A model generated the notes under the pieces. That model was not told the origin of the DNA, ran no database searches, and saw only the letters and a list, made by a program, of their open reading frames with translations. From Achromobacter sp. B7 (GTDB lineage: Bacteria; Pseudomonadota; Gammaproteobacteria; Burkholderiales; Burkholderiaceae_B), in contig NZ_CP032084.1 in assembly GCF_003600685.1 (NCBI RefSeq), forward strand, positions 3,596,001-3,660,000: a stretch of DNA of 64,000 bases, in the 5' to 3' direction. This document shows positions 1 to 64,000 of this stretch, one piece after another. Within the stretch, counting starts at the first letter, position 1. The number at the start of each line of letters is the position of its first letter. The position numbers and the translations under genes were made by a program.

Positions 1-118
1 GACTTGATGCTTCGTGGCTTGCGACGCAGGCCTTGATACGGTCCGGCTTGGGTCGGGGTCTGAGTCTGGACCCGGTCAGGAGCCGGATCGAGACACGCCG
101 CAAGGAACCTCCGCGCCC

Positions 119-141
119 GCGTTGTGCGCTTTCTGCAACGC
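119..141. promoter_or_regulatory. Inverted repeat, possible operator before the MFS gene
   Basis: GCGTTG and CAACGC are separated by 11 bases, about 45 bases before the GTG start of the exporter gene. The spacing suits a dimeric repressor or a LysR-type regulator. No regulator gene is visible in the window, so this is only a candidate. Confidence 0.25.
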
Positions 142-185
142 ACGTATTATCAAAGAATTTGCTTGTTTAAATTATCGGAGCGCCT

Positions 186-1634
186 GTGCCCCCCAGCCCC
201 ACCCTTGAGCCCGTCGCCCCCAGCGCTTCGTGGGCCGACCTGCTTCAAGGCGCCAATGCCCTGCGGTCGATTGCCCTGGCGGGCGGCGTCGCGCTGCACG
301 CCATCAACGTTTATATCGTCACCACCATCCTGCCCACGGTGATCGAGGACATAGGCGGCCTGGAGTACTACGCCTGGAACACGACGCTGTTCGTGGTGAC
401 GTCCATCATCGGATCCGCGCTGTCGGCCAAGCTGATCGAAACACTAGGGCCGCGCAGCGCCTACCTGTTCGCCGTGGCCGTCTTCAGCGCCGGAGCCGTT
501 ATCTGCGCGATGGCCCCGGGCATGCCGGTGCTGCTGGCGGGACGCAGCGTGCAAGGGCTGGGCGGCGGCATTCTTTTCGCGTTGAGCTACGCATTGATCC
601 GGCTGGTGTTCGACGCCCCGTTGTGGTCCCGCGCCATGGCCTTGGTGTCTTGCATGTGGGGCGTTGCAACGCTGTCCGGGCCCGCCATCGGCGGGATATT
701 CGCGCAGTCGGGAAACTGGCGCCTGGCGTTCTGGGCCCTGTTACCGGTTGCCGCCGTGCTGGCGTTGATCGTCGCATTCAAGGTGGGCGGACGGGCGTCG
801 GTACCGCCTGCGCCGCGCTCGGTGCTGCCGCTGCGCACATTGGCCTTGCTGGTCGCCTCCGTAATCGCCGTCACGCTGGCCAGCCTGTCGACGCAGCTAG
901 TGTGGAACGTGGCGGGCATTGGGGCGGGGCTCATCATCGCCCTGCTTATCGCCCGGGTCGACGCCCGCGCTCGCCATCGCCTGCTGCCCACCGGCGCTTA
1001 TAGCCTGCGCGCGCCGCTGGGCGCGTTGTACGCGACGATGTGCCTGGTGGTGGCCGCTATCGCCACCGAGATATTCGTGCCCTATTTCCTGCAAGTCATC
1101 CACGGCATGCCGCCGCTGAAGGCGGGCTACCTGACCGCTGCCATGGGCGCCGGCTGGACGCTGGCCGCCATGCCCAGCGCCACCCGGACGGGCCGCGACG
1201 CCGACCGGCTGATACGCATCAGCCCCATCGTGATCCTGGGGTCGCTGATCGGTCTGGGGATCATGACACCGCAGGCGTCACTGCTTGCCACCCCGGCCGG
1301 CCTGGGCGCGTACATCGTTGCGTTGGCGGGGGTGGGATTCGGCATCGGGCTGGCCTGGCCGCATCTTCTGACCAAAGTGTTCAACGCGGCGCCCAAGGGC
1401 GAAGAGACGCTGACGTCTTCGTCGATTACCACCGTGCAGCTCTATGCGGCGGCGGTAACGGCGGCACTGGCCGGCGTGGTCGTCAATAGCGCGGGGCTTG
1501 CCGACCCCGGCGGTGTCGAAGGGGCTCGGCATGCCGCGGGCTGGCTGTTCGCGGCGTTTGCATTGATGCCGGCACTGGCGCTGATCCTGCTGCCTCGCGT
1601 GACGCGGGCTGTGGCGCCGGGGCCGGATGCGTAA
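186..1634 (+). CDS. MFS multidrug-type efflux transporter (DHA2-like)
   Basis: A 482-residue, strongly hydrophobic protein of the major facilitator superfamily, expected to be an inner-membrane proton antiporter. Around residues 45-60 it has the DHA-type start of helix 1 (INVYIVTTILPTVIEDIGG). It also carries the family signatures GRSVQGLGGG and GPAIGGIFAQSGNWRLAFW typical of EmrB/QacA-type exporters. The start is a GTG preceded by GGAG at 177-180. A possible operator lies just upstream. The substrate cannot be read from sequence. No membrane-fusion partner is adjacent, so it may work alone or have partners left of the window. Confidence 0.8.
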   Translation: MPPSPTLEPVAPSASWADLLQGANALRSIALAGGVALHAINVYIVTTILPTVIEDIGGLEYYAWNTTLFVVTSIIGSALSAKLIETLGPRSAYLFAVAVFSAGAVICAMAPGMPVLLAGRSVQGLGGGILFALSYALIRLVFDAPLWSRAMALVSCMWGVATLSGPAIGGIFAQSGNWRLAFWALLPVAAVLALIVAFKVGGRASVPPAPRSVLPLRTLALLVASVIAVTLASLSTQLVWNVAGIGAGLIIALLIARVDARARHRLLPTGAYSLRAPLGALYATMCLVVAAIATEIFVPYFLQVIHGMPPLKAGYLTAAMGAGWTLAAMPSATRTGRDADRLIRISPIVILGSLIGLGIMTPQASLLATPAGLGAYIVALAGVGFGIGLAWPHLLTKVFNAAPKGEETLTSSSITTVQLYAAAVTAALAGVVVNSAGLADPGGVEGARHAAGWLFAAFALMPALALILLPRVTRAVAPGPDA

Positions 1635-1642
1635 CGCGCCTT

Positions 1643-1682
1643 GATTGGCGGCATCACGCAAGTCCACGCGATGCTGCCAATC
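1643..1682. repeat. Stem-loop after the MFS gene
   Basis: A 13-base arm GATTGGCGGCATC (1643-1655) pairs with GATGCTGCCAATC (1670-1682) with one mismatch over a 14-base loop. There is no T-tract, so it is not a convincing intrinsic terminator. It may protect the 3' end of the transcript. Confidence 0.35.
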
Positions 1683-1775
1683 GTCAGACCATTGGGGCCG
1701 AAATACAGCAAAGGCGGTATGGAACGTCACGCGCGTCTTTGCTACGCTCAGAAGCACCTGCAAAAGGTGGCGCCC

Positions 1776-2084
1776 ATGAGCAACAAGATACGAGTCCTTT
1801 GCGTTCAACCGTCGTCGATGTCCGCGCGGTTCGCCTTCCTGGCGATTGCGGTGCGATGGTCGCTGGGCGCCACCCCCCGCCCCACCCGGCTGATGATCGG
1901 GCCCCACGACCTGGAGCCCATCGGCTCCGAACCGGCCTTTTGGCGCTTTGCATTACGGCATGCGCTGACCGGGCAATCGTTTTTGGTGACGCGCGGCGGC
2001 CACTGGGATGTGGCGGCGGCGGTGGACGGTGACGAGGTCCATGCATTTGGCCGTAAATTCGCGCTTAGCCAATGCTTGTACTGA
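1776..2084 (+). CDS. Hypothetical protein, 102 aa
   Basis: The start is ATG 1776 because AAGGTGG lies six bases before it; the frame is open further upstream but without a ribosome site. The product (MSNKIRVLCVQ...) has a hydrophobic stretch near residues 15-30 and a C-terminal part with IGPHDLEPIGSEPAFW and GGHWDVAAAVDG. I do not recognise a family. It may be a lineage-specific small protein. Confidence 0.4.
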   Translation: MSNKIRVLCVQPSSMSARFAFLAIAVRWSLGATPRPTRLMIGPHDLEPIGSEPAFWRFALRHALTGQSFLVTRGGHWDVAAAVDGDEVHAFGRKFALSQCLY

Positions 2085-2130
2085 ACGCTCTTTGTTCCAG
2101 GCGTTTATTGTCAGCGCGTTGTTGCCAAGC

Positions 2131-2388
2131 CTACGCGCCGCATTCCGGCTTGCGGTGAAAAGCAGCCAGTTCCTCGGCTGTCCACCGCAGGCGTGCTTCG
2201 TCCTGGCAACACGAACGAAAAACCAAGGCGCCTACATCCAGGAAGCGGCTGACGTCCGCGTCGGTCAGCTTGCCCTGTACCTGCAACAGGCAGTCCGCAT
2301 ACGCGGACAACACGCCGTCCCAGCCGTCCAGCTGGTCCGGCGCGACCGGCTGGGAAATCATGCGCACCATCATTTCACTATGATCCAT
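2131..2388 (-). CDS. Small conserved protein of unknown function, 85 aa (relative in the prophage)
   Basis: The chosen start gives MDHSEMMVRMISQ..., preceded by GAGGGGGG. The protein has no obvious membrane segment. Its core (a W, then VLSAYADCL, then LDVGALVFRS) clearly resembles the prophage product at 17408-17632, which has W, VLTEYANCL and VNVGSMFYRT in the same order and spacing. Both begin with a KMISH/RMISQ-type segment. Function is unknown. The two copies define a small family shared by host and phage. Confidence 0.55.
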   Translation of the reverse strand: MDHSEMMVRMISQPVAPDQLDGWDGVLSAYADCLLQVQGKLTDADVSRFLDVGALVFRSCCQDEARLRWTAEELAAFHRKPECGA

Positions 2389-2494
2389 TCGGTGGTCCCC
2401 CCTCGGATACCGCACCGCCGGCCGCAGTGCTGCAACCGTTCGTAGAAAGCTTCCAGCAAGTGTCATGCCCAAAACCGTGCACGCCGGTGTCTAC

Positions 2495-4126
2495 CTACCG
2501 CCCGGGCGCCGCATCCGGCGCCCTGCCCCGCAACAGCGCGTCGGGATGGGCCTGAAGATAATCCGCCAACTGCCGCAACGAACGCGCCGCGCGCCCCAAC
2601 TCGCGCAGCGCCGTATCGGTATTTAGCGGCAACGCGGACTCGGGGGCCAGCAACGCGCTCACGGCCGCCAACGATTGGTTTGCTTGCCTCAGCACGGCCT
2701 GCGCCTCTGGCGCCAGGTGCGTATCCAGCCGCTTGACCAGACGCGAGGCGCCCCGAAGCGCCCCGGCCAGTTCCGTACCGATGGCATCGAACGGCACCTT
2801 GTCGACCTTGGTCAGGATGCTGTTCAACTGCTGTTGCAGCTGGTCCAGGTTATTGCGCACGGTGGGGATGAACGGTCGATCTTCCATCTTGAAAGTGGCG
2901 GCGGGCGCATCAGGAAATTCCGCCAGCGCGACATACAGCTGGCCGGTCAACAAGTTGCCGATGCGCAACTGCGCCCGGGTGCCCCGTGCGACCAAGGCTG
3001 TCATCAACCTGCCGCTGGGGTGTTTGACATCCGGGCCCGCGAAGTTCTTGATCTGGTGGAACGTTTTGTCGCCCAGCCGCTCCGGGTACAGCGTGGCGGA
3101 TACCAGCGCGTAGAACTGTTTGGCCGACTGATCAAAGTCCAGGTCGATGGCGTCCACCTTGCCGACCGTGACGCCATACGCGTCGACAGGCGCCCCCACC
3201 ACCAGCCCCCGCACAGATTGATCGAAACGCATGCGCACGTGTAGCGGCGCGCCGTCCGGTTCGGCCCGGGCCGACTCTTCGCTGGAGAAAAGCGGGAACG
3301 CCGCGCCCGCCGCCGCGGGCTGGCTGGCCGCCCGTTCCAGGGTGTCGAATGCCACGCCCCCCACAATTACGGAAACCAGGGACTGGGACCGCATCTGCAA
3401 ACCGCGCGCATCCACGCTGAAGTCGACGCCGCTGGCGTTCCAGAAGCGCGTGCTCTCATTGACGTAGGAATCGTTCGGCGCGTCGACGAACACCTGCACG
3501 TCGACCCCATCGCCGTCCTTGGCCAACCGGTAGTTCACCACCTGCCCCACGGCAATGCGGCGGTAGTACACGGGTGAGCCGACATCCAGCGAGCCCAGAT
3601 CGTTGGCGTGTAGCGTGAAGCGCTTTCCGGCCCGGTCCTGCGCGACCTCGGGCGGCACTTCCAGACCGGTGAATTCGCTTTTACGCTCGCTGCGGGCGCC
3701 GCCCTTGCCCTGGCCGCCCGCTGGGTCCAGGCCAATATACGAGCCCGACAACAGCGTACCCAGGCCCGACACCCCGCTGAGCGTCAGCCGCGGGCGCACC
3801 ACCCAAAATACCGTGCCGTCGCGCAACAGGTTGGCCGCGTCCTTGTCCACGCGGATCGTGACCACCACGCCCGTGCGGTCCTGGTTCAGGTTGACGCGTT
3901 CAACCAGGCCGACATTGACTTCTTTGTAGCGGACCTGCGTCTTGCCCGCTTCCAGGCCTTCGGCGGTCTGGAAGTGGACGGTAGCCGTGGGCCCTGCATT
4001 CAGCCAGGCCTGCACCACCAGCAGCAATCCGCCGATGACGGCCACCACCGGGACCAGCCAGATCCAGGAAACGCGGCGCCCCTTGCGCGGCGGCGTGCGA
4101 GCTGCGGCAGAACCAGACTCAGCCAT
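2495..4126 (-). CDS. pqiB: Intermembrane transport protein PqiB (three MCE domains)
   Basis: 543 residues, the same length class as E. coli PqiB. A short basic N-terminus is followed by one transmembrane helix at about residues 19-40 (WIWLVPVVAVIGGLLLVVQ), then tandem MCE/MlaD domains and a C-terminal helical part. The first MCE domain begins TATVHFQTAEGLEAGKTQVR; later ones carry LDVGSPVYYRRIAVGQV and VRGLVVGAPVDAYGVTVGKV. MCE proteins form hexameric tubes that carry lipid between inner and outer membranes. The usual partners pqiA (before) and pqiC (after) are not adjacent. AAGGAGA precedes the ATG. Confidence 0.88.
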   Translation of the reverse strand: MAESGSAAARTPPRKGRRVSWIWLVPVVAVIGGLLLVVQAWLNAGPTATVHFQTAEGLEAGKTQVRYKEVNVGLVERVNLNQDRTGVVVTIRVDKDAANLLRDGTVFWVVRPRLTLSGVSGLGTLLSGSYIGLDPAGGQGKGGARSERKSEFTGLEVPPEVAQDRAGKRFTLHANDLGSLDVGSPVYYRRIAVGQVVNYRLAKDGDGVDVQVFVDAPNDSYVNESTRFWNASGVDFSVDARGLQMRSQSLVSVIVGGVAFDTLERAASQPAAAGAAFPLFSSEESARAEPDGAPLHVRMRFDQSVRGLVVGAPVDAYGVTVGKVDAIDLDFDQSAKQFYALVSATLYPERLGDKTFHQIKNFAGPDVKHPSGRLMTALVARGTRAQLRIGNLLTGQLYVALAEFPDAPAATFKMEDRPFIPTVRNNLDQLQQQLNSILTKVDKVPFDAIGTELAGALRGASRLVKRLDTHLAPEAQAVLRQANQSLAAVSALLAPESALPLNTDTALRELGRAARSLRQLADYLQAHPDALLRGRAPDAAPGR

Positions 4127-4224
4127 CGAGGATGTCTCCTTCGTGTACGCGTCAGACCGGATCGCCCGTCAGCAAGCGCCTGGAATAGCGGGTAGCATGG
4201 CCCTCCTATTTGGAGGAAGTCAAC

Positions 4225-4719
4225 GTGAATATCGCCATCCGCCCCGCCATCCCCTCGGATGCGGCCCAGATCTATGCCTTCATTACTGAACTGGCCGTGT
4301 ACGAGCGCGCCGCGCACGAAGTGATCGCCAGCGCAGACGACGTCGCCCGTACCCTTTTTGCCCCGCAGGCGCCCGCCAAGGCGCTGATGTGCCTGGCGGA
4401 TGGCAAACCTATCGGGTACGCGGTCTATTTCTACAGCTATTCCACCTGGCTCGGCAAGAACGGTATTTACCTGGAAGACCTGTACATCACGCCCGAGCAT
4501 CGCGGCATCGGGGCCGGACGCGACCTGCTGCGCCACCTGGCGCAAGAAGCGGTGGCCAACGGCTGCGGGCGGCTGGAATGGAGCGTGCTGGACTGGAACA
4601 AGCCGGCAATCGACTTCTACGTATCGATCGGCGCGGTGCCGCTGGATGAGTGGGTCCGCTACCGCCTGACCGACGACGCGCTGAAAAGCTTCGCCGAAGG
4701 CCGCCGCCAAGCCGCCTAG
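4225..4719 (+). CDS. GNAT family N-acetyltransferase (diamine acetyltransferase-like)
   Basis: 164 residues starting at GTG 4225, eight bases after GGAGG. The protein has the full GNAT fold: an N-terminal IRPAIPSDAAQIYAFITEL, and motif A around residues 90-115 (IYLEDLYITPEHRGIGAGRDLL) with the acetyl-CoA loop R-G-I-G-A-G. It then has the LEWSVLDWNKPAIDFY segment typical of spermidine/thialysine-type acetyltransferases. The substrate is unproven but a polyamine or small amine is plausible. It ends overlapping the convergent gene at 4716. Confidence 0.8.
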   Translation: MNIAIRPAIPSDAAQIYAFITELAVYERAAHEVIASADDVARTLFAPQAPAKALMCLADGKPIGYAVYFYSYSTWLGKNGIYLEDLYITPEHRGIGAGRDLLRHLAQEAVANGCGRLEWSVLDWNKPAIDFYVSIGAVPLDEWVRYRLTDDALKSFAEGRRQAA

Positions 4720-5024
4720 AACTCGGGTAGGTCGAACAGCGTGTGCAAGGTCGAGCTAGGCACCGGCACGGACGCCAGCAGTTCGTGGCCGTCGTCGGTG
4801 GTCAGCACGCGCACGGGGCGCAGCGCCACGCTGGTGCCGTCCACGCTGATGGCGGTTTCCACGTCGGCCCCCTCCTTGATCACGTCAATCACCTCGGACG
4901 CCGAGGCCGTGACCGGCTCGGTGACCCAGCCTGGCACGCCCCGCTCGGCCTGGCCCCAGCGCACATAGGCAATGTGCCCGCTGATGGGCTCTTTTCGAAC
5001 AGCGACGATTACGTAAAAAGACAT
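4716..5024 (-). CDS. Conserved hypothetical protein, 102 aa
   Basis: The product starts MSFYVIVAVRKEPISGHIAYVRWG and is soluble, with alternating hydrophobic beta-like stretches (VALRPVRVLTTDDGHELLASV). No family is recognised. Its stop codon overlaps that of the convergent acetyltransferase gene by three bases. A 69-base gap separates it from the kdsA stop on the same strand. Confidence 0.55.
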   Translation of the reverse strand: MSFYVIVAVRKEPISGHIAYVRWGQAERGVPGWVTEPVTASASEVIDVIKEGADVETAISVDGTSVALRPVRVLTTDDGHELLASVPVPSSTLHTLFDLPEF

Positions 5025-5093
5025 CCGGGCCTCCCTGTAGTGGTGTGGCCTGGATCGTATAGCAAGCTGCCGTCGATGGCATGCCCGCGCGCG

Positions 5094-6023
<930 letters not shown>

Positions 6024-6050
6024 TCATCCGCCGATTTTTCCCCACCGCCC

Positions 6051-6614
6051 TCAGCGGCTGCGCAGCATCCGGCGCAACACCCCATCGTGCAAGGCGTAAT
6101 GGTGAACCAACGCCGCCAGCGCATGCACCAAGGCCAACGCGATGATCGTCCACGCCACCGTGTCGTGCAGCCCACCAATGAAGTGGCGCTGTTCGCGGTC
6201 GATCGCAATCCACCGGGGCACGTCGAACAACCCGAAGAAAGCAAACGGTTCGCCCTGCGCCCAGCGAAACAGAAAGCCCAGCACGATCTGCGCGGCCATC
6301 AACAGGTACAGCAGCCCGTGTACGCCTGTACTAGCCAGGCCCATCAAGCCGGTGGCAGCGGGCGGCAGGCGCCGGCCACCGGTGGACCGCCACACGACGC
6401 GCAGCACGAACACCGCGGTGAACAGCAAGCCGAACGAAATGTGCAGCGATTGCAGCAGCCGACGGGTCGGCGTGCCGCGCGGCAGGAAACTCCAGATTTC
6501 CGCCAGGGCAAACAAGCCCACGACCAGAAACGCCGTCAACCAATGCAACGCAATCGTCATGCGGTCATAGTGCGATGGGCCGGGGTAATTCGCCTGCAAG
6601 GGTGACGTCGTCAT
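6051..6614 (-). CDS. Cytochrome b561 family protein
   Basis: 187 residues from the ATG at 6614 (MTTSPLQ); the frame is open further upstream but that part does not look coding. Four hydrophobic helices carry conserved histidines in the b561 pattern: the first in ALHWLTAFL, then SLHISFGLLF, GVHGLLYLL and ALVHALAALVHHY. These would bind two b haems and pass electrons across the inner membrane, probably from the quinone pool. The partner is unknown. The family includes CybB-type superoxide:ubiquinone oxidoreductases. Confidence 0.85.
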   Translation of the reverse strand: MTTSPLQANYPGPSHYDRMTIALHWLTAFLVVGLFALAEIWSFLPRGTPTRRLLQSLHISFGLLFTAVFVLRVVWRSTGGRRLPPAATGLMGLASTGVHGLLYLLMAAQIVLGFLFRWAQGEPFAFFGLFDVPRWIAIDREQRHFIGGLHDTVAWTIIALALVHALAALVHHYALHDGVLRRMLRSR

Positions 6615-6792
6615 CGTAGGGATTTGAGCCTGAAAGGTAACCCCCGAGCGTATTGAGTTCCGACTTACGGTGTCCTGAGCAAGCGCGCCGCATCCCCGCG
6701 GCGTTATCACTGGACGCGGCCCGGAACCGTGGCCACAATGACCCGTCGTGGACGGTCAAAGCGCCGTCCAGCATCTGATTGAAGGCGGGCAC

Positions 6793-8010
6793 ATGGGTTT
6801 TTTCGACACGCTGTTCCGGCGCAGGCCTACGCCGGATCAATTTGCCAAACTGTTCGTGGCGGCGGCTCGCAAGCAAGGCTTCGAGGGCGACCTGACTTAC
6901 AAGGCCGATGAATTCCGCTTGCTGCTGGGCGAAGGTTCGTTCTTCAACCTGCACAACGCTTATCACGCTTACTACAACACCCGGGGCGCGCAGCAACAGC
7001 GCGCCTTGCAGGGTTTCGTCTCGGCCTTGGCCAGCAGCAAGCAATCGACGCCGCAACAGGCCACGGTGGCGCGCCCCATGCTGCGGGCCGTTATCCGCAG
7101 CCGCACCGCCCTGGAAGACGTGCGCCTGCACCATGTGCGCACCGAAGGCGACGATTCCGCGTTCCATCCGGCCTACCTGCCCTTTGGCGAGGATTGCGTG
7201 GTGCTGCTGGCGCTGGACCACCCAGACGCCATCTCCACCCTGACCAACGGCCCCGAGGCCGCTTGGCAATTGACGTTCGACCAGGCCTTGGCGGTTGCCA
7301 TCGACAACCTGCGCGACGCGCCGGACGACTTTGCCGAGATTGCTGCCGGCGTCTATCGGGGCGCCTGGGCAGACGGCTACGACATCAGCCGGGCCCTGCT
7401 GCCCGACATGATCGAGCGTGTGCCGGTGCGGGGCCGGCCGGTGTTCATGGCGCCTACACGCGACGTGCTGTTGGTGGCCGGCGACAACGATGACGTTGGC
7501 TTGGCGAACATGGTGGAACTGGCGCACCAAGCGCTCATGCAAGGGCGGTCGGTCAGCGCGCATATGTACCACTACGAAGATCGGCAACCGCTTCGATACG
7601 TGCCGAGCAACCCTGCGCTGGCGCAGCGGCTTGCGCATCTGGAGCGCCTGCTGGACAAATCCGAATACGACGCGCAGAAAGAGGCGCTGGACCATATCCA
7701 CGAAGAACAGGGCCAGGACATTTTCGTGGCCAACTACAACCTCTTCACCAGCGACGAAGAGCCCGTCATGTCGTTTTCGCTGGCGTCCTGGACGCGCGGC
7801 GTGGACACGTCGCTGCCCAAGGTGGACCGTCTTGCGCTGGTGCGCCCAGACGCCGAGGACAACATCGGCGAAGTGCGCGTGGTGTCATGGGAACAGGCCG
7901 CGCACCTGCTGCAACCGCTGCTGGCGCGTGAAAAGGGCTACCCGGCGCGCTACCGCACGCAGGGCTTCCCGGAAGACGCGCAGATCGCGCAACTGGACGA
8001 AGTGCCGTAG
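6793..8010 (+). CDS. DUF1444/YtpQ-like protein, 405 aa
   Basis: The ATG at 6793 follows GAAGGCGGG and gives MGFFDTLFRRRPTPDQFAKLF. The middle part has the YtpQ-like pattern of a hydrophobic strand with aspartate (VLLALDHPDAISTL), then LTFDQALAVAIDNLRDA. Later comes RPVFMAPTRDVLLVAGDNDD followed by an ALMQ helix. It is soluble, and the reaction is unknown. Proteins of this type are widespread, and function is not established. The assignment to DUF1444 is from pattern only. Confidence 0.6.
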   Translation: MGFFDTLFRRRPTPDQFAKLFVAAARKQGFEGDLTYKADEFRLLLGEGSFFNLHNAYHAYYNTRGAQQQRALQGFVSALASSKQSTPQQATVARPMLRAVIRSRTALEDVRLHHVRTEGDDSAFHPAYLPFGEDCVVLLALDHPDAISTLTNGPEAAWQLTFDQALAVAIDNLRDAPDDFAEIAAGVYRGAWADGYDISRALLPDMIERVPVRGRPVFMAPTRDVLLVAGDNDDVGLANMVELAHQALMQGRSVSAHMYHYEDRQPLRYVPSNPALAQRLAHLERLLDKSEYDAQKEALDHIHEEQGQDIFVANYNLFTSDEEPVMSFSLASWTRGVDTSLPKVDRLALVRPDAEDNIGEVRVVSWEQAAHLLQPLLAREKGYPARYRTQGFPEDAQIAQLDEVP

Positions 8011-8035
8011 GGGCGGCGGGCTGGATTACCCGTTT

Positions 8036-8620
8036 TCAGCCCTTAAGCTGCCGCCCTTCCAGGCTCCACAGTTGCGGATCGCTGGTCGACACCCCCACTG
8101 CGCCGTGCCTCATGGCCGTGGCAATGTCCGCCTGGTTGCAGACAAAGCCCGACGCCACGATGGGCGGCAGGGCTTTCAGGTCTTGGGGGGCCATGTGCGC
8201 CAGCATCGGCGCCGGCATCAACTGAACCAGGTTGGGGTCGCTTTGTTCCAGCGCCTTGACGCTGCGCGGCCAGGTGGAACGGTCGGTCACAAACACTTTT
8301 TGCATCGTGACCATACCGGCACGGTTGGCTCGCTGAATGGTGGCCACGCGGGTTGAAACCAGGCTGGCCACGCCGATATCAGCCAGGTATTCCACCCCGC
8401 CCTTGTCCTGCGACAGGCCTTCGCAGCTGTCGATATTGACGATCGCGAATTTGCCCGCGCGGTTCAAGGTGGCGATGACCGGCGCCAGCTTGCGCAACTC
8501 AACGTTGGCCACGATGCCGATCTCGGCCACGCTGCCCACGAACGTGTTGATTTGCTCAAGCCCATACAGCGTCGCAATGACTGGATGACGCGCCAGGCAT
8601 GCCCCAAATGACCTATCCAT
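8036..8620 (-). CDS. glpP: Glycerol-3-phosphate-responsive antiterminator GlpP
   Basis: 194 residues, the length of Bacillus GlpP (192). The family signatures are present: the barrel segment FAIVNIDSCEGLSQDKGGVEYL, the IISTR equivalent SLVSTRVATIQRA, then TMQKVFVTDRSTW, VQLMPAPML, ASGFVCNQADIATAMRHGAVGVSTSDPQLW. In Bacillus GlpP binds glycerol 3-phosphate and the leader mRNA to prevent termination before glp genes. Here it is the last gene of the glycerol operon, two bases after the oxidase gene. A leader hairpin with a T-tract stands at the front of that operon. Confidence 0.88.
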   Translation of the reverse strand: MDRSFGACLARHPVIATLYGLEQINTFVGSVAEIGIVANVELRKLAPVIATLNRAGKFAIVNIDSCEGLSQDKGGVEYLADIGVASLVSTRVATIQRANRAGMVTMQKVFVTDRSTWPRSVKALEQSDPNLVQLMPAPMLAHMAPQDLKALPPIVASGFVCNQADIATAMRHGAVGVSTSDPQLWSLEGRQLKG

Positions 8621-8622
8621 GG

Positions 8623-10185
8623 TTATCGACTTTCCTGACCATAATGGCGTTGATCGCTCAAGCCCAGCTTGCCGGGATTAAGAATGTTCTGCGGGTCCAA
8701 CTGGCGCTTGACCGCAAGCAGCACGTTAAAAGCGCTACCCAGCGATTCCTGCATGTACGGCGCCCGCAGCAGGCCCACGCCGTGATGATGGCTGAGCGCC
8801 GCATTGTATTTAATCAGCACGGCGTTGGCGGCATCCCATGCAGCGCGATACCACTGGGCGCGCCGCTCCACCTCGACGTCGCCGCGCAACGAAAAATACA
8901 GGCAGGCCCCGTCGACGTAAGCATGCGACTGGTGCGCGGAACCCGCCAACGTGCCGGGCACCGCGTTCACCGCCGCCACCACTTCACTGTAAATGGCGGA
9001 CAGGTCGCTCCAGCGGCCCGACATTTCAAGCGTGTCGGCCACGAACCCCGGGCTGCGCTTGAAGCCCTCGGCGCTCTTGCCCGTCAGATAGCGCGTTTCC
9101 AGCCAGCGTTCAAAGATGGCGTCGCCGTCCAGCTTTTCGCCCAGTTCTTCGCAGACGCCTTCGCTGATCTGCATGACGGCGTCCACAATCTGGCGTGCGC
9201 CCTCGTCGGCCACCAGCAGCACGTTAAGGTCGGGTCGATTGAACTGCACCCCGCTTTCCAGTTCGTCATACAGCCGCAACGCAGCCGGGTTGGCGCCGCG
9301 CTGCATGATCTCGCGGCACGCGTCCAGGCCGATGGCGAATGTCTTGAAACCGTACGCTATGGCGCGGCCGTAATCGGGCAGGCGATGCAGCTTGAGGCGC
9401 AACCGCACGATCACGCCCAGCGTGCCTTCAGAGCCGATGAACAACTGTTGCAGGTCCGAGCCCACCGCCGCGCGGGAATAGCCGCCCACCGTGATCAGGC
9501 TGCCGTCGGCCAGTACAACGTCCATACCGAACACCATGTCTTCGATCTTGCCGTAGCGCGTGGACAACTGCCCTGCCCCCCGGCAAGCCGCCCAGCCTCC
9601 CACCGTGCTGATGCCGAACGACGACGGCCAATGGCCCATCGTCAGCCCGTATTCATTCTGGATGGTCTGTTCAAAGACGTCGCCAAACATGCCCGCTTCC
9701 ACTTCCACGATCTGGCTTTCGCGGTCCACGCCGATCAGCTGGTTCAGCTGGCAGACGTCCAGCACGATGCCACCGCGCACCGGCAAGGCGGCCCCGGTGA
9801 CATTGCTGCGCCCCGCCGACACCGTGACCGGGATGGCTTCGGCGTTGGCGTAACGCATGACCGCCTGCACCTGCTGCACCGATGACACCGTCACGATCAC
9901 CGCCTGCGGCGTAGCAGGCTTGCCGCCGGTTTCCGACACCATGGACCCCGCCCACCAATCGCGCGTCCAGGCGACGACGTCAGCCGTGGCCGTCATGACG
10001 TTGTCGGCCACGTGCCGCAGGGCATCGACCTGCGCATCGCTGACGCGCACGGGGTCGCGTTGCAGGCCGGGTTCGGTGGCAGCGCCTTCGTCGGTCAAGG
10101 TGGCGGCATAGGCAGGCGGCGTGTGTGCGCCCACGACGTAATTGCCACGGTTGTAGCCGCGCTTGATGGCTTCTTTGCTGATCAT
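8623..10185 (-). CDS. FAD-binding oxidase (AGPS/GlcD-like, PCMH fold)
   Basis: 520 residues. The FAD-binding PCMH domain spans about residues 90-270 (AVIVTVSSVQQVQAVMRYAN, PVTVSAGRSNVTGAALP). The C-terminal FAD-oxidase domain ends with LDPQNILNPGKLGL. The segment LSHHHGVGLLRAPYM resembles alkyldihydroxyacetonephosphate synthase rather than lactate oxidases. Its ATG overlaps the glpD stop (ATGA), so the two are translationally coupled. In this operon it probably oxidises a glycerol-related or 2-hydroxy-acid substrate, but the exact substrate is inferred. Confidence 0.82.
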   Translation of the reverse strand: MISKEAIKRGYNRGNYVVGAHTPPAYAATLTDEGAATEPGLQRDPVRVSDAQVDALRHVADNVMTATADVVAWTRDWWAGSMVSETGGKPATPQAVIVTVSSVQQVQAVMRYANAEAIPVTVSAGRSNVTGAALPVRGGIVLDVCQLNQLIGVDRESQIVEVEAGMFGDVFEQTIQNEYGLTMGHWPSSFGISTVGGWAACRGAGQLSTRYGKIEDMVFGMDVVLADGSLITVGGYSRAAVGSDLQQLFIGSEGTLGVIVRLRLKLHRLPDYGRAIAYGFKTFAIGLDACREIMQRGANPAALRLYDELESGVQFNRPDLNVLLVADEGARQIVDAVMQISEGVCEELGEKLDGDAIFERWLETRYLTGKSAEGFKRSPGFVADTLEMSGRWSDLSAIYSEVVAAVNAVPGTLAGSAHQSHAYVDGACLYFSLRGDVEVERRAQWYRAAWDAANAVLIKYNAALSHHHGVGLLRAPYMQESLGSAFNVLLAVKRQLDPQNILNPGKLGLSDQRHYGQESR

Positions 10186-11816
10186 TGTTCGTCTCCCATG
10201 AGTATGGATTTTTCGTGCTTGATGGCAGCCAGGTAGTCGTTCACCTGCTGCGCGATGGTGGCGGGCGGCAAACCAAGTTCCGCCTGCAAGATCTGTCCGA
10301 CGCGGCCGGCGGCAAGCGCGGAGGCGTCGCGCGCCATCAGGCGCGTGCGCATGCGCCTGGCCAGCACGTCTTCAACGGTGCCGGCCATTTCATGGCGCAC
10401 GGCGTAAAGCACCTCGGCTTCGGTGTAGGGCAAGCCGTCGACAATCGGCGTCAGCAAAGCCGGCGACGCCTGCATCAAGTCGCTGACAAAGCGCGCCTCG
10501 GTGCCATAGCGTTCGCCCAGATGCGCCGACATGCCGCCGGACGCCACGATGGCTTGCGGGTCGTATCCGGCGGCTCCCAGCAGATAGGCCTTCTTGGTCT
10601 GGCAGGCATTGCGCTGCCCCAGCACCTGTTGCGCGGCGTCGATGGTCTGTTCCGCCATATGCCGCGACGTGGTCAGCTTGCCGCCCACTATCGTGACCAG
10701 CCCGTCGCCGGACACGCGGATTTCGTGGTTGCGCTTGATCTCCAGCGTTTTGCCCCCGGGCGGCGCCACCAGCGGGCGACAGCCGGCGATGCTGCCCACC
10801 ACGTCTTCGGCTTGCAGATCGGTCTTGAGCGCCGAGCGCGCGCCTTCCAGCAGGAAGTCCAGTTCGCGCCGCGTGCAATACACGTCGTCCAGGTTTCCTT
10901 CGTAGTCTTCGTCGGTGGTACCCAGGTAAGACACGTCGCCCCAGCGCGTGATCGTGGCGCGCCGGCTGCGACCGGGCACGGGAATGGTCACCGTGCAATC
11001 GTTGCGGACCTTGATCCAGGGCACCGCCACGTGCACGCCCTTGGCCGGGCGCACGTGCAACACGGGTTCATCGCCTTTTTTCGCCCCGGTCCAATCGCGC
11101 AGCCAGACGCCCGTCGCCATGATGACGACCCGGGCGCGCGCGCGGATTTCTTTGTTGTCCGCGTGGATGATCGCGCCATCCACCTTGCCGTGCGTGTCAC
11201 GCGTGACCTCTACCGCCTTCGCATGATTGGTCACCGCCGCGCCGTGAAAGGCGGCGGTACGCGCCACCGTCAGCGTCAGGCGCGCATCGTCGACGCGGGC
11301 GTCGTAATACAGGAAACCGCCCAGCAGTCCGTCTTCCTTGAACGTTGGGCAATGCGACAGCACTTCGGCCGCCGTCAGCTTCTGGTGCAGGATGCCCTCG
11401 CGCCATCCGCCTGCCACGTCATACGTCCACAGCAGGCTTTCAAATGCCTTGGACAGGCGCTTGTCGAACACCCCGTCGCGTTCCAGGATGGGAAACAAAA
11501 ACGGCAGACGCTGCACCAGATGCCGCGCGTTGCGCCGCAGCCGTTGGCGTTCATGCAGGGAATGGCGCACCAAGCCCAGGTTGCCCTGTTCGATATAGCG
11601 CAAGCCCCCATGCACCATCTTCGAGGACTTGGACGAGGTGCCCGAGGCGAAGTCGTCCTTTTCGATCAACGCCACGCGATAGCCGCGCAAGGCGGCGTCC
11701 AGCGCGGCATAGGCGCCGGTGATACCGCCCCCCACGATCAGGATGTCGAACTGCTCGCTGCCCAACCGATCCAGCTGTTCGTGCCGGTTCAGGCGCAGGG
11801 GTTCGGTGCTGGTCAT
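10182..11816 (-). CDS. glpD: Aerobic glycerol-3-phosphate dehydrogenase (FAD)
   Basis: 544 residues starting at ATG 11816 (MTSTEPLRLNRHEQ), with AGGAAGGA upstream; the open frame beyond it overlaps glpK and was not used. The N-terminal FAD-binding site reads ILIVGGGITGAYAALDAALRG. The GlpD family block DDFASGTSSKSSKMVHGGLRY follows. It oxidises glycerol 3-phosphate to dihydroxyacetone phosphate and reduces quinone at the membrane. The C-terminal helical domain (VLYAVRHEMAGTVEDVLARRMR) is intact. Its stop overlaps the start of the oxidase gene. Confidence 0.93.
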   Translation of the reverse strand: MTSTEPLRLNRHEQLDRLGSEQFDILIVGGGITGAYAALDAALRGYRVALIEKDDFASGTSSKSSKMVHGGLRYIEQGNLGLVRHSLHERQRLRRNARHLVQRLPFLFPILERDGVFDKRLSKAFESLLWTYDVAGGWREGILHQKLTAAEVLSHCPTFKEDGLLGGFLYYDARVDDARLTLTVARTAAFHGAAVTNHAKAVEVTRDTHGKVDGAIIHADNKEIRARARVVIMATGVWLRDWTGAKKGDEPVLHVRPAKGVHVAVPWIKVRNDCTVTIPVPGRSRRATITRWGDVSYLGTTDEDYEGNLDDVYCTRRELDFLLEGARSALKTDLQAEDVVGSIAGCRPLVAPPGGKTLEIKRNHEIRVSGDGLVTIVGGKLTTSRHMAEQTIDAAQQVLGQRNACQTKKAYLLGAAGYDPQAIVASGGMSAHLGERYGTEARFVSDLMQASPALLTPIVDGLPYTEAEVLYAVRHEMAGTVEDVLARRMRTRLMARDASALAAGRVGQILQAELGLPPATIAQQVNDYLAAIKHEKSILMGDEQ

Positions 11817-11857
11817 GTCGGCCCGGTCCTTCCTGGGCTTTCTGGATAGCCACCCGA

Positions 11858-13399
11858 TCATTTGTGCAATGCCTCCTGGTTGTCTTGCTTGAACTGTTTG
11901 ACGTGGCCCAATTCCGACCCCACCCGGGCGTGCCACAAGGCGCGGCGGCGACGACGTTCGTCGGCGTCAACGGCGGGCCGAAACACGGCGTCGGTCACGA
12001 TGGTTTTGCAGGCCTCGTGCAATGACGGCCACAGCAAGCCCGCCGAGCCCGCCAGATACGCGATGCCGCGCAAGCTGGCGCGATCGGCCTCTTGCATGCG
12101 ACGAATCGGAATGCCGATCAAGTCCGCTTGAATCTGCAACAAGGGGTCGCTGCGCGACAGGCCGCCGCCCACGACCAGTTCGGACACCCGCACGCCGGAG
12201 GCTTGCTCGTCCGCTTCGATGCAGCTGGCCACCGAATGCGCAATGCCTTCCAGAATGGCGTAGGCCACTTCGGCCTGCGTCGTGGCCATCGATACGCCCG
12301 TCAGCGACGCGCGGGCCGCGGCTTCCATCCGGGGCACGCGCAGCCCGGTCAAGGCCGGCACGAAGGTCACGCCGTTCGACGCGTTCACCGTTTCTGCCAA
12401 CGCGCTGATCTCGTGGGCGTCCTTGAACCATTTCAGCTTTTCGCAGACCCAGTTCAATGCCGACCCGGTTGTTGCCACAAAGGTTTCGACCGCGAAGTGC
12501 GACACGCCTGACTGACGCCGGGCCGTCATGGTCAACGACCCGTCGGACATGCCGGCTTCCAAGGGAGGTTCGGTGCCGATGACCAGGTCCACGAAGCTGC
12601 CCGTGCCATGCACACACATCGCCTGTCCCCGGTTCAGGCATCCCAGGCCGATGGCGCCCGCGTGCTGGTCGCCGGCCGACGCCAGGATTGGCACGTCGAT
12701 ACCCAAGAGCTCCGGACGAGTTCTACCGAAATCATCCGCGTCCTGGCGCAGGGTCGGCAGCAGCTCGTGCGGAAAGCCAAGCTCCTGAATCCACTCCAGG
12801 TAGTAACGATGGTCGGCAAGCACGTACGCGCCGGCGGAGGTCGCGTTCGTGGGCGTGGTCACGCATTCGCGCCGCTGCGAAAAATGCCACAGCAACCACG
12901 TGTCCACGGTGCCGAAGGCCAAGCGCTTGTCGCGCCACGCCTGGGCAACAAGCGGTGAATCGCGCAGGTGACGCGCCGCCCAGAGATACAACGAGCGCAC
13001 CCCCACCGGCCGACCGACGCGCTCTCGCAACCGGGCGTCCCATTCCGGCGCCAGTTGGTCCAGTTCGTCGACAAAGCGCGTGTCTTGCCAGACCATGGCC
13101 GGGACCAGCGCACGCCCTGTCTGCGTGTCCCACAGCACGGCCGTGGCCCGTTGTGTGGCCAGCGCCAGCGCAGCAATTTCCTGCCCCTCGGCGACCGCTT
13201 GTGCGATGGCATCCCGGCAGACCTGGACGGTGCGGTCCAGGATGTCGTTAGCGTCCTGCTCCACAACACCCGGCCGGGGCGAGTCGACATGCAGCGCCAC
13301 GTATTGCAGGCAAGATACATGGCCGTGCTGAGACACCGTGGCCGCCCGCGTGCCGGACGTGCCCTCGTCTATGGCCAGAATCACTTTGTTGTTTGTCAT
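11858..13399 (-). CDS. glpK: FGGY carbohydrate kinase, glycerol kinase-like
   Basis: 513 residues from the ATG at 13399, which overlaps the transporter stop (ATGA). It has the actin-like kinase fold: phosphate-1 loop ILAIDEGTSGTRAA, ALATQRATAVLWD, a VWQDTR substrate block, FGTVDTWLLW, the catalytic Asp region ILASAGDQHAGAIG, and HGTGSFVDL. These match glycerol kinase (ATP + glycerol to glycerol 3-phosphate), but the sequence is clearly diverged from E. coli GlpK, so a related polyol remains possible. The GlpD and GlpP neighbours support glycerol. Confidence 0.82.
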   Translation of the reverse strand: MTNNKVILAIDEGTSGTRAATVSQHGHVSCLQYVALHVDSPRPGVVEQDANDILDRTVQVCRDAIAQAVAEGQEIAALALATQRATAVLWDTQTGRALVPAMVWQDTRFVDELDQLAPEWDARLRERVGRPVGVRSLYLWAARHLRDSPLVAQAWRDKRLAFGTVDTWLLWHFSQRRECVTTPTNATSAGAYVLADHRYYLEWIQELGFPHELLPTLRQDADDFGRTRPELLGIDVPILASAGDQHAGAIGLGCLNRGQAMCVHGTGSFVDLVIGTEPPLEAGMSDGSLTMTARRQSGVSHFAVETFVATTGSALNWVCEKLKWFKDAHEISALAETVNASNGVTFVPALTGLRVPRMEAAARASLTGVSMATTQAEVAYAILEGIAHSVASCIEADEQASGVRVSELVVGGGLSRSDPLLQIQADLIGIPIRRMQEADRASLRGIAYLAGSAGLLWPSLHEACKTIVTDAVFRPAVDADERRRRRALWHARVGSELGHVKQFKQDNQEALHK

Positions 13400-14853
13400 C
13401 GCGAGGCTTTCCCAATGGCGGGGTCCAGGGCAGGCAGCACGGCGTCGTCCTTGAACTGGGGCGCGTCGGCTTCGTTGTCCGGGTTGATGGGGGTGCGGGT
13501 GGGGTCCCACTTGATCGTGAAGCAGATGATGCTGGCGATCAGCGGCACGATGGAGAGAATCAGGAAGGTCTTTTCAAGGCCGTAGTTTTCGCGAAACAGC
13601 GGAAACACCAGCAGTCCGATCGCGGCCCCCGTGGAGCCCAGCGCGCCGATGATGCCGTTGGCGCCCGCGCGAAGTTCGCTGCGGAACGACAGCGACGACA
13701 GGCTCTTGCCGTTGGCCCCCGGCCCGCCCGAATGGAACAGGATGAACAGCGACGGCACCACAACGGCCAGCCACAGCGGCATCTTGCCGTGGAAGGTACC
13801 GAGGATCAGCAGCATCAGAAACACCGCGGCAAAGCCGAATGCCGACGCCCGGCGCAGGCCCAGCTTGCGGCCGATGTACGGCGACAGAAAGCCGCCAAAA
13901 ATGCCGAACACGTTGAACACCAGCGCGCCGATGGTGGCGAAGACGAAGTCCTTGCCGAACAGCGCGGCGCTGATCAAGGGCAGATACCAGCCCACGGCGA
14001 AATACTGGATCGACTGGCCGATCTGGACCGTTGCCGCCAGGATGGTGCGCGGCAGGTAAACGCCACGAAAGATCAACAGCACGTTGGCAATGCCGCGCCT
14101 GGCCTGGTTGACCACCGGCACACGCTCGTGCATCGGCGCCGCCGCGAACGGCTGCCCGTAGATGCGCGTCATGGCGCGCGCCGCCTGCTCGACACGCTCT
14201 TTGCGGGCCAGCCAGATCGGGCTTTCCACCATGTAGCGCATTTGCAGCAGCAGGATCACGACCGCGAAGACGGCGGTAGCCGCAACCGAATAACGCCAGA
14301 TGGAATCGCCCACATCCCATGAGAAAAACAACAGCGCCAGCAGCAGGTTCGTGCACACGGCCGTGTACCACATGCCCTGCCAGGTATTAAGGCGGCTTTT
14401 GAATTTAAGCGGGGTGAATTCGGCCAGGACGGCCATCGCGATGGCGAAGTCGATCCCGTAGGCGGCGCCTACGAAAAACCGGCCGACCAGAATGACTTCA
14501 AAGCTGGGTGCAAACATCACCAGCAGCGCGCCGATGACGGCCAGGAATTTTGCGATGACCAAGGGCCGGATCCGGCCCCAACGATCCGCCATCCAACCGC
14601 CGATGGGATTGAACGCAATGGCCACCCACGCGGCAAACGAGGTCATCAGCGCGACTTGACCGGCCGCAAGGCCCAGGTCGCGCGTCATGGGCCCCAGCCC
14701 CGCGCTTAACGCGGAGTTGGCAAACGCATCCAGGAATAGTCCACCCAGGGCCAGCCACCAGATCAGGCCAGCCCGCCCGGTGATACCGGGGCGTGAGTCG
14801 ATAAAAGCGATGACATCGTCGATGCCACGTATTTTTACGGTCGATGATTGCAC
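13396..14853 (-). CDS. MFS transporter, first gene of the glycerol operon
   Basis: 485 residues beginning at GTG 14853 with AGGAG upstream. Twelve hydrophobic segments and sugar-porter/metabolite:H+ symporter motifs are present: GGWMADRWGRIRPLV between helices 2 and 3, GRFFVGAAYGIDFAI in helix 4, and AEFTPLKFKSRLNTWQG after it. It probably imports the operon's substrate (glycerol, glycerol phosphate or a polyol) by proton symport, taking the place of the GlpF channel. It is first after the promoter and leader hairpin. Confidence 0.82.
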   Translation of the reverse strand: MQSSTVKIRGIDDVIAFIDSRPGITGRAGLIWWLALGGLFLDAFANSALSAGLGPMTRDLGLAAGQVALMTSFAAWVAIAFNPIGGWMADRWGRIRPLVIAKFLAVIGALLVMFAPSFEVILVGRFFVGAAYGIDFAIAMAVLAEFTPLKFKSRLNTWQGMWYTAVCTNLLLALLFFSWDVGDSIWRYSVAATAVFAVVILLLQMRYMVESPIWLARKERVEQAARAMTRIYGQPFAAAPMHERVPVVNQARRGIANVLLIFRGVYLPRTILAATVQIGQSIQYFAVGWYLPLISAALFGKDFVFATIGALVFNVFGIFGGFLSPYIGRKLGLRRASAFGFAAVFLMLLILGTFHGKMPLWLAVVVPSLFILFHSGGPGANGKSLSSLSFRSELRAGANGIIGALGSTGAAIGLLVFPLFRENYGLEKTFLILSIVPLIASIICFTIKWDPTRTPINPDNEADAPQFKDDAVLPALDPAIGKASR

Positions 14854-14906
14854 AGTCGTCTCCTCTTGGAATTATTTCTGTAAGAGGTCGACGCAAACTG
14901 CGCGCA

Positions 14907-14937
14907 ATAAAAGACCACCCTACAGATGGTCTTTTAT
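14907..14937 (-). terminator. Leader terminator hairpin before the glycerol operon (candidate GlpP target)
   Basis: Perfect 11-base inverted repeat, ATAAAAGACCA and TGGTCTTTTAT, around a 9-base loop. Read on the minus strand it is a stem followed by UUUUAUU, i.e. an intrinsic terminator, beginning about ten bases after the predicted start of transcription and ending about 50 bases before the transporter start codon. With glpP in the same operon, the natural reading is antitermination control. A DNA operator for a repressor is the alternative. Confidence 0.7.
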
Positions 14938-14953
14938 CTAAATCTGTGCGGTG

Positions 14954-14982
14954 ACTTTATGGGCTGGGCAGAGGGGTGTCAA
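14954..14982 (-). promoter_or_regulatory. Sigma-70 promoter of the glycerol operon
   Basis: On the minus strand the -35 box is TTGACA (14977-14982), the spacer is 17 bases, and the -10 box is TAAAGT (14954-14959). Transcription would start near 14947, just before the leader hairpin. Confidence 0.7.
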
Positions 14983-15340
14983 GCCTTGCGGGCATCAGGA
15001 TAAACCCTGTTCCGCGCGGCATATCGGGCTTGATTAACGGAGGCGTTGGGAAAGTATCCAAAGCGCTGGAAAAGTATATGGAACGCGGGGTTTTTATATC
15101 TTTTTCTTCTTATTTTTCAATGACTTGCAATAAATATTTAAGCTGTCAAACTACGCCCGCTGTTTGATCTTGGCTTCACCGTGCGGGCCCGCCGATTCCC
15201 GGCCCCGCCCCCCCGCCCGATTCCCGAATAACAAAAACACATCGTGGCGCGACGTGGCATACACGCGCGCCATGCAGGCGCACGCCTGTTCGCAATACCC
15301 ATGTCCATCGCAACCACATCGTTTTACCAAGGAGAAACCC
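14983..15340. other. Intergenic region, AT-rich, no gene seen
   Basis: No ORF here has a ribosome site or plausible composition. The part from about 15085 to 15150 is much richer in A and T than the rest of the host DNA and may carry the promoter of the small plus-strand gene at 15341. I could not fix -35 and -10 boxes there. Confidence 0.4.
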
Positions 15341-15577
15341 ATGCGCTTAATCACCGATCAAGAACTCAGCAATATGTCGACGGAAAACAAGCGTCGTCGC
15401 CATCAAGAACTGGACAAGAAATTGTCGGTGGCTGCCGATCGAGGCTGGGCATGCGTGCCGCGCATCGAAGCCAGCCGCGCCAAAGTCCATGCCGCCATCC
15501 TGATGGACGTGGAATTGGGCCGCGATATCGAACCCAGAACCGAAAAGCGTCGCGACCGCATCAAGGTCAAGAACTGA
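15341..15577 (+). CDS. Small charged protein, 78 aa
   Basis: The ATG at 15341 follows AAGGAG at ideal distance, so translation is well supported. The product is highly charged and helical (MSTENKRRRHQELDKKL, RTEKRRDRIKVKN), with no membrane segment and no domain I recognise. It is monocistronic between the glycerol operon and the phage attachment region. A stem-loop follows 14 bases after the stop. Confidence 0.6.
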   Translation: MRLITDQELSNMSTENKRRRHQELDKKLSVAADRGWACVPRIEASRAKVHAAILMDVELGRDIEPRTEKRRDRIKVKN

Positions 15578-15590
15578 TAGCGGATTGAAC

Positions 15591-15661
15591 GCCGTTGGTG
15601 CACCCCGGGGATGCATTCCGGGGATGCATTCGGGTAGTTAGCTAACCGGGGCACCAACGGC
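15591..15661. repeat. Stem-loop with a 13-bp tandem repeat in its loop
   Basis: Arms GCCGTTGGTGC-A-CCCCGG (15591-15608) and CCGGGGCACCAACGGC (15646-15661) pair with one bulged base. Inside, CGGGGATGCATTC occurs twice in tandem (15606-15618, 15619-15631). There is no T-tract. It may close the transcript of the 78-aa gene or be a protein-binding site. Confidence 0.5.
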
Positions 15662-15706
15662 GCCGGCGCCAGGCCATCTACTGTGTGCGGAGGAATGCGG
15701 CCAAGA

Positions 15707-15836
15707 TGGGGCTGAAAGACTGCAAATTCTAGTTGTTATGGGCAGTCAATCGGCACCCACCATTCCCGCTAAGCCGTTGATTCAAAAGCGCCTTGCGGGC
15801 ACTTAGCACGGCCCCTGGGGGCCAAGCAACGGCTTT
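15707..15836. repeat. Host flank resembling the phage arm next to the other attachment site
   Basis: This stretch aligns along nearly its whole length with 55520-55626, with small gaps and by eye about 70 percent identity. It includes CAGTCAAYCGRYCACCCACC and TTCCCGCTAARCCGTTGATT. The similarity ends in the identical 31-bp core. It looks like either the old tRNA 3' flank, also carried by the phage, or the relic of an earlier related element. Confidence 0.6.
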
Positions 15837-15867
15837 CAGTTGTATGGTGCGAAGGAGGGGACTCGAA
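15837..15867. repeat. attL core (31 bp)
   Basis: Identical over 31 bases to 55627-55657, where the same bases are the 3' end of tRNA-Leu including its encoded CCA. Here the rest of the tRNA is missing. This marks the left junction of the prophage. Confidence 0.9.
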
Positions 15868-15900
15868 AAGCTAGCATCGGCGCGGCTTCCCGGGGATTTT

Positions 15901-15917
15901 GGGGCCAATTTGGGGCC
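15901..15917. promoter_or_regulatory. Candidate integrase arm sites, left end
   Basis: Two GGGGCC motifs at 15901-15906 and 15912-15917, 11 bases apart and each preceded by a T-tract, just inside attL. The same motif occurs three times just inside attR. Spacing close to one helical turn suits integrase arm-type binding. Confidence 0.45.
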
Positions 15918-16066
15918 ACTCGATCAAACTTCGGCGGGCACAATTCCCAGTCCCCTAGCGATTCCCCAGTCGGTCAGCATCGCTCGCCAATGACGCCGTG
16001 GCGTGGCCATCCATTTTAGCGGCATGGGGCAACCTCATATACTGGGCGTTCAATAGCGAGGGTTCT

Positions 16067-16732
16067 ATGTGCAGCCACTACCAGACGCTGAAAGACGCCG
16101 AATTGCTGCTCAAGAAATTTGGAGTGCGCGAGAAGCCGCCCGCCGTTGGCAAGTACGAAATGTGGCCCAGGTATCAAGGCGTATTCGTGCGCCGCCCCGT
16201 GGAGCATGACGCGGGAGACGACGCTGTGCCGGAGCGGGAAGCAGTGGCTGGCCGCTGGGGTCTCATCAGCGCCATGACGAAGCTCGATGGGTTGGACAAA
16301 GCTGGCAAGCTCTCTACATTCAACGCCCGCAGCGAGACCGCACCCAAGTCCTTCACCTTTGGCAACGCATGGCGTCGCGCCCAACACTGCATCATCCCGG
16401 CGGATGCCATCTTCGAACCCGACTGGCGGTCGGGGTCGGCCGTGCCCACGCGGTTCACGCGGGCTGACGGCGCGCCACTCGGCATCGCGGGCCTTTGGGA
16501 CCGGTGGTGCGATGCTGCCGGCCAGTGGCAAGAGAGCTACACCATGCTGACCATCAATGCTGACGACGACCCGCTATTCCGCGACTACCACCAGGCGGGC
16601 AAGGAAAAGCGCATGGTCGTCATCCTGCCGGAAGGCGCGTACGGCGACTGGCTGACCGCGCCGGCCGCTACCACCCGGGATTTTCTCCTCCCCTTCCCCT
16701 CGGACAAGCTCGTCGCCACGCCGATGAAGTGA
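16067..16732 (+). CDS. SOS response-associated peptidase (SRAP/YedK/HMCES family)
   Basis: 221 residues. The start at ATG 16067 places Cys at position 2 (MCSHY), the essential residue that forms a stable thiazolidine cross-link with abasic sites in single-stranded DNA. Other family blocks are ARSETAPKSFTFGNAWRRAQHCIIPADAIFEP, here split into FNARSET and the PADAIFEP acidic site, and the HQAGKEKRMVVILP block with the conserved His. It protects abasic sites at forks. It lies at the phage end, away from the structural genes, as lysogenically expressed genes often do. Confidence 0.88.
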   Translation: MCSHYQTLKDAELLLKKFGVREKPPAVGKYEMWPRYQGVFVRRPVEHDAGDDAVPEREAVAGRWGLISAMTKLDGLDKAGKLSTFNARSETAPKSFTFGNAWRRAQHCIIPADAIFEPDWRSGSAVPTRFTRADGAPLGIAGLWDRWCDAAGQWQESYTMLTINADDDPLFRDYHQAGKEKRMVVILPEGAYGDWLTAPAATTRDFLLPFPSDKLVATPMK

Positions 16733-16752
16733 CCCCTTTTTTTGCTGCAATA

Positions 16753-16772
16753 TACTGTATTTTTATCCAGTA
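16753..16772. promoter_or_regulatory. LexA box (SOS operator)
   Basis: TACTGTATTTTTATCCAGTA matches the E. coli consensus TACTGTATATATATACAGTA at 17 of 20 positions, including CTG-N10-CAG. It lies 15 bases before the ATG of the 102-aa gene and after the SRAP gene, so it should place that small gene under SOS control. Confidence 0.75.
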
Positions 16773-16787
16773 TTTAGGCAGCAACCT

Positions 16788-17096
16788 ATGCTCTGTACCG
16801 TCACCCGCACCCACTGCCTGGGCGAAAAGCGCCCCGACCGCGATCCCGGCCCGACTATCACGGGCACAGTGCGCATGTACTCGATCATGCGCGATGACCT
16901 GAAGCGGTACGTCAGGATCATGACGATGGACAGCCTCCAGACGTTCGGCGCATCGCAAAAAGGCGCGATCCCGGATTTAGTTCAACCCGAGCTGCTGACC
17001 TTCGGATCTGATCGCGGCATGATGGTCTGCGGCTTTGAGGAGATCGATGGCAAGCGTTACTACCAGGGCTGGTGGATGCAATGGATCGACGGCTGA
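16788..17096 (+). CDS. Unknown 102-aa protein directly behind a LexA box
   Basis: Soluble protein of 102 residues (MLCTVTRTHCLGEKR..., later VRMYSIMRDDLKRYVRIMTMD, ending RYYQGWWMQWIDG). No domain is recognised. The ribosome site is weak. The LexA-type operator 15 bases upstream means it is probably expressed only after DNA damage, i.e. around prophage induction. It may act in repair, induction or cell-cycle arrest, but nothing in the sequence decides this. Confidence 0.6.
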   Translation: MLCTVTRTHCLGEKRPDRDPGPTITGTVRMYSIMRDDLKRYVRIMTMDSLQTFGASQKGAIPDLVQPELLTFGSDRGMMVCGFEEIDGKRYYQGWWMQWIDG

Positions 17097-17197
17097 TCTT
17101 TCCGCACTCGGACCGTAGTGCCGCAACACTATTGCAAGCGCCGCACGAGCGACGGCATACTGGCCTCCCATTCACCATACTTTTGGAGGGTTCAGCA

Positions 17198-17455
17198 ATG
17201 CACTGCGATCACATCCAGAAGCTCGGCGCGAAAGCCGCCCGCGAGGGGTTGACCCTGTGGGACTGCCCATACTTACGCGCTGCCGAAATGCCGGGACATA
17301 CCGGAGAACGGATCTCGGATTGGGTACTGAAGATCGAGGCATGGGAAGCAGGGTTCCGAAAGCATGTGCGGGCTCGGTCACCCACGGTGCGAGGCCGAGT
17401 TCGCGCTCTAGTCGCCGCGAACCGAAGTTCTGCGGTAGTCCTCAGCACGGGCTAG
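17198..17455 (+). CDS. Rmf-like small protein (ribosome modulation factor/CrpP-type fold)
   Basis: 85 residues from ATG 17198, nine bases after GGAGG. The core GAKAAREGLTLWDCPYLRAAE followed by W-x6-W-x2-GF follows the Rmf pattern G-x2-A-x3-G-x5-CPY ... W-x2-GW, with a short insertion between the halves. Rmf dimerises ribosomes in stationary phase; phage and plasmid relatives have other roles. The match is by eye and moderate. It ends overlapping the convergent gene at 17408 by 48 bases. Confidence 0.5.
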   Translation: MHCDHIQKLGAKAAREGLTLWDCPYLRAAEMPGHTGERISDWVLKIEAWEAGFRKHVRARSPTVRGRVRALVAANRSSAVVLSTG

Positions 17456-17632
17456 CGTGCGGTAGAACATGGAGCCCACATTGACGAGCCTGGTGCACTC
17501 ATCAACGCTCAGCCTGTCGCTGATTTCCACAAGGCAGTTGGCGTACTCGGTAAGCACTTGCGCCCAATCATCGAAATTTTGACCGGGGGCAGCGTGGGAG
17601 ATCATTTTCGCGAGAAGTTCATCACGTAGCAT
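17408..17632 (-). CDS. Small conserved protein, 74 aa, relative of the host protein at 2131-2388
   Basis: Starts MLRDELLAKMISH with AAAGG upstream. The core W-AQVLTEYANCL-x16-LVNVGSMFYRTL matches the host protein in residues and spacing. Function unknown. It lies on the strand opposite its neighbours near the attL end, and may be lysogenically expressed. Confidence 0.6.
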   Translation of the reverse strand: MLRDELLAKMISHAAPGQNFDDWAQVLTEYANCLVEISDRLSVDECTRLVNVGSMFYRTLARAEDYRRTSVRGD

Positions 17633-17693
17633 GGCGGGGCCTTTGATTTGCGAGCCGATGCGTCGCAGCAATCGGCATGCCCGCCCGCCATTC

Positions 17694-17718
17694 AGCGCCC
17701 CTCTACGGGGCGCTTTCT
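17694..17718 (+). terminator. Intrinsic terminator
   Basis: AGCGCCCC and GGGGCGCT pair around a 5-base loop, followed by TTCT. It would end plus-strand transcription from the SRAP/Rmf-like region. Confidence 0.6.
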
Positions 17719-17875
17719 ATTGCCTAGAGTTTCGCGGCCCTTGTCCATAGGCAGATTGGGGGATACGCCCCGCCCTTCCCTGCATGGTACGAATGAAGTG
17801 CCACGGGAAAGCGCTGACCGCCGGCACATGACGTCGATCCCGATGCGGACGTGCAGGCTACAGGAGGGGCAATTT

Positions 17876-18100
17876 ATGGCTTCCGGCTCCCGGTTGTCCG
17901 ACGTTATCGTCAAACTGCCTGATCGGTCCACATGTCGAGTGGAGCGGCGCCTGGTGATCAAGCGCAGTCCCAATGCAGCGCCAGTTCACCAGTATGTGTG
18001 TACTCTTCCCACCGGCGAACCGGTCACTTGGCTTGGCGATGGCAAATACCGGTTGCCCTGCGGCGCCATCGGCATCGCCGTCGCCCACAAAAAACCGTAG
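17876..18100 (+). CDS. Hypothetical prophage protein, 74 aa
   Basis: ATG 17876 follows AGGAGGGG, a very strong ribosome site, so I set the start here rather than earlier in the open frame. The product (MASGSRLSDVIVKLPD...) is soluble, basic and beta-rich, ending GAIGIAVAHKKP. No family is recognised. The sequence between the terminator at 17694 and this start holds no gene. Confidence 0.55.
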   Translation: MASGSRLSDVIVKLPDRSTCRVERRLVIKRSPNAAPVHQYVCTLPTGEPVTWLGDGKYRLPCGAIGIAVAHKKP

Positions 18101-18175
18101 GGGCTGGCCGACTAGGGAACGCGCACAGGCATAAACGGTTCATAATTGTCCGCACCTATCAACGCAGGGGCGATC

Positions 18176-18514
18176 ATGGCCTTCTATGCTCAAGAACGAG
18201 TGTCCACTTGCGATATAGCGGGCGCCGTGGCCCGCGCGGCGCTAGAAGACATACGCATCAATTCGTTCGCATGTCCGGGGTTACCTGAAATTCGAGTGTT
18301 CGAAGCAAGCAAGACCAAGTTCGAAATCACCCTACGGCTGCGCGCGGAAAGTGACACGCTGATCGAGGCATTCGCACTGGGCCGTCAGGAAGCGTTATCC
18401 GCCGCGCGAGGGTTTTTGGATGACACGCTTACACCGGAGGCCTTATTGGCCCAGGTCCAAGGAGCAATGGCCTCTTTGGAAAGACAATACAAAGAAGCCG
18501 CGCGGGACGCGTAG
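18176..18514 (+). CDS. Hypothetical prophage protein, 112 aa
   Basis: Starts MAFYAQERVSTCDIAG at ATG 18176 after GCAGGGG. Soluble, with an amphipathic C-terminal helix (LTPEALLAQVQGAMASLERQYKEAARDA). No family is recognised. It ends two bases before the convergent Rz-like gene. Confidence 0.5.
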   Translation: MAFYAQERVSTCDIAGAVARAALEDIRINSFACPGLPEIRVFEASKTKFEITLRLRAESDTLIEAFALGRQEALSAARGFLDDTLTPEALLAQVQGAMASLERQYKEAARDA

Positions 18515-18515
18515 G

Positions 18516-19034
18516 CTAGCGCGATCGCGCTTGGCAAGCCTCCAGCTGCGCGGTCACTCTTTGGATCCCGGCCCGGAGGGCGAAATAATCCGATCGAGCA
18601 CCGGGATCAAGTTCGGCGCGGGCTCCATCACCCACGCGGGCGCCGGCTCCGGTTTGGGGCAATCCACTGCTGGCGGGAGAGCAGGTGGCAGCGACGTGCA
18701 GCCGCTGGCGCCCAGCATCAACGTCAGCACGCAGAGCATCGTTTTGTACTTGCGCATTGCGCATCCCTCCGTAGGCGGCCCATTCGGCCTTGGCGTTCCG
18801 TTCGTTGATCTGGCCAACCTCGGCCACGCGGCGCTCCAGGATCTCGCGGGCCTGGCGCCGCGACTCGGCGACTCGGGCCGACTGATCGGCCTTCATCGCT
18901 GCGACCTCAGCGCCATACCGCCAGCCCTGTACCTTCCACGCAGCGCCACCGGCGACGATGGCGCCCGCCGACAGAGCTGCGGCGTACCCTTTCCAGCCCC
19001 CAAACGCGCCCGTCAGCTTGGCCAGCGGGTTCAT
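18516..19034 (-). CDS. i-spanin (Rz-like)
   Basis: 172 residues: an N-terminal membrane segment (GYAAALSAGAIVAGGAAW), then a long helical periplasmic part with a coiled-coil look (ESRRQAREILERRVAEVGQINERNAKAEWAAY). Rz-type spanins join an outer-membrane lipoprotein partner to fuse the two membranes in the last step of lysis. The partner Rz1 gene lies inside this gene in another frame. Its start overlaps the endolysin stop (ATGA). Confidence 0.8.
   Translation of the reverse strand: MNPLAKLTGAFGGWKGYAAALSAGAIVAGGAAWKVQGWRYGAEVAAMKADQSARVAESRRQAREILERRVAEVGQINERNAKAEWAAYGGMRNAQVQNDALRADVDAGRQRLHVAATCSPASSGLPQTGAGARVGDGARAELDPGARSDYFALRAGIQRVTAQLEACQARSR
18554..18757 (-). CDS. o-spanin lipoprotein (Rz1-like), nested inside Rz
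   Basis: 67 residues starting MRKYKTMLCVLTLMLGASGC: a signal peptide with lipobox LGASGC, predicted to be cut before Cys20. The mature part is proline-rich (SLPPALPPAVDCPKPEPAPAW), as in lambda Rz1. It is wholly embedded in the Rz gene in a different frame. Confidence 0.85.
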   Translation of the reverse strand: MRKYKTMLCVLTLMLGASGCTSLPPALPPAVDCPKPEPAPAWVMEPAPNLIPVLDRIISPSGPGSKE

Positions 19035-19531
19035 GGCACCACCTGGGCGACGGCCTGGCGGTAGAGGTCTGGCCAGGTTTGTGGGTGCGGCTTGCCAGGG
19101 ATCCAGGTGCGCAGGTACAGCGCCCAGGCGGCATCCGCGTCACCCACAGCCGGCAGGCGGCCGGGATCGCTCCATAGAAGCAGACGCGCCAAGCCTGCGG
19201 CCAGCACATCGTCGTTTTCGATTGCATCCCAGATAGCCGCATCACGGGCCGGAACGCCGCGCGCTTGATACAGAGCCGCCGCGGCTGCCTTGGTGGCGGC
19301 GTGCAAGCGGACGCCATGAACCATGCCCCCGCCCTGCTCTGCCTGCCAGAAGCTCTTGGCCGGCCCGGTCGGGCGCGGCGGGTTGCCCACGATCTGGCGG
19401 CGATGCTCGAACCGGCTTTCCTGCAACCCAATGGCCAGCAGCATCACGCGCGCCGCCGGCGTGTCCATCTTGGCTGGCAGCAGCGCCAGCGCCGGGTTGA
19501 TACCCGTCTTGGTGATCTCGGAGAGGTTCAT
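19031..19531 (-). CDS. Putative endolysin (transglycosylase-like)
   Basis: 166 residues from ATG 19531. It lies between holin and spanin genes with ATGA overlaps on both sides, the classical endolysin position. The segment MLLAIGLQESRFEHRRQ contains a Glu in a helix resembling the catalytic site of lytic transglycosylases (xQESRF), and the C-terminal half is Trp-rich (WDAIEND, WALYLRTW). There is no signal peptide, so it needs the holin. Assignment rests on position and this motif. Confidence 0.7.
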   Translation of the reverse strand: MNLSEITKTGINPALALLPAKMDTPAARVMLLAIGLQESRFEHRRQIVGNPPRPTGPAKSFWQAEQGGGMVHGVRLHAATKAAAAALYQARGVPARDAAIWDAIENDDVLAAGLARLLLWSDPGRLPAVGDADAAWALYLRTWIPGKPHPQTWPDLYRQAVAQVVP

Positions 19532-19806
19532 TGCTTCGGTGTCCTGATGTGCTTGGCCGTCACTGCGGCCACGTAGAAGGCGGCGGACGCAGCGAGGGCA
19601 GCATCGCCCGCGCTGGCCCATCCCGCCACGAAGACCCGGCACGCTGCGCCCGTCGCGGTAAGGCAGACTGTGGCCAGGCCGATGCGCTCCAGCGTCGTGT
19701 CGTTGATCGACCTCGCAAAGACCGCGAGCGCAGCACCGCCCGCAACTACAAGCCAGCAGACGAATGCCAGCACAGCCCACAAAGTGATATAGATCTTGGT
19801 ATCCAT
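19528..19806 (-). CDS. Holin-like membrane protein, 92 aa
   Basis: Starts MDTKIYITLWAVLAF; hydrophobic segments at about residues 6-32 and 45-80 predict two or three membrane helices with a charged C-terminus (TAKHIRTPKQ). Directly upstream of and overlapping the endolysin gene. Expected to form the inner-membrane lesion or act as antiholin for the neighbouring protein. Confidence 0.7.
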   Translation of the reverse strand: MDTKIYITLWAVLAFVCWLVVAGGAALAVFARSINDTTLERIGLATVCLTATGAACRVFVAGWASAGDAALAASAAFYVAAVTAKHIRTPKQ

Positions 19807-19807
19807 G

Positions 19808-20116
19808 TCAGGCTCCTTTGCCGCGAACGCGGTCAAGTACTGCTTGCCACAGGGCACCGATGGGCGCTTCCTGCACGGCCTGCCACATACGCGACATGAT
19901 CGCCATGCCCAGGAAACCGCAGAGGAAGCCCGACAGGCCCTCGGGAATCCCGAGGAACTGCGCCAGCCACGGCGACCCGTAGTAGGCCAACGCGGCCCCG
20001 GTCGCGGCCATGCTGGCCTTCGCCGTCCGCGATCCTTGTAGGAACCGCATAGACACCATCGCGCCAATCACGCCGGCCAGCTTTGCCGCGAGGGCGTCGA
20101 AATCTTGGATGTTCAA
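19808..20116 (-). CDS. Second holin/antiholin candidate, 102 aa
   Basis: Begins at TTG 20116 with AGGGGA upstream (MNIQDFDALAAKLAGVIGAM). Hydrophobic stretches at about 12-22, 35-55 and 58-75 (LSGFLCGFLGMAIMSRMW) suggest a membrane protein of the phage holin type. First gene of the lysis cassette, 20 bases after a terminator. Which of the two proteins is the holin cannot be told. Confidence 0.65.
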   Translation of the reverse strand: MNIQDFDALAAKLAGVIGAMVSMRFLQGSRTAKASMAATGAALAYYGSPWLAQFLGIPEGLSGFLCGFLGMAIMSRMWQAVQEAPIGALWQAVLDRVRGKGA

Positions 20117-20135
20117 TCGCGTCCCCTATAGACGT

Positions 20136-20158
20136 AAAAAGGCCCGCTGATGCGGGCC
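20136..20158 (-). terminator. Intrinsic terminator before the lysis cassette
   Basis: On the minus strand GGCCCGC-ATCA-GCGGGCC is followed by TTTTT. It lies between the tail genes and the first holin gene, so late transcription must read through it. Confidence 0.8.
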
Positions 20159-20214
20159 GCTATCCTAAATCTGTGAAAAAGATAAAATCCCCTCCTTCGA
20201 CAAGCGAGGGCGAC

Positions 20215-21006
20215 ATGGCTATCCCCTACCACCGGAAGTTTCCTGTATATGACTTTTGGAAAGGATTGTTCAAAGGCAAAGTGCTGATTCAGCGCAAGCT
20301 TTTCGGACATCTCAAGGAGCAGGTGAAGTCGTGGCCGAAGGAAAAGCAATACACACACGGGTATTTCTACCAAGGCCTAGAAGAACTTGGGATTACTGGT
20401 GGCAAGCCAACCGGTTTTCGCTTTAAGCAGTACGACGTCGATCAGATTCTGAATAACGCTGACATTCTTGATATCGGCAGTAACGCTGGCTTTGTCGCCG
20501 TTTACTGTGCCTGGCGGGCCAAGTCCGTCACAGCGATCGAATTGAACCCGCATCTCAACCGCGTAGCCCGCGACACCGCAAAGCACTTTAAACTGAGCAA
20601 TATGGAGGTCATCGACGGCGACTTCTCCACGTTCCAAAGCGACCGAAAATACGATGTGGTCCTGTCGTTCTCGAACCACCACACCATCGATGGGAACCTT
20701 GACATGGGGTTCGAGAACTACATCAAGCGGATCGTTTCGTTTCTTCGCCCCGGTGGCCACCTCCTATTCGAGAGCCACAATGTTTTCGCGGAAGGGAAAG
20801 GCGGAATGGGTGACGATGGCGACATGGAACACAAGGTCGCCATCATGAACAAGTACTTCACCATTGAGCGGTACCGCATGGTGAATTGCTTCCTCAAGCA
20901 CGGCATCGAAGATCTGGACAAGCTCTTTATCGTCGCGCGCCTCGCTGACGATCCGGAACCCGTCGACTTCAAGCTTCCCGAGGCGATCAAGAAGTACGCC
21001 TACTAG
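20215..21006 (+). CDS. SAM-dependent methyltransferase (prophage cargo)
   Basis: 263 residues from ATG 20215 after GCGAGGG. Class I methyltransferase fold: motif I ILDIGSNAGFVAVYCA at about residues 85-100, acidic end of strand 2 in VTAIELNPHLNRVA, motif II VIDGDF, and DVVLSFSNHHTI (motif IV region), then FLRPGGHLLFESHN. The target is unknown; the fold alone does not separate small-molecule, sugar or protein substrates. It is on the strand opposite to the late genes, between fibre and lysis modules, a common cargo spot. Its stop overlaps that of the fibre gene. Base composition looks poorer in GC than the neighbours. Confidence 0.8.
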   Translation: MAIPYHRKFPVYDFWKGLFKGKVLIQRKLFGHLKEQVKSWPKEKQYTHGYFYQGLEELGITGGKPTGFRFKQYDVDQILNNADILDIGSNAGFVAVYCAWRAKSVTAIELNPHLNRVARDTAKHFKLSNMEVIDGDFSTFQSDRKYDVVLSFSNHHTIDGNLDMGFENYIKRIVSFLRPGGHLLFESHNVFAEGKGGMGDDGDMEHKVAIMNKYFTIERYRMVNCFLKHGIEDLDKLFIVARLADDPEPVDFKLPEAIKKYAY

Positions 21007-21719
21007 GCCGGGGCCAGAACGGTAATCGTGCCGTTCCCGCCCATCGCCTTCAACGCGCCATTTTCCACCCAAAGCTGAACCACCCCAGCAACCGGCGCAA
21101 TTGGCGTTGTGCCAACACCGATAGCCACCCCGCCAGTCATGCCCGTCCCGGCCTTGGCGGTTGGGCCGATCAGCATGTTCCGCGTCTCCGATGAAGTGAA
21201 TCGGACGGCTCGCGTCATGCCCCCTGCACCACCCGTTAGGATATCGAGATTGTTCTGGCCGGGGGCCGTGATCCGGGCAGTGGGTGTTGCTCCCCAGTAA
21301 AGGGCGAAGCTGCCCGCACCATCCTTTGCTGGATACACGTCACCGTTATCCTTGCGCACGTTCAGGAACGCATTGCACTGTGCCGGGATGCCGAAGCCCG
21401 CGAACATCTTCCAGGTGTTGCCGTCGGCGGGATCGTAGCCATGCGACCAGTGGTGGGTGGATCCTTGCTGGTAGCCAAACCACGCAGGTTTCCCATGATT
21501 AGACTCGGCGTAAACCCCCATCTCCCCGCCGTCGTTCTCGAACTCAACCCGCACTACTTGGTCAATCGTGCCACGCTTCCAGAAATGGAAGTCACAGGCA
21601 TAGTCTGACCATTTGCCGCTACCAGCAGGCACTCCGCCGTGGGCGGAGATCCAGTCGGCAGGGTCCTGCATTAAGATGACTTTGTACCCTTGAGGGTCTT
21701 GAACCGGTGTGATAATCAC
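21003..21719 (-). CDS. Putative tail fibre/receptor-binding protein, 238 aa
   Basis: GTG start at 21719 six bases after GGAG. The product has no membrane segment and is rich in Gly, Trp and aromatic residues (CDFHFWKRGTIDQVV, YQQGSTHHWSHGYDP), with a C-terminal Gly/Thr-rich repeat-like part (GTGMTGGVAIGVGTTPIAP). Position behind J and the adjacent fibre genes supports a distal tail or receptor-binding role. Confidence 0.6.
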   Translation of the reverse strand: MIITPVQDPQGYKVILMQDPADWISAHGGVPAGSGKWSDYACDFHFWKRGTIDQVVRVEFENDGGEMGVYAESNHGKPAWFGYQQGSTHHWSHGYDPADGNTWKMFAGFGIPAQCNAFLNVRKDNGDVYPAKDGAGSFALYWGATPTARITAPGQNNLDILTGGAGGMTRAVRFTSSETRNMLIGPTAKAGTGMTGGVAIGVGTTPIAPVAGVVQLWVENGALKAMGGNGTITVLAPA

Positions 21720-21737
21720 GGCGGACTCCGAGTTCGA

Positions 21738-22163
21738 TCAGGCGCGGACCTGTGCCGCGCGTTGGAACAACTGAACGACGTAGTTCTCATCCCAGCCGCG
21801 TGCCGTGGCCAATGCGCAGATGGCCGCACTAGAGTTTGAAAACACGGCGGAGGTTTCCAAGGCGAGCTTGTGCAACGGTTCCGCCTCCTGTTCGCCCCAC
21901 TCGAGGACGGCGCTGAGCTCGTTCAGTTCGAGCAGCGCCCCGAATAGCTGGAAGCGGGACACCTGAATGTCCCTGGCGGGAGAGGGACCGCCCGCACCTG
22001 CCGCTTCGTCGCGAACCCAACCCGTTTGATCCCACTTCAGACTGAAGCGGTCTTCAAATTGCGCCTCATCGAGAGGCACAGCGCCGACAGGAACGGCGTC
22101 CACGGTGTCATCATTGTGGGCGCTAACAACGCGCCCTTCTTGGTCAACATAAGCAAAGCGCAT
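21738..22163 (-). CDS. Tail fibre-associated protein, 141 aa
   Basis: Starts MRFAYVDQEGRVVSAHNDDT at ATG 22163 after AAGGAG. The N-terminal half is beta-like and the C-terminal half helical (FQLFGALLELNELSAVLEWGE). It lies between two fibre genes, the usual place for a tail fibre assembly chaperone; that role is inferred from position. Confidence 0.55.
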   Translation of the reverse strand: MRFAYVDQEGRVVSAHNDDTVDAVPVGAVPLDEAQFEDRFSLKWDQTGWVRDEAAGAGGPSPARDIQVSRFQLFGALLELNELSAVLEWGEQEAEPLHKLALETSAVFSNSSAAICALATARGWDENYVVQLFQRAAQVRA

Positions 22164-22164
22164 T

Positions 22165-22860
22165 TTAAGACTCCTTAATGATTTCAATCGTCGCGTAAAC
22201 CTCGGACGTGCTCACGTTCACAGGACTTCCCAAACCCGACGACACGGACTCTTGGCAGTAGTGGCGTAACTCGAAAACCTTCGGCGACGTCAATACAAGG
22301 CGACCCTGCACGAATGAACGCGTCATCGACGTTTCCCCTGGCGTTGCCGCGAACGACGAAGTGTTTTCCGAGGTACCAAACATGATGCTTCCGCTGTCCG
22401 AAACGCTGTAGAGCCGTGCCGTATGAAGGTTGACGCCATTAGCGGGGGAGCTCGCGGAAATCCTGTAGGTGCCCGCAGGCAACGTTATCTGGGACGAAGC
22501 CAGGGACGCCCCGGTGATGGTGTTAGCTCGGATCGTATTCAGCGCTCGAACCGAGAACGTGCCAGCGACTGACGCGCCGGCACTCATGCCGACGGCCTTT
22601 TCTTCAGTTACCAGCATGTACCCTGTACTGCCTGACGGGAATATCTCTCCCAGGACTATCCACGCCGTATTCGCGGCATTTCGGCGCTTCAACAAGCCCG
22701 AAGCAGTGTCCGCCCATTTCGAGAATGGCCAGGCATACGCAGCAGGGTCAGTCGTTCCAGAAAATTCAGTCGCGATTGCCGAAAGTGCAGCGTTTATGGC
22801 CGGTATGCCCACGATGCCAGGCAGTGGCGGGGTAGTCGAAAGTTGCGGGTTTGCTTGCAT
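22165..22860 (-). CDS. Putative tail fibre/appendage protein, 231 aa
   Basis: N-terminal Pro/Ala-rich region (PPLPGIVGIPAINAALSAIA), then WADTASGLLKRRNAANTAWIVLGE, a segment common in short phage appendage proteins that attach to the tail tip. The C-terminal part is a beta-rich domain (ITLPAGTYRISASSPA ... FELRHYCQE) resembling TNF-like/C1q-like phage tips. It follows J by one base. Confidence 0.6.
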   Translation of the reverse strand: MQANPQLSTTPPLPGIVGIPAINAALSAIATEFSGTTDPAAYAWPFSKWADTASGLLKRRNAANTAWIVLGEIFPSGSTGYMLVTEEKAVGMSAGASVAGTFSVRALNTIRANTITGASLASSQITLPAGTYRISASSPANGVNLHTARLYSVSDSGSIMFGTSENTSSFAATPGETSMTRSFVQGRLVLTSPKVFELRHYCQESVSSGLGSPVNVSTSEVYATIEIIKES

Positions 22861-22861
22861 A

Positions 22862-25800
22862 TCAATATCCCTGTGCTATCCAATTAATTCGTCTTTGAAC
22901 TGCGGTCGAACCGTTCATGATCGCGATGTCGAACCCCTCTTCATCTGTTGTCGTCTCCAGCACTACCGATCGATCTCCGGCCTGAGCATCCAGCACTGTC
23001 ACCTGCACGTTGGGCCTCGCATGAAACGTCTTCGGGAATGTGACCCGCAACCCAGAAGTCGGCACAAGAACTGCCTCAGCCCTCTGCACCAAATCAGGCA
23101 CATCAATCGTCCATTCAAACTTTGTGACAAAGGGGATCACCTTTGGATCCGACGTGGCTAGGAGCAAACGAAGGTCGAAGTACCGCGCGTTGATCAGCCC
23201 GGGCACATAATCCACCCAGTCGCCCCACTCGCCCGCGACCTGCGCGGAGCGAATCTGTGGGCGCAGCGTGATGGCTTGGCGTGCAGATCCATTCAATAGA
23301 TCGGCCACCGCCAGCAGATCCGAAGACGTCAACAAGTCATCGTCCACGTTGAACGCCAACAGATCCGTCGTCACATCGATGCGGACCGGGGTAACGAATC
23401 CGACGTCTACCTGGTCCGTCCCAGCTATGGCGTACATACCGGATTCGGCCGGCCCACCCAGCCACAACAGGTCCGGTTCCGCAAGCAAATCCGAACTTGC
23501 AAGCAGATCTCCCTGAGGCGTCAGCGTGAGAACAGACCCGAAGACAGCAGCGCCTTCCGCAACAGTTCCGTGCCATTCCGGCGCTTCGTCGCGCACGATC
23601 AAGACGTTCCGAACAAGCACCGCTCCTGAGATGAGCAATCGGGCGGGCGGCCCATACAGCACTACCCCGCTTGACAGACGGAAGCGAGCCGCGACCCAAT
23701 ACATGGCGTTCCCAACTGCAAGGATGTCCGTACTGTCGGTGGTCGCCACAACACTGGCATTCGTCCACGTGTCCCCGATTCGTATTTCGTAGGCCGGCTC
23801 GCGGACATCCGCCACCCTGCGCCAGGTTAGGACAGTGAGGCCGTCTCGAAATACGCTGGTCAGGCCGTTCACCGCGGGCAGGGGGACATTCAACCCCTCG
23901 ACCACATATTGCTGGCGGTACGGCGTACCGATGCTGAGCTGGTTTACCGGGCGAACGGTTGCGACAATTACGTCACCACTCTTCGCTTGGACCGTCGCCT
24001 GACGCTCCATGGTGGTGGTCGGGTTCTGCGGCACACCGTTGATGCTGTAGTTGAGCTGGACTCGATTGGCCGCCGACAAGACCCACCCGATCTGGACGTC
24101 GATCAGATCCGATGCGACATTGCGAATGGACTCCGAGAACGTGACGGAAAACACAATGCCGCCCAGCAGCGCGCCATCCCTTGGAGGCGTGTACGCGTAC
24201 GGATTGGATTCGCTCAAGTAATAGTTGTAATCCTCATCTGTAGCCTCGAATCGGATTCCATCGCCAGCAGGGGCCACGCCAGTTATTTTGAAGCGGCGTC
24301 CTGGCGTAGTGATTGGATCAAACTGCCAGGCCCAATCGAACGGCGAATAATCCTCGTACCCTGGGTCGCCGGGCAACGGGAAGCCAGCGAGCGGCGACAC
24401 AAGCTTGAGCTCAGTGACCTTATCGCCCACTTCCGACACAACGTTGCCGACACGCATGTTTCCGTGGGGGTCACGCAGCAGAATGATGCCGTCACCGTCG
24501 GTGGCCACGCCCTGGGTCAGGACAAGCGTCGGCGTGGCGCCCCCGTGCGAACCCGGCGCAAGACGACCGGAGTAGCCCCACACGGTAAGGTCGTGGGAGA
24601 AGCTCACCACATCACCGCGCGTGCAAACCAGGCCCTCTACGTCCGTTTCCCAGGTGATCTTACGGCGCCGAAACACTTGACTGGCCGCGATCAAATTCGC
24701 CTCTCGGCCCGCCATGTTGCTGTTCGTGCAGCCGTCCAGATCCAATTGAAGCGGATTGTTGGTCGAGGTCGCGCCAGGCACCTTTACTCGCACTTCGCCC
24801 ATGGTCCAGCCAGCGTCTTTATCGACGAAGTTGACCACGACTTCGTCAACCGTGCCCTCATTAAGATAGGCTACTTTGAATGATCCGGCCTTGATGTTGA
24901 ATGGCCCGAACATGGCGGTAATTGGGAGCGCTTCGGCGTCCCAGATAACTCCCAGTTTTCCGGTTTGGTAGGACATCGTCGCGCGCCCGGCACGAGCGAT
25001 GATCTGCAACACCCCGGCAGCGCTCATCTTGCGATCCAGCACATAGTCAAAGGTCAGTTGCTTCTGATCGCACCATGCCGCCCAAGCCTTGATGCCCTCG
25101 ATGTCAATTTGAGAGTCGCTTAAGCCGCCGCCAAAAATGCGATTCCCAACTGAGCTAAATCCGCCACGGGCGAAGTATAGGAACCACCATGCTGGGTTAG
25201 AAGTCGGCAGGAAATCCCACGCCGAGCCGGTCCAGACGGAACACCATGCCGAAGCGATAGCGCTAAACTCGTCAACCGCACCATTCAACTGCCCCGTCGC
25301 CTTGATTCGAAGCGCAGCGCGGCATTGACCGGTGTAGTCGGCGGAGTCCCTCTGAAAGGCCAGCATCTGGCTCACAGCAGTCTCGTTCGACTCGCGCGAA
25401 TCGTTGATGTCCGCCGTTACCTTCATGACCCGGACTTCGTACTGGCCTTCTGGGACTCCCCAACTGATTGCGGCGCGTATGGGTTCCTGCCTGGAACCGA
25501 AGAACCGATTCCCTCGTGCACCGGGCGTAATGAGCGGATCCGGCGCCATGCCCTGCCAAGGCTGACCCAATTGATACGGGTGCGGCTTCCATTGCCATTG
25601 CCCCGTGCGCACTACCCCAGGCTGATTAGGATCGGGGATCACGAATAAATCGCCCTCAATGTGATCGCCGGGGTTGACACTGCCATACTGGATCTGCGTC
25701 TGCTCAGGGAACACAACTGCCGACCAGTAATGCGTGGCAAAGACCGCCTCGATGGTGCCGTACTCCGTCCAGGCGGTGGCGCCGACACGGCGATATTGAA

Positions 25801-26734
25801 CGCGCACGTCTACGGAGCGCGTGGCCATACTGCCGTCATCGTTGACTCGGAACAGCCGGCTGGCAAACTCGATCCAGATATTAGTGACTTTGGCAGGCGT
25901 AGTCCTTGATTGCCAGCCATCAGCCTGGGCGATTGCGAACCCCTGGATCGTATCGACGTTTCCAGGGAACATAGACAACTTTCCATCGGGCGCAGACACC
26001 TGAAGCTGAACGTCCTGGAAATCCGCGACAGGTGTGTCGCCGATCTTGAAATCACTGAGTGCAATCGAGATACCCTGCAATCCAAAGTGGAAGACTTGAT
26101 TTAAATACTGGTCATCTCCCATCTGTTGGTTGTAGGGCGACGCGCCCAAGTCTGGAACGATCCGATGCCGACCGAACACCAGCACCATGGGTTCCCAGGG
26201 TCGCGGACGGTTGCGGCCGCCCTGAATAGAATAGGACGGGCTGCTTTCGTATTTCTCCCCGGCGCCAAGCTTTGCCGCAGTGGGCAACGGCATAGGGATG
26301 AGAGCATTGATGAGAATCGTCCCTCCCAGCATGATGATGCTGCTGCCGATAGCTCCAGCCGTAGCGCCTGTAAACCCCAGTGCGCCCCCAAGTGCGGCAC
26401 CATAACCCGCGCTCACCACCACAAGAGCGATCAATGCCACCGAACGAAGAATCTTGCTACCGCCACCACCGCCCTGCATCTGGGGCGCGATAAGGACTTG
26501 ATCGCCTGCCCTCGGGATCAGCCTCGTCCATAGGTTCGTTGGAACCCGTCGGCCGTTATGCCACACGTTCACATGGCGCGATGGCACTTTCAGGGCGACG
26601 CGCTCAACATAGCGGCCCAGTGTCTCTCCGGGCAAAAATGCTGCATACGAACAGGCTTTCAAATCTGGACGAAGCGGGTTTTGCAAAACCACAAATGACG
26701 GAGCGGGGGTATCGAGGTGTTCTAAGACTTCCAC
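22862..26734 (-). CDS. Tail tip attachment protein J-like (host specificity)
   Basis: 1290 residues, GTG start at 26734 after GAGGGG. The N-terminus resembles tail tip proteins with a hydrophobic Gly/Ala region at about residues 95-150 (VSAGYGAALGGALGFTGATAGAIGSS). Then come hub domains (IIPRAGDQVLI, IEFASRLFRVND), fibronectin-like modules, and a C-terminal region with repeated DLLA-type units (SSDLLAEPDLLW, TSSDLLAVADLL). J forms the central tail hub and contacts the receptor. It overlaps the NlpC-like gene by 13 bases. Confidence 0.88.
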   Translation of the reverse strand: MEVLEHLDTPAPSFVVLQNPLRPDLKACSYAAFLPGETLGRYVERVALKVPSRHVNVWHNGRRVPTNLWTRLIPRAGDQVLIAPQMQGGGGGSKILRSVALIALVVVSAGYGAALGGALGFTGATAGAIGSSIIMLGGTILINALIPMPLPTAAKLGAGEKYESSPSYSIQGGRNRPRPWEPMVLVFGRHRIVPDLGASPYNQQMGDDQYLNQVFHFGLQGISIALSDFKIGDTPVADFQDVQLQVSAPDGKLSMFPGNVDTIQGFAIAQADGWQSRTTPAKVTNIWIEFASRLFRVNDDGSMATRSVDVRVQYRRVGATAWTEYGTIEAVFATHYWSAVVFPEQTQIQYGSVNPGDHIEGDLFVIPDPNQPGVVRTGQWQWKPHPYQLGQPWQGMAPDPLITPGARGNRFFGSRQEPIRAAISWGVPEGQYEVRVMKVTADINDSRESNETAVSQMLAFQRDSADYTGQCRAALRIKATGQLNGAVDEFSAIASAWCSVWTGSAWDFLPTSNPAWWFLYFARGGFSSVGNRIFGGGLSDSQIDIEGIKAWAAWCDQKQLTFDYVLDRKMSAAGVLQIIARAGRATMSYQTGKLGVIWDAEALPITAMFGPFNIKAGSFKVAYLNEGTVDEVVVNFVDKDAGWTMGEVRVKVPGATSTNNPLQLDLDGCTNSNMAGREANLIAASQVFRRRKITWETDVEGLVCTRGDVVSFSHDLTVWGYSGRLAPGSHGGATPTLVLTQGVATDGDGIILLRDPHGNMRVGNVVSEVGDKVTELKLVSPLAGFPLPGDPGYEDYSPFDWAWQFDPITTPGRRFKITGVAPAGDGIRFEATDEDYNYYLSESNPYAYTPPRDGALLGGIVFSVTFSESIRNVASDLIDVQIGWVLSAANRVQLNYSINGVPQNPTTTMERQATVQAKSGDVIVATVRPVNQLSIGTPYRQQYVVEGLNVPLPAVNGLTSVFRDGLTVLTWRRVADVREPAYEIRIGDTWTNASVVATTDSTDILAVGNAMYWVAARFRLSSGVVLYGPPARLLISGAVLVRNVLIVRDEAPEWHGTVAEGAAVFGSVLTLTPQGDLLASSDLLAEPDLLWLGGPAESGMYAIAGTDQVDVGFVTPVRIDVTTDLLAFNVDDDLLTSSDLLAVADLLNGSARQAITLRPQIRSAQVAGEWGDWVDYVPGLINARYFDLRLLLATSDPKVIPFVTKFEWTIDVPDLVQRAEAVLVPTSGLRVTFPKTFHARPNVQVTVLDAQAGDRSVVLETTTDEEGFDIAIMNGSTAVQRRINWIAQGY

Positions 26735-27108
26735 TTATAAAACCCCTCAATTTTGTAGTCGACGACCGTCATGGATCGCAAGCGCTGGCGGATGACGGCG
26801 CCGAAGCCCTTGTCAGCATGCAACACCCACCATTCGTTGGCGAGCTTGCACATGACCCCGATGTGGAAAAGGTCGCCACGGGCCTTCAGTAGCACGGGGT
26901 GCCCCTCAGCGGGAACATCGACTCTCTCTGCAAAATCGGTTTTCAGGGTCGCTATCTGACGGGCTTGGTCACGGAGGCCAGACACATTCGTGACGGGCAA
27001 GCCAGGACGAATTTTCAGAACCTCGAGGGCTACGCGCTCTGCGAAGGCAGCGCAATCGCCTGTTCCTGGGACGTAAGGGACATTCACATATCTATCGGAC
27101 CAGTGCAT
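26722..27108 (-). CDS. NlpC/P60-type tail peptidase (K-like)
   Basis: 128 residues. Catalytic Cys in GTGDCAAFAERVAL and His in DLFHIGVMCKL, the C40 order Cys then His; HADKGFGAV follows. Tail-tip peptidases cut peptidoglycan peptides during DNA entry or process tail parts. In position it matches lambda K/I between L-like and J genes. Confidence 0.82.
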   Translation of the reverse strand: MHWSDRYVNVPYVPGTGDCAAFAERVALEVLKIRPGLPVTNVSGLRDQARQIATLKTDFAERVDVPAEGHPVLLKARGDLFHIGVMCKLANEWWVLHADKGFGAVIRQRLRSMTVVDYKIEGFYKWKS

Positions 27109-27109
27109 T

Positions 27110-27586
27110 TCAAAATACCCCCGGTGCCGTGGACGGGTCGTATCGCACCGTCACAGCAGATTGCATAAGTGTGTTCTTGAAGCCCAAGCTGCCATTTACG
27201 CGCAGATTGCTGATTTCCAATCCGGCCAAGTCCATGGTCATGTCGAACTCCAAGTTGCCCGGGTTGGATCGCAACACCATGAGGGTCCGACACTTGGCTC
27301 CCTTCCCTCCCTGGCTGCGCTCCAGCCATTGCGTCAGTTCACGCCCGATGTTGTCGACTTCTAGGCGCGCCTCTGGAACCTGTTCGTCCTGGTCATCAGG
27401 CAGCGTCAGGTCAAAGCGGCACGCGAAGAATTTATTCCCCTCGATTTCAATATCTGATGTGTCGTTGACGAAGCGTGCCGGCACCTCTAACTCCGCATGC
27501 AGAATCTCGATGGCGATAAGCAGTGGTTCGTCGGCAGACGTGGCCAGGACGTTACGCGCGGCGGCTATGGAAAGTGACCTTGTCAT
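27110..27586 (-). CDS. DUF1833 family tail protein (L-like position)
   Basis: 158 residues with ITRAV/IEILHAELEVPARFVND and the PEARLEVDNIGRELTQWLE block typical of DUF1833, followed by NLEFDMTMDLAGLEIS. Found in siphophage tail tips between the tape measure and the NlpC-like protein. Function structural, inferred from place. Confidence 0.75.
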   Translation of the reverse strand: MTRSLSIAAARNVLATSADEPLLIAIEILHAELEVPARFVNDTSDIEIEGNKFFACRFDLTLPDDQDEQVPEARLEVDNIGRELTQWLERSQGGKGAKCRTLMVLRSNPGNLEFDMTMDLAGLEISNLRVNGSLGFKNTLMQSAVTVRYDPSTAPGVF

Positions 27587-27587
27587 G

Positions 27588-27932
27588 TCAGCCCACCGTT
27601 TCCAGACGAGCCTGGCCAGTCCAAACTACTCCGGGCGACGTCCACGACACATCGCCAGAGACTATGCGCGCTTGCTTGAGCGCGCCGCTTTCGTCGACCC
27701 AATTGAACCAGCCAGCGCCGCCCCCAATCTCGTCCGCCATCCAGTCGTCGAACGCATCGCGGTCGCCAACGCTTTGCACCAGTATGGTCACCGCCCTAGT
27801 AATACTCGGCGTGGACCAACGAGGCCGCTGCTTGGCGATACCACCGTCCATGTCGGTACGCAAGACGCCGTAATCGGACCGTTTCGAATACCCCGCATCG
27901 ATGATGCGGGCATAGAGAGGAAAGGTTGCCAT
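27588..27932 (-). CDS. Minor tail protein (M-like position), 114 aa
   Basis: Begins MATFPLYARIIDAGYSKRSDYG, beta-rich, ending TSPGVVWTGQARLETVG. It directly follows the tape measure gene, where lambda-like phages encode gpM, and is likely a distal tail or tip component. Confidence 0.65.
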   Translation of the reverse strand: MATFPLYARIIDAGYSKRSDYGVLRTDMDGGIAKQRPRWSTPSITRAVTILVQSVGDRDAFDDWMADEIGGGAGWFNWVDESGALKQARIVSGDVSWTSPGVVWTGQARLETVG

Positions 27933-30725
27933 TTATGCCGGTTCCTGTAGTTGTCGGCGGAAGCCGCGGTCCTTGCGTGCGCGTGTCAGGACGACGTCAC
28001 AAACCCAAGCCGACAGTCCAGCGTCCCAACGAGAACCGCTTTGTTGCGCCTCCATCTGTTCGCCGCCTTGATTAATAAGATTGAATTGGATCCGAGGCGC
28101 TTCGCCGACAGATCCCCGGCTAGGCGCACTGCTCTTCAGAGGTGTGACGTACCCGCCGCTCGCACCGCTCATGAGGTAGGTTTCCCCGTCTTCCGAGTAC
28201 AACTCTGGACCAAGCTCGTTTACGCGATAGAGCGAGTTTGCGGCTGTCGGTCCACCCGACGCCCGGGCCCCAGCAACCGATCCCCACGAGGACGGAACAC
28301 CGGACATGCCATCGACACTGCCGGTCGCAGCCCCGCCCATGCCCTGGTAGCCCGCACTAGCCGTAATACCGCCTGCCGCAGCGCCGGCAACCATGCTGAA
28401 GACACTTCCCAAAATCCCAGCGGTGGCTTGGCGTGTAGCAATCCGCGTCATATCAGCGATGATCGATGCAGCGAAGTCCTTGAACGACAGCTTTCCTGTG
28501 GTGGCGAACCGGACAATTGCGTCCTCCATGCCTTGGAATGCGTTGGAAAATAAAGCCTTCGTCTGGCCGGCCACGTTCGACGCGGAATCCAGATAATTAG
28601 CCAACGCCGAAGTGGCGCCGTTCTTCCAATTGCCCTGGGCCTGCCGCACTTGGTCGAAGTACCCCTGCTGCATCGACAGACGCGCATTCAAGTGTTCTTG
28701 CAAGAGCGCCGTCTCGCTCTGATACGTCTCCTGCGAGATCTGCCCCGACGCCATCGACCGGTCAAACTGCGCCTGCTGGCGCTGGTGGTCCCGCAGAATC
28801 CCTTGACGTGCGCGAAGCTCCTCCTGCGCACGGTCGCCCAGCCCTACCCCGGCCACCTGGTCGGCATACTGCTGTTGCTCCAAGTCCCGAGTGGCGGCCA
28901 AGCTAGCGCGCAGTGCATCTACCTTGGCGGTTTCCTGCTTGGTGCGAAGTTCCTTTTCTGCCGCAACGTTCAGATCCAACTGGCGCCGCAGCAGATCCTG
29001 CTGGGCCAGCAGGCTCTTTTGATCGGCCGTGAGGATCTTCTTATCCTTCAGGTCGGCAATCTGCTGCTCGAACTCGGCGCGCTTCTGCCCCCAGGTAGCA
29101 AGCTTGTCCTCGCTGCCAATCTGAGCACGCAAGGACGCTTCTGCCTCCCGGTACTGCTGCAATAGCTTGGCTGCGGCGTTCTCCGTGTACGCCTTGACCG
29201 CCGGATCCTTGTACTTGTCATTGATCTGGTCGATCAGCTTCTTCTGCGTCTCCAGGGTCGCGCCAGTGAGTTCGGAGTCTTTCTTGACCTGCGCAATCTC
29301 CCGCTCGCGCTTCTGGCGATTGGTCTCCGTTTCTTTGGCAAGCGCCGCCAGTCGGGTCGCGGCGGCGATCTTTTCGGCTTCCTGGCGCTTCTGCGATCCC
29401 ACAATTGCAGCTTGGTCGGCCTGGTCCTGCAACGCTGCGGCCTCAGCGATCAGGCGGCGGCTCTCCTGCTCTAGCGGCCGGGCGCGCCGTCGCGCACCGC
29501 GACCGCCGTCCCCGAAGAACGCTTGCGATTCGTCCGTCTGAGGCGTGGCATTGGCGCGCATCTGCACCAGTTCAGCATTGACCGCGCGCAGCTTGCTCGT
29601 CAGGTCATCAAAGCTCGGGGCACGCCCCAGGCTCTTCATCGCCTCCCAGGCGCCGGTCGCCCCCTGCTTGACCGCATCCCAGGCGGTTTCTAGCGTGCCC
29701 AGGTTTTGCCGCACCTCCTGCGCCTGCTGCTTCACCGCGTCCGCATAGGTGCGTTGTGCAAGCGCAGCGGCTTCCTGCGTGCGCCCTTGCCGCTCAAGGC
29801 TGGCGATCTGCTGATAGATTTCCAGCGTCAGGAAGTGCTGCTGTTCGTTCAGGGCTGCAATTGCCTCAGCCGGCTTGCCGCGCAGCGATTCGAACTCTTG
29901 CGCCGTGTCCGCAATCGCCTTGCCGGTCGCGCGGTTCATCGCTACCGCTGCGACGCCGACCGCCTCCATGTTTTGGCCGGCGATCTTTCCGGACCCGGCG
30001 ATAAGGTTCAGCGCGTCCACGGCCTTGCCGCGCGAACCCGCAACGTCGGCAATTCGCGTGGCGAGGTTCGACATTCCGGCGGCGGTCTGACCGACCGCAT
30101 TGCCGCTCAGAATCAGAGTCTTGGTGAACTCGGGCAGCTCGCCTTTGCCGGCCACGATAGCGGTGGAGAACAGCGCCACAGCGCCTGCCGCGACGGTCCA
30201 CGGATTCACCAATCCTAGAATCGTGCTGCCGAGCGCCCGAGCTGCCGGCACGATGCCGCCGAACATATCCTTCAGCTGACCGCCCTGCTGGAGCAACACC
30301 GTAAGGGGCTGTTGGCCGCCCTGCAACGACACAACGATGTCCGTAAGTTGTGCCGGCACGCCGCGAAGCGCGGCAGACTGCTGGGCGGCACTGACCCCGT
30401 ATTGATTAAGCTGCTTGCCCGCCGCAGCAGCTGCTGTCCCGGTCGCTGCCAGCTTGGTCTTGAGCTCATCCAAGATCGAAGTCGGCACGCCACGCAGGGC
30501 CGCGTTGTATAGGATCTGCTCCTTTCGGGTCATCCCTATGGTGTTGACCTGGTTCACCAAGGCGTCAACACGGCGCCGCTCCACAGCGGCCAGCTTCGTG
30601 TAGTCCGCTTGCGCGGCCTGCGACATATCGCTGGTGCCGCGCTTGGCCGAAGCAATCGCGGCGTCAAACTGCGAGGTATCGACAACAATGTCTAGCCGCG
30701 CAGTGCCAATGCTTTCCTGTGCCAT
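27933..30725 (-). CDS. Tail tape measure protein
   Basis: 930 residues from ATG 30725. N-terminus TARLDIVVDTSQFDAAIASAKRG as in lambda-type tape measure proteins, then hydrophobic segments around residues 150-190 (GLVNPWTVAAGAVALFSTAIVA), long helical coiled-coil stretches rich in Gln, Lys and Glu (about 380-700), and a C-terminal Gly-rich domain. It sets tail length; the helical part predicts a tail of roughly 140 nm at 1.5 angstrom per residue. It begins within the end of the frameshifted chaperone gene. Confidence 0.93.
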   Translation of the reverse strand: MAQESIGTARLDIVVDTSQFDAAIASAKRGTSDMSQAAQADYTKLAAVERRRVDALVNQVNTIGMTRKEQILYNAALRGVPTSILDELKTKLAATGTAAAAAGKQLNQYGVSAAQQSAALRGVPAQLTDIVVSLQGGQQPLTVLLQQGGQLKDMFGGIVPAARALGSTILGLVNPWTVAAGAVALFSTAIVAGKGELPEFTKTLILSGNAVGQTAAGMSNLATRIADVAGSRGKAVDALNLIAGSGKIAGQNMEAVGVAAVAMNRATGKAIADTAQEFESLRGKPAEAIAALNEQQHFLTLEIYQQIASLERQGRTQEAAALAQRTYADAVKQQAQEVRQNLGTLETAWDAVKQGATGAWEAMKSLGRAPSFDDLTSKLRAVNAELVQMRANATPQTDESQAFFGDGGRGARRRARPLEQESRRLIAEAAALQDQADQAAIVGSQKRQEAEKIAAATRLAALAKETETNRQKREREIAQVKKDSELTGATLETQKKLIDQINDKYKDPAVKAYTENAAAKLLQQYREAEASLRAQIGSEDKLATWGQKRAEFEQQIADLKDKKILTADQKSLLAQQDLLRRQLDLNVAAEKELRTKQETAKVDALRASLAATRDLEQQQYADQVAGVGLGDRAQEELRARQGILRDHQRQQAQFDRSMASGQISQETYQSETALLQEHLNARLSMQQGYFDQVRQAQGNWKNGATSALANYLDSASNVAGQTKALFSNAFQGMEDAIVRFATTGKLSFKDFAASIIADMTRIATRQATAGILGSVFSMVAGAAAGGITASAGYQGMGGAATGSVDGMSGVPSSWGSVAGARASGGPTAANSLYRVNELGPELYSEDGETYLMSGASGGYVTPLKSSAPSRGSVGEAPRIQFNLINQGGEQMEAQQSGSRWDAGLSAWVCDVVLTRARKDRGFRRQLQEPA

Positions 30726-30727
30726 GT

Positions 30728-31347
30728 TCAACTCTTATGGAAGATTTCCAGGGCCGCCCGCTCGATGATCCGAAGAACGTCCATGATTTCCTGCTGCTCC
30801 GCCTTAGGAAGCTCTTGACGGTCCAGATCGTGATACAGGACCCCGTAATCCAGCCCTATCGGCCCTCCTGCCCCTACGCGCCATTGGGTGTAGTTGCGGG
30901 TGAAGAGGTTGAACGCCGACACGTGGTCCGGCCAGAGTTCTGCGCACGGCCGGGGGAAGTCGCTAACCCTTAACCCGGCCATCGCTAACGTTGCGGCTGA
31001 TGGCGGCTCGAAAAGAAAAGCCGCCACAGCCTCGGTCAGTTTTTTCGGCGTTCGACTCGGATGGCGTCGTTGAAAGCGCTGGCGATAGCCAAGTCGGCGC
31101 CCGGCTGGTGCTCGCAAAGCAGATCGATCGATTCCTTGCACACGGGCATGTCCGCATCCCACTTATCGATCAGCAACAGCAACAAGTCCGCAGTGGTGAT
31201 TTCGTCGTTCGCCAACTGCTGCATCAGGGCGTCGTACTCTTTGCCGGTCTTGTGCCGATACGTGACGTTCAGTTGCTGCTCGCGCCCTTGGCCGACGATG
31301 GTGATGCTGGCGTCAATGGTCGGGTTCGATTTGATCTTGAACGTCAT
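30728..31347 (-). CDS. Tail assembly chaperone GT (-1 frameshift product)
   Basis: The 103-aa G frame starting at 31347 ends at a TGA, but just before it lies the heptamer A-AAA-AAC in the correct phase. A -1 slip there continues as LTEAVAAFLFEPPSAATLAM... to the stop at 30728. The added T part (about 102 residues) is conserved-looking (VSAFNLFTRNYTQWRVG, IMDVLRIIERAALEIFHKS). G and GT together load the tape measure protein during tail assembly. The listed span joins both frames. Confidence 0.85.
31036..31347 (-). CDS. Tail assembly chaperone G
   Basis: 103 residues, MTFKIKSNPTIDASITIVGQ, with LLLLLIDKWDADMPV and FNDAIRVERRKN at the end. This is the major, non-shifted product. It lies between tail tube and tape measure genes. 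Its start overlaps the tail-tube stop (TAATG). Confidence 0.85.
   Translation of the reverse strand: MTFKIKSNPTIDASITIVGQGREQQLNVTYRHKTGKEYDALMQQLANDEITTADLLLLLIDKWDADMPVCKESIDLLCEHQPGADLAIASAFNDAIRVERRKN
31039..31045 (-). other. Programmed -1 frameshift site
   Basis: Slippery heptamer AAAAAAC (minus strand), read A-AAA-AAC in the G frame, directly before the G stop codon at 31036-31038. This type is among the most efficient in bacteria. Confidence 0.85.
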
Positions 31348-32000
31348 TACGCGGCCTCGTAGCGGATGGGGTCAGCGATCAGCGAGAAGACCGCAGTGTT
31401 CTGCAAGTTCTCGTTCACCTGGCCCACGGGCACCTTGTTGAAGGAGGGGTAGGCGTAATAGAACAGCGTGGAGCCGTTGGGCAGTACGCCGCGAACAACG
31501 ACCGGTTCACGCAGGCGGTCGGCCTCGATCAGTGCCGCATACCACGGCTTATCCGGGTCGTAGTCCAGCGATACGGTCATGGTCATCGCGTTCTTGAACG
31601 TGGGCTTCTGGCGCTGGCGGCTGGTGGGATCTTCGACGTACTGATAGTTGAAGAACTGTTGATCGCCGCCGGCCATCACCACGTCGCGTACTTGGTCCAA
31701 CTCGACCCAGGACGTGACGGCCTGAAAGCTGCCGGCGCCCCCCGCTGCCGGGTAAAGCACTGTGCTGGTGGTGTCCACGCCCTCGAGCTCGAAGCTGTCG
31801 GCGTCAGCATTGGCGCTACGCGCGACCGTCTCGTTCAAGTTGGTCCAGGCCGATTTCAGAACCAGGATGGATTCGTCCGCCGGCGGCGTTGCCGCCGAGG
31901 CGACGGCAGGCTTCGCGTTGGTGATGGCAGTCATGGGCATCGCCGCAGCCAGCGCGGTCGAAATGGCATAGCTGGTGCCGTTGATGAAGATGGAAGACAT
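31347..32000 (-). CDS. Major tail tube protein
   Basis: 217 residues, beta-rich, beginning MSSIFINGTSYAISTALA, with LDYDPDKPWYAALIEADRLREPVVVRGVLPNGSTLFYYAYPSFN represented by the typical tube-fold blocks KPWYAAL and PVVVRGVLPNGS. It precedes the G/GT chaperone, as in lambda (V then G). GAGGA precedes the ATG; a terminator hairpin lies just before it. Confidence 0.85.
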   Translation of the reverse strand: MSSIFINGTSYAISTALAAAMPMTAITNAKPAVASAATPPADESILVLKSAWTNLNETVARSANADADSFELEGVDTTSTVLYPAAGGAGSFQAVTSWVELDQVRDVVMAGGDQQFFNYQYVEDPTSRQRQKPTFKNAMTMTVSLDYDPDKPWYAALIEADRLREPVVVRGVLPNGSTLFYYAYPSFNKVPVGQVNENLQNTAVFSLIADPIRYEAA

Positions 32001-32016
32001 TTGCGTTCCTCAAATG

Positions 32017-32039
32017 AAAAAACCCGGCGCGGGGCCGGG
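32017..32039 (-). terminator. Intrinsic terminator before the tail tube gene
   Basis: On the minus strand CCCGGC-5 bases-GCCGGG is followed by six T. It ends 16 bases before the tail-tube start codon, too close for a separate promoter downstream of it. Confidence 0.8.
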
Positions 32040-32059
32040 TCGAATGTGGAGGGTCAGAA

Positions 32060-32419
32060 TCAGGAGGGAAGGAACCAGATACCGAAGTCCTGGCGGGTGC
32101 CGTACTTCTTGATCGCCTCTTCGTAGAGGCTGACCGGTGCGCCGTAGGGTTCCACGGCGGGAAAGTCACTTTCACAAAGCGCGGTGCCGATTGCATCCGC
32201 AATGGCGCTCGCCTCGGCGCGACTTGTGGACCAGACGTAAAGCTGCATGCGCTGGTGGCGCTTTTCGCGTCGCTTGCCTTCGACATACCACTGCTCGATG
32301 CCGCCGGCGCCTTGGTAGACAATCAGCGGAAACACCGGCTTGTCCGGCGTGACGTCCGCGTATGCCCTCCCGTCCACTAGAGGCCCCAAGAGCGTCTTCA
32401 GCTTTGCTTCAAGGCTCAT
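32060..32419 (-). CDS. Tail completion/terminator protein (DUF3168-like)
   Basis: 119 residues from ATG 32419 (MSLEAKLKTLLGPLVDGRAYADV). It has the DUF3168 pattern of P-x-F-P-L-I-V-Y-Q-G, then QLYVWSTSRAEASAIADAIGTAL. Such proteins cap the tail tube at the head end. It overlaps the upstream gene by 11 bases. Confidence 0.78.
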   Translation of the reverse strand: MSLEAKLKTLLGPLVDGRAYADVTPDKPVFPLIVYQGAGGIEQWYVEGKRREKRHQRMQLYVWSTSRAEASAIADAIGTALCESDFPAVEPYGAPVSLYEEAIKKYGTRQDFGIWFLPS

Positions 32420-32906
32420 CGTTCCCCCCTTGGGCGGCCAGCAACTGCGGCAATCGCTCGCGCCCCCGTTGAACCATCGCGGCTTGCGCCCGAGTCGCCG
32501 CCGCCTCATACGCGGGTCGCAAGAATGGATGGGCAGGCACCCATTTGGGCGTCGCCAGCTTGCGGCGCTTGTCGGTGATATAGCTGCCGTCCGGTTTCCG
32601 AATCACCGCGTAGATTTGCCAATGCCCAAATTCCACCAGGTGACCGTGGGGCGCTTTGCTTTTGTTCCAGGTGACGGCGTACTGGACTTCCTTGTCGGTG
32701 GAATACGCCTCTCGAAACGCCAAATAGATCGCATTGGCCAGGACGCCCTTGTGCGTGCTCACGCGGGCCTTGGCCTCGTCCCGTAGCACCTCGCCGCCAG
32801 CAACGGCCATGGAGCGCGCGAGGCTGACCCTTGCGGGACCAAGCAGGCGATCCAGACCCGCCGACCAGCCGGACGTGTCGAACGTTGCCTGTAGCCCCTT
32901 AGCCAT
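32409..32906 (-). CDS. HK97 gp10-like tail-head protein
   Basis: 165 residues with KARVSTHKGVLANAIYLAFRE, LVEFGHWQIYAV and PAHPFLRPAYEAAATRAQ, the signature order of HK97 gp10-like proteins (basic helix, VEFG, HPFLRPA). It works at the head-tail joint or tail assembly. It overlaps both neighbours slightly. Confidence 0.85.
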   Translation of the reverse strand: MAKGLQATFDTSGWSAGLDRLLGPARVSLARSMAVAGGEVLRDEAKARVSTHKGVLANAIYLAFREAYSTDKEVQYAVTWNKSKAPHGHLVEFGHWQIYAVIRKPDGSYITDKRRKLATPKWVPAHPFLRPAYEAAATRAQAAMVQRGRERLPQLLAAQGGNDEP

Positions 32907-33249
32907 CGCTGCCCCCTTGCTCGCAGATCACGAACGCGCTCTTTCTGTCCTTAAAGTCGCGGGTAATGCCCTTGACTTCGAAAATCTCGCCGTCGTGAAG
33001 CACGCGCATTCCCGCATCAACGCCCAAGCCCCTGGCGGCCTCAAAGGTCACCAGGAAGCTGTAACGCGCGATGGATGGCGAGACGTTTCCTTGCAAACTG
33101 GACCGAATCGCCCCGAGCCCCGTCTCGTTTGCGATACCTGCCCAAAGCACGCCGACGTCCGTCCATTCATTCAGAGGTTGGCCTGCCTCGTCGGTCTCGC
33201 CAGTACGTCGCTGCACCAGAATGCGGCGATTCCGCGCACGGGCGGTCAT
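32899..33249 (-). CDS. Phage head closure protein (SPP1 gp16-like)
   Basis: 116 residues, small beta barrel type: RNRRILVQRRTGETDEAGQPLNEWTDVG and MRVLHDGEIFEVKGITRDFKDRKSA. This is the classical head-tail adaptor pattern, with W near residue 36 and a late FEVKGI strand. It closes the portal channel after packaging. Confidence 0.85.
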   Translation of the reverse strand: MTARARNRRILVQRRTGETDEAGQPLNEWTDVGVLWAGIANETGLGAIRSSLQGNVSPSIARYSFLVTFEAARGLGVDAGMRVLHDGEIFEVKGITRDFKDRKSAFVICEQGGSDG

Positions 33250-33665
33250 GGTCGCACCCGGGTGTAGGGAAACACCAAGCGCGCGAAGCCCGGGTTTTCG
33301 TGAAGAACCTTCTCGCCCGCAGCCTCGGGGTTTTCAAGCATGTCTCCCACCAACATGACAATCGCGAGCTTTAACGGCTCCGGCACTGGCCCCGGCTTGC
33401 TCGTGAACAGAATCGGGAAAGCGCCGGCTTCGCTGGTGGCTTCCCCGGGCCAGATAGGCAGCGGGGACTCTCGGCCGCCGACCGGCGTCCATTCATACGA
33501 TGCCTCGGCCAATGCAAAGCCCGTTCTGCGTTCGACCAGTTCGCGCGCGGCGGTAATGACGCCGGGGATATCCTCGTCCAGTGCGTCGTGGTCAATATGC
33601 AGAAGCCGCTTTACCTGCGCCATGCTCACGGGTTCAACCGTCGCGGCAGTAATCAGGCGCAGCAT
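33246..33665 (-). CDS. Head-tail connector (HK97 gp6-like)
   Basis: 139 residues: VEPVSMAQVKRLLHIDHDALDEDIPGVITAARELVERRTG is represented by the typical blocks KRLLHIDHDALDEDI and AARELVERRTG, then PLKLAIVMLVGDMLENPEA near the C-terminus. These helices form the ring under the portal. Overlaps the closure gene by four bases (ATGA). Confidence 0.88.
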   Translation of the reverse strand: MLRLITAATVEPVSMAQVKRLLHIDHDALDEDIPGVITAARELVERRTGFALAEASYEWTPVGGRESPLPIWPGEATSEAGAFPILFTSKPGPVPEPLKLAIVMLVGDMLENPEAAGEKVLHENPGFARLVFPYTRVRP

Positions 33666-33667
33666 GG

Positions 33668-34009
33668 TCAGCCTCCTGCCGATTCAACCGCTTTCGGGTG
33701 GGGGTCGATGTAGCCAGCGCCTTTCAGCGCGGAAACATGGTCGGCGTCAAACTCTCGCACTTCGCCGCACTTGCCATAGATGCTGTCGTGCAGCACCAGA
33801 GCTTTCACCCGTTCTCGGGTGTCCGGCTCGGGGGCCAGCGCCGGTGCATCGGGCGGACCCGGCAGTGTCGCCGCCGGGTCGGTGCCTCCGGCCTCACCAT
33901 GCCCCGGCGAAGCGGCAGCAGGCGACGTTGTGTCCACTTGGTCAGACAGAGCGGACGGGGCCGGCGGATCGCCACTCGGCGCGGCCTGGGCTGTCGTTTT
34001 TCGTGCCAT
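33668..34009 (-). CDS. Hypothetical head-region protein, 113 aa
   Basis: Starts MARKTTAQAAPSGDPPAPS. The first 70 residues are low-complexity (Ala, Pro, Asp, Ser), the last 40 form a compact domain VKALVLHDSIYGKCGEVREFDADHVSALKGAGYIDPH. This C-terminal pattern is common in small head proteins next to the capsid gene in HK97-like phages. The role may be capsid decoration or connector assembly; not established. Confidence 0.6.
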   Translation of the reverse strand: MARKTTAQAAPSGDPPAPSALSDQVDTTSPAAASPGHGEAGGTDPAATLPGPPDAPALAPEPDTRERVKALVLHDSIYGKCGEVREFDADHVSALKGAGYIDPHPKAVESAGG

Positions 34010-34029
34010 GGTTTCTTCCTTGAAAGAGA

Positions 34030-34055
34030 AGGCCGGCAGGATCACCCGCCGGCCT
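34030..34055. repeat. Stem-loop between capsid and the 113-aa gene
   Basis: AGGCCGGC and GCCGGCCT pair around a 10-base loop. No T-tract on the minus strand, so probably not a terminator; it may stabilise the capsid mRNA. Confidence 0.5.
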
Positions 34056-34073
34056 ACGATCACCCGGGGCCGC

Positions 34074-35312
34074 TTAAGCGGCGGCGCCGTGCTGGAACAG
34101 CTTCACTGCGCCGCCCACGTCGATCAGATTGCCGCCCGAGCGCATCCACGCCAGGAAGCCAACCTGGCCTTTCTTCACGTAGGCCGAGTCGTTGAAGCGG
34201 AACAGCGTGATCGCCATCACGTCGCGGATCTTGTACAGGCTGAAATCGCCGAACGCGATGGACTTTGCTGCGGCCGCCGGCACCGGCATGTGCTGGTTGA
34301 TCTGGATGTCACGATTCAGCAGGCGATCCGGCGCACCGCCGGGATTGCCCTGCTCGTATCCCGGCACGAAGATCGGGCGGCCCTGATCATCCTTGATCTT
34401 GCGAATCATCTTCAGCATGTCGTCGTGGAACATCCACTTCGCGCCCAGGCGGTACGCCGGGTCCACGCTGTGCTCGATGTCCACCAGGTCGTCGTAGGTG
34501 ATCACCGGAATTGCCGAGACGGCGCCGATCTTGCCGACCGTAGCGGCGGTGACCAGGCCCATCGGGCCGGCCGTGCCGGGACCAACGGTGTAGTGGCGAT
34601 TGGTGACGCGGCCAAGCCGGGTGTTCAGACGTTTGGTGATGAAGCCCTCGATGTTGGACGAACTGTCCTGCAACAGTTCCCAGGGCACGGTCACAACCTT
34701 CGAGCTGAACTTGTAAACCGCCAAGCCCTTCGTGCCAAAGCTCACGTCCTCGTCGCTTGCGGACTGGTTCTCTTCGACGATTTCGCCTTCTTCGTTCGTC
34801 CCGTCGCTGGTCGGGTACTGCATGGGTTCGCCGCCGCCGGTCGAGAAGACGTCCGCAACGGCGCGCATGCCGCCAAACGATTTCAGCGTATCGATAATGG
34901 AGCTGGCGACGGTGGTGGGCACCGTATAGCCGCCCTGCTCCGGATTCACTGCCGGGTTGCCGCTCATGGCGTTGCGGACCTGGGTCCAGTCCTCGGCGGT
35001 GAGCGCGTTGTCGCCACCACGGCACCATTTATCAAACAGTGCCACGTCGGCACTGCGGTTGCCCTTCGCACCGGGGCGGGTCTCATGCTCACGCACGCCG
35101 GCGTCATGCAGACCGCTTTCAGCCGTCAGGTCCATCATCTTTTGATGGCGCTCGATCGAGGCGTCAATGCGTTCGATTTCCGCCGTGTTGTCGTCGTACT
35201 TCTTTTGGTGGTCGGCGTTCCAGTTTGCGCCGGGGTTGTTGTCCAGCAGGGCGCGGGTTTCTTTGGCCAGCGCGTTGCGGCGCTCCCGCTCGGCTTGAAG
35301 ATTGAAAGCCAT
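34074..35312 (-). CDS. Major capsid protein (HK97 family)
   Basis: 412 residues. The first about 100 residues are charged and helical (LQAERERRNALAKETRALLDNN, DASIERHQKMMDL), as in the HK97 scaffolding delta domain that the protease removes. The HK97 fold follows (NPEQGGYTVPTTVASSIIDTLKSFGGMRAVADV blocks GGYTVPTTV and FGGMRAVADVF; later KFSSKVVTVPWELLQDS, RLLNRDIQINQHMP, AITLFRFNDSAYVKKGQVGF). Forms the icosahedral shell. Preceded by protease and portal genes. Confidence 0.95.
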   Translation of the reverse strand: MAFNLQAERERRNALAKETRALLDNNPGANWNADHQKKYDDNTAEIERIDASIERHQKMMDLTAESGLHDAGVREHETRPGAKGNRSADVALFDKWCRGGDNALTAEDWTQVRNAMSGNPAVNPEQGGYTVPTTVASSIIDTLKSFGGMRAVADVFSTGGGEPMQYPTSDGTNEEGEIVEENQSASDEDVSFGTKGLAVYKFSSKVVTVPWELLQDSSSNIEGFITKRLNTRLGRVTNRHYTVGPGTAGPMGLVTAATVGKIGAVSAIPVITYDDLVDIEHSVDPAYRLGAKWMFHDDMLKMIRKIKDDQGRPIFVPGYEQGNPGGAPDRLLNRDIQINQHMPVPAAAAKSIAFGDFSLYKIRDVMAITLFRFNDSAYVKKGQVGFLAWMRSGGNLIDVGGAVKLFQHGAAA

Positions 35313-35332
35313 AACTTAGGTTCCTTCAGTCG

Positions 35333-35355
35333 AAAAAAAACCGCCCGAAGGCGGT
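35333..35355 (-). terminator. Strong intrinsic terminator before the capsid gene
   Basis: On the minus strand ACCGCC-TTCG-GGCGGT (UUCG tetraloop) is followed by eight T. It lies 21 bases before the capsid start codon, between protease and capsid. Confidence 0.88.
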
Positions 35356-35380
35356 GGGTTGTCCTGCGTGCGGGAGCCGC

Positions 35381-36121
35381 TTATGCAGGGGTGGCCTCGA
35401 TCAGCGAAAACCGCCGCTCAAGATCATTTCTTAGGGCTTGGACCTCGGCGTCATCGACACCAGACGATTTCGGGTCGGTGAGCGCTTTGGGCGCGTTCTG
35501 GTAGGCCGCCAGATTCCATGCATTTGAGGCGGCCGGCTTCTTCGCAGCAGCGTCGACGATGCGATCGACAAAGCCATGTTCCAGCGCCTCGTCGGCGCTG
35601 AACCAGGTCTCCGCGTCCATCCAGGTCTTGACCTGATCCGCCGACTGGCCGGAGCGGGCCACGTAGTCAGCCGTGATCGCGCCGTCCACCTTTTCAAGCA
35701 GATCAGCCGTCTCCCGCATGTCGGCCTTGTTGCCGATGGCAACTGTCCAGGCGTTATGGATCATGAAGAATGCCCCCTGCGTGGTCTCGACCTCGTCGCA
35801 GGCCATGCAAATGTCGGTCGCCGCGGAGGCAGCCAAGCCGTCAATATGGGCAACCACCTTCGCCGAATGCTGACGGATGGCGGTCATCATCGCGCGGGCG
35901 TCGAACACATCGCCCCCTGGCGAGTTGATGCGCAAGTGGATCGTGTCGGCCTTGATTCCAGAGAGGGTCTTGGAAAACTCGGTCGCGTCGATGTCGCCCC
36001 ACCAACCGCCGATCACACCATGCAGGTAAATCGTATGTTCGCCGTTGTCCGCCTCCGCGCGCAGAGGCTTCGATTCAGAGGCGTTATCGCGCGCCAGCTG
36101 AAGCAGTTTCGGAATTTTCAT
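35381..36121 (-). CDS. ClpP-like prohead maturation protease (S14)
   Basis: 246 residues from ATG 36121 (MKIPKLLQLARDN). ClpP fold: IHLRINSPGGDVFDARAM, the catalytic Ser in IDGLAASAAT, and His in GAFFMIHNAW; Asp follows in the KADMRETADLLEK region. It cleaves the capsid delta domain during prohead maturation. It overlaps the portal gene by 38 bases. Confidence 0.93.
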   Translation of the reverse strand: MKIPKLLQLARDNASESKPLRAEADNGEHTIYLHGVIGGWWGDIDATEFSKTLSGIKADTIHLRINSPGGDVFDARAMMTAIRQHSAKVVAHIDGLAASAATDICMACDEVETTQGAFFMIHNAWTVAIGNKADMRETADLLEKVDGAITADYVARSGQSADQVKTWMDAETWFSADEALEHGFVDRIVDAAAKKPAASNAWNLAAYQNAPKALTDPKSSGVDDAEVQALRNDLERRFSLIEATPA

Positions 36122-37427
36122 TCTCTGTTTCCCTTTCTTGATCGTTATCGTCCTCGGGTGCGGGTGGAGCTTGCACGCCCGCCCGCGTCGGACGGTCAAA
36201 ATCACCGCCTAAGGGCTGGAGGTTTTTCACGCGGCGGACCTCGTCCACGCTCATCCAGCCCTGCGCACCAGGCCCGCCCAGCGCCTTGGCGAAGTAATCC
36301 GCCTGAGCCTTGGAATCGCCGGCCATGAGCCCATCTGTGTTGTGCTCGGTGAAATACCGCGCGGTGCGGAATAGCTTTCGGTTCAACTCGCCCTTGATCC
36401 GCTTCAAGTGAGGGGCCAATGTGTATTTCACAAAGCCGATACCCATCTGCTCAATACCGCTACCCCAGCTGCTGGACTTCGTCATTTCACCGATCATGTG
36501 CGGCGGGACACCAAAGGCGCGCGCCATGTCGATCACCTGCCATTGCCGAGACTCCAGCAGCTGCTGGTCCACCGCCGACATAGTCAATTCTTTGATGTCC
36601 AACCCTTCGGTCAGAATCAGCGGTATACGGCGGTTCCCCTGGATACCTCCATACTTGGCAACCCAGGCGGCGCGGAAGTCTTCCTGCATGTCGAAAGACA
36701 TGGCTGCTGGCGCCTTGATGGCGACTTCGGGCTTGCCCCCTTCGCTGAAGAACTTCCCGGCATGCTCGTCACCCTGGATGGCGATGCCAATGCCGTTGCG
36801 CGCGCCCCACTGAATTACGGACATCGAACTGATGCCGTTGAATCCGAATCCGGGAATGTGGATCACGTCATCCTGATCGACCGTGAAGAATCCCTTGTCG
36901 TCGTAGAAGGTGTATTGCAACCGCCGCAGCTCGCGCGGGCTTTCGCGCTCCTGCTCCCGGATCTCCACACGAGAGCGGGGCCAGGGGATAAGGTTCGTCA
37001 TGGTGCCGGCACGATTGCGGACGATGTATGCAATACCATCGCCCCGCAGCAGCATCTGCGTCACCAAGAATTCCCACGCCGCAGACGCCACCCAGGTGGG
37101 GCAAAACTGCTCGTTCAGCGTCCACCAATACGCGTGGTCCACTTGCTGACGTGCCCCGGCCACGCGCTCAAAGACGGGAAGCGGCAGTTGGGCGATCGAT
37201 CCGGCGATCAGCGAGACACACGCATACACGGCCGACACCCGCATTGCGGTCTGGTCATTAACCACAGCGCCGGCCGCTGTCCGAGGATCACCAAAAATCT
37301 CAAACATGCGGATGTCGGACGATGAGACCGTCCCGCCGTCGGCGATATTGCCTATTGCTGGCTCTTGTCGGCTGTCTGGCTGTACTGCCTGGCCGTCCGA
37401 GCCGAAGAATCTGGAAAGTAGTCCCAT
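36084..37427 (-). CDS. Portal protein (HK97 family)
   Basis: 447 residues from ATG 37427, which overlaps the TerL stop. It has the portal blocks MRVSAVYACVSLIAGSIAQLPLPV, DRAYWWTLN-type NEQFCPTW, WEFLVTQMLLRGDGIAYIV, MEARQW-type LLESRQWQVIDMARAFGVPPHMIG, and IEQMGIGFVKYTLAPHLKRIKGELNRKLF. Forms the dodecameric DNA channel. The C-terminus is rich in acidic and polar residues. Confidence 0.94.
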   Translation of the reverse strand: MGLLSRFFGSDGQAVQPDSRQEPAIGNIADGGTVSSSDIRMFEIFGDPRTAAGAVVNDQTAMRVSAVYACVSLIAGSIAQLPLPVFERVAGARQQVDHAYWWTLNEQFCPTWVASAAWEFLVTQMLLRGDGIAYIVRNRAGTMTNLIPWPRSRVEIREQERESPRELRRLQYTFYDDKGFFTVDQDDVIHIPGFGFNGISSMSVIQWGARNGIGIAIQGDEHAGKFFSEGGKPEVAIKAPAAMSFDMQEDFRAAWVAKYGGIQGNRRIPLILTEGLDIKELTMSAVDQQLLESRQWQVIDMARAFGVPPHMIGEMTKSSSWGSGIEQMGIGFVKYTLAPHLKRIKGELNRKLFRTARYFTEHNTDGLMAGDSKAQADYFAKALGGPGAQGWMSVDEVRRVKNLQPLGGDFDRPTRAGVQAPPAPEDDNDQERETENENSETASAGAR

Positions 37428-39130
37428 CACATCACCACGAATCCTTGTTGAATTTTCTTGGGGCCGGCCAATGGGTTCAGCGCCATCAGTTGCGCGGCAT
37501 CGAAAAGCGCCATCAGCGGGTCAATCTTTGCCGTGCCGCTGGCCTGCTTCGTGATGAGAATTGAATTCGCGCGCTGCTCGATGCGCGCATTGCTGACGGC
37601 CCACGCCATCATTGGGCGTCCGCCGTGAGAAAAGGCCCCCTCCGCGAGCTTGCGCTCCACGGTCTTGATGGTGCCTCCAAGGCGCCAACCTTGCGAAACA
37701 CCGACAAGAACGTTGTCTGGGATGCCCGCATCTGCAAATGCTTCCGCAAATGTGATGCCACTAGGGTCAACCCCGACCCCTTCCTTTTCGGGGAATAGCC
37801 CGGCGTCATACACCCTCTTGACGATCTCGGCCAACTCGGCCACGTCGTCCCCAATCCGGTTGACGATGACCAGGTCTTTGTCCTGCTCGAAGTCCCGCAA
37901 ACGCGGCGCTATTTCCTTTCTGCGCTCCAACACGGACGGATGCGCCCAAGCTCGCCCCCAATGCAACCAGCGCCCCGTCCCAGGCTCTCGGCCTACCAAC
38001 CCAAGCCCCAATAAGTCGTCTAGGCCGCCACCGTCGATACCTCCTGTTATGACCTCCACGCGAAGCAGGAAATCATCAAGGTGGCGCAGACTCGGGTCGC
38101 CATGCGCTTGCCAGTGGTCCGCCCCAGCCCAACGGTCAGACCGCAGATTCAGGCCGATTTCGACGTTGAGGTGCTTTGCCAGGAACTGCTGGAACGCGCC
38201 GTCCGTCCTGGCGCGCAGCAGCTTGAGCTGATCCTCCAGCCACTCGGCGCTGACTGAGCGGCCGATATTGGGATTGGTGAAGTAGAAATTGGCCGGGTCA
38301 AGATAGGCCTTTGCCTCCAACATATCCTCCGGGAACTCGTACAGAATGCCCAATGTCTTCGGGTCGACCACCTTCCCGTCACGGACATCGCGCCAGTACG
38401 CCAGCTTCTCTTTAAAGACGCCTGCGGGCGGGTCATCGCTTTGAGTGGTCAGGTAGATCACCCAGCCTTCATCACGCGATATTTGGCCGCCAAGCGCCTC
38501 AAGGAACATCGCCACAGCGTTAGCACGCTTGCCGAATAGCCACAATTCGTCCACCAAGATGCGACCGGACTTCTTGCCCGACACCGTGTCAGTGTCGGCA
38601 GCTACCACCTTAAGGCTATTGCGAGTCGTGCGATGGGTAATGGTGCGGATGTGGTCCTGGACGTGGAACATGTCCGACAGCTCCTCATCCGCCCGAACCA
38701 TTGCCGCCGCAGGCTTGAAGCTGTTGTCTGCGACTTCCTTGGTGGGGGCCAGGATCAAGTGTTCCTCTTCCTGGCGCCAGCAGATGATTACCGCCGTCAA
38801 CATGATGCCGGCGGCAATAGTCGATTTCGTGTTCTTCTTGCTGATGAGCAGCCCATATTCCCGGATCCGTTGCTTTCCGGTTTCGACGTCATATCCGCCG
38901 AAGATCGCTCGCACAAAGTCAAAAACCCATTCTTCGGAGCATTCCCCGAAGGTCTGGTGTCGGTACGTCCCAATGGCTTCGTCATAGACCTGGGCTAGGT
39001 CAACGACCTTGAGCTGCTTGAAGATGCCCAGCGCATATTCGGCTTGGTCAGGGTAGATCGGCGGCGGAATTATCGACTTGCGCGTGCGCAGGCGCTCCGC
39101 CCAATCGGGGCATGCCGTTGTCCAGGCCAT
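37427..39130 (-). CDS. Terminase large subunit (HK97/lambdoid type)
   Basis: 567 residues. ATPase part: Walker A-like LISKKNTKSTIAAGIML, Walker B ILVDELWLFGKR, coupling motif YLTTQSDD. Nuclease part: GIDGGGLDDLLGLGLVG with catalytic acidic residues, and GVDPSGITFAEA. It packages DNA into proheads and cuts the concatemer. Portal and TerS flank it. Confidence 0.95.
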   Translation of the reverse strand: MAWTTACPDWAERLRTRKSIIPPPIYPDQAEYALGIFKQLKVVDLAQVYDEAIGTYRHQTFGECSEEWVFDFVRAIFGGYDVETGKQRIREYGLLISKKNTKSTIAAGIMLTAVIICWRQEEEHLILAPTKEVADNSFKPAAAMVRADEELSDMFHVQDHIRTITHRTTRNSLKVVAADTDTVSGKKSGRILVDELWLFGKRANAVAMFLEALGGQISRDEGWVIYLTTQSDDPPAGVFKEKLAYWRDVRDGKVVDPKTLGILYEFPEDMLEAKAYLDPANFYFTNPNIGRSVSAEWLEDQLKLLRARTDGAFQQFLAKHLNVEIGLNLRSDRWAGADHWQAHGDPSLRHLDDFLLRVEVITGGIDGGGLDDLLGLGLVGREPGTGRWLHWGRAWAHPSVLERRKEIAPRLRDFEQDKDLVIVNRIGDDVAELAEIVKRVYDAGLFPEKEGVGVDPSGITFAEAFADAGIPDNVLVGVSQGWRLGGTIKTVERKLAEGAFSHGGRPMMAWAVSNARIEQRANSILITKQASGTAKIDPLMALFDAAQLMALNPLAGPKKIQQGFVVM

Positions 39131-39133
39131 GGC

Positions 39134-39595
39134 TTACCCTTTCCCGACGACACGCAAGTGAGGCGGCGGTTGCGGCGCACCAAACCTGCCACCGGCCGCT
39201 GCTTCGCCAGCCGCTTTTTTCTTGGCATCCTTCTTCCCCTGGTCCGCGATCTTTCCGTGGACATAGGGAACCCACGCTTTCGCTGCATCCACGCGCAACT
39301 TCATGTCCTGCCCGGGATCGTTTGCAACGGCCTTCAAAAAATCCAGCGGATCGGAATAGATCTTGCCCAAATCCGGTAGCGAAAGCGCCTTACCCGCAGC
39401 TGCGGCCTCTTCCTTCAGTTTGTTAACTTGGTTAACACGGCCCAGGGCTTCCTGGACGTCCTTGTCCTTCATGAGTCGAGACGCTGCAACGGCCGCCCCT
39501 TTCTCGCTGTAACCCGCATGGATAGCAGCTTTCGCACCGGACAGGCCCGACTGCAACGCCTGCACAAAGCGGCGCTTTTTGTCGGTTAATGCCAT
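39134..39595 (-). CDS. Terminase small subunit
   Basis: 153 residues from ATG 39595 after GAGG. N-terminal helix-turn-helix of the Terminase_2 type: LTDKKRRFVQALQSGLSGAKAAIHAGYSEKGAAVAASRLMKD shown by the blocks KRRFVQALQSG and AAIHAGYSEKGA. The C-terminus is Lys/Ala/Pro-rich. It recognises the packaging site, probably the repeats just upstream. Confidence 0.92.
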   Translation of the reverse strand: MALTDKKRRFVQALQSGLSGAKAAIHAGYSEKGAAVAASRLMKDKDVQEALGRVNQVNKLKEEAAAAGKALSLPDLGKIYSDPLDFLKAVANDPGQDMKLRVDAAKAWVPYVHGKIADQGKKDAKKKAAGEAAAGGRFGAPQPPPHLRVVGKG

Positions 39596-39811
39596 TAACA
39601 ACCTCGGTTAACAAATCCGGTTAAGGGGAAATTTTCTGCGCGTGAGGGAACAGGTGGTTTCCAGTCCGGCAACCCGCCAGACTTTCGACCCGCCCCCCCT
39701 GCCTGCCGCCCGCCCTGACCTGTGCCAATGCCCCAGAGACCCGCGCACAGCCCCCACAGGACGCGACGGCGATACCGCTGACGCCTCGGCACTGCTTCGC
39801 AACAGCGGCTC
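39583..39811. promoter_or_regulatory. Candidate packaging (cos/TerS-binding) region
   Basis: A gap of 210 bases without a gene lies between TerS and the next gene, with CGGTTAA at 39583-39589, 39605-39611 and 39618-39624 and a very C-rich stretch from about 39660 to 39730. Lambdoid phages with an HNH gene and terminase in this order usually have cos here. No cut site can be fixed by eye. Confidence 0.4.
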
Positions 39812-39979
39812 CTACGGCCTGCTGCTGACGTGTGCGGACAGGCCGAGCCTGATTCTCCGTTCAACCTTGGCCATGTTCGGCATTGCGCCGGTCAGGCGTG
39901 CCGCGACGGCGACCCCGGCCAGATACCAGCGTACCCACCACGCGACGCGAATGGATAGCTTGACTGTGTGTTGTGCCAT
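39812..39979 (-). CDS. Small membrane-active-looking phage protein, 55 aa
   Basis: Starts MAQHTVKLSIRVAWWVRWYL at ATG 39979, followed by AGVAVAARLTGAMPNMAKVERRIRLG. A basic, aromatic amphipathic N-terminal helix with a short hydrophobic middle. Small proteins of this type are common next to HNH/terminase genes of Burkholderia and Bordetella phages; role unknown. It overlaps the HNH stop by one base. Confidence 0.6.
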   Translation of the reverse strand: MAQHTVKLSIRVAWWVRWYLAGVAVAARLTGAMPNMAKVERRIRLGLSAHVSSRP

Positions 39980-40329
39980 TACGTCCGGCTCCTGTATCCC
40001 ATGTCCTGCCGCGTCTTGACGTCGTGGCATCCGACCTTGCGCCCGAGAGCATCGCGCGACACGCACAACACTTGCGAGTTCTCGTCCGTGTCGGTCCCCC
40101 CATCGTTCAGGCTCACCTTGTGGTCCAGCTCGAACCCGTAGGGATACACGGTCAGCGCGCCGCAACGCGCACAATGCGGGTCAGCAGACCAGAGACGCAA
40201 CCGCCGCTCTTGCAGCTTGCGCCCCGTCATGCGCTTGGCGCCAGGTGTAGCAGCGATAGGAATGCACTCGCTCACCGTCGCCAACCGCGGCTTCAGCGCT
40301 TTCAGCCTTAACTTTTCCATCTGACCCAT
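39979..40329 (-). CDS. HNH endonuclease
   Basis: About 116 residues, start taken at ATG 40329 (MGQMEKLRLKALKPRL); GTG 40350 and ATG 40320 are alternatives. Zinc-binding CARCG followed by FELDHKVSLNDGGTDTDENSQVLC, the H-N-H core. HNH proteins next to terminase are needed for cos cleavage in HK97-type phages. This neighbourhood fits that role. Confidence 0.88.
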   Translation of the reverse strand: MGQMEKLRLKALKPRLATVSECIPIAATPGAKRMTGRKLQERRLRLWSADPHCARCGALTVYPYGFELDHKVSLNDGGTDTDENSQVLCVSRDALGRKVGCHDVKTRQDMGYRSRT

Positions 40330-40440
40330 CTCGTTGAAGTCGCCCTCCACGACATGCGCGACATCCGGTTTGATGTGTGCGACAGGTGGCCGAGCTTGAA
40401 GGTACGTCGGCTATCATCATCTGAAACTAGGAGGGAGAAA

Positions 40441-41088
40441 TTGGATATCCAAACACTTTCGCTCGCCATATTGGGCGCTGTGGTCGGAATTGGAATTGGC
40501 CGCCTCTCCACCGAACCTTTCAATCAAGGTGAAGGGGACGAGCCCGACGATGATCCCGATGAGGGTGCAGGTGGTCACCCAATTGGCACCATTTCGGGCG
40601 ACGTTCTATTAAAGGCGCAGTTGGCCGTTGAAGCGGAACGTCTTTCTGTCGAACGTGACTATGCCAAGAGCCTTGCCACAGTTTCCATTGCGGGCATTGC
40701 CGGGGCTGCGGCCCTGCGTCAGATTGACGTTATTGGGCCACGCATGGCAATCGTAGTTTGCATGCTGTTATTTGGCGCTCTTGTATTGGGCGTCGGCACG
40801 CTTGCGAATCAACACGGTGCTTTGTGCCGCAGAGAAATCAGGATGAGAAGATCTATCGAGGCAGGTGAACCCTACATGCTGAAGATGCCGCAATCTCGTC
40901 ACGGCATAAGGCGCCAGAGAAAGCTGAACTTTGCTTCACTTTCATTCTGCGCCGCTCTGCTTATCGTGCTTGCCTCTATGACCATGCACACCGCGCCAAC
41001 GTGCCAGCAAATACACAACAATTGGTCGGGACCAAGCTGGATGAAATCAATGGTGTGCTCTGATCTTGGCCGAATGTTCGCCAAATGA
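40441..41088 (+). CDS. Membrane protein of unknown function (prophage cargo)
   Basis: 215 residues from TTG 40441, where AGGAGGGAG stands at good distance; an earlier open frame has no ribosome site. Predicted membrane segments at about 4-20 (LSLAILGAVVGIGIG), 80-97, 105-128 (AIVVCMLLFGALVLGVG) and 172-188 (FCAALLIVLASM), with an acidic loop DEPDDDPDEGAGG between the first two. It is the only plus-strand gene between the early and late leftward modules and has its own terminator. This layout suggests expression in the lysogen, e.g. superinfection exclusion, but no family is recognised. Confidence 0.65.
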   Translation: MDIQTLSLAILGAVVGIGIGRLSTEPFNQGEGDEPDDDPDEGAGGHPIGTISGDVLLKAQLAVEAERLSVERDYAKSLATVSIAGIAGAAALRQIDVIGPRMAIVVCMLLFGALVLGVGTLANQHGALCRREIRMRRSIEAGEPYMLKMPQSRHGIRRQRKLNFASLSFCAALLIVLASMTMHTAPTCQQIHNNWSGPSWMKSMVCSDLGRMFAK

Positions 41089-41117
41089 AAAACCCGTTGA
41101 CTTTCGCACGACGGGTT
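41088..41117. terminator. Bidirectional terminator between late regulator and packaging genes
   Basis: AACCCGT (41091-41097) and ACGGGTT (41111-41117) pair around 13 bases. On the minus strand the stem is followed by five T, a good terminator just before the late genes (tR'-like). On the plus strand it ends the membrane-protein gene. Confidence 0.72.
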
Positions 41118-41156
41118 TGTCTGGACGCAGTAATAGACCGTATCCGTTAGGTGCCC

Positions 41157-41185
41157 ATATTGGGGGAAAAAAACCCAATGGTCAA
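41157..41185 (-). promoter_or_regulatory. Candidate late promoter (pR'-like)
   Basis: Minus strand TTGACC, 17-base spacer, CAATAT, located directly after the Q-like gene and about 40 bases before the minus-strand terminator. The -10 box is poor, so confidence is low; the pR'-tR' layout is the main argument. Confidence 0.35.
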
Positions 41186-41191
41186 TGTCTT

Positions 41192-41839
41192 TTATTTTTC
41201 GAGGTCAGCTGCATCAACCAAACCTGACGCCTGAAGTCGGTCAGAAAACGCACGGCTTGCCTGTTGATGCAGTCCCGGCGCACTGTCCGCTCCCCCGAAA
41301 AGCCACCGCTTCAGCTTCGCACTGTGCGCCCCCGCCGTCTTTTCATCAACGTCATGACGCGCGGCCAAATCAGACAGCGTGACCTTTGCACCCATCAGCC
41401 GCTGAATCAACGCGGAGCGCAAGCGCCCGTTCGACACGCAGCCCGACAGCGCCCCAGCTGCGGCAGCCGTTGTCACCTCGCTCATTGCGTCCTGCCACTC
41501 GGGATTAACTTTCCGGCCGACGCAACATGCCGCCATGCATTCGCAGGGGATTTCCGATTGGGCAGTGCTGGCAATCAGCACCGCGCGAAACAGTGGCGGC
41601 AGGCGCGCAAGCTCCGCGCGGATCATGCCCGCCTGCCCTGCCCCATCAACGCCCGATAGTCCCTTGCCTTTGCCTTCCGGCTTGCCTGACATCGCCTTGT
41701 TCATCAAGGGCCGGTCATATTGCTGCATCGAGTAGTTCAACGCGTAAACCAGCGCGGCGTGGGCGCTACGGAAAAGCGCCTCGGGCTTTTCTTTCACGGC
41801 CGGGGCCGAGGGTACGCGGGAGAGCGAAAGGGTAGTCAT
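41192..41839 (-). CDS. Candidate late gene antiterminator/regulator (Q position), Cys-rich DNA-binding protein
   Basis: 215 residues from ATG 41839 (MTTLSLSRVPSAP). N-terminal helical part RSAHAALVYALNYSMQQYDRPLMNK; a central cluster C-E-C-x3-CC near residues 100-108 followed by GRKVNPEW, likely zinc-binding; and a C-terminal helix-turn-helix VTLSDLAARHDVDEKTAGAH. The family is common in Burkholderia/Bordetella phages at this place but has no proven function as far as I know. Position between replication genes and a terminator before the late operon fits a Q-type protein. Confidence 0.6.
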   Translation of the reverse strand: MTTLSLSRVPSAPAVKEKPEALFRSAHAALVYALNYSMQQYDRPLMNKAMSGKPEGKGKGLSGVDGAGQAGMIRAELARLPPLFRAVLIASTAQSEIPCECMAACCVGRKVNPEWQDAMSEVTTAAAAGALSGCVSNGRLRSALIQRLMGAKVTLSDLAARHDVDEKTAGAHSAKLKRWLFGGADSAPGLHQQASRAFSDRLQASGLVDAADLEK

Positions 41840-42264
41840 CAGTAAATCCCCGGAGAAAAAGTCACTTTGGCGGGCAGCATTTCCCGCATCCATTGCATTG
41901 CTGCGTCCCATCCCAGGGTCACGGTGTGCCGCCCCCGGACAGGAAAAATCCTTGGGTTCACGTCGTGGGCATCGACCATCACCGATTCGCCACGCGCCCC
42001 CGTTTGTCTGTAGATCAGCACCGGTACGCCCTGCTCGCCTGCCTGCTGCTGCGCCTGGCGCCACCATGCAGGCAGACAGAGCGTATTGGCGTGCTTGCAT
42101 TCGATGCTGATGCGCGAGAAGGCCGGATCGTCTGCAACCACGTCGCTATCGCCGACCGCGTTGCGCACGCGCCGCCGCCAAACCTTCCCGGTCGCCTCTG
42201 TCAGCATGTTGGCCACCTTGCGCTCAAACGCGGCGCCCTTGTTGCGTGCCATTGCGCCGCTCAT
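41839..42264 (-). CDS. PD-(D/E)XK-type nuclease, possible Holliday junction resolvase
   Basis: 141 residues from ATG 42264 (MSGAMARNKGAAFERKVANML), overlapping the P stop (ATGA). Nuclease core: E in AAFERKVANML, D in VGDSDVVADDP, and ISIECKHAN with E-x-K. A later YRQTGARGESVMVDAHD strand completes the fold. Located among replication/recombination genes, where lambdoid phages carry RusA or Rap, so a resolvase-like role is plausible. Confidence 0.7.
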   Translation of the reverse strand: MSGAMARNKGAAFERKVANMLTEATGKVWRRRVRNAVGDSDVVADDPAFSRISIECKHANTLCLPAWWRQAQQQAGEQGVPVLIYRQTGARGESVMVDAHDVNPRIFPVRGRHTVTLGWDAAMQWMREMLPAKVTFSPGIY

Positions 42265-43019
42265 GGTTGCGCCCCCTGCCCCGCGTCCAGGCGCAGCGCG
42301 TTCCGCGCCATCGCAACGATGCCCGGCGAGTAGCGTTTGCCTTTGGGGTCCTGGGTCTCGGCGATGATTCGCTTCCACCCACGCAACGGATCGCGGCCGG
42401 ACTGGTTCATGATTCCCGTCGCCCCGATCTTTCGCATTTGCTCTTCAGCCTGGGCGCGACTCATCGCCGTAACGGGCGGCGCTGGCAACGCTTTGACCAT
42501 GGCGGGAATCGGCTTCCATTCGCCACGGGCAAGAACCTCATTCAACGACCGTTCCCAGCGGGCCTTCATCGTCGTGTACGGGCAATGCTGAAGGTCATGC
42601 GCCCCCACCTCTACCGCCGCCCAGAAGATGGCCGGATGCGGCCAGGTCCCCGGCTCGCCGTTGTGCCGGGCGGCCATTCCTGCGACCGCCGTGTAAAACG
42701 CCACCTCGGGTTCAAGCGCCGGCCGGCAGGCCCGAATGAACTCGCCCACGCTGGGCGGCCAGTCGGGCGACATGCGACGGCATGCCCGGAGCCCTTCGGC
42801 CACGTCCTGCGGCGCCAGGTTCTCTTCGTCGAACGCTTCCGCCCAGGCCTCTTTCCAGTTCTCGATGCTCTGCATGTCCGGGAAGTCTTTCAGCCAGCGC
42901 CCCCCATACGTGCCCGAAAGGCGATTCCAAAGGTGGTCGATCAGGGAAATGCCTTCCAGCTTTGCCATCGGCACGGCCCACATGGACCGGTTAGCCGTCG
43001 ATTGTGCGACCGTCGTCAT
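42261..43019 (-). CDS. Replication protein P-like (helicase loader)
   Basis: 252 residues. The block HLWNRLSGTYGGRWLKDFPD, then WKEAWAEAFDEENLAPQDVAEGLRACR, and DWPPSVGEFIRACRP is the phage replication P family pattern; WPHPAIFWAAVEVGAHDL follows. P recruits the host DnaB helicase to the O-bound origin. It overlaps the O-like gene by 29 bases. Confidence 0.85.
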   Translation of the reverse strand: MTTVAQSTANRSMWAVPMAKLEGISLIDHLWNRLSGTYGGRWLKDFPDMQSIENWKEAWAEAFDEENLAPQDVAEGLRACRRMSPDWPPSVGEFIRACRPALEPEVAFYTAVAGMAARHNGEPGTWPHPAIFWAAVEVGAHDLQHCPYTTMKARWERSLNEVLARGEWKPIPAMVKALPAPPVTAMSRAQAEEQMRKIGATGIMNQSGRDPLRGWKRIIAETQDPKGKRYSPGIVAMARNALRLDAGQGAQP

Positions 43020-43842
43020 AGTCGTGGCCTCCTTGGTTTCGATTGCGGTTCACGTAGTCGGTGGGGTTGAACTTGCCGGGACGCGGTGCGCCCCCTGTTG
43101 CTGCGCCGCTCGGCGCAAACAACCCTTGCCAGCTTTTGCCGATTGCGTGCGTGATGACAGCCTCCGGCGTGTGGCCTTGCTTGCGGTATCCGTCCAGGTC
43201 CGTCACCTGCTGCTTGGCGGCCTCTTCGGTCAGCGGCTTGCGGATCTGCACGCGGTGACGAACCCAGCGCCCCCACAGGTCGGCATCCAGCCAATCCGGC
43301 AATTCCACGCTCATCGGGTCGAACCCCGGCGAGCGCTTGCGCACGCCCTTAGGTTCATTGACGGTTCCTTGACGGTTCAATGACGGTTCGGGTGCAGCAC
43401 GTTCACCCCGTGACGTCGTCAGATTCACCCCGTGACGTCGTGAGCTGCACCCCGTAGCGTCGTCAGATTCACCCCGTTCGTTACGGGGTGCAGCAGGTTC
43501 GCCCCGCTCGTCATCTTTGGAATGTTCCACGCGGGGTGAAACTGGTGCACCCCGTGAAAGATCAATGTCGTAGCAAACCGGACGCTGATCGGCACGCCGG
43601 ATGTAGGCTTTGACCAGATCCTGATTGCCGCGCTGAATTACCTTTTGGGTTTCCAACTCACGCAGCTTGTTCTGCACCGTTCGAGTGGACAGCCCGGTGT
43701 CTTCCGCCAGAGTAGCCACAGAGGGGAAAGCGCCCTCACCCTTTGGCCCCGCGTAATTGGCAAGGCACAACAGCACGTGACGGGCGGATGCCTCGGTCAC
43801 AATCCTTTGCGCCAAGGCCCATGTCATCGCCTGAACGCTCAT
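42991..43842 (-). CDS. Replication initiator O-like protein
   Basis: 283 residues. N-terminal winged helix (ARHVLLCLANYAGPKGEGAFPSVATLAEDTGLSTRTVQNKLREL, key block SVATLAEDTGLSTRTVQ), a polar linker at about 95-160 encoded by the iteron DNA, and a C-terminal domain (LPDWLDADLWGRWVRHR, EEAAKQQVTDLDGYRKQGHTPEAVITHAI) as in phage O proteins. It binds the origin inside its own gene and hands over to P. Confidence 0.88.
   Translation of the reverse strand: MSVQAMTWALAQRIVTEASARHVLLCLANYAGPKGEGAFPSVATLAEDTGLSTRTVQNKLRELETQKVIQRGNQDLVKAYIRRADQRPVCYDIDLSRGAPVSPRVEHSKDDERGEPAAPRNERGESDDATGCSSRRHGVNLTTSRGERAAPEPSLNRQGTVNEPKGVRKRSPGFDPMSVELPDWLDADLWGRWVRHRVQIRKPLTEEAAKQQVTDLDGYRKQGHTPEAVITHAIGKSWQGLFAPSGAATGGAPRPGKFNPTDYVNRNRNQGGHDYDDGRTIDG
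43359..43554. other. Phage replication origin: iterons inside the O gene
   Basis: TGACGGTTC occurs at 43359, 43370 and 43381, exactly 11 bases apart. Then TTCACCCCGTGACGTCGTCA-type units start at 43402, 43424, 43446 and 43468, exactly 22 bases apart. CACCCCG recurs in inverted form at 43484 and 43532 and direct at 43548, giving two small palindromes. This is the lambda-type ori layout inside the linker of O. Confidence 0.82.
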
Positions 43843-44336
43843 GACGACTCTCCATACAAAAGTTGAAACCCCTGCTCGGCCTCATCAGGCCACTTGCCTA
43901 AGGCAATGATCCGCAGGCGCGTAAGGCGCAAGCCGGGGATGAAATAGCTAAGCTTGAGCGCTGCCGCTGTCCGTGATTGATCAATGAACCAATGGCACGG
44001 CCCGCAGCCGAAGGCGATACACCAGTCATGCGCTTTGATTCCCTTTCCCTTGCCATCGCGCAACCGGTTGGAGTGGCAGGCAACTGTCGTCTCCTTGTCG
44101 TACCGGCAATACCCGGGAACGCGTAAGAGACATTCCTCGCCTTTGGCAAGATCAAGCAGCGCCTGGTTGCGATAGATCGTCTTGGGCGGCTTCTTGCCCT
44201 TCTTGCGCGCCTTCATAGACGCGCGCGGGGGCGGCATGGGGGCGGTGGCCCGAATCGGCGCGGCACGCATCATCGGCGTGGTGCTGCGCTTCATCGGCGT
44301 CTTGTTCTTGAGGGGCGTGCGGCGCATCAACGACAT
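43839..44336 (-). CDS. DUF1364 family putative nuclease
   Basis: 165 residues. A basic, Pro/Met-rich N-terminus (TPLKNKTPMKRSTTPMM) precedes the DUF1364 core: CLLRVPGYCRYDKETTVACHSN, GKGKGIKAHDWCIAFGCGPCHWFIDQ. The paired Cys and His residues suggest an HNH-like zinc fold. Found in the replication/nin-type regions of many phages. Overlaps the O start (ATGA). Confidence 0.85.
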   Translation of the reverse strand: MSLMRRTPLKNKTPMKRSTTPMMRAAPIRATAPMPPPRASMKARKKGKKPPKTIYRNQALLDLAKGEECLLRVPGYCRYDKETTVACHSNRLRDGKGKGIKAHDWCIAFGCGPCHWFIDQSRTAAALKLSYFIPGLRLTRLRIIALGKWPDEAEQGFQLLYGESS

Positions 44337-44632
44337 TCCGCCCCCGGCTCAGCCTTGACACGCCACCAGTACGGGAACTTCCAGCCATTCGTGCGCCGAA
44401 CGATCAGACCCGCCCGAGTGGCATCGAACAGGAACGAATCAACTGCGCAGGCAGCAGCATCCGAGCGCTTCGTACTGCGCCACGGATTCACCGGCACAAG
44501 CGCCGGCTCGACGATGCTCCGCAAGGCCGGCACATCAACACGGCGCGGGGTGTTGATAATGGCCTGCTTGACCGCTTCCACGGTTTCAGGCGGCACCCGA
44601 TACCCTCGGAACATGTGCAGGCAGTCAGCCAT
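44327..44632 (-). CDS. Hypothetical early protein, 101 aa
   Basis: MADCLHMFRGYRVPPETVEAVKQ..., with VDSFLFDATRAGLIVRRTNGWKFPYWW near the end, which looks like a small winged-helix or clamp domain. No family is certain. It overlaps both neighbours by several bases in the early leftward operon. Confidence 0.6.
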   Translation of the reverse strand: MADCLHMFRGYRVPPETVEAVKQAIINTPRRVDVPALRSIVEPALVPVNPWRSTKRSDAAACAVDSFLFDATRAGLIVRRTNGWKFPYWWRVKAEPGAECR

Positions 44633-44930
44633 AGATGCCGCTCCACTTCACAAACGGCTTTCGCACGGCCTCATGAAAGAGCGCCGCCGCTTCGGCGTTG
44701 TGATCCAGCTGCGCACGGCTGGTGATACCGCACGCATCACGGACGAACTGCGCAGCATGCTGCTGGGCGGTCACACCCGGGGGGGCGGCACCGATGCGGG
44801 CAACAACCCAAGCCTGGAACCGGTCGTTCCCGCAGAGTTGCCCAGCCGCACGCGCCAGCGCGCCCCCCTTACGCTCCGTGGACGAGACACGCGCCCGCAC
44901 GGGTACACCAGAAGTTCCACGGGTCAGCAT
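44625..44930 (-). CDS. Hypothetical early protein, 101 aa
   Basis: Soluble protein starting MLTRGTSGVPVRARVSSTERKGG, with AAGQLCGNDRFQAWVVARIGAAPPG and a helical AAQFVRDACGITSRAQLDHN block. Phage proteins with this block are frequent beside replication genes; the role is unknown. Overlaps the CII-like gene by seven bases. Confidence 0.6.
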   Translation of the reverse strand: MLTRGTSGVPVRARVSSTERKGGALARAAGQLCGNDRFQAWVVARIGAAPPGVTAQQHAAQFVRDACGITSRAQLDHNAEAAALFHEAVRKPFVKWSGIYG

Positions 44931-45439
44931 TGCACCCTCGACACATTGCGCGCGCCACGGAACGCCAACACGGCCAAGTCCATGAAGAGCGTGTACAGCG
45001 CGCTGCGCTCATCGGGGTCAATGCGGCCGTCACCCATCGCGTCCAGAGTCGACGCATTCAAGCCTCCGACCTTGGCACCTACCTTCAATACCTTTTCGTG
45101 GATGGCTTTCAACTCGTCAGGCCAGCCGCCCTCAGGAGGTGCGGGCACGTCCAAGCAGGTAAGACCATGCTCGACCATCGCGTAGGTCTGCGCCCAGCGG
45201 TGTGCCACTTCAGCGCCCCCGGCCTTCTGCGCGAGCCATTCCGTAAGCAGGTCCGCCATTTCGAAGGTCATCGACTCGCCTTCTTGGCCGCTCAGCTTGG
45301 CGCGCAGCGATTCGTAGTGGATCCGCTTGCCGCGGCGTTCGGTCAGAAAGCTGGCCGCGTCCTTGACGCCGCCGGGCGCGCTACGCACATCGTTGTAGAG
45401 GACATCAAGCCAATGGTGGGAGTACAGGCGGATGGTCAT
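44924..45439 (-). CDS. CII-like regulatory protein (CP76 family)
   Basis: 171 residues. The N-terminal half (LDVLYNDVRSAPGGVKDAASFLTERRGKRIHYESLRAKLSG, key block SAPGGVKDAASFLTE and the HYESLRAKLSG recognition helix) matches the phage 186/CP76-type CII regulators. The C-terminal half is helical. Placed after Cro, as expected for the activator that favours lysogeny. Confidence 0.72.
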   Translation of the reverse strand: MTIRLYSHHWLDVLYNDVRSAPGGVKDAASFLTERRGKRIHYESLRAKLSGQEGESMTFEMADLLTEWLAQKAGGAEVAHRWAQTYAMVEHGLTCLDVPAPPEGGWPDELKAIHEKVLKVGAKVGGLNASTLDAMGDGRIDPDERSALYTLFMDLAVLAFRGARNVSRVQC

Positions 45440-45521
45440 CGGGCATACCTTGGAATCGAGAAATATCAGGGTTTCGGCGGTGTTCTGCCGCCCCTAAGAT
45501 GTGAAGCATGGAAAACGACCT

Positions 45522-45620
45522 TCAGACGTCCAGCGGCCCAATCTGAACCTTGTCTTCGGACTTCGCCGGCACTTGGGCTGTCTGGTCTGCCGGCACTGCC
45601 GGCGAATTCGCGCTATCCAT
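45522..45620 (-). CDS. Microprotein, 32 aa
   Basis: MDSANSPAVPADQTAQVPAK and a further 12 residues, with GGAG nine bases before the ATG. The start lies inside the end of the Cro-like gene, so translation may be coupled. Acidic, unstructured-looking. Function unknown. Confidence 0.45.
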   Translation of the reverse strand: MDSANSPAVPADQTAQVPAKSEDKVQIGPLDV

Positions 45621-45912
45621 CGGCGCTCTCCGTAAGGGTCTTAGTTGAATGGGGAGAGGTCGGCTGCTGCGGCGTCGGGCCGCCGTAGAAAAACCCGAGC
45701 AACTCTCCGTGATTGAAAGGAGCGCCAAAATCCTGGCTGGCTTGCCACAACGCATCCATCGTTCCCTTTCGAGGCACCTTGCGGGCGTACAGAAGGTGCG
45801 TTTCGATGTACGCGACGGTCGTGCAGGCCCGCTTAGCGAACTTCGCCCTGTCGTCAGACGAAAGGGCGAGGTAGAAGGCCTTAAAGCTCGGTTTGGGTTT
45901 GGCGATGTTCAT
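45613..45912 (-). CDS. Cro-like repressor
   Basis: 99 residues. Helix-turn-helix in FAKRACTTVAYIETHLLYARKVPRKGTMDALWQAS, with turn TTVAYIE and recognition helix THLLYARKVP. It is divergent to the cI-like gene across three operators. No ribosome site is visible before the ATG, and the predicted transcript begins only two or three bases upstream. Confidence 0.82.
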   Translation of the reverse strand: MNIAKPKPSFKAFYLALSSDDRAKFAKRACTTVAYIETHLLYARKVPRKGTMDALWQASQDFGAPFNHGELLGFFYGGPTPQQPTSPHSTKTLTESADG

Positions 45913-45920
45913 GACGCAAG

Positions 45921-45949
45921 ATGTTATTACCTTTTTGGTAATATATCAA
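45921..45949 (-). promoter_or_regulatory. Early leftward promoter for cro
   Basis: Minus strand TTGATA (45944-45949), 17-base spacer, TAACAT (45921-45926). Operator 45927-45941 fills the spacer, so repressor binding blocks it. The start of transcription would fall at about 45914, next to the cro ATG. Confidence 0.7.
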
Positions 45950-45991
45950 CCGAAAGAAGTTACCCATTTGGTTTATTTACCTACAAGGTAA
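45927..45991. promoter_or_regulatory. Operator cluster between cro and cI (three sites)
   Basis: TTACC-N5-GGTAA at 45927-45941 and 45977-45991, and the half-degenerate TTACC-CATTT-GGTTT at 45960-45974. Centres are 33 and 17 bases apart. The middle site is the weaker one, exactly as in the other cluster at 47175-47245. Confidence 0.85.
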
Positions 45992-46002
45992 ACGCGGGTC
46001 CA

Positions 46003-47079
46003 ATGACCACCATGAAGTCCATCAAAGAAATCCGCCGGGCGAACTTCGCTCGCGCCATCGAGGAAAAATGCTCCGGCAATCAGACCGAGGCCGCCACGCG
46101 CCTTGAGTACTCCACGCCTTCCCTCGTGAGCCGCTACGCTACGGGCAAGAAGGACATTGGCGACCGAGCCGCGCGCAAGATGGAGGAAGCTTTCGGGCTT
46201 CCGAGTAACTGGATGGACGCCGACCACACGCCGGCTCACGACGACCGTGCAAATGTGCAGGGCTATGCTCGCCCTTGGCCCTTCCCATCGATAGCAGAGG
46301 CAGCCGTGCGCGCCTTGCCCGCTGCACAGTTGAGCGCGCTGGAAGGGGCTATGGCTTTGGCAATTGCCCAACTGAACCTAGGTATCACGGTGACAGCGCC
46401 AGCCCGGCCGGTCGGAGCAACTCCTCTACGCGCACCGCGCGTCGGCCGGTACGCGGATGACGGCGCCGACGAGTTTCCAATGCCCATTGGCGGCCTGCCT
46501 ATCGCCCCCTGGGAAGGTGGCGCTACGACTAAGCAAACAGAGGGAACAATCCAATCCTTGCGCATCAGCCATGCCGCGAACGTCGGCCATGTGCCGCGCG
46601 CTGGCTATTCCGCCAATGACCAAGAATTCCTTTCGGTCCCCGAGCTGGATGTCAGGCTTGCCGCTGGGAGGCTGGGGATCGAGAACTATGAAGAGACCGC
46701 TATCGGGGAAATCCTTTTGCGCCGGTCATTCTTGGAATCGTTCAAGCTTCCCATCGAGCGCATGAAGATTGTGTATGCGGACGGCGATAGCATGGAGCCG
46801 GTTATCCGTAACGAAGGTCCAATGCTTTTTTATGAAGAAACGGTGGCAGACGCCCGTCTGATCGATCCGCGCACGGTCTATGCCATCAACCATGGCGGCA
46901 AGATGATCGTGAAGTGCCTATCGCGCGAACGGGACGGCACTTGGCTTGCCAAATCACTGAACCCCGCCTATCCGCCGTTCCCCTTGGAAAAGGAAGATGG
47001 TCGCGATGTGCGCATTGTCGGCCGGATCCTCTGGTCGCCATACGACCTGCGAAACGGGGTCGATCAGCGCTTGCTTTAA
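46003..47079 (+). CDS. cI-like repressor with S24/LexA peptidase domain
   Basis: 358 residues from ATG 46003 (46012 possible). N-terminal helix-turn-helix (GNQTEAATRLEYSTPSLVSRYATGKKDIGD), a long linker of about 110 residues, then a LexA-like domain: candidate cleavage site Ala-Gly in VRLAAGRLG, catalytic Ser in YADGDSMEPVI, Lys in GGKMIVKCL. It should keep the prophage silent and self-cleave with RecA after DNA damage. The linker is much longer than in lambda CI. Confidence 0.93.
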   Translation: MTTMKSIKEIRRANFARAIEEKCSGNQTEAATRLEYSTPSLVSRYATGKKDIGDRAARKMEEAFGLPSNWMDADHTPAHDDRANVQGYARPWPFPSIAEAAVRALPAAQLSALEGAMALAIAQLNLGITVTAPARPVGATPLRAPRVGRYADDGADEFPMPIGGLPIAPWEGGATTKQTEGTIQSLRISHAANVGHVPRAGYSANDQEFLSVPELDVRLAAGRLGIENYEETAIGEILLRRSFLESFKLPIERMKIVYADGDSMEPVIRNEGPMLFYEETVADARLIDPRTVYAINHGGKMIVKCLSRERDGTWLAKSLNPAYPPFPLEKEDGRDVRIVGRILWSPYDLRNGVDQRLL

Positions 47080-47098
47080 AGCGTCTACCAAGCAATCA

Positions 47099-47122
47099 GC
47101 CGCCCACCGGGCGGCTTTTTTT
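47099..47122 (+). terminator. Terminator of cI
   Basis: GCCGCCC-ACC-GGGCGGC followed by seven T, 19 bases after the cI stop codon. Confidence 0.9.
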
Positions 47123-47174
47123 CGTCCCGGCCTACCCCCCGCAAGTCGGTGTTGCGCAGCCGCGACTATCAAAA

Positions 47175-47245
47175 TTACCCAATCGGTAAACAAATGCAAT
47201 GGAAAAGTTACCCTTTTGGTTTGACTGCTATTACCACTTCGGTAA
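47175..47245. promoter_or_regulatory. Operator cluster behind cI (three sites)
   Basis: TTACC-CAATC-GGTAA at 47175-47189, TTACC-CTTTT-GGTTT at 47208-47222, TTACC-ACTTC-GGTAA at 47231-47245. Together with the cluster at 45927-45991 this gives an OL/OR-like pair around the repressor gene. Confidence 0.87.
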
Positions 47246-47248
47246 TAC
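47221..47248 (+). promoter_or_regulatory. Early rightward promoter (PL-like)
   Basis: TTGACT (47221-47226), 16-base spacer, TAATAC (47243-47248). Operators at 47208-47222 and 47231-47245 overlap both boxes, so the repressor must shut it off. Confidence 0.82.
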
Positions 47249-47560
47249 TGCACGCATGCTTCGGGTGACAAACACGAAGCGCCGCTCTTTAACAACTTAG
47301 GCCGCCCGCCCCCGCGAGGGAGGAAGGGCGAAACAGGACAGCCAGGCGCCAGCGCGCCCCCGGACCCTGTGTGCTTGGGCTTCGACAGCCAAGCAACGCC
47401 CAGCCGGGCGTGGCGACGATAACCCCGGCATGAGATCCGATTCCGCTGAAAAGCGGGTTTCGGCCAGCGCTGCGAGTCAGCGCTTACCGAAGCCAACTTA
47501 CCGAGAAAATTGCCTCATAAGCAACACTTCCGCGATGGAGCGTGACGATTGTTAAGTCGG
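47249..47560 (+). ncRNA. Untranslated leader of the early rightward transcript, with boxA and hairpins
   Basis: About 300 bases without a supported gene. It holds a boxA (47283-47294), a CCGCT-GAAA-AGCGG hairpin with a GNRA tetraloop (47443-47456), and GCGCTG-N5-CAGCGC (47467-47483). The layout suggests a nut/put-like antitermination RNA. A 41-codon frame at 47430 lacks a ribosome site and was not called. Confidence 0.55.
47283..47294 (+). promoter_or_regulatory. boxA antitermination element
   Basis: CGCTCTTTAACA matches the boxA consensus of rRNA operons and phage nut sites. It lies about 30 bases after the predicted start of the early transcript, the expected place for NusB/NusE loading. 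Confidence 0.75.
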
Positions 47561-47962
47561 TTAGGTAGATAGTGCCTTCTCTAACTTGCTCGAATCGTCG
47601 GACATGGGCACATACCCTTTGCTCGCGTACCACGAACGAAGCAAATCCTGTGTGACTGCCTGATCAAAATTACGGGGCTCCAGCCGAATTGAGGTGTGAC
47701 CAAGACTCCGTGCCAACTCTTCTGCGTGGGAAAGTAATCTGTTGCCGATGCCTTGCTCTCGATAGGCAGGCAGAACATATATCTCATATATGAAGCCGAT
47801 GAACTGTTCACTCAAATCTTCGTAGCAAAGAAATCCAACATCATGTTGATTGAGCTTTGCTATGAAATTTCGGGATCTATCGTTTTTCGCTCGGTCGGCG
47901 CGATCGCGAAGCACTGGGTCTGACACGGAAGCTGAAGTTGCAATTTCTCTGATGTCTGGCAT
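47561..47962 (-). CDS. GNAT acetyltransferase (cargo, antisense to the early transcript)
   Basis: 133 residues from ATG 47962 (MPDIREIATSASV). GNAT motif A is clear: GFIYEIYVLPAYREQGIGNRLLSHAEELARSLG, core YREQGIGNRLL; motif B region RNFDQAVTQDLLRSWYASKGY. DNA here is poorer in GC than around it. It faces against the early transcript that must cross it, so it probably has its own promoter and is expressed in the lysogen. Substrate unknown (antibiotic, protein or small molecule). Confidence 0.78.
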   Translation of the reverse strand: MPDIREIATSASVSDPVLRDRADRAKNDRSRNFIAKLNQHDVGFLCYEDLSEQFIGFIYEIYVLPAYREQGIGNRLLSHAEELARSLGHTSIRLEPRNFDQAVTQDLLRSWYASKGYVPMSDDSSKLEKALST

Positions 47963-48074
47963 TCGTATTCCACGAGTATTAGTTAGGGCTGACACAGAAA
48001 ATTATCGGCAATCTATCCGTACTAACGCAAGCCAGTACAGACCGAGAAATATGTCGTGCTGCTCAACCGGCCAT

Positions 48075-48124
48075 GCCGAGCCCCGGCTCATGCCCCGCGT
48101 GCGGGGTATCGGCAGGCGCTGCCT
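48075..48124 (+). repeat. Cluster of RNA hairpins
   Basis: GAGCC-CC-GGCTC (48078-48089), ATGCCCCG-CGTG-CGGGGTAT (48090-48109) and AGGC-GCT-GCCT (48114-48124) follow one another; GCC/GGC ends could join the first two. It is upstream of the 24-aa gene and may shape the early mRNA. Confidence 0.45.
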
Positions 48125-48157
48125 GATCCCTCATCACCCTACCCCGGAGCTTTCACC

Positions 48158-48232
48158 ATGGTCGCAATGATCGTCCGCTTCATCGAAGAATTGATCGACG
48201 TCTTTAACTTCGGCAGCAACATCAGCAAGTAG
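48158..48232 (+). CDS. Microprotein, 24 aa
   Basis: GGAG eight bases before ATG 48158. The product begins MVAMIVRFIEELIDVFNF and ends GSNISK. It forms an almost ideal amphipathic helix with hydrophobic and acidic faces, so a membrane-surface or protein-binding role is plausible. It is the first translated gene of the early rightward transcript after a 900-base leader. Confidence 0.55.
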   Translation: MVAMIVRFIEELIDVFNFGSNISK

Positions 48233-48238
48233 CACCCC

Positions 48239-48266
48239 GCCAGCCCCGCACCGCCGGGGCGGCTTT
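48239..48266 (+). terminator. Terminator-like hairpin after the 24-aa gene
   Basis: GCC-A-GCCCCG and CGGGGC-GGC pair with one bulge, followed by only three T. It overlaps the left arm of the larger RNA structure at 48261, so the two folds exclude each other, as in an attenuator. Confidence 0.5.
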
Positions 48267-48351
48267 GGAGAGTGGGCCGGCGTCGCAACGTCACCGACGC
48301 TGAAAGTGACTTTCAGGGATTAACCGGGCCTCCGGCCTGCTCTCCAAAGCC
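48261..48351 (+). ncRNA. Candidate structured RNA with a 12+6 bp closing stem and two inner hairpins
   Basis: GGCTTTGGAGAG (48261-48272) pairs perfectly with CTCTCCAAAGCC (48340-48351). After a 2x2 internal loop GGCCGG (48275-48280) pairs with CCGGCC (48332-48337). Inside lie GCGTCG/CGACGC (48280-48285 with 48295-48300) and CTGAAAG-TGA-CTTTCAG (48300-48316). No coding frame with a ribosome site covers it. It may be a phage small RNA or a regulatory leader for the following membrane genes. Confidence 0.6.
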
Positions 48352-48378
48352 CATCACCGCGCGTTCGCGCACATCCCC

Positions 48379-48507
48379 ATGCCTTCAACCATCCCCGCCC
48401 TCTGGTGGGGCCTGGCCCTGCTCGCCTTGGCGGCGGTGGCGCTGGTCCCCGCCTGCGAATACCTCAACCGCCGCTATGTCGCGGCCGATCCCTGGAAAGC
48501 ATCATGA
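48379..48507 (+). CDS. Small membrane protein, 42 aa
   Basis: MPSTIPALWWGLALLALAAV... has one clear membrane helix (residues about 8-25) and a polar C-terminus (EYLNRRYVAADPWKAS). Its TGA overlaps the ATG of the next gene, which argues for real translation. No strong ribosome site is visible. Function unknown. Confidence 0.5.
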   Translation: MPSTIPALWWGLALLALAAVALVPACEYLNRRYVAADPWKAS

Positions 48508-48740
48508 ACGCTATCACTGTAACCGCGCTTGCCGCGCGCCGCCGCAAGCTGCCGACCATCACGCAAGCGGCATACAAGCTGACCAACCTCATTGCGCCAC
48601 GCGACCATGCGGGCCGAGGCAACTGGAGCCAGGACGCGGACATTCCCGCTGTGTGGGCTTGGGCCGCCGGCATCGGCTTCGCGGCGTTCGTCCTCTTCGG
48701 CCATGAAATTCTTGGCTGGCTTCTCCAATTCGCAATGTGA
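48504..48740 (+). CDS. Small membrane-anchored protein, 78 aa
   Basis: ATG 48504 overlaps the previous stop (ATGA). A basic N-terminal part (ALAARRRKLPTITQAAYKL) is followed by a membrane segment at about residues 48-75 (VWAWAAGIGFAAFVLFGHEILGWLLQF). No family is recognised. The gene pair 48379/48504 looks like a co-translated unit of membrane proteins. Confidence 0.6.
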   Translation: MNAITVTALAARRRKLPTITQAAYKLTNLIAPRDHAGRGNWSQDADIPAVWAWAAGIGFAAFVLFGHEILGWLLQFAM

Positions 48741-48751
48741 CCCGGACCAAC

Positions 48752-49390
48752 CTACCCAGACGCCTTGTCGGGCAAATAGATCTTTACCTTAGTCGCACGA
48801 GCGCAATCGTCGTGGGCCTGCTTTAAAAGGTTCTCGGCGTGTTCCAGTTGTTCGTGGCAGAACTTCAATAGGTTCATCCGCTCTTCCCCGACCCACCGCT
48901 TTACCTCGGCACGCCTTCCCAGCAATCGCGCATGAACCAGACGGATGCAGGCAAACGCCGCTGATATTTTCTCCGCACAATCATTTGGCAAAGGCGTTAG
49001 GGCAAGCAATTCCTCACGGGGAATTGCCATTGCGTTCACTCGCTCCACTTCCTCGCATATTTCATCCAACTGCTCGGGTTTTGGGTCAACGGAAGTGAAT
49101 AACTCTGAGTAGCGAACGGCAACGCCCAAATCAATACGGACAGAGGCCAGGTGAACCGCCACGCTTGCGGCTGCCAGCCCTGCTTTTGCACGACTCTCAG
49201 ACACCTGTTGCCGACTTGTTCGCTCCGCGACCACTAGGGCCACCACCACGGCCCCTACAGTACCAAACGCGGTCATCAAGTCCCACCACTTCGCTTCGGC
49301 AACCGCATCCACCTTTGTCGCCAGCACGAAGCCCAGCACAAGCCCGAGCAGCGCCAGCACCGCGCCCACCAGCATTCCTCGCACATCCAT
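48752..49390 (-). CDS. Two-helix membrane protein with cytoplasmic helical domain (cargo)
   Basis: About 212 residues from ATG 49390; GTG 49432 is a possible earlier start. Membrane helices at about 6-26 (LVGAVLALLGLVLGFVLAT) and 38-54 (WWDLMTAFGTVGAVVVALVVAERTSRQ), then about 150 residues of helical cytoplasmic domain. This WW-DLMTAFGTVGAV motif occurs in many unnamed membrane proteins of accessory regions. It opposes the early transcript, as expected for a lysogenically expressed exclusion or defence protein, but no function is proven. Confidence 0.65.
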   Translation of the reverse strand: MDVRGMLVGAVLALLGLVLGFVLATKVDAVAEAKWWDLMTAFGTVGAVVVALVVAERTSRQQVSESRAKAGLAAASVAVHLASVRIDLGVAVRYSELFTSVDPKPEQLDEICEEVERVNAMAIPREELLALTPLPNDCAEKISAAFACIRLVHARLLGRRAEVKRWVGEERMNLLKFCHEQLEHAENLLKQAHDDCARATKVKIYLPDKASG

Positions 49391-49420
49391 CCCCAGGCAT
49401 TGAATAGCCAGGGATCGTAG

Positions 49421-49443
49421 CTCAACCCACACAAGGTGTCAGC
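49421..49443. repeat. Imperfect direct repeat, left copy
   Basis: CTCAACCCAC followed by GTGTCAGC, close to 50011-50034, which is the sequence directly before the ParB-like gene. The copies flank the 176-aa minus-strand gene. Confidence 0.5.
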
Positions 49444-49458
49444 CGAAGAACGCGACTT

Positions 49459-49989
49459 CTATACCGTCAACCCACTGCCTGGAATCCCCCAGCATTTCAT
49501 ATCGCTCGACAGGAAGTCCGTCCAAAAATAAAGCGCACTTCTAATCACCTGTTGTGGCTGATGCTTCACCGCACCGTCATCAATGCACCACATTACCCAT
49601 TCCCGGATTTCCGACTCCCCATCCAACTGCACGGAGACGCGGCTCGTACCAATCTCGGGGTCGTAATTCCGAAGCACTGCGTGCTTTGAACCATCCGCCA
49701 CCTCTCGGCAAATGGTCAGGTATCCCGACACATTCTGAAGATAGGCGTGCAGATGCCGCATTTGAGGGAATTTCGCTTTCCCTTCGTCTCCGAACTCCGC
49801 GTGCACCCAATCCGCCATATGCCACGCCGTCAACGCGGCATTGATGAATGAATAGGCGAACTCGTAACCGCCGTCATTTCTTAGGTGGTCAAGTCGCCTC
49901 GATTCCCATACCAACTTGTGGTACCAGTCCCGGCTCGTTGAAATGCCAAGGGATTTCGGAGGCATCGTCATAAATTCGCTCGGATTCAT
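49459..49989 (-). CDS. Unknown 176-aa accessory protein
   Basis: MNPSEFMTMPPKSLG..., soluble and mostly helical, with RDWYHKLVWESRRLDHL, FAYSFINAALTAWHMADWVHAEFG and CREVADGSKHAVL. The last block (VADGSKH) recurs in unnamed proteins of accessory regions. No catalytic motif is sure. It lies opposite to the early operon and is flanked by imperfect direct repeats, so it was probably inserted. Confidence 0.65.
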   Translation of the reverse strand: MNPSEFMTMPPKSLGISTSRDWYHKLVWESRRLDHLRNDGGYEFAYSFINAALTAWHMADWVHAEFGDEGKAKFPQMRHLHAYLQNVSGYLTICREVADGSKHAVLRNYDPEIGTSRVSVQLDGESEIREWVMWCIDDGAVKHQPQQVIRSALYFWTDFLSSDMKCWGIPGSGLTV

Positions 49990-50010
49990 CTACACAGGTT
50001 ACCGATCGTA

Positions 50011-50034
50011 CTCAACCCACCATGGAGTGTCAGC
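50011..50034. repeat. Imperfect direct repeat, right copy
   Basis: CTCAACCCACCATGGAGTGTCAGC minus a few differences equals 49421-49443. It contains the ribosome site of the ParB-like gene, so the left copy is likely the displaced original or a duplicate made on insertion. Confidence 0.5.
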
Positions 50035-51003
50035 ATGACGCATCCCCCCGCATCGTTCAAGACGATGATTAAGGACGGCACGATCAAACGCGCCGACGCA
50101 ATGAAAGTCCGCTATTCCGATATTCGCGTGAAAGAGGGTTTCAACCTTCGTGACCTCGATGACGAATACGACGCGGGCATCGAGGCCCTGGCCTCCTACA
50201 TCCTGGATGGCGGCACGTTCCCGGCGCTCGAGGTCATCGCACTGCCGGACGGCTCCGGCGTTGAGGTGGTGGACGGTCATCGGCGCTATGACGCCATTGG
50301 ACGCGCGATCCAACGCGGTGCACCCATCGAATGGGTGGCCGTGGTTGGGTTCCAGGGCAACGAGATCGAGCGCCGCGCGCGCATCTATACGAGCAACGAA
50401 GGCGTCAAGCTACGCCCTCTTGAAGCGGCACGCGGCTTTAAGCGATTCCGTGGGATGGGCCTGGACATCGAGGAAATCGCGGCCCTGGTCCACCGCAGCC
50501 GGCCGCACATCGAAAACTATCTTGTCCTCGCAGACGCCGAACCCGATTTGCAGGCCCTCGTCCGCAACGGCGCTGTCTCCGTCGAAGTAGCAATCGACGC
50601 TATACGCCGGCATGGCGCCCAAGCCGGAGAATTTCTGGGCGGCAAGGTCGACCAGGCGAAGGCAGCCGGCAAAACGAAAGTGACCGCCAGCACCATCCAC
50701 GGCCGCGCCCTCCCCCGCAAGGTAGTGTCCCCGCTCATCAGCGGCGTGGACGCCTTTATCAATGGCCTGGACGCAAACCAACGCGCAACCCTGCTGGATG
50801 TCCAGGAAGGCCGCGTAGCGACCGAAACCATCACCATCCCGACCGTCGCCCTACTGGAACTGTTCCAGGCACACGGCGCCGTCGAAACCGTCCGCTCCAA
50901 GCGGGCCGACAAGCAGCGCCGCGCCACCGAGGCCGCTGCCGCCCCTGGCCAAGCCCAGATCCCCGGACAGGAGCCGACAGATGAACGCCCACAAGATCAT
51001 TAA
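50035..51003 (+). CDS. ParB/Srx-like DNA-binding protein
   Basis: 322 residues. ParB N-terminal domain: VRYSDIRVKEGFNLRDLDDEY, LEVIALPDGSGVEVVDGHRRYDAIG (the VDGHRR block is the CTP/nucleotide site of the fold), then KLRPLEAARGFKRF and a helix-turn-helix (MGLDIEEIAALVHRSRPHIENYLVLA). The C-terminal tail is polar. In phages such proteins sit in early operons and their role is open; it need not be partition. Confidence 0.82.
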   Translation: MTHPPASFKTMIKDGTIKRADAMKVRYSDIRVKEGFNLRDLDDEYDAGIEALASYILDGGTFPALEVIALPDGSGVEVVDGHRRYDAIGRAIQRGAPIEWVAVVGFQGNEIERRARIYTSNEGVKLRPLEAARGFKRFRGMGLDIEEIAALVHRSRPHIENYLVLADAEPDLQALVRNGAVSVEVAIDAIRRHGAQAGEFLGGKVDQAKAAGKTKVTASTIHGRALPRKVVSPLISGVDAFINGLDANQRATLLDVQEGRVATETITIPTVALLELFQAHGAVETVRSKRADKQRRATEAAAAPGQAQIPGQEPTDERPQDH

Positions 51004-51130
51004 CGACGATGCTGATACTGCCCTCGGTGCCCCCTTGAACTCCGCCCTGGATACGCGCGCAACTTCTTTGCCGACCGATGCGTCAATCCTAGAACAGGGT
51101 GCCGTGGCCGGTGACACGCCCTTTTATTAA
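50981..51130 (+). CDS. Microprotein, 49 aa
   Basis: ATG 50981 has AGGAG nine bases before it and lies inside the end of the ParB-like gene. The product MNAHKIINDDADTALGAPLN... is acidic and polar. Its stop codon TTAA overlaps the stop of the convergent 68-aa gene. Function unknown. Confidence 0.5.
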   Translation: MNAHKIINDDADTALGAPLNSALDTRATSLPTDASILEQGAVAGDTPFY

Positions 51131-51333
51131 AGGCTGGCCACGTACGCTTTGAGCGCTTTCGACAAGGCAGTGCGAGCCTTTTTCTCCGTCGTGGCCGTCT
51201 CAGTTACGAACACCTCGGTGCCCTCTGCGTCGTCCTTGTAATAGACGACTGTCCAGAAACCCGTGACATTCTCGAATACATGCGTCTGGATGTGGACACC
51301 ACCTACTTCCACGACCTCAATTCCCTCGTGCAT
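51127..51333 (-). CDS. Small protein on the opposite strand, 68 aa
   Basis: ATG at 51333 follows GGAGAGG. Strand-like FWTVVYYKDDAEGTEVFVTET then helix KKARTALSKALKAYVASL give a compact alpha/beta look. No family is recognised. It is antisense to the early transcript. Confidence 0.5.
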   Translation of the reverse strand: MHEGIEVVEVGGVHIQTHVFENVTGFWTVVYYKDDAEGTEVFVTETATTEKKARTALSKALKAYVASL

Positions 51334-51390
51334 CGTTCACCTCTCCGTTTAAGTGACGCCGCATCGTACCCCAACAATACAGAGGCAACC

Positions 51391-52965
51391 ATGCGCTTTC
51401 TCAGCGTTTGCAGTGGCATCGAGGCGGCAAGCGTGGCATGGAACCCGCTCGGCTGGAAGGCCGTGGCCTTCAGCGAAATCGAGCCGTTCCCGTCCGCCGT
51501 CCTCGCCCACCACTACCCCGACACGCCCAACTGGGGCGATATGACCAAATACAAGGAATGGCCAGATGTCGCAATTGACCTTCTTTGCGGAGGCACCCCC
51601 TGCCAGTCTTTCAGCGTCGCAGGACTTCGAAAAGGACTGGATGACCCGCGTGGCAACCTCATGCTCACCTTTGGTGCAATTGCTGCAAAGTACCGCCCCA
51701 AGTGGCTGGTATGGGAGAACGTCCCCGGCGTCTTGTCGAGCAACAAGGGCAAAGATTTTGGAACCTTCCTCGGGATGCTGGGCGAACTCGGGTATGGGTT
51801 CGCCTACCGAATTCTTGACGCTCAGTTCTTTGGAGTACCCCAGCGACGCCGTCGTGTGTTCGTTGTCGGATGTCTTGGAGACTGGCGAAGTGCCGCAGCG
51901 GTTCTTTTTGAGCGCCACGGCTTGTCGGGGAATCCTGCGCCGAGCAGAAAAGCGCGGCAAGGCATTGCCCCCACCATTAGCGCTCGCGCTCAAGGCGGTG
52001 GCGGACTCGGAACCGATTTCGATTGCGACGGGGGGCTGATCGCGGGGACGCTCCAGGCGAACGGAAAGGCGGCAGGGAGCGCTACTCAACAAGATGCCGA
52101 ATCGGGTCTGCTGATCGCGCGTTGCCTCACCCGCGGCTCTGGTGGCGGCCAGCGCTACGACGCAGAATCGGAAACTCTGATCGCGCACACCTTGCTGGGC
52201 AAGCACAACAGCTCGCACGCCGCCGACCAAGACACGTACATTACCCACAGCCTGCGGGGCGAGGGTTTCGATGCGAGCGAGGACGGCACAGGCCGCGGCA
52301 CGCCGCTCGTGCCAATTCCGTTCGACACGACCCAGATCACCAGCCCAGAGAACGGCAGCAACCCAAAGCCAGGCGACCCCTGCCACCCTCTCGCCGCTGG
52401 TGCTCACGCCCCTGCTATCGCCTTCGACTGCAAGAGCAGTGGCCAAAACGGATTTGGCATAGGCTTTGAGGTGGCGGGAACGCAGCGGGCCATGTCGCAT
52501 AGCAGTGGCCACACGAATGGCGGCGGCCATCAAGCGGTCGTCACGACCCTAGCAATCCGAGGTCGCGGCGATTCACACAACCTGGAGACCCGCGCGGACG
52601 GTACGGCCAACGCTCTCTTGACTCCGAATGGCGGACGCGCGGGCATCGGCGTCGGCGCCGTCCATTACGGCATGCAGGTTCGCCGCCTCACCCCCGAAGA
52701 ATGCGAGGCGTTACAGGCCTACCCTCGCGGCTACACCCGCATCCCAAGCTGGAACGGCTGGCGCGCCATGGACGCCAACGAAACCCCCGAATCCTGCCGT
52801 GCCGCTGGTATGGAGGTTCGCCAGACCCAGAAGACCAATAAATGGCGCGTCCGGGACGTGGACGGCCCTAGATACAAAGCACTGGGCAATTCCTGGTGCG
52901 TGACCAATGTGCGCTGGATCGGCCAGCGGATCGATCGAGTGAATCAAATCTTGGAGTCATCATGA
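51391..52965 (+). CDS. DNA (cytosine-5-)-methyltransferase
   Basis: 524 residues from ATG 51391 after GAGG. C5-methylase motifs in order: I (FLSVCSGIEAASVAW), IV with the nucleophile Cys71 (CGGTPCQSFSVAG), VI (LVWENVPGVL), VIII (FGVPQRRRRVFVVG), then a target region of more than 250 residues, and IX/X (LTPEECEALQAYP, YKALGNSWCV). No restriction enzyme is next to it, so it probably protects phage DNA against host systems. The specificity is unknown. Confidence 0.93.
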   Translation: MRFLSVCSGIEAASVAWNPLGWKAVAFSEIEPFPSAVLAHHYPDTPNWGDMTKYKEWPDVAIDLLCGGTPCQSFSVAGLRKGLDDPRGNLMLTFGAIAAKYRPKWLVWENVPGVLSSNKGKDFGTFLGMLGELGYGFAYRILDAQFFGVPQRRRRVFVVGCLGDWRSAAAVLFERHGLSGNPAPSRKARQGIAPTISARAQGGGGLGTDFDCDGGLIAGTLQANGKAAGSATQQDAESGLLIARCLTRGSGGGQRYDAESETLIAHTLLGKHNSSHAADQDTYITHSLRGEGFDASEDGTGRGTPLVPIPFDTTQITSPENGSNPKPGDPCHPLAAGAHAPAIAFDCKSSGQNGFGIGFEVAGTQRAMSHSSGHTNGGGHQAVVTTLAIRGRGDSHNLETRADGTANALLTPNGGRAGIGVGAVHYGMQVRRLTPEECEALQAYPRGYTRIPSWNGWRAMDANETPESCRAAGMEVRQTQKTNKWRVRDVDGPRYKALGNSWCVTNVRWIGQRIDRVNQILESS

Positions 52966-53747
52966 CCGACCAGAAGAACGCCGCCCAGGCGGCAGAGCAA
53001 GACCCGCTGAGCGACGAGTACGTCAACGCGGTGATACGTCAGCACGGCTACGACAGCCATGAAGCAGTCATAGCCCGGCTGTGGCAGTGGATCGGCCTGA
53101 ACGGCGGCGAGAACAGCGTAACCCTGCTCATGTACGAAGCACACGAGGCGCTATCCAAGCTGCGCGCGGAGGGCGTGCAGGCGGGCGCCCAAATGCTCCC
53201 GAGTGACGGGCTCGATGCGCTCCGCGATTTCAAGCTGACCGTGATTCAGGACGGGTTCCACAAAATCGGTAAGCCGATGATCCAGCAGCTTGCACAAGCG
53301 GGCGCGCTGGAATCGCTTGGATTCGGAAAGCACCGCGTGACCGAGTACGGGGAATGGCTCCTGTCCTCATCCAGCGCCGCCCTGGCAAGCGCCCCTGTAG
53401 CCGGGGAGGCGCAAAAGCCAATGGTGTGGCTGTTGGAAACCACTCCGGATGGTTATGCGCTGCACCGGTCGTTCGATTTTAATGAGCCGCCCAGGGGCTT
53501 CCCGGGTCTGGTGCGCAAGACACCCTTGTATGCCGCGCCCCAGGCCAGCCAGGCGGTGCGCATCCTGTTCCCCACCCATCTGCGCAAGATGTGGTCAGGC
53601 GGCGAGGTGCAGGCGTGGCTGGACAACCATCAGGGCATCACGCCGCCGACCGCCAGCGCTAAAGGAAGCCTGGAGCGCTACCGGGATTGGCGGGCCGAAC
53701 AAGCCGAGGCGGATAAAGACGGCGTAAGAAGCGAGGGACATCAATGA
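52962..53747 (+). CDS. Hypothetical early phage protein, 261 aa
   Basis: ATG overlaps the methylase stop (ATGA). N-terminal DEYVNAVIRQHGYDSHEAVIARLWQWIGLNGGEN and C-terminal LFPTHLRKMWSGGEVQAWLDNHQG blocks resemble modular Ea22/Ead-type phage proteins, which are mosaic and of unknown use. A middle segment (MVWLLETTPDGYALHR) is beta-like. Confidence 0.6.
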   Translation: MTDQKNAAQAAEQDPLSDEYVNAVIRQHGYDSHEAVIARLWQWIGLNGGENSVTLLMYEAHEALSKLRAEGVQAGAQMLPSDGLDALRDFKLTVIQDGFHKIGKPMIQQLAQAGALESLGFGKHRVTEYGEWLLSSSSAALASAPVAGEAQKPMVWLLETTPDGYALHRSFDFNEPPRGFPGLVRKTPLYAAPQASQAVRILFPTHLRKMWSGGEVQAWLDNHQGITPPTASAKGSLERYRDWRAEQAEADKDGVRSEGHQ

Positions 53748-53986
53748 CACTCACACTTGAACAGCACGAACTTCAACAGATGCTGGTGGAAGCCGCAAGG
53801 ATCGGCGCGAACTACGCAATTGAGGACATGGTGTGCTACCACCTGAAAGACGCTTGCACGCGTCTGGGTATCAGCTACAACACATTGAAGAAGCGCATTC
53901 TGGAACGGAAAATCCGCGCTGTTGATGGTCGCATTACCGGTGCCGAGATCCGACGCTATCTTCTGCTGGAGTCACGATCCATGTAG
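53744..53986 (+). CDS. Excisionase/AlpA-like small DNA-binding protein
   Basis: 80 residues with ATGA overlap to the previous gene. A winged-helix type block YHLKDACTRLGISYNTLKKRILERKIRAVDGRITGAEIRRYL fits MerR/excisionase DNA-binding proteins (key part ACTRLGISYNTLKKR). Last gene of the early rightward operon near the integrase, the usual place for xis. Confidence 0.7.
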   Translation: MTLTLEQHELQQMLVEAARIGANYAIEDMVCYHLKDACTRLGISYNTLKKRILERKIRAVDGRITGAEIRRYLLLESRSM

Positions 53987-54506
53987 CGAGCGTTGTATAG
54001 AGCATGGCGAATGCAAAAACCAGATCAGTTCTATTGCCGGTTCCGCCATATGCTTGCGGTCCCGCATGCTTGGAACTTTCCAAGCGTATCTTGAAGTCCT
54101 CCATTGGCCTCAGCCCAGGAATGGATTTCAGCGCTGCGGAGACTTTCCTTCCAAACTCCTGCACATCTGACGGCAAGACGCTTGCTCCTCTGCCATGCGC
54201 TAACTTGTTCCGCATCAAATTCAATTGATGCATTGCCAATCCAAGTTCTACTGGAAGCCCGAACGCACTGGACAAAGCTAGTTTGTGTCCAAATTGCTGA
54301 GGCTCGGGTATCAGTGTCCTAAGCGCACCAGTTCGATGCGTCGACAAGAATTTTCCGAGAATAGATTCGGCAACCAGGTGGCAGCGAAGAAGCACACCGG
54401 CATCGTCTTGCGAGGTGCCGATGTCCTTCAGCAATTCGGCGATTTCGGGGGGGAACAGATCATCTTGACGAAGTATTGGAGACGACGATTTGGCGCTGGC
54501 TTTCAT
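53934..54506 (-). CDS. HEPN-domain protein (MltR-like), cargo next to the integrase
   Basis: 190 residues from ATG 54506, starting four bases after the integrase stop. All-helical: LLRCHLVAESILGKFL, FGHKLALSSAFGLP, and HQLNLMRNKLAHG. The last contains R99-N-K-L-A-H104, the R-x4-H signature of HEPN proteins, many of which are RNases in toxin-antitoxin, abortive infection and CRISPR systems; MltR-like members are non-enzymatic. The rest (EEFGRKVSAALKSI-like DVQEFGRKVSAAL) has no known domain. It is transcribed with int and overlaps xis tail-to-tail. Confidence 0.65.
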   Translation of the reverse strand: MKASAKSSSPILRQDDLFPPEIAELLKDIGTSQDDAGVLLRCHLVAESILGKFLSTHRTGALRTLIPEPQQFGHKLALSSAFGLPVELGLAMHQLNLMRNKLAHGRGASVLPSDVQEFGRKVSAALKSIPGLRPMEDFKIRLESSKHAGPQAYGGTGNRTDLVFAFAMLYTTLATWIVTPAEDSVGSRHR

Positions 54507-54510
54507 TTTT

Positions 54511-55494
54511 TTATCCCAGGCGGACAGCAATCGAAACTGCATGCGGGTTGTAGTAGACCATCGCCATCTTGGGATCGGTCCATCCAAACATTTTGCACAG
54601 GTCCAGCACGTCAATCCTCTTGGAAATCATCGTTGCTGCGGTGTGGCGGCTGTCGTGGAAGGTAAATCCTTCCACCTCCGCGCGCCCCCGGTACTTCCTA
54701 AACAGTGCGTCCAGCGAAGCCGACTTGACGCCGAACACCAGCTTGTCGTCCCACCCTTTCATTCTTTTCAGAATTGCGACCGCCCGCGTGGATAGAGGCA
54801 CATCACGCGGACGGTCGCTTTTTGTTTTTGGAAGGTGGACATGCTGGTCGTAGACATGCTCCCAGGTCAGGCCGCAAAGCTCGCCGGCGCGCATACCAGT
54901 GCGAAGCGCCAGAAGGAAACAATGTGCGATGGCCTCGCCCATGCTGGCAACACGGGCGCGACGGTCATACCCCATCGCGCGGAGCATCTTTCGAATCTCC
55001 CAGATATGTATCGTCCGTTCGCGGTGCTTGCCCTTAAGTGGCTTTCTGATGCCCCGACATGGATTTAGGTCAACCCACTCCCATTCGAGGCGCGCGGCCT
55101 CAAATACGGACGCCAGCAGACTCAATTCGCGCAGCACGGACGAGGCGCCAACTTTTTTGCTTCTCGCGTCCCGGAATGCTGCAACGTGCTGCGGCGTGAC
55201 CTTGGATATCGGAAGGTCCAAGGGTAGAAGGTAGCTTTCGAAGGCGGCCAGGCGAACCTGCTCCCACCGCTCGCCCTTTCGGAGAGGTGAAATCTCATCG
55301 CTGTATTTTCGCAACGCTTCGCGCAACGTGTGCAAGTCGCCGGCCGGTTTTGTGGCCTTGTCGCGGATTTCCGCCTCACGCCTAGCGCCCCATTCGACGG
55401 CTTCGCGCCGCGTGGGGAACACCTGGCTATCGCGTTGGCCCAATAATTTGACCTGGACCCGATACCCTTTTGCGGTCTTTTGGATGCTTGCCAT
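54511..55494 (-). CDS. int: Tyrosine recombinase integrase
   Basis: 327 residues. N-terminal arm-binding domain (GYRVQVKLLGQRDSQVFPTRREA), core-binding helices (ISKVTPQHVAAFRDAR), catalytic domain with Arg in LRTGMRAGELCGL, Lys in LPKTKSDRPRDVPL, H-x2-R in FHDSRHTAA, and the nucleophile Tyr in MAMVYYNPHA. Lies directly inside attR and reads away from the tRNA gene. Catalyses integration into tRNA-Leu. Confidence 0.95.
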   Translation of the reverse strand: MASIQKTAKGYRVQVKLLGQRDSQVFPTRREAVEWGARREAEIRDKATKPAGDLHTLREALRKYSDEISPLRKGERWEQVRLAAFESYLLPLDLPISKVTPQHVAAFRDARSKKVGASSVLRELSLLASVFEAARLEWEWVDLNPCRGIRKPLKGKHRERTIHIWEIRKMLRAMGYDRRARVASMGEAIAHCFLLALRTGMRAGELCGLTWEHVYDQHVHLPKTKSDRPRDVPLSTRAVAILKRMKGWDDKLVFGVKSASLDALFRKYRGRAEVEGFTFHDSRHTAATMISKRIDVLDLCKMFGWTDPKMAMVYYNPHAVSIAVRLG

Positions 55495-55496
55495 GT

Positions 55497-55525
55497 GGGG
55501 CCTGAGATGGGGCCAGGATGGGGCC
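55497..55525. promoter_or_regulatory. Candidate integrase arm sites, right end
   Basis: GGGGCC at 55497-55502, 55509-55514 and 55520-55525, spaced 12 and 11 bases, just before the int start codon. The same motif, in the same orientation, occurs twice inside attL. Confidence 0.5.
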
Positions 55526-55593
55526 GGAAGCTGCGAATTCTTGATTTTTAGCAGTCAACCGATCACCCACCCTTCCCGCTAAACCGTTGATTT

Positions 55594-55613
55594 TAAAGAC
55601 CCTGATTATAGGG
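55594..55613 (-). terminator. Weak terminator of tRNA-Leu
   Basis: Minus strand CCCT-ATAATC-AGGG followed by TCTTTAAAA, about 20 bases after the tRNA end. The stem is only four pairs. This is phage DNA, so the phage supplies the new 3' flank of the tRNA gene. Confidence 0.4.
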
Positions 55614-55626
55614 ATTCAACGGTTCT

Positions 55627-55657
55627 CAGTTGTATGGTGCGAAGGAGGGGACTCGAA
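55627..55657. repeat. attR core (31 bp)
   Basis: Identical to 15837-15867. It covers the CCA end, acceptor 3' strand and T-arm 3' part of tRNA-Leu, so the tRNA gene stays intact after integration. Confidence 0.9.
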
Positions 55658-55721
55658 CCCCTACACCTGTTACGGCGTCAGGACCTAAACCTGGTGCGTC
55701 TACCAATTTCGCCACCTTCGC
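55635..55721 (-). tRNA. tRNA-Leu (anticodon UAG)
   Basis: 87 bases with encoded CCA. Acceptor stem GCGAAGG/CCTTCGC, D-arm GCGAAATTGGTAGACGC, anticodon stem CCAGG-TTTAGGT-CCTGA with anticodon TAG, long class II variable arm, T-arm GGGGTTCGAGTCCCC. The prophage attaches at its 3' end. Confidence 0.95.
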
Positions 55722-55768
55722 TAAAGGTCAAGCCCGCTATTGTAGCTTGCTTGTTAAAATCTTGCGTC

Positions 55769-56965
55769 ATGAATCCGCGCCTCGATGCTTTACACCCCTA
55801 CCCGTTCGAAAAATTGCGCGCGTTGCTGGCTTGCGCCGCCGCGCAGCAGAACGGTCTGACGCCTATCAACTTATCGATTGGCGAGCCCAAGCACGCCGCG
55901 CCCGAATGCGTGGCGGACGCCATTCGCGGGCATATGGACGGGCTTTCCGTGTACCCGTCCACCAAGGGCGATCCCGCGCTGCGCCAGGCGATTTCTGCCT
56001 GGCTGGCGCGCCGTTACAGCATTCCCGCCCCTGATGCCGACACGCAGGTCTTGCCCGCCCTGGGTTCGCGCGAAGCGCTGTTCGCTTTTACCCAGACCGT
56101 GATTGACCCGTCCGCTGGGTCGGTCGTGATCTGCCCCAACCCGTTCTACCAAATCTACGAAGGTGCGACGCTGCTGGCCGGCGCCACGCCCTACTTCGTC
56201 AACGCCGATCCGTTGCGCAATTTTTCCAGCGACTGGAATCAGGTGCCTGACGCCGTCTGGAAGAAGACCCGGCTGGTGTTCGTGTGCTCGCCGGGCAACC
56301 CGGCCGGTAACGTCATGTCGCTGGATGAATGGGAAGTCCTCTTCAAGCTGTCCGACCGTTACGGCTTTGTGATTGCGTCGGACGAATGCTATTCCGAGAT
56401 CTATCTGGACGAAGGCGATGCCCCCCTGGGCAGCCTGCAGGCGGCGCGCCGCCTGGGCCGGGACGACTACCGCAATCTGGTGGCGTTTTCCAGCCTGTCC
56501 AAGCGGTCCAACGTGCCAGGCTTGCGGTCGGGTTTTGTAGCGGGCGACGCCGCGCTGATCGGCCGGTTCCTTTTGTATCGCACGTATCATGGCAGTGCCA
56601 TGAGCCCCCTGGTGTCGGCGGCCAGCATCGCGGCCTGGGCCGACGAGGCGCATGTGAAAGACAACCGCCGCCTGTATCGCGAAAAATTCGACACGGTCGT
56701 CCCCATACTTGAAAACGTGCTGGATGTGTCACGCCCGAAAGCCTCTTTCTACCTATGGGCGGCCACGCCGGGCTCGGATACGGCGTTTGTGCGCGACCTT
56801 TATGGCCGTACCGGTGTTACCGTTCTGCCGGGCAGTTTCCTGGCGCGGGAAGCGCATGGCGTCAATCCCGGCCACGGCCGCATCCGTATTGCGTTGGTGG
56901 CGCCTTTGGCTGATTGCGTGCAAGCAGCCGAACGCATCGCCCATTTTGTACATACTTCTGTTTGA
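55769..56965 (+). CDS. dapC: Succinyldiaminopimelate transaminase
   Basis: 398 residues from ATG 55769 (MNPRLDALHPYPFEKLRAL); an open frame further left runs through the tRNA gene and is not real. Fold type I PLP enzyme: INLSIGEPKHAAP, NPFYQIYEGATLLAG, FVCSPGNPAGNVMS, IASDECYSEIY, and the PLP Lys in FSSLSKRSNVPGLRSG. It makes N-succinyl-LL-diaminopimelate using glutamate. DapD and DapE follow, the steps before and after it. Confidence 0.93.
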   Translation: MNPRLDALHPYPFEKLRALLACAAAQQNGLTPINLSIGEPKHAAPECVADAIRGHMDGLSVYPSTKGDPALRQAISAWLARRYSIPAPDADTQVLPALGSREALFAFTQTVIDPSAGSVVICPNPFYQIYEGATLLAGATPYFVNADPLRNFSSDWNQVPDAVWKKTRLVFVCSPGNPAGNVMSLDEWEVLFKLSDRYGFVIASDECYSEIYLDEGDAPLGSLQAARRLGRDDYRNLVAFSSLSKRSNVPGLRSGFVAGDAALIGRFLLYRTYHGSAMSPLVSAASIAAWADEAHVKDNRRLYREKFDTVVPILENVLDVSRPKASFYLWAATPGSDTAFVRDLYGRTGVTVLPGSFLAREAHGVNPGHGRIRIALVAPLADCVQAAERIAHFVHTSV

Positions 56966-56989
56966 TCAACCTTTAAAAGCTGAGCCGCT

Positions 56990-58947
<1,958 letters not shown>

Positions 58948-58984
58948 AGAGACCCCCGCGCTTCGCACGCTGCGCAAGCGCTCT

Positions 58985-59011
58985 GCCCCCTTCACAGGGG
59001 GCGTGTTTTTT
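58985..59011 (+). terminator. Terminator after dapE
   Basis: GCCCCC-TTCACA-GGGGGC, then GTG and six T, about 40 bases after the dapE stop. Confidence 0.85.
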
Positions 59012-59049
59012 CCCGGTTCGGCATGCTGGACGGGGATATAAGGCCTGTT

Positions 59050-59946
59050 ATGTATCAATCCGCCCGCCAAGAATTGCTGACGCTGCGCGACCTGATCCGC
59101 TATGGTGTGTCGCGCCTGAACAGCGCCCAGGTGGCGCTGGGGCACGGCAGCGATAACGCCTGGGACGAGGCCGTCTATCTGACGCTGCACGCGCTGCACC
59201 TGCCGCTGGACACGCTTGAACCGTTCCTGGACGCCCGCGTGGTCCGTGAAGAACGCGACCGCGTGCTGGACCTGCTGGAACGCCGCGTGACCGAGCGCGT
59301 GCCCGCGGCCTACCTGACCAACGAGGCCTGGCTGCGCGGCCACCGCTTCTACGTGGACCAGCGCGTCATCGTGCCGCGTTCGCCCATTGCCGAACTGCTG
59401 GACGCAGGGCTGTCGCCTTGGGTCCAGGACCCTTACGCCGTGGAAAATGTGCTGGACATGTGCACCGGGTCGGGTTGCCTGGCCATCCTGTCGGCCATGG
59501 CCTTCCCCAATGCCCACGTTGACGCGGTGGACGTGTCGGCCGATGCGCTGGAGGTTGCCCGCCGCAACGTCGACGACTACGGCTTGGCCGACCGTCTGGA
59601 CCTGCATGCCAGCAACCTCTTCGACAATCTGCCGGCTTGCCAGTACGACGTCATCATCTGCAATCCGCCTTATGTGAACAGCGGTTCTATGGACGTGCTG
59701 CCCCAGGAATACCGTCATGAGCCGCAGCTGGCCTTGGCGGGTGGCGACGACGGCATGGACCTGGTGCGGCGCATCCTGGCGTCGGCGCCACAGTACCTGG
59801 CACCTGAGGGCGTGATCGTGCTTGAGATCGGCCACGAGCGCGACTTCTTCGAAGCCGCCTTCCCGCAGCTCTCGCCCGTCTGGCTGGACACAGAAGAAGC
59901 GTCGGACCAGATCCTGCTGCTTACCCGAGAGCAACTCAGCCTGTGA
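59050..59946 (+). CDS. prmB: Ribosomal protein uL3 glutamine methyltransferase
   Basis: 298 residues from ATG 59050 (an in-frame ATG at 59023 is possible). HemK-type methylase: N-terminal helical domain with GVSRLNSAQVALGHGSDNAWDEA (typical of PrmB), VPRSPIAELL, SAM motif LDMCTGSGCLAIL, and the substrate motif CNPPYVN. It methylates a glutamine of ribosomal protein L3. Its stop overlaps the GTG of the ABC-F gene. Confidence 0.94.
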   Translation: MYQSARQELLTLRDLIRYGVSRLNSAQVALGHGSDNAWDEAVYLTLHALHLPLDTLEPFLDARVVREERDRVLDLLERRVTERVPAAYLTNEAWLRGHRFYVDQRVIVPRSPIAELLDAGLSPWVQDPYAVENVLDMCTGSGCLAILSAMAFPNAHVDAVDVSADALEVARRNVDDYGLADRLDLHASNLFDNLPACQYDVIICNPPYVNSGSMDVLPQEYRHEPQLALAGGDDGMDLVRRILASAPQYLAPEGVIVLEIGHERDFFEAAFPQLSPVWLDTEEASDQILLLTREQLSL

Positions 59947-61877
59947 TACGCGCCACTGGATTGACCCTGCGCCGCGGCACGAAAGTGCTGTTAGATAGCG
60001 CTGAATTTGTCGTACACCCCGGCGAGCGCGTCGGCATCGTTGGCAAGAACGGCGCGGGCAAGTCCTCGCTGTTCGCGCTGCTGACCGGCGCGCTGGACCT
60101 GGATGCCGGCACCGTGAACCTGCCGGCGGGCTGGCGCATTGCCAGCGTCAAGCAAGAGTTGGACGCCGACAACCGCCCGGCTCGTGAATTTGTCATCGAC
60201 GGCGACACGCACTTGCGCGAATTGCAGGCGCGCCGCGCCGAACTGACGGACGACCAGGGCACGCAAATCGCCGAAGTGGAAGCGGCGCTGATCGAAGCCG
60301 GCGCCTGGAGCGCCGCCTCGCGCGCAGAGCAGTTGCTGGCCGGCCTGGGTTTCAAGCCCAACGAATGGATGCTGCCGGTCGAAAGCTTCTCGGGCGGCTG
60401 GCGCATGCGCCTGGCACTGGCCAGCGCGCTGATGGCCCCTTCCGAATTGCTGCTGCTGGACGAACCCACGAACCACCTGGATCTGGACGCGATGCTGTGG
60501 CTGGAGAAATGGCTGGGGGCCTATCCGGGCACCGTCATGCTGATTTCCCACGACACCGAATTCCTGGACGCGGTGGCCAAGTCCATCCTGCATTTCGACC
60601 ACGCCAAACTGGTGCGGTATCGCGGTGGCTACGGTGATTTCCTGACGCAACGCGCCGAGCGCCTGCGCCAGACCAACATCGCCTACGAACGCCAGACGCG
60701 CGAGACGGCCCGCCTGCAAGGGTTTATCGACCGCTTCAAAGCCAAGGCTTCCAAGGCGAAGCAGGCGCAAAGCCGCGTCAAGGCGCTGGCGCGCATGCAG
60801 GTGCTGGCGCCGCTGCACGCTGAAGCCGGCATCGACATCCGCATCCCCTCGCCCGACCAGGTGCCTGACCCGCTGTTGACGCTGGAACACCTGTCGGCCG
60901 GGTATACGGACGCGGCAGGCAACGCCATTCCGATTCTGCGCGATGTGACGTTGATGGTTCGCGCGGGCAGCCGTGTCGGCGTGCTGGGGGCCAACGGCGC
61001 CGGCAAAAGTACCCTGATCAAGACGCTGGCCGAAGAGATCCCCGTGCAAGCAGGCGAACGGCGTGCCTCGCGTGGCTTGGCGATTGGCTACTTTCACCAG
61101 CATCAGCTGGATATGCTGGACGTGGACAGCACGCCTATCGCCCATCTGGCACGGCTGGCGCCGGACACGCGCGAACAAGAGCTGCGCAATTACCTCGGCG
61201 GCTTCGGCTTTTCGGGCGACACGGTCACCAGCAAAGTCGGCCCGATGTCCGGTGGCGAAAAAGCACGCCTGGCGTTGTCCTTGATCGTCTGGCAAAAACC
61301 CAATCTGCTGCTGCTGGACGAACCCAGCAACCACTTGGATGTCGAAACGCGCGAAGCGCTGGCCGCCGCCCTTGCCGACTTCGGCGGCAGCATGCTGCTG
61401 GTATCGCACGACCGGCACCTGCTGCGTACTACCGTGGACAGCTTCTGGATTGTCGCGGATGGCGCGGTGCGCGAATTCGATGGCGACCTGGAGGACTACC
61501 GCGACTGGCTGGCCGCCCGCAACGCCGGCGAGCGCGCCGAAGCCGCGCGCGAAAATGCCGACGGCAGCGAACCCGTCGTGGACCGCAAGGCGCAACGCCG
61601 CGCTGAAGCCGAACAGCGCCAACGCCTATCCGCACTGCGCAAACCGCTGGAGTCGAAGTTGGCCAAGGTCGAGGCCGAGATGGAAAAGCTGCGCGTCAAA
61701 TTGCACGCGCTGGACGCCATCATTGCCGACGCCGACCTGTATTCAGACGCGCGCCGCGCCGAGCGCCAAAAGGTCATGGCCGAGCACGGCGAACACGGCA
61801 AGCGCATGGACGAGCTGGAAGAGCAATGGCTGGAAATCCAGGGTTCGCTGGAAGAAATCGACCAAAGCGAGGGATGA
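59943..61877 (+). CDS. yheS: ABC-F family ATPase (YheS-like)
   Basis: 644 residues with two ATPase domains: Walker A GKNGAGKSS and GANGAGKST, signatures SFSGGWRMRL and MSGGEKARLA, Walker B LLLLDEPTNHLDLD and LLLLDEPSNHLDVE. The linker KAKASKAKQAQSRVKALARM is the ribosome-reaching arm of ABC-F proteins. No membrane segments, so it is not a transporter; it acts on translating ribosomes. GTG start overlaps the prmB stop. Confidence 0.93.
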   Translation: MIRATGLTLRRGTKVLLDSAEFVVHPGERVGIVGKNGAGKSSLFALLTGALDLDAGTVNLPAGWRIASVKQELDADNRPAREFVIDGDTHLRELQARRAELTDDQGTQIAEVEAALIEAGAWSAASRAEQLLAGLGFKPNEWMLPVESFSGGWRMRLALASALMAPSELLLLDEPTNHLDLDAMLWLEKWLGAYPGTVMLISHDTEFLDAVAKSILHFDHAKLVRYRGGYGDFLTQRAERLRQTNIAYERQTRETARLQGFIDRFKAKASKAKQAQSRVKALARMQVLAPLHAEAGIDIRIPSPDQVPDPLLTLEHLSAGYTDAAGNAIPILRDVTLMVRAGSRVGVLGANGAGKSTLIKTLAEEIPVQAGERRASRGLAIGYFHQHQLDMLDVDSTPIAHLARLAPDTREQELRNYLGGFGFSGDTVTSKVGPMSGGEKARLALSLIVWQKPNLLLLDEPSNHLDVETREALAAALADFGGSMLLVSHDRHLLRTTVDSFWIVADGAVREFDGDLEDYRDWLAARNAGERAEAARENADGSEPVVDRKAQRRAEAEQRQRLSALRKPLESKLAKVEAEMEKLRVKLHALDAIIADADLYSDARRAERQKVMAEHGEHGKRMDELEEQWLEIQGSLEEIDQSEG

Positions 61878-61953
61878 TCCAAACGTACGGCTGCAACCGC
61901 TGCAAAACCCGCAACAGCGGCGCAGCGGCACAGCTTGGATCGCTATGGAAAAC

Positions 61954-61982
61954 GGGGGGCCGATTGGCCCCCCGCTTCTTTT
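61954..61982. terminator. Bidirectional terminator
   Basis: GGGGGGCC-GATT-GGCCCCCC followed by GCTTCTTTT on the plus strand; it lies between the convergent ABC-F and chorismate mutase genes and can serve both. Confidence 0.85.
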
Positions 61983-61983
61983 A

Positions 61984-62289
61984 TTACGAGTAAGGACGTT
62001 CGCGCAGGCGGGTGTGGTGATCGATCACGGTGTCGATCACCTCGCGCAGGATGGTCTCGGCCAACGCGGGCGGCACGCCGGCCTCTTCCGCCAGGCGTCG
62101 AATGCGCTCGACCTGTTGGCTTTCCCGTTGCGGGTCCACCAGGTCCATTCCGTGATTGGTTTTCAATTCACCAATCATGTCCGTGCAGCGAAACCGCACG
62201 CCCAACAGCAGCATGATCTGCTGATCGATTTCATCGACCTCGGCACGCAGGGACGCCAGCTCGGCTTTCGGAGACTCGTTGTTGGCCAT
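61984..62289 (-). CDS. Chorismate mutase (AroQ type), 101 aa
   Basis: All-helical, 101 residues. Helix 1 LASLRAEVDEIDQQIMLLLGVRFRCTDMIGELK carries the AroQ residues (R near 15, the VDEIDQQI block, R and K later), then DPQRESQQVERIRRLAEEAGVPP and ETILREVIDTVIDHH. It turns chorismate into prephenate for Phe/Tyr, or is a pyruvate-lyase-type relative of salicylate enzymes. Two bases downstream of uvrD. Confidence 0.85.
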   Translation of the reverse strand: MANNESPKAELASLRAEVDEIDQQIMLLLGVRFRCTDMIGELKTNHGMDLVDPQRESQQVERIRRLAEEAGVPPALAETILREVIDTVIDHHTRLRERPYS

Positions 62290-62291
62290 GT

Positions 62292-64000
62292 TTAACCCTG
62301 AACAATATCAAGCTTCGCGATACCCAGCGCCAAGGTTTTGGCGCCCACGTCACGAAACTGGATTTCCGCCTGGGCGTCCTGTCCAGCGCCGCTCAAGCCA
62401 ATAATCGTGCCATCGCCAAACCGCGCGTGATGCACGCCCTGACCCACACGATACTGCTTGTCGCCCACCGTGACACCGCTTGCGATGCCGCGAGGTTGAC
62501 GCGGCGCAATGGTATTGGTGGCTTTGCGGCCGAACGCATCACCCCGATTGCCGCCGCCCCAGCCGGCGCCCGTGCTGCTGACCGGCGCCAAGCCGGCCTT
62601 GGGCGACAGCCACTTCAGATGCTCTTCGGGAATCTCGTCAAGGAAGCGTGAGCGCATCGCGTAGCGCGTCTGGCCATGCAGCATCCGGCTTTGTGCCAGG
62701 CTGATGTACAAACGCTGCCGTGCGCGGGTAATCGCCACGTACATCAGGCGCCGCTCTTCTTCCAGCCCGGACTGCTCAAGGATGCTGTTCTCGTGCGGGA
62801 ACAGGCCTTCTTCAAGACCGGTGATGAAAACCGCGTCGAACTCCAGGCCCTTGGCGGCGTGCACCGTCATGAGCTGGACGGCGTCCTGGCCTTGCTGGGC
62901 CTGGTTATCGCCGGCTTCAAGCGCGGCATGCGACAGGAACGCCGCCAACGGCGTCAGCCCGTCAGAGGCCACGATGGGCGCGTCGACGACGCCCGGCATC
63001 AGCGTTGACGACGTGGCCTGGTCGGGCACCACGCCGGCAGGCATGCCATCGTAGTTTTCTTCCGACGCGAACACGGCCGCGGCCGTGATCAATTCGTTCA
63101 AGTTTTCCAGCCGTTCGGCGCCTTCGCGCTCCGCCTTGTAGTGAGCGTTCAGGCCACTGGTTTCGAGCATGTGCTCGACCATTTCCGGCAGCGGCAGATC
63201 GCGCGTTTCTTCGATCAGGCGGTGGATCAGCTGGGCAAACTGCGCCAGGTTGGACCCCCCCTTGCCGGCCACCAGGGCCACCGCGCCGTACAGGCTGGTG
63301 TCGTGCGCGCGGGCCGCGTCGGCCAGTTGCTCTAGCGTGCGCGCGCCTATGCCGCGCGTCGGGAAATTGACCACGCGCATCCACGACGTGTCGTCATGCG
63401 GATTGGCCATCAAGCGCAAGTACGCCAGGGCGTGCTTGATTTCCTGGCGCTCGAAAAAGCGCAGGCCGCCATAGACCTTGTACGGAATACCGGCCGAGAA
63501 GATGGCGTGCTCGATCACGCGCGACTGCGCGTTGCTGCGATACAGCACGGCAATCTCGCGGCGCAGGCTGCCGTCGTGGATCAGCGAACGGATTTCGTCC
63601 ACGATCCATTGGGCTTCCATGCCGTCGGAGGGCTGTTCGATGACGCGCACCGGTTCGCCTTCGCCCTGATCCGTCCAAAGATTCTTGCCCAGGCGGCCAC
63701 TGTTATGGCCGATCAGCGCGTTGGCGGAATCCAGGATGTGGCCGAACGAGCGGTAATTCTGCTCAAGGCGGATGACGGTGCCGTGCGCGTAGTCGCGTTC
63801 GAAGTCGGACATATTGCCGACGTTCGCGCCACGGAACGCATAGATGGATTGGTCGTCGTCGCCCACGGCAAAGATGGCCGCGCCACCGCCGGCCAGCAGG
63901 CGCAGCCACTTGTATTGGAGCGTGTTGGTGTCTTGGAACTCGTCGACCAGAATATGGCGGAAGCGGCGCTGGTAGTGCTCGCGTACCGGCGCATTGCGCG
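62292..64000 (-). CDS. uvrD: DNA helicase II UvrD (C-terminal part, cut by the window)
   Basis: About 569 residues of a UvrD/PcrA-type SF1A helicase; the N-terminus with Walker A lies beyond 64000. Visible motifs: II (HILVDEFQDTN), III (AVGDDDQSIYAFRGA), IV (LEQNYRSFGHIL), V (QLMTVHAAKGLEFDAVFI), VI (EERRLMYVAITRARQRLYIS). The C-terminal GVHHARFGDGTIIGLSG is the UvrD tudor-like domain that binds RNA polymerase. Acts in excision and mismatch repair. Confidence 0.93.
   Translation of the reverse strand, partial: RNAPVREHYQRRFRHILVDEFQDTNTLQYKWLRLLAGGGAAIFAVGDDDQSIYAFRGANVGNMSDFERDYAHGTVIRLEQNYRSFGHILDSANALIGHNSGRLGKNLWTDQGEGEPVRVIEQPSDGMEAQWIVDEIRSLIHDGSLRREIAVLYRSNAQSRVIEHAIFSAGIPYKVYGGLRFFERQEIKHALAYLRLMANPHDDTSWMRVVNFPTRGIGARTLEQLADAARAHDTSLYGAVALVAGKGGSNLAQFAQLIHRLIEETRDLPLPEMVEHMLETSGLNAHYKAEREGAERLENLNELITAAAVFASEENYDGMPAGVVPDQATSSTLMPGVVDAPIVASDGLTPLAAFLSHAALEAGDNQAQQGQDAVQLMTVHAAKGLEFDAVFITGLEEGLFPHENSILEQSGLEEERRLMYVAITRARQRLYISLAQSRMLHGQTRYAMRSRFLDEIPEEHLKWLSPKAGLAPVSSTGAGWGGGNRGDAFGRKATNTIAPRQPRGIASGVTVGDKQYRVGQGVHHARFGDGTIIGLSGAGQDAQAEIQFRDVGAKTLALGIAKLDIVQG

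Follow-up and report, generated by a model that had tools for sequence, protein, structure and literature searches.

A leader of about 95 nt, counted from the predicted transcription start, precedes the same five-gene operon ending in glpP at 56 of 58 GlpP loci, and sequence comparison makes RNA-level control linked to GlpP well supported. GlpP, an RNA-binding protein that senses a metabolite, is best modelled in Bacillus subtilis. We judge the chances evenly balanced that the leader is a cis-acting RNA switch, working mainly on translation and gated by the GlpP of its own operon; such a translational switch explains more of the conserved features than a terminator does.

In the window (the whole 64,000-nt stretch of Achromobacter sp. 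B7 analysed here, from a genome that is a single 6.24-Mb contig), all five genes lie on the minus strand at 14853-8036. An MFS transporter gene comes first (13396..14853), followed by an FGGY-family kinase scoring under the glycerol kinase cut-off (11858..13399), a GlpD-like FAD-dependent dehydrogenase of uncertain start codon that scores under the GlpD cut-offs (10182..11816), an FAD-linked oxidase (FAD_binding_4 plus FAD-oxidase_C; 8623..10185) and, last, glpP (8036..8620; PF04309 at 158.8 bits, cut-off 27). NCBIfam gives no match for this GlpP, which is related in sequence to two GlpP proteins of solved structure, 3kts (E 1.7e-13) and 1vkf (E 8.8e-06). The promoter scan found a −35 box TTGACA (14982-14977) and a −10 box TAAAGT (14959-14954) on the minus strand, separated by a 17-nt spacer and with 10 of 12 matches; over 10 kb such sites were not enriched (3 vs 2.9 in shuffles). 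Both the promoter and the five-gene operon ending in glpP stand as the initial annotation had them. From the promoter spacing, the 5′ end of the transcript is predicted at an invariant CAG (14944..14946, minus strand), and the leader (DNA span 14854-14947, minus strand) folds at −32.5 kcal/mol (z = −4.76), none of 200 shuffles being equally stable.

Two further features of the window were seen in passing. Upstream of the leader promoter, 15043-15077 holds two 15-nt direct repeats (GCGTTGGGAAAGTAT), 87% alike and at a spacing of 20, and paired TATACTTTT/GGATACTTTT stretches like them were found by eye in 10 of 22 Achromobacter rows; they are possibly a DNA-binding site for another regulator. 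Prophage genes occupy 18516-26734, including genes for a spanin of Rz type (18516-19034) and, at 22862-26734, for a J-like protein of the central tail fibre, with a plus-strand methyltransferase-domain gene (20083-21006) among the minus-strand phage genes, to which phage families match weakly.

The kinase product was previously taken to be glycerol 3-phosphate, which now appears doubtful. The operon kinase reaches 343.6 bits against a glycerol equivalog cut-off of 590.35, the GlpD-like dehydrogenase reaches 273.7 bits against an equivalog cut-off of 360, and a canonical glpK (712.6 bits) lies elsewhere in the source genome. GlpP relatives elsewhere are also found near an FAD-linked oxidase, together with an annotated kinase in Enterococcus (L132) and, by eye, a kinase-like ORF in L063. 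We infer that the operon GlpP senses the product of its own kinase, possibly a compound other than glycerol 3-phosphate.

Within the genus Achromobacter, PF04309 is present in 22 of 43 genomes. In all 21 operon-bearing genomes other than that of the window, the MFS gene and glpP lie within operon distance of each other. The DNA of these genomes is nearly invariant from the −10 box to the start codon, but not ahead of the promoter or in the −35/−10 spacer. A scan of genomes with an alignment of four GlpP sequences yielded the 58 loci, from Achromobacter, Cupriavidus, Herbaspirillum, Burkholderia, Paraburkholderia, Mycetohabitans, Variovorax, Comamonas, Delftia, Tardiphaga, Methylobacterium, Bradyrhizobium and a few records placed to family or order only. 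The same gene order and strand were found for the five genes at 56 of these loci, and the same 56 have the hairpin motif within 400 nt upstream of gene 1, the exceptions (L121 and L122) being truncated contigs. Three further leaders precede the same operon in Cupriavidus metallidurans CH34 (L131) and in L141 and L142, which belong to the same family as the Tardiphaga locus L118. We took L143, L144 and L145 to be the same contigs as L119, L122 and L121. Of 51 distinct leaders, 45 were aligned in A2, which omits the near copies L072, L074, L075, L077, L105 and L108; A3 is A2 plus L141, L142 and L131.

The promoter is placed in the same way in most of these leaders. In 43 of 48, a −35 box of TTGACN type is followed at 17 or 18 nt by a TA....T hexamer, and another 7 or 8 nt separate the hexamer from the invariant CAG; the hexamer is poor in L111, and none fits this rule in L112, L113, L115 and L116. 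Because of this spacing, the conserved RNA should begin at the first bases of the transcript, at the predicted start.

An RNA model (R1) built from proteobacterial leaders only gave one strong match in each of exactly the 22 of 43 genus genomes with PF04309, including a single match and no second copy in the source genome; six weak matches in the genus were the opposite strand of the same hairpin. Across 399 genomes of the order, PF04309 occurs in five, and R1, run with stricter filters under which weak matches are lost, matched the three of these with this operon (G000, G397 and G421) and not the two with PF04309 in other settings (G331 and G448). A fourth match, in G605 (30.6 bits), was judged false by eye, being a longer-looped hairpin that adjoins a ClpA-like ORF and is not upstream of this operon; we take it to resemble a paired DNA-uptake-sequence terminator. 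In other genera of the family, PF04309 matches in 12 genomes (11 below the cut-off, one just above it, taken with its neighbours) cover short C-terminal stretches and were taken as other proteins, and no GlpP was found in viral contigs. Nor did R1 match at GlpP relatives in other contexts (L060, L062-L065). In L060 and L062, from two 2.2-Mb genomes of the same order, GlpP-family genes lie beside what look by eye like ABC-transporter-like and phosphoesterase- or HAD-like ORFs, an arrangement similar to that on the Planococcus plasmid L147 and maybe a second GlpP context, in glycerophosphodiester uptake. Since the RNA and glpP share one operon, their co-occurrence is not independent evidence; it demonstrates a unit and not binding.

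The first structural element of the leader is a hairpin, P2, about 15 nt from the predicted 5′ end. In the window it forms a perfect 11-bp inverted repeat (14907-14917/14927-14937, with 9 nt between), whose core GACCATC-TGTAG-GGTGGTC (14913..14931, minus strand) contains a loop heptamer, CTGTAGG (14919..14925, minus strand; CTGTAAG in most relatives), that is complementary to a downstream element described below. The initial annotation had staked its reading on conservation of this hairpin in relatives, and the hairpin is kept: 97.5% of 432 P2 cells are paired, against 34-59% for slid versions, and 16 cells have changes on both sides. None of 500 shuffles reaches either the paired percentage or the covariation score of P2, although these measures, here and for the second helix, can rise from relatedness alone; the counting measures are not above shuffles (204 of 500 for doubly changed pairs, 500 of 500 for pair types).

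In the second helix (P3), which lies close to the start codon, a CCUCUU-like sequence is paired with the Shine-Dalgarno region. Its 5′ arm lies in the C element (CCTCTTACAG, 14878..14887, minus strand) and its 3′ arm comprises the Shine-Dalgarno sequence (AAGAGGAG, 14860..14867, minus strand). On the plain alignment A2, 78.4% of P3 cells are paired, which falls short of significance, and the covariation score of P3 is exceeded by slid versions. Because MAFFT shifts the Shine-Dalgarno arm between rows, we set each row in its best-pairing register (A4, 20 distinct arm pairs), a choice that favours P3; in this alignment 82.8% of 180 cells are paired, 23 cells are doubly changed compared with 9.1 in shuffles, and the covariation score is reached by none of 500 shuffles. 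One P3 pair appears as G-C, C-G, U-A and A-U. Two counting measures, of pairs and of pair types, are not above shuffles (247 of 500 and 191 of 500).

The C element can alternatively pair with the loop and 3′ arm of P2. This pairing (B:C) was chosen unprompted by RNAalifold on the 45-row alignment and is paired in 98.9% of 528 cells, against 37-60% for slid versions. Its seven core pairs (columns 30-36 with 109-115) are paired in 336 of 336 cells, and four of the six unpaired cells are one pair in alphaproteobacterial rows. Variation in B:C is nearly all one-sided, to G.U, and no measure sets the pairing apart from shuffles, of which 205 of 500 reach it on four measures and 73 of 500 on the covariation score. 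The P2 loop heptamer has a full downstream partner in all 48 leaders, at a mean chance of 0.065 each in shuffles, and in L120 a change at the position common to P2, B:C and P3 leaves all three pairs intact.

As modelled, P2 plus P3 on the one hand and B:C on the other are mutually exclusive folds. The mean unpaired probability of the Shine-Dalgarno sequence over the 48 leaders is 0.08 in the default fold and 0.51 with B:C enforced. Enforcing B:C raises this exposure in 43 leaders and lowers it in five, all from Achromobacter; the window leader, in which it falls from 0.25 to 0.16, is one of these five among six Achromobacter rows. B:C costs a median of 11.7 kcal/mol relative to the P2 fold, so that either B:C needs help, which GlpP could provide, or only the core between the loop and the C element forms, as a pseudoknot beside P2, a structure that is beyond the reach of nested folding.

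Comparison across genomes supports the operon, the promoter geometry, the leader, P2, P3 and the complementarity between the hairpins, and we infer beyond these that GlpP binds the leader, what its ligand is, that the effect is activation, as in the positive feedback loop proposed by the initial annotation, and that B:C actually forms. By default, P2 (GACCAUC/GAUGGUC) would form first, after which P3 would pair CCUCUU with AGGAG of the ribosome-binding site and keep translation of gene 1 off. When the kinase product, a glycerol-3-phosphate-like compound, is present, GlpP would bind the leader on its conserved 5′ side (CAG...AGAUAAGAGAC); the loop and 3′ arm of P2 would then form a duplex of up to 11 bp with the 5′ arm of P3, CUGUAAG pairing to CUUACAG, and free the Shine-Dalgarno sequence. 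In Achromobacter, where UUUUAU follows the P2 core, transcription attenuation may have been added on top.

The classical alternative is antitermination, in which P2 would be an intrinsic terminator and GlpP with its ligand would bind the 5′ half and let polymerase read through. PMC9604022 describes this mechanism for B. subtilis, in which three promoters each have a GlpP binding site and are closely followed by a terminator that GlpP disrupts together with glycerol 3-phosphate. It would fit a PF04309 regulator encoded within the operon, the UUUUAU after the P2 core in Achromobacter (14907..14912 in the window, minus strand) and the U-tailed hairpins with a 5′ arm starting GAGAC(C/T) at some Bacillota GlpP loci. 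The initial annotation had described a hairpin with a U-tract, of which the perfect repeat is present but the U-run belongs to the 3′ arm of the 11-bp stem and is not a tail following it. In the window, six of the 8 nt that follow the P2 core are U, but the hairpin is absent from the output of the terminator scan. A U-rich tail (at least five U in those 8 nt) occurs in only 7 of 48 leaders, namely all six Achromobacter rows and L099; the other 41 have two to four, and the four-U run is confined to Achromobacter. What these relatives keep instead is the hairpin over the Shine-Dalgarno sequence and the complementarity between hairpins, so the terminator no longer holds as a conserved feature of the leader, and antitermination leaves the conserved C element and P3 unexplained. 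We therefore regard antitermination as unlikely, and a terminator mechanism as at best specific to Achromobacter.

A protein-free riboswitch, in which the 5′ domain itself would bind a metabolite and GlpP would have another task, is improbable. The leader does have what such an RNA would have, namely folds that exclude each other, with a helix over the Shine-Dalgarno sequence among them, and positions that are invariant although they belong to no helix. But the RNA was found only together with the GlpP operon (all 22 cases in the genus, and three of four matches in the order genomes, the fourth being the false one), and a search of window positions 13000-16000 against Rfam 15, at E up to 1, gave no match. 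An outer helix, P1 (5′ CAG with the linker), appears in many single folds, yet it exceeds shuffles (at the 0.05 level) in just 3 of 48 rows and was dropped.

Slightly less probable again is that the leader mainly sets mRNA stability through a hairpin at the transcript 5′ end, with GlpP acting on decay. The distance of P2 from the predicted 5′ end is consistent with this, as is the additional stabilisation of glpD mRNA by GlpP in B. subtilis (PMC7430163), but it would leave the helix over the Shine-Dalgarno sequence and the B:C complementarity without a role. Very improbable is a role of the palindrome as the DNA operator of GlpR or a similar repressor, despite its position just downstream of the −10 box, since P2 variation keeps pairing with many changes as G.U (32 of 432 cells, which spoils DNA symmetry and keeps the RNA pair, vs 11 unpaired) and so suits RNA better than a DNA palindrome, conservation spans the −10 box to the start codon, and a search of the genome with the RNA model gave no second copy.

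An independent check on the translational switch comes from another phylum. A complete five-gene operon lies on an Arthrobacter megaplasmid (L130:5600-12573), with an MFS protein 72% identical and a GlpP 53% identical to those of the window, and its leader was excluded from the alignments and from R1. R1 gave a weak match directly before gene 1 (26.5 bits, E 8.5e-05 for 27,648 bases); as the match in G605 that was judged false outscores it, what counts is its location directly ahead of the operon. This leader differs in most of its sequence, but P2 and a P3 covering the Shine-Dalgarno sequence are present, and the loop and 3′ arm of P2 can form an 11-nt duplex with the 5′ arm of P3 (p = 0.01, 500 shuffles). 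The Arthrobacter operon might reflect either transfer between phyla or a very old module.

We tentatively extend the proposal, as a possibility short of an expectation, to Pseudomonadota and Actinomycetota at large, where GlpP would also switch translation in response to its ligand. It would choose between P2 plus P3 and a strand exchange from P2 to P3 on a previously undescribed leader, with operon, RNA and regulator crossing phyla as a self-contained module that serves a compound resembling glycerol but distinct from it. Among the matches listed from the open-licence literature, none deals with a proteobacterial GlpP leader, and the main text of a Burkholderia cenocepacia start-site paper (PMC4603805) does not contain the words glycerol or antiterminator. 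As the leader is kept in two proteobacterial classes and one actinobacterium, with defined helices and invariant positions, the RNA target of GlpP is directly testable; the proposal also suggests a second output mode for the GlpP protein family and offers a portable pair of regulator and leader.

The system resembles that of B. subtilis GlpP (glpD, glpFK, glpTQ) in having a PF04309 protein encoded with its target genes, an inverted repeat right after the promoter and before gene 1 that is kept in relatives, and genes for a kinase and a GlpD-type enzyme. The 5′ arm of the hairpin also starts GAGAC(C/T)-like, most leaders here reading AAGAGAC(C/T). Unlike B. subtilis, the present system has no conserved U-run or intrinsic terminator in relatives with the same operon, and has the hairpin over the Shine-Dalgarno sequence and the complementarity of P2 to P3 instead; there is one model match per genome where tested, glpP is the last gene of its own target operon, and the kinase and dehydrogenase miss the glycerol cut-offs. 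A scan of seven Bacillota loci (210,938 bases, both strands) for GAGAC(C/T) hairpins gave six matches at five places, four of which adjoin glpP or lie in glp leaders and one of which does not. Four U-tailed hairpins with this 5′ arm were found, in the Cytobacillus glpF and glpD leaders, Planococcus and Peptoclostridium, and none in Paenibacillus L146 or in Enterococcus L132 and L150. The likeness, from few loci and with other Bacillota loci lacking it, is suggestive of a common GlpP recognition site with a different output. The Enterococcus gilvus plasmid L132 (4600-6640) has similar hairpins with U-runs (GGCA..UGCCUUUUUUU) preceding glycerol dehydrogenase-glpP genes and kinase-oxidase genes, which are candidate GlpP targets of a different sequence type.

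Two other systems bear comparison. Loci L063 and L064 presumably correspond to the ygc cluster of Escherichia coli with YgcP (PF04309), and share with the present operon a GlpP-family protein whose neighbours include an MFS transporter of 24-25% identity and an FAD-linked oxidase of 29% identity, L063 also having the kinase-like ORF mentioned above; they differ in gene order and strands, in carrying further genes and in giving neither a tblastn kinase match nor a match to the leader model. TRAP, with its metabolite bound, decides which of several mutually exclusive helices forms on trp leaders, and in one of them the ribosome-binding site is hidden. The choice proposed here for GlpP would be of the same kind, made by a protein family and on an RNA that are both unrelated to those of TRAP.
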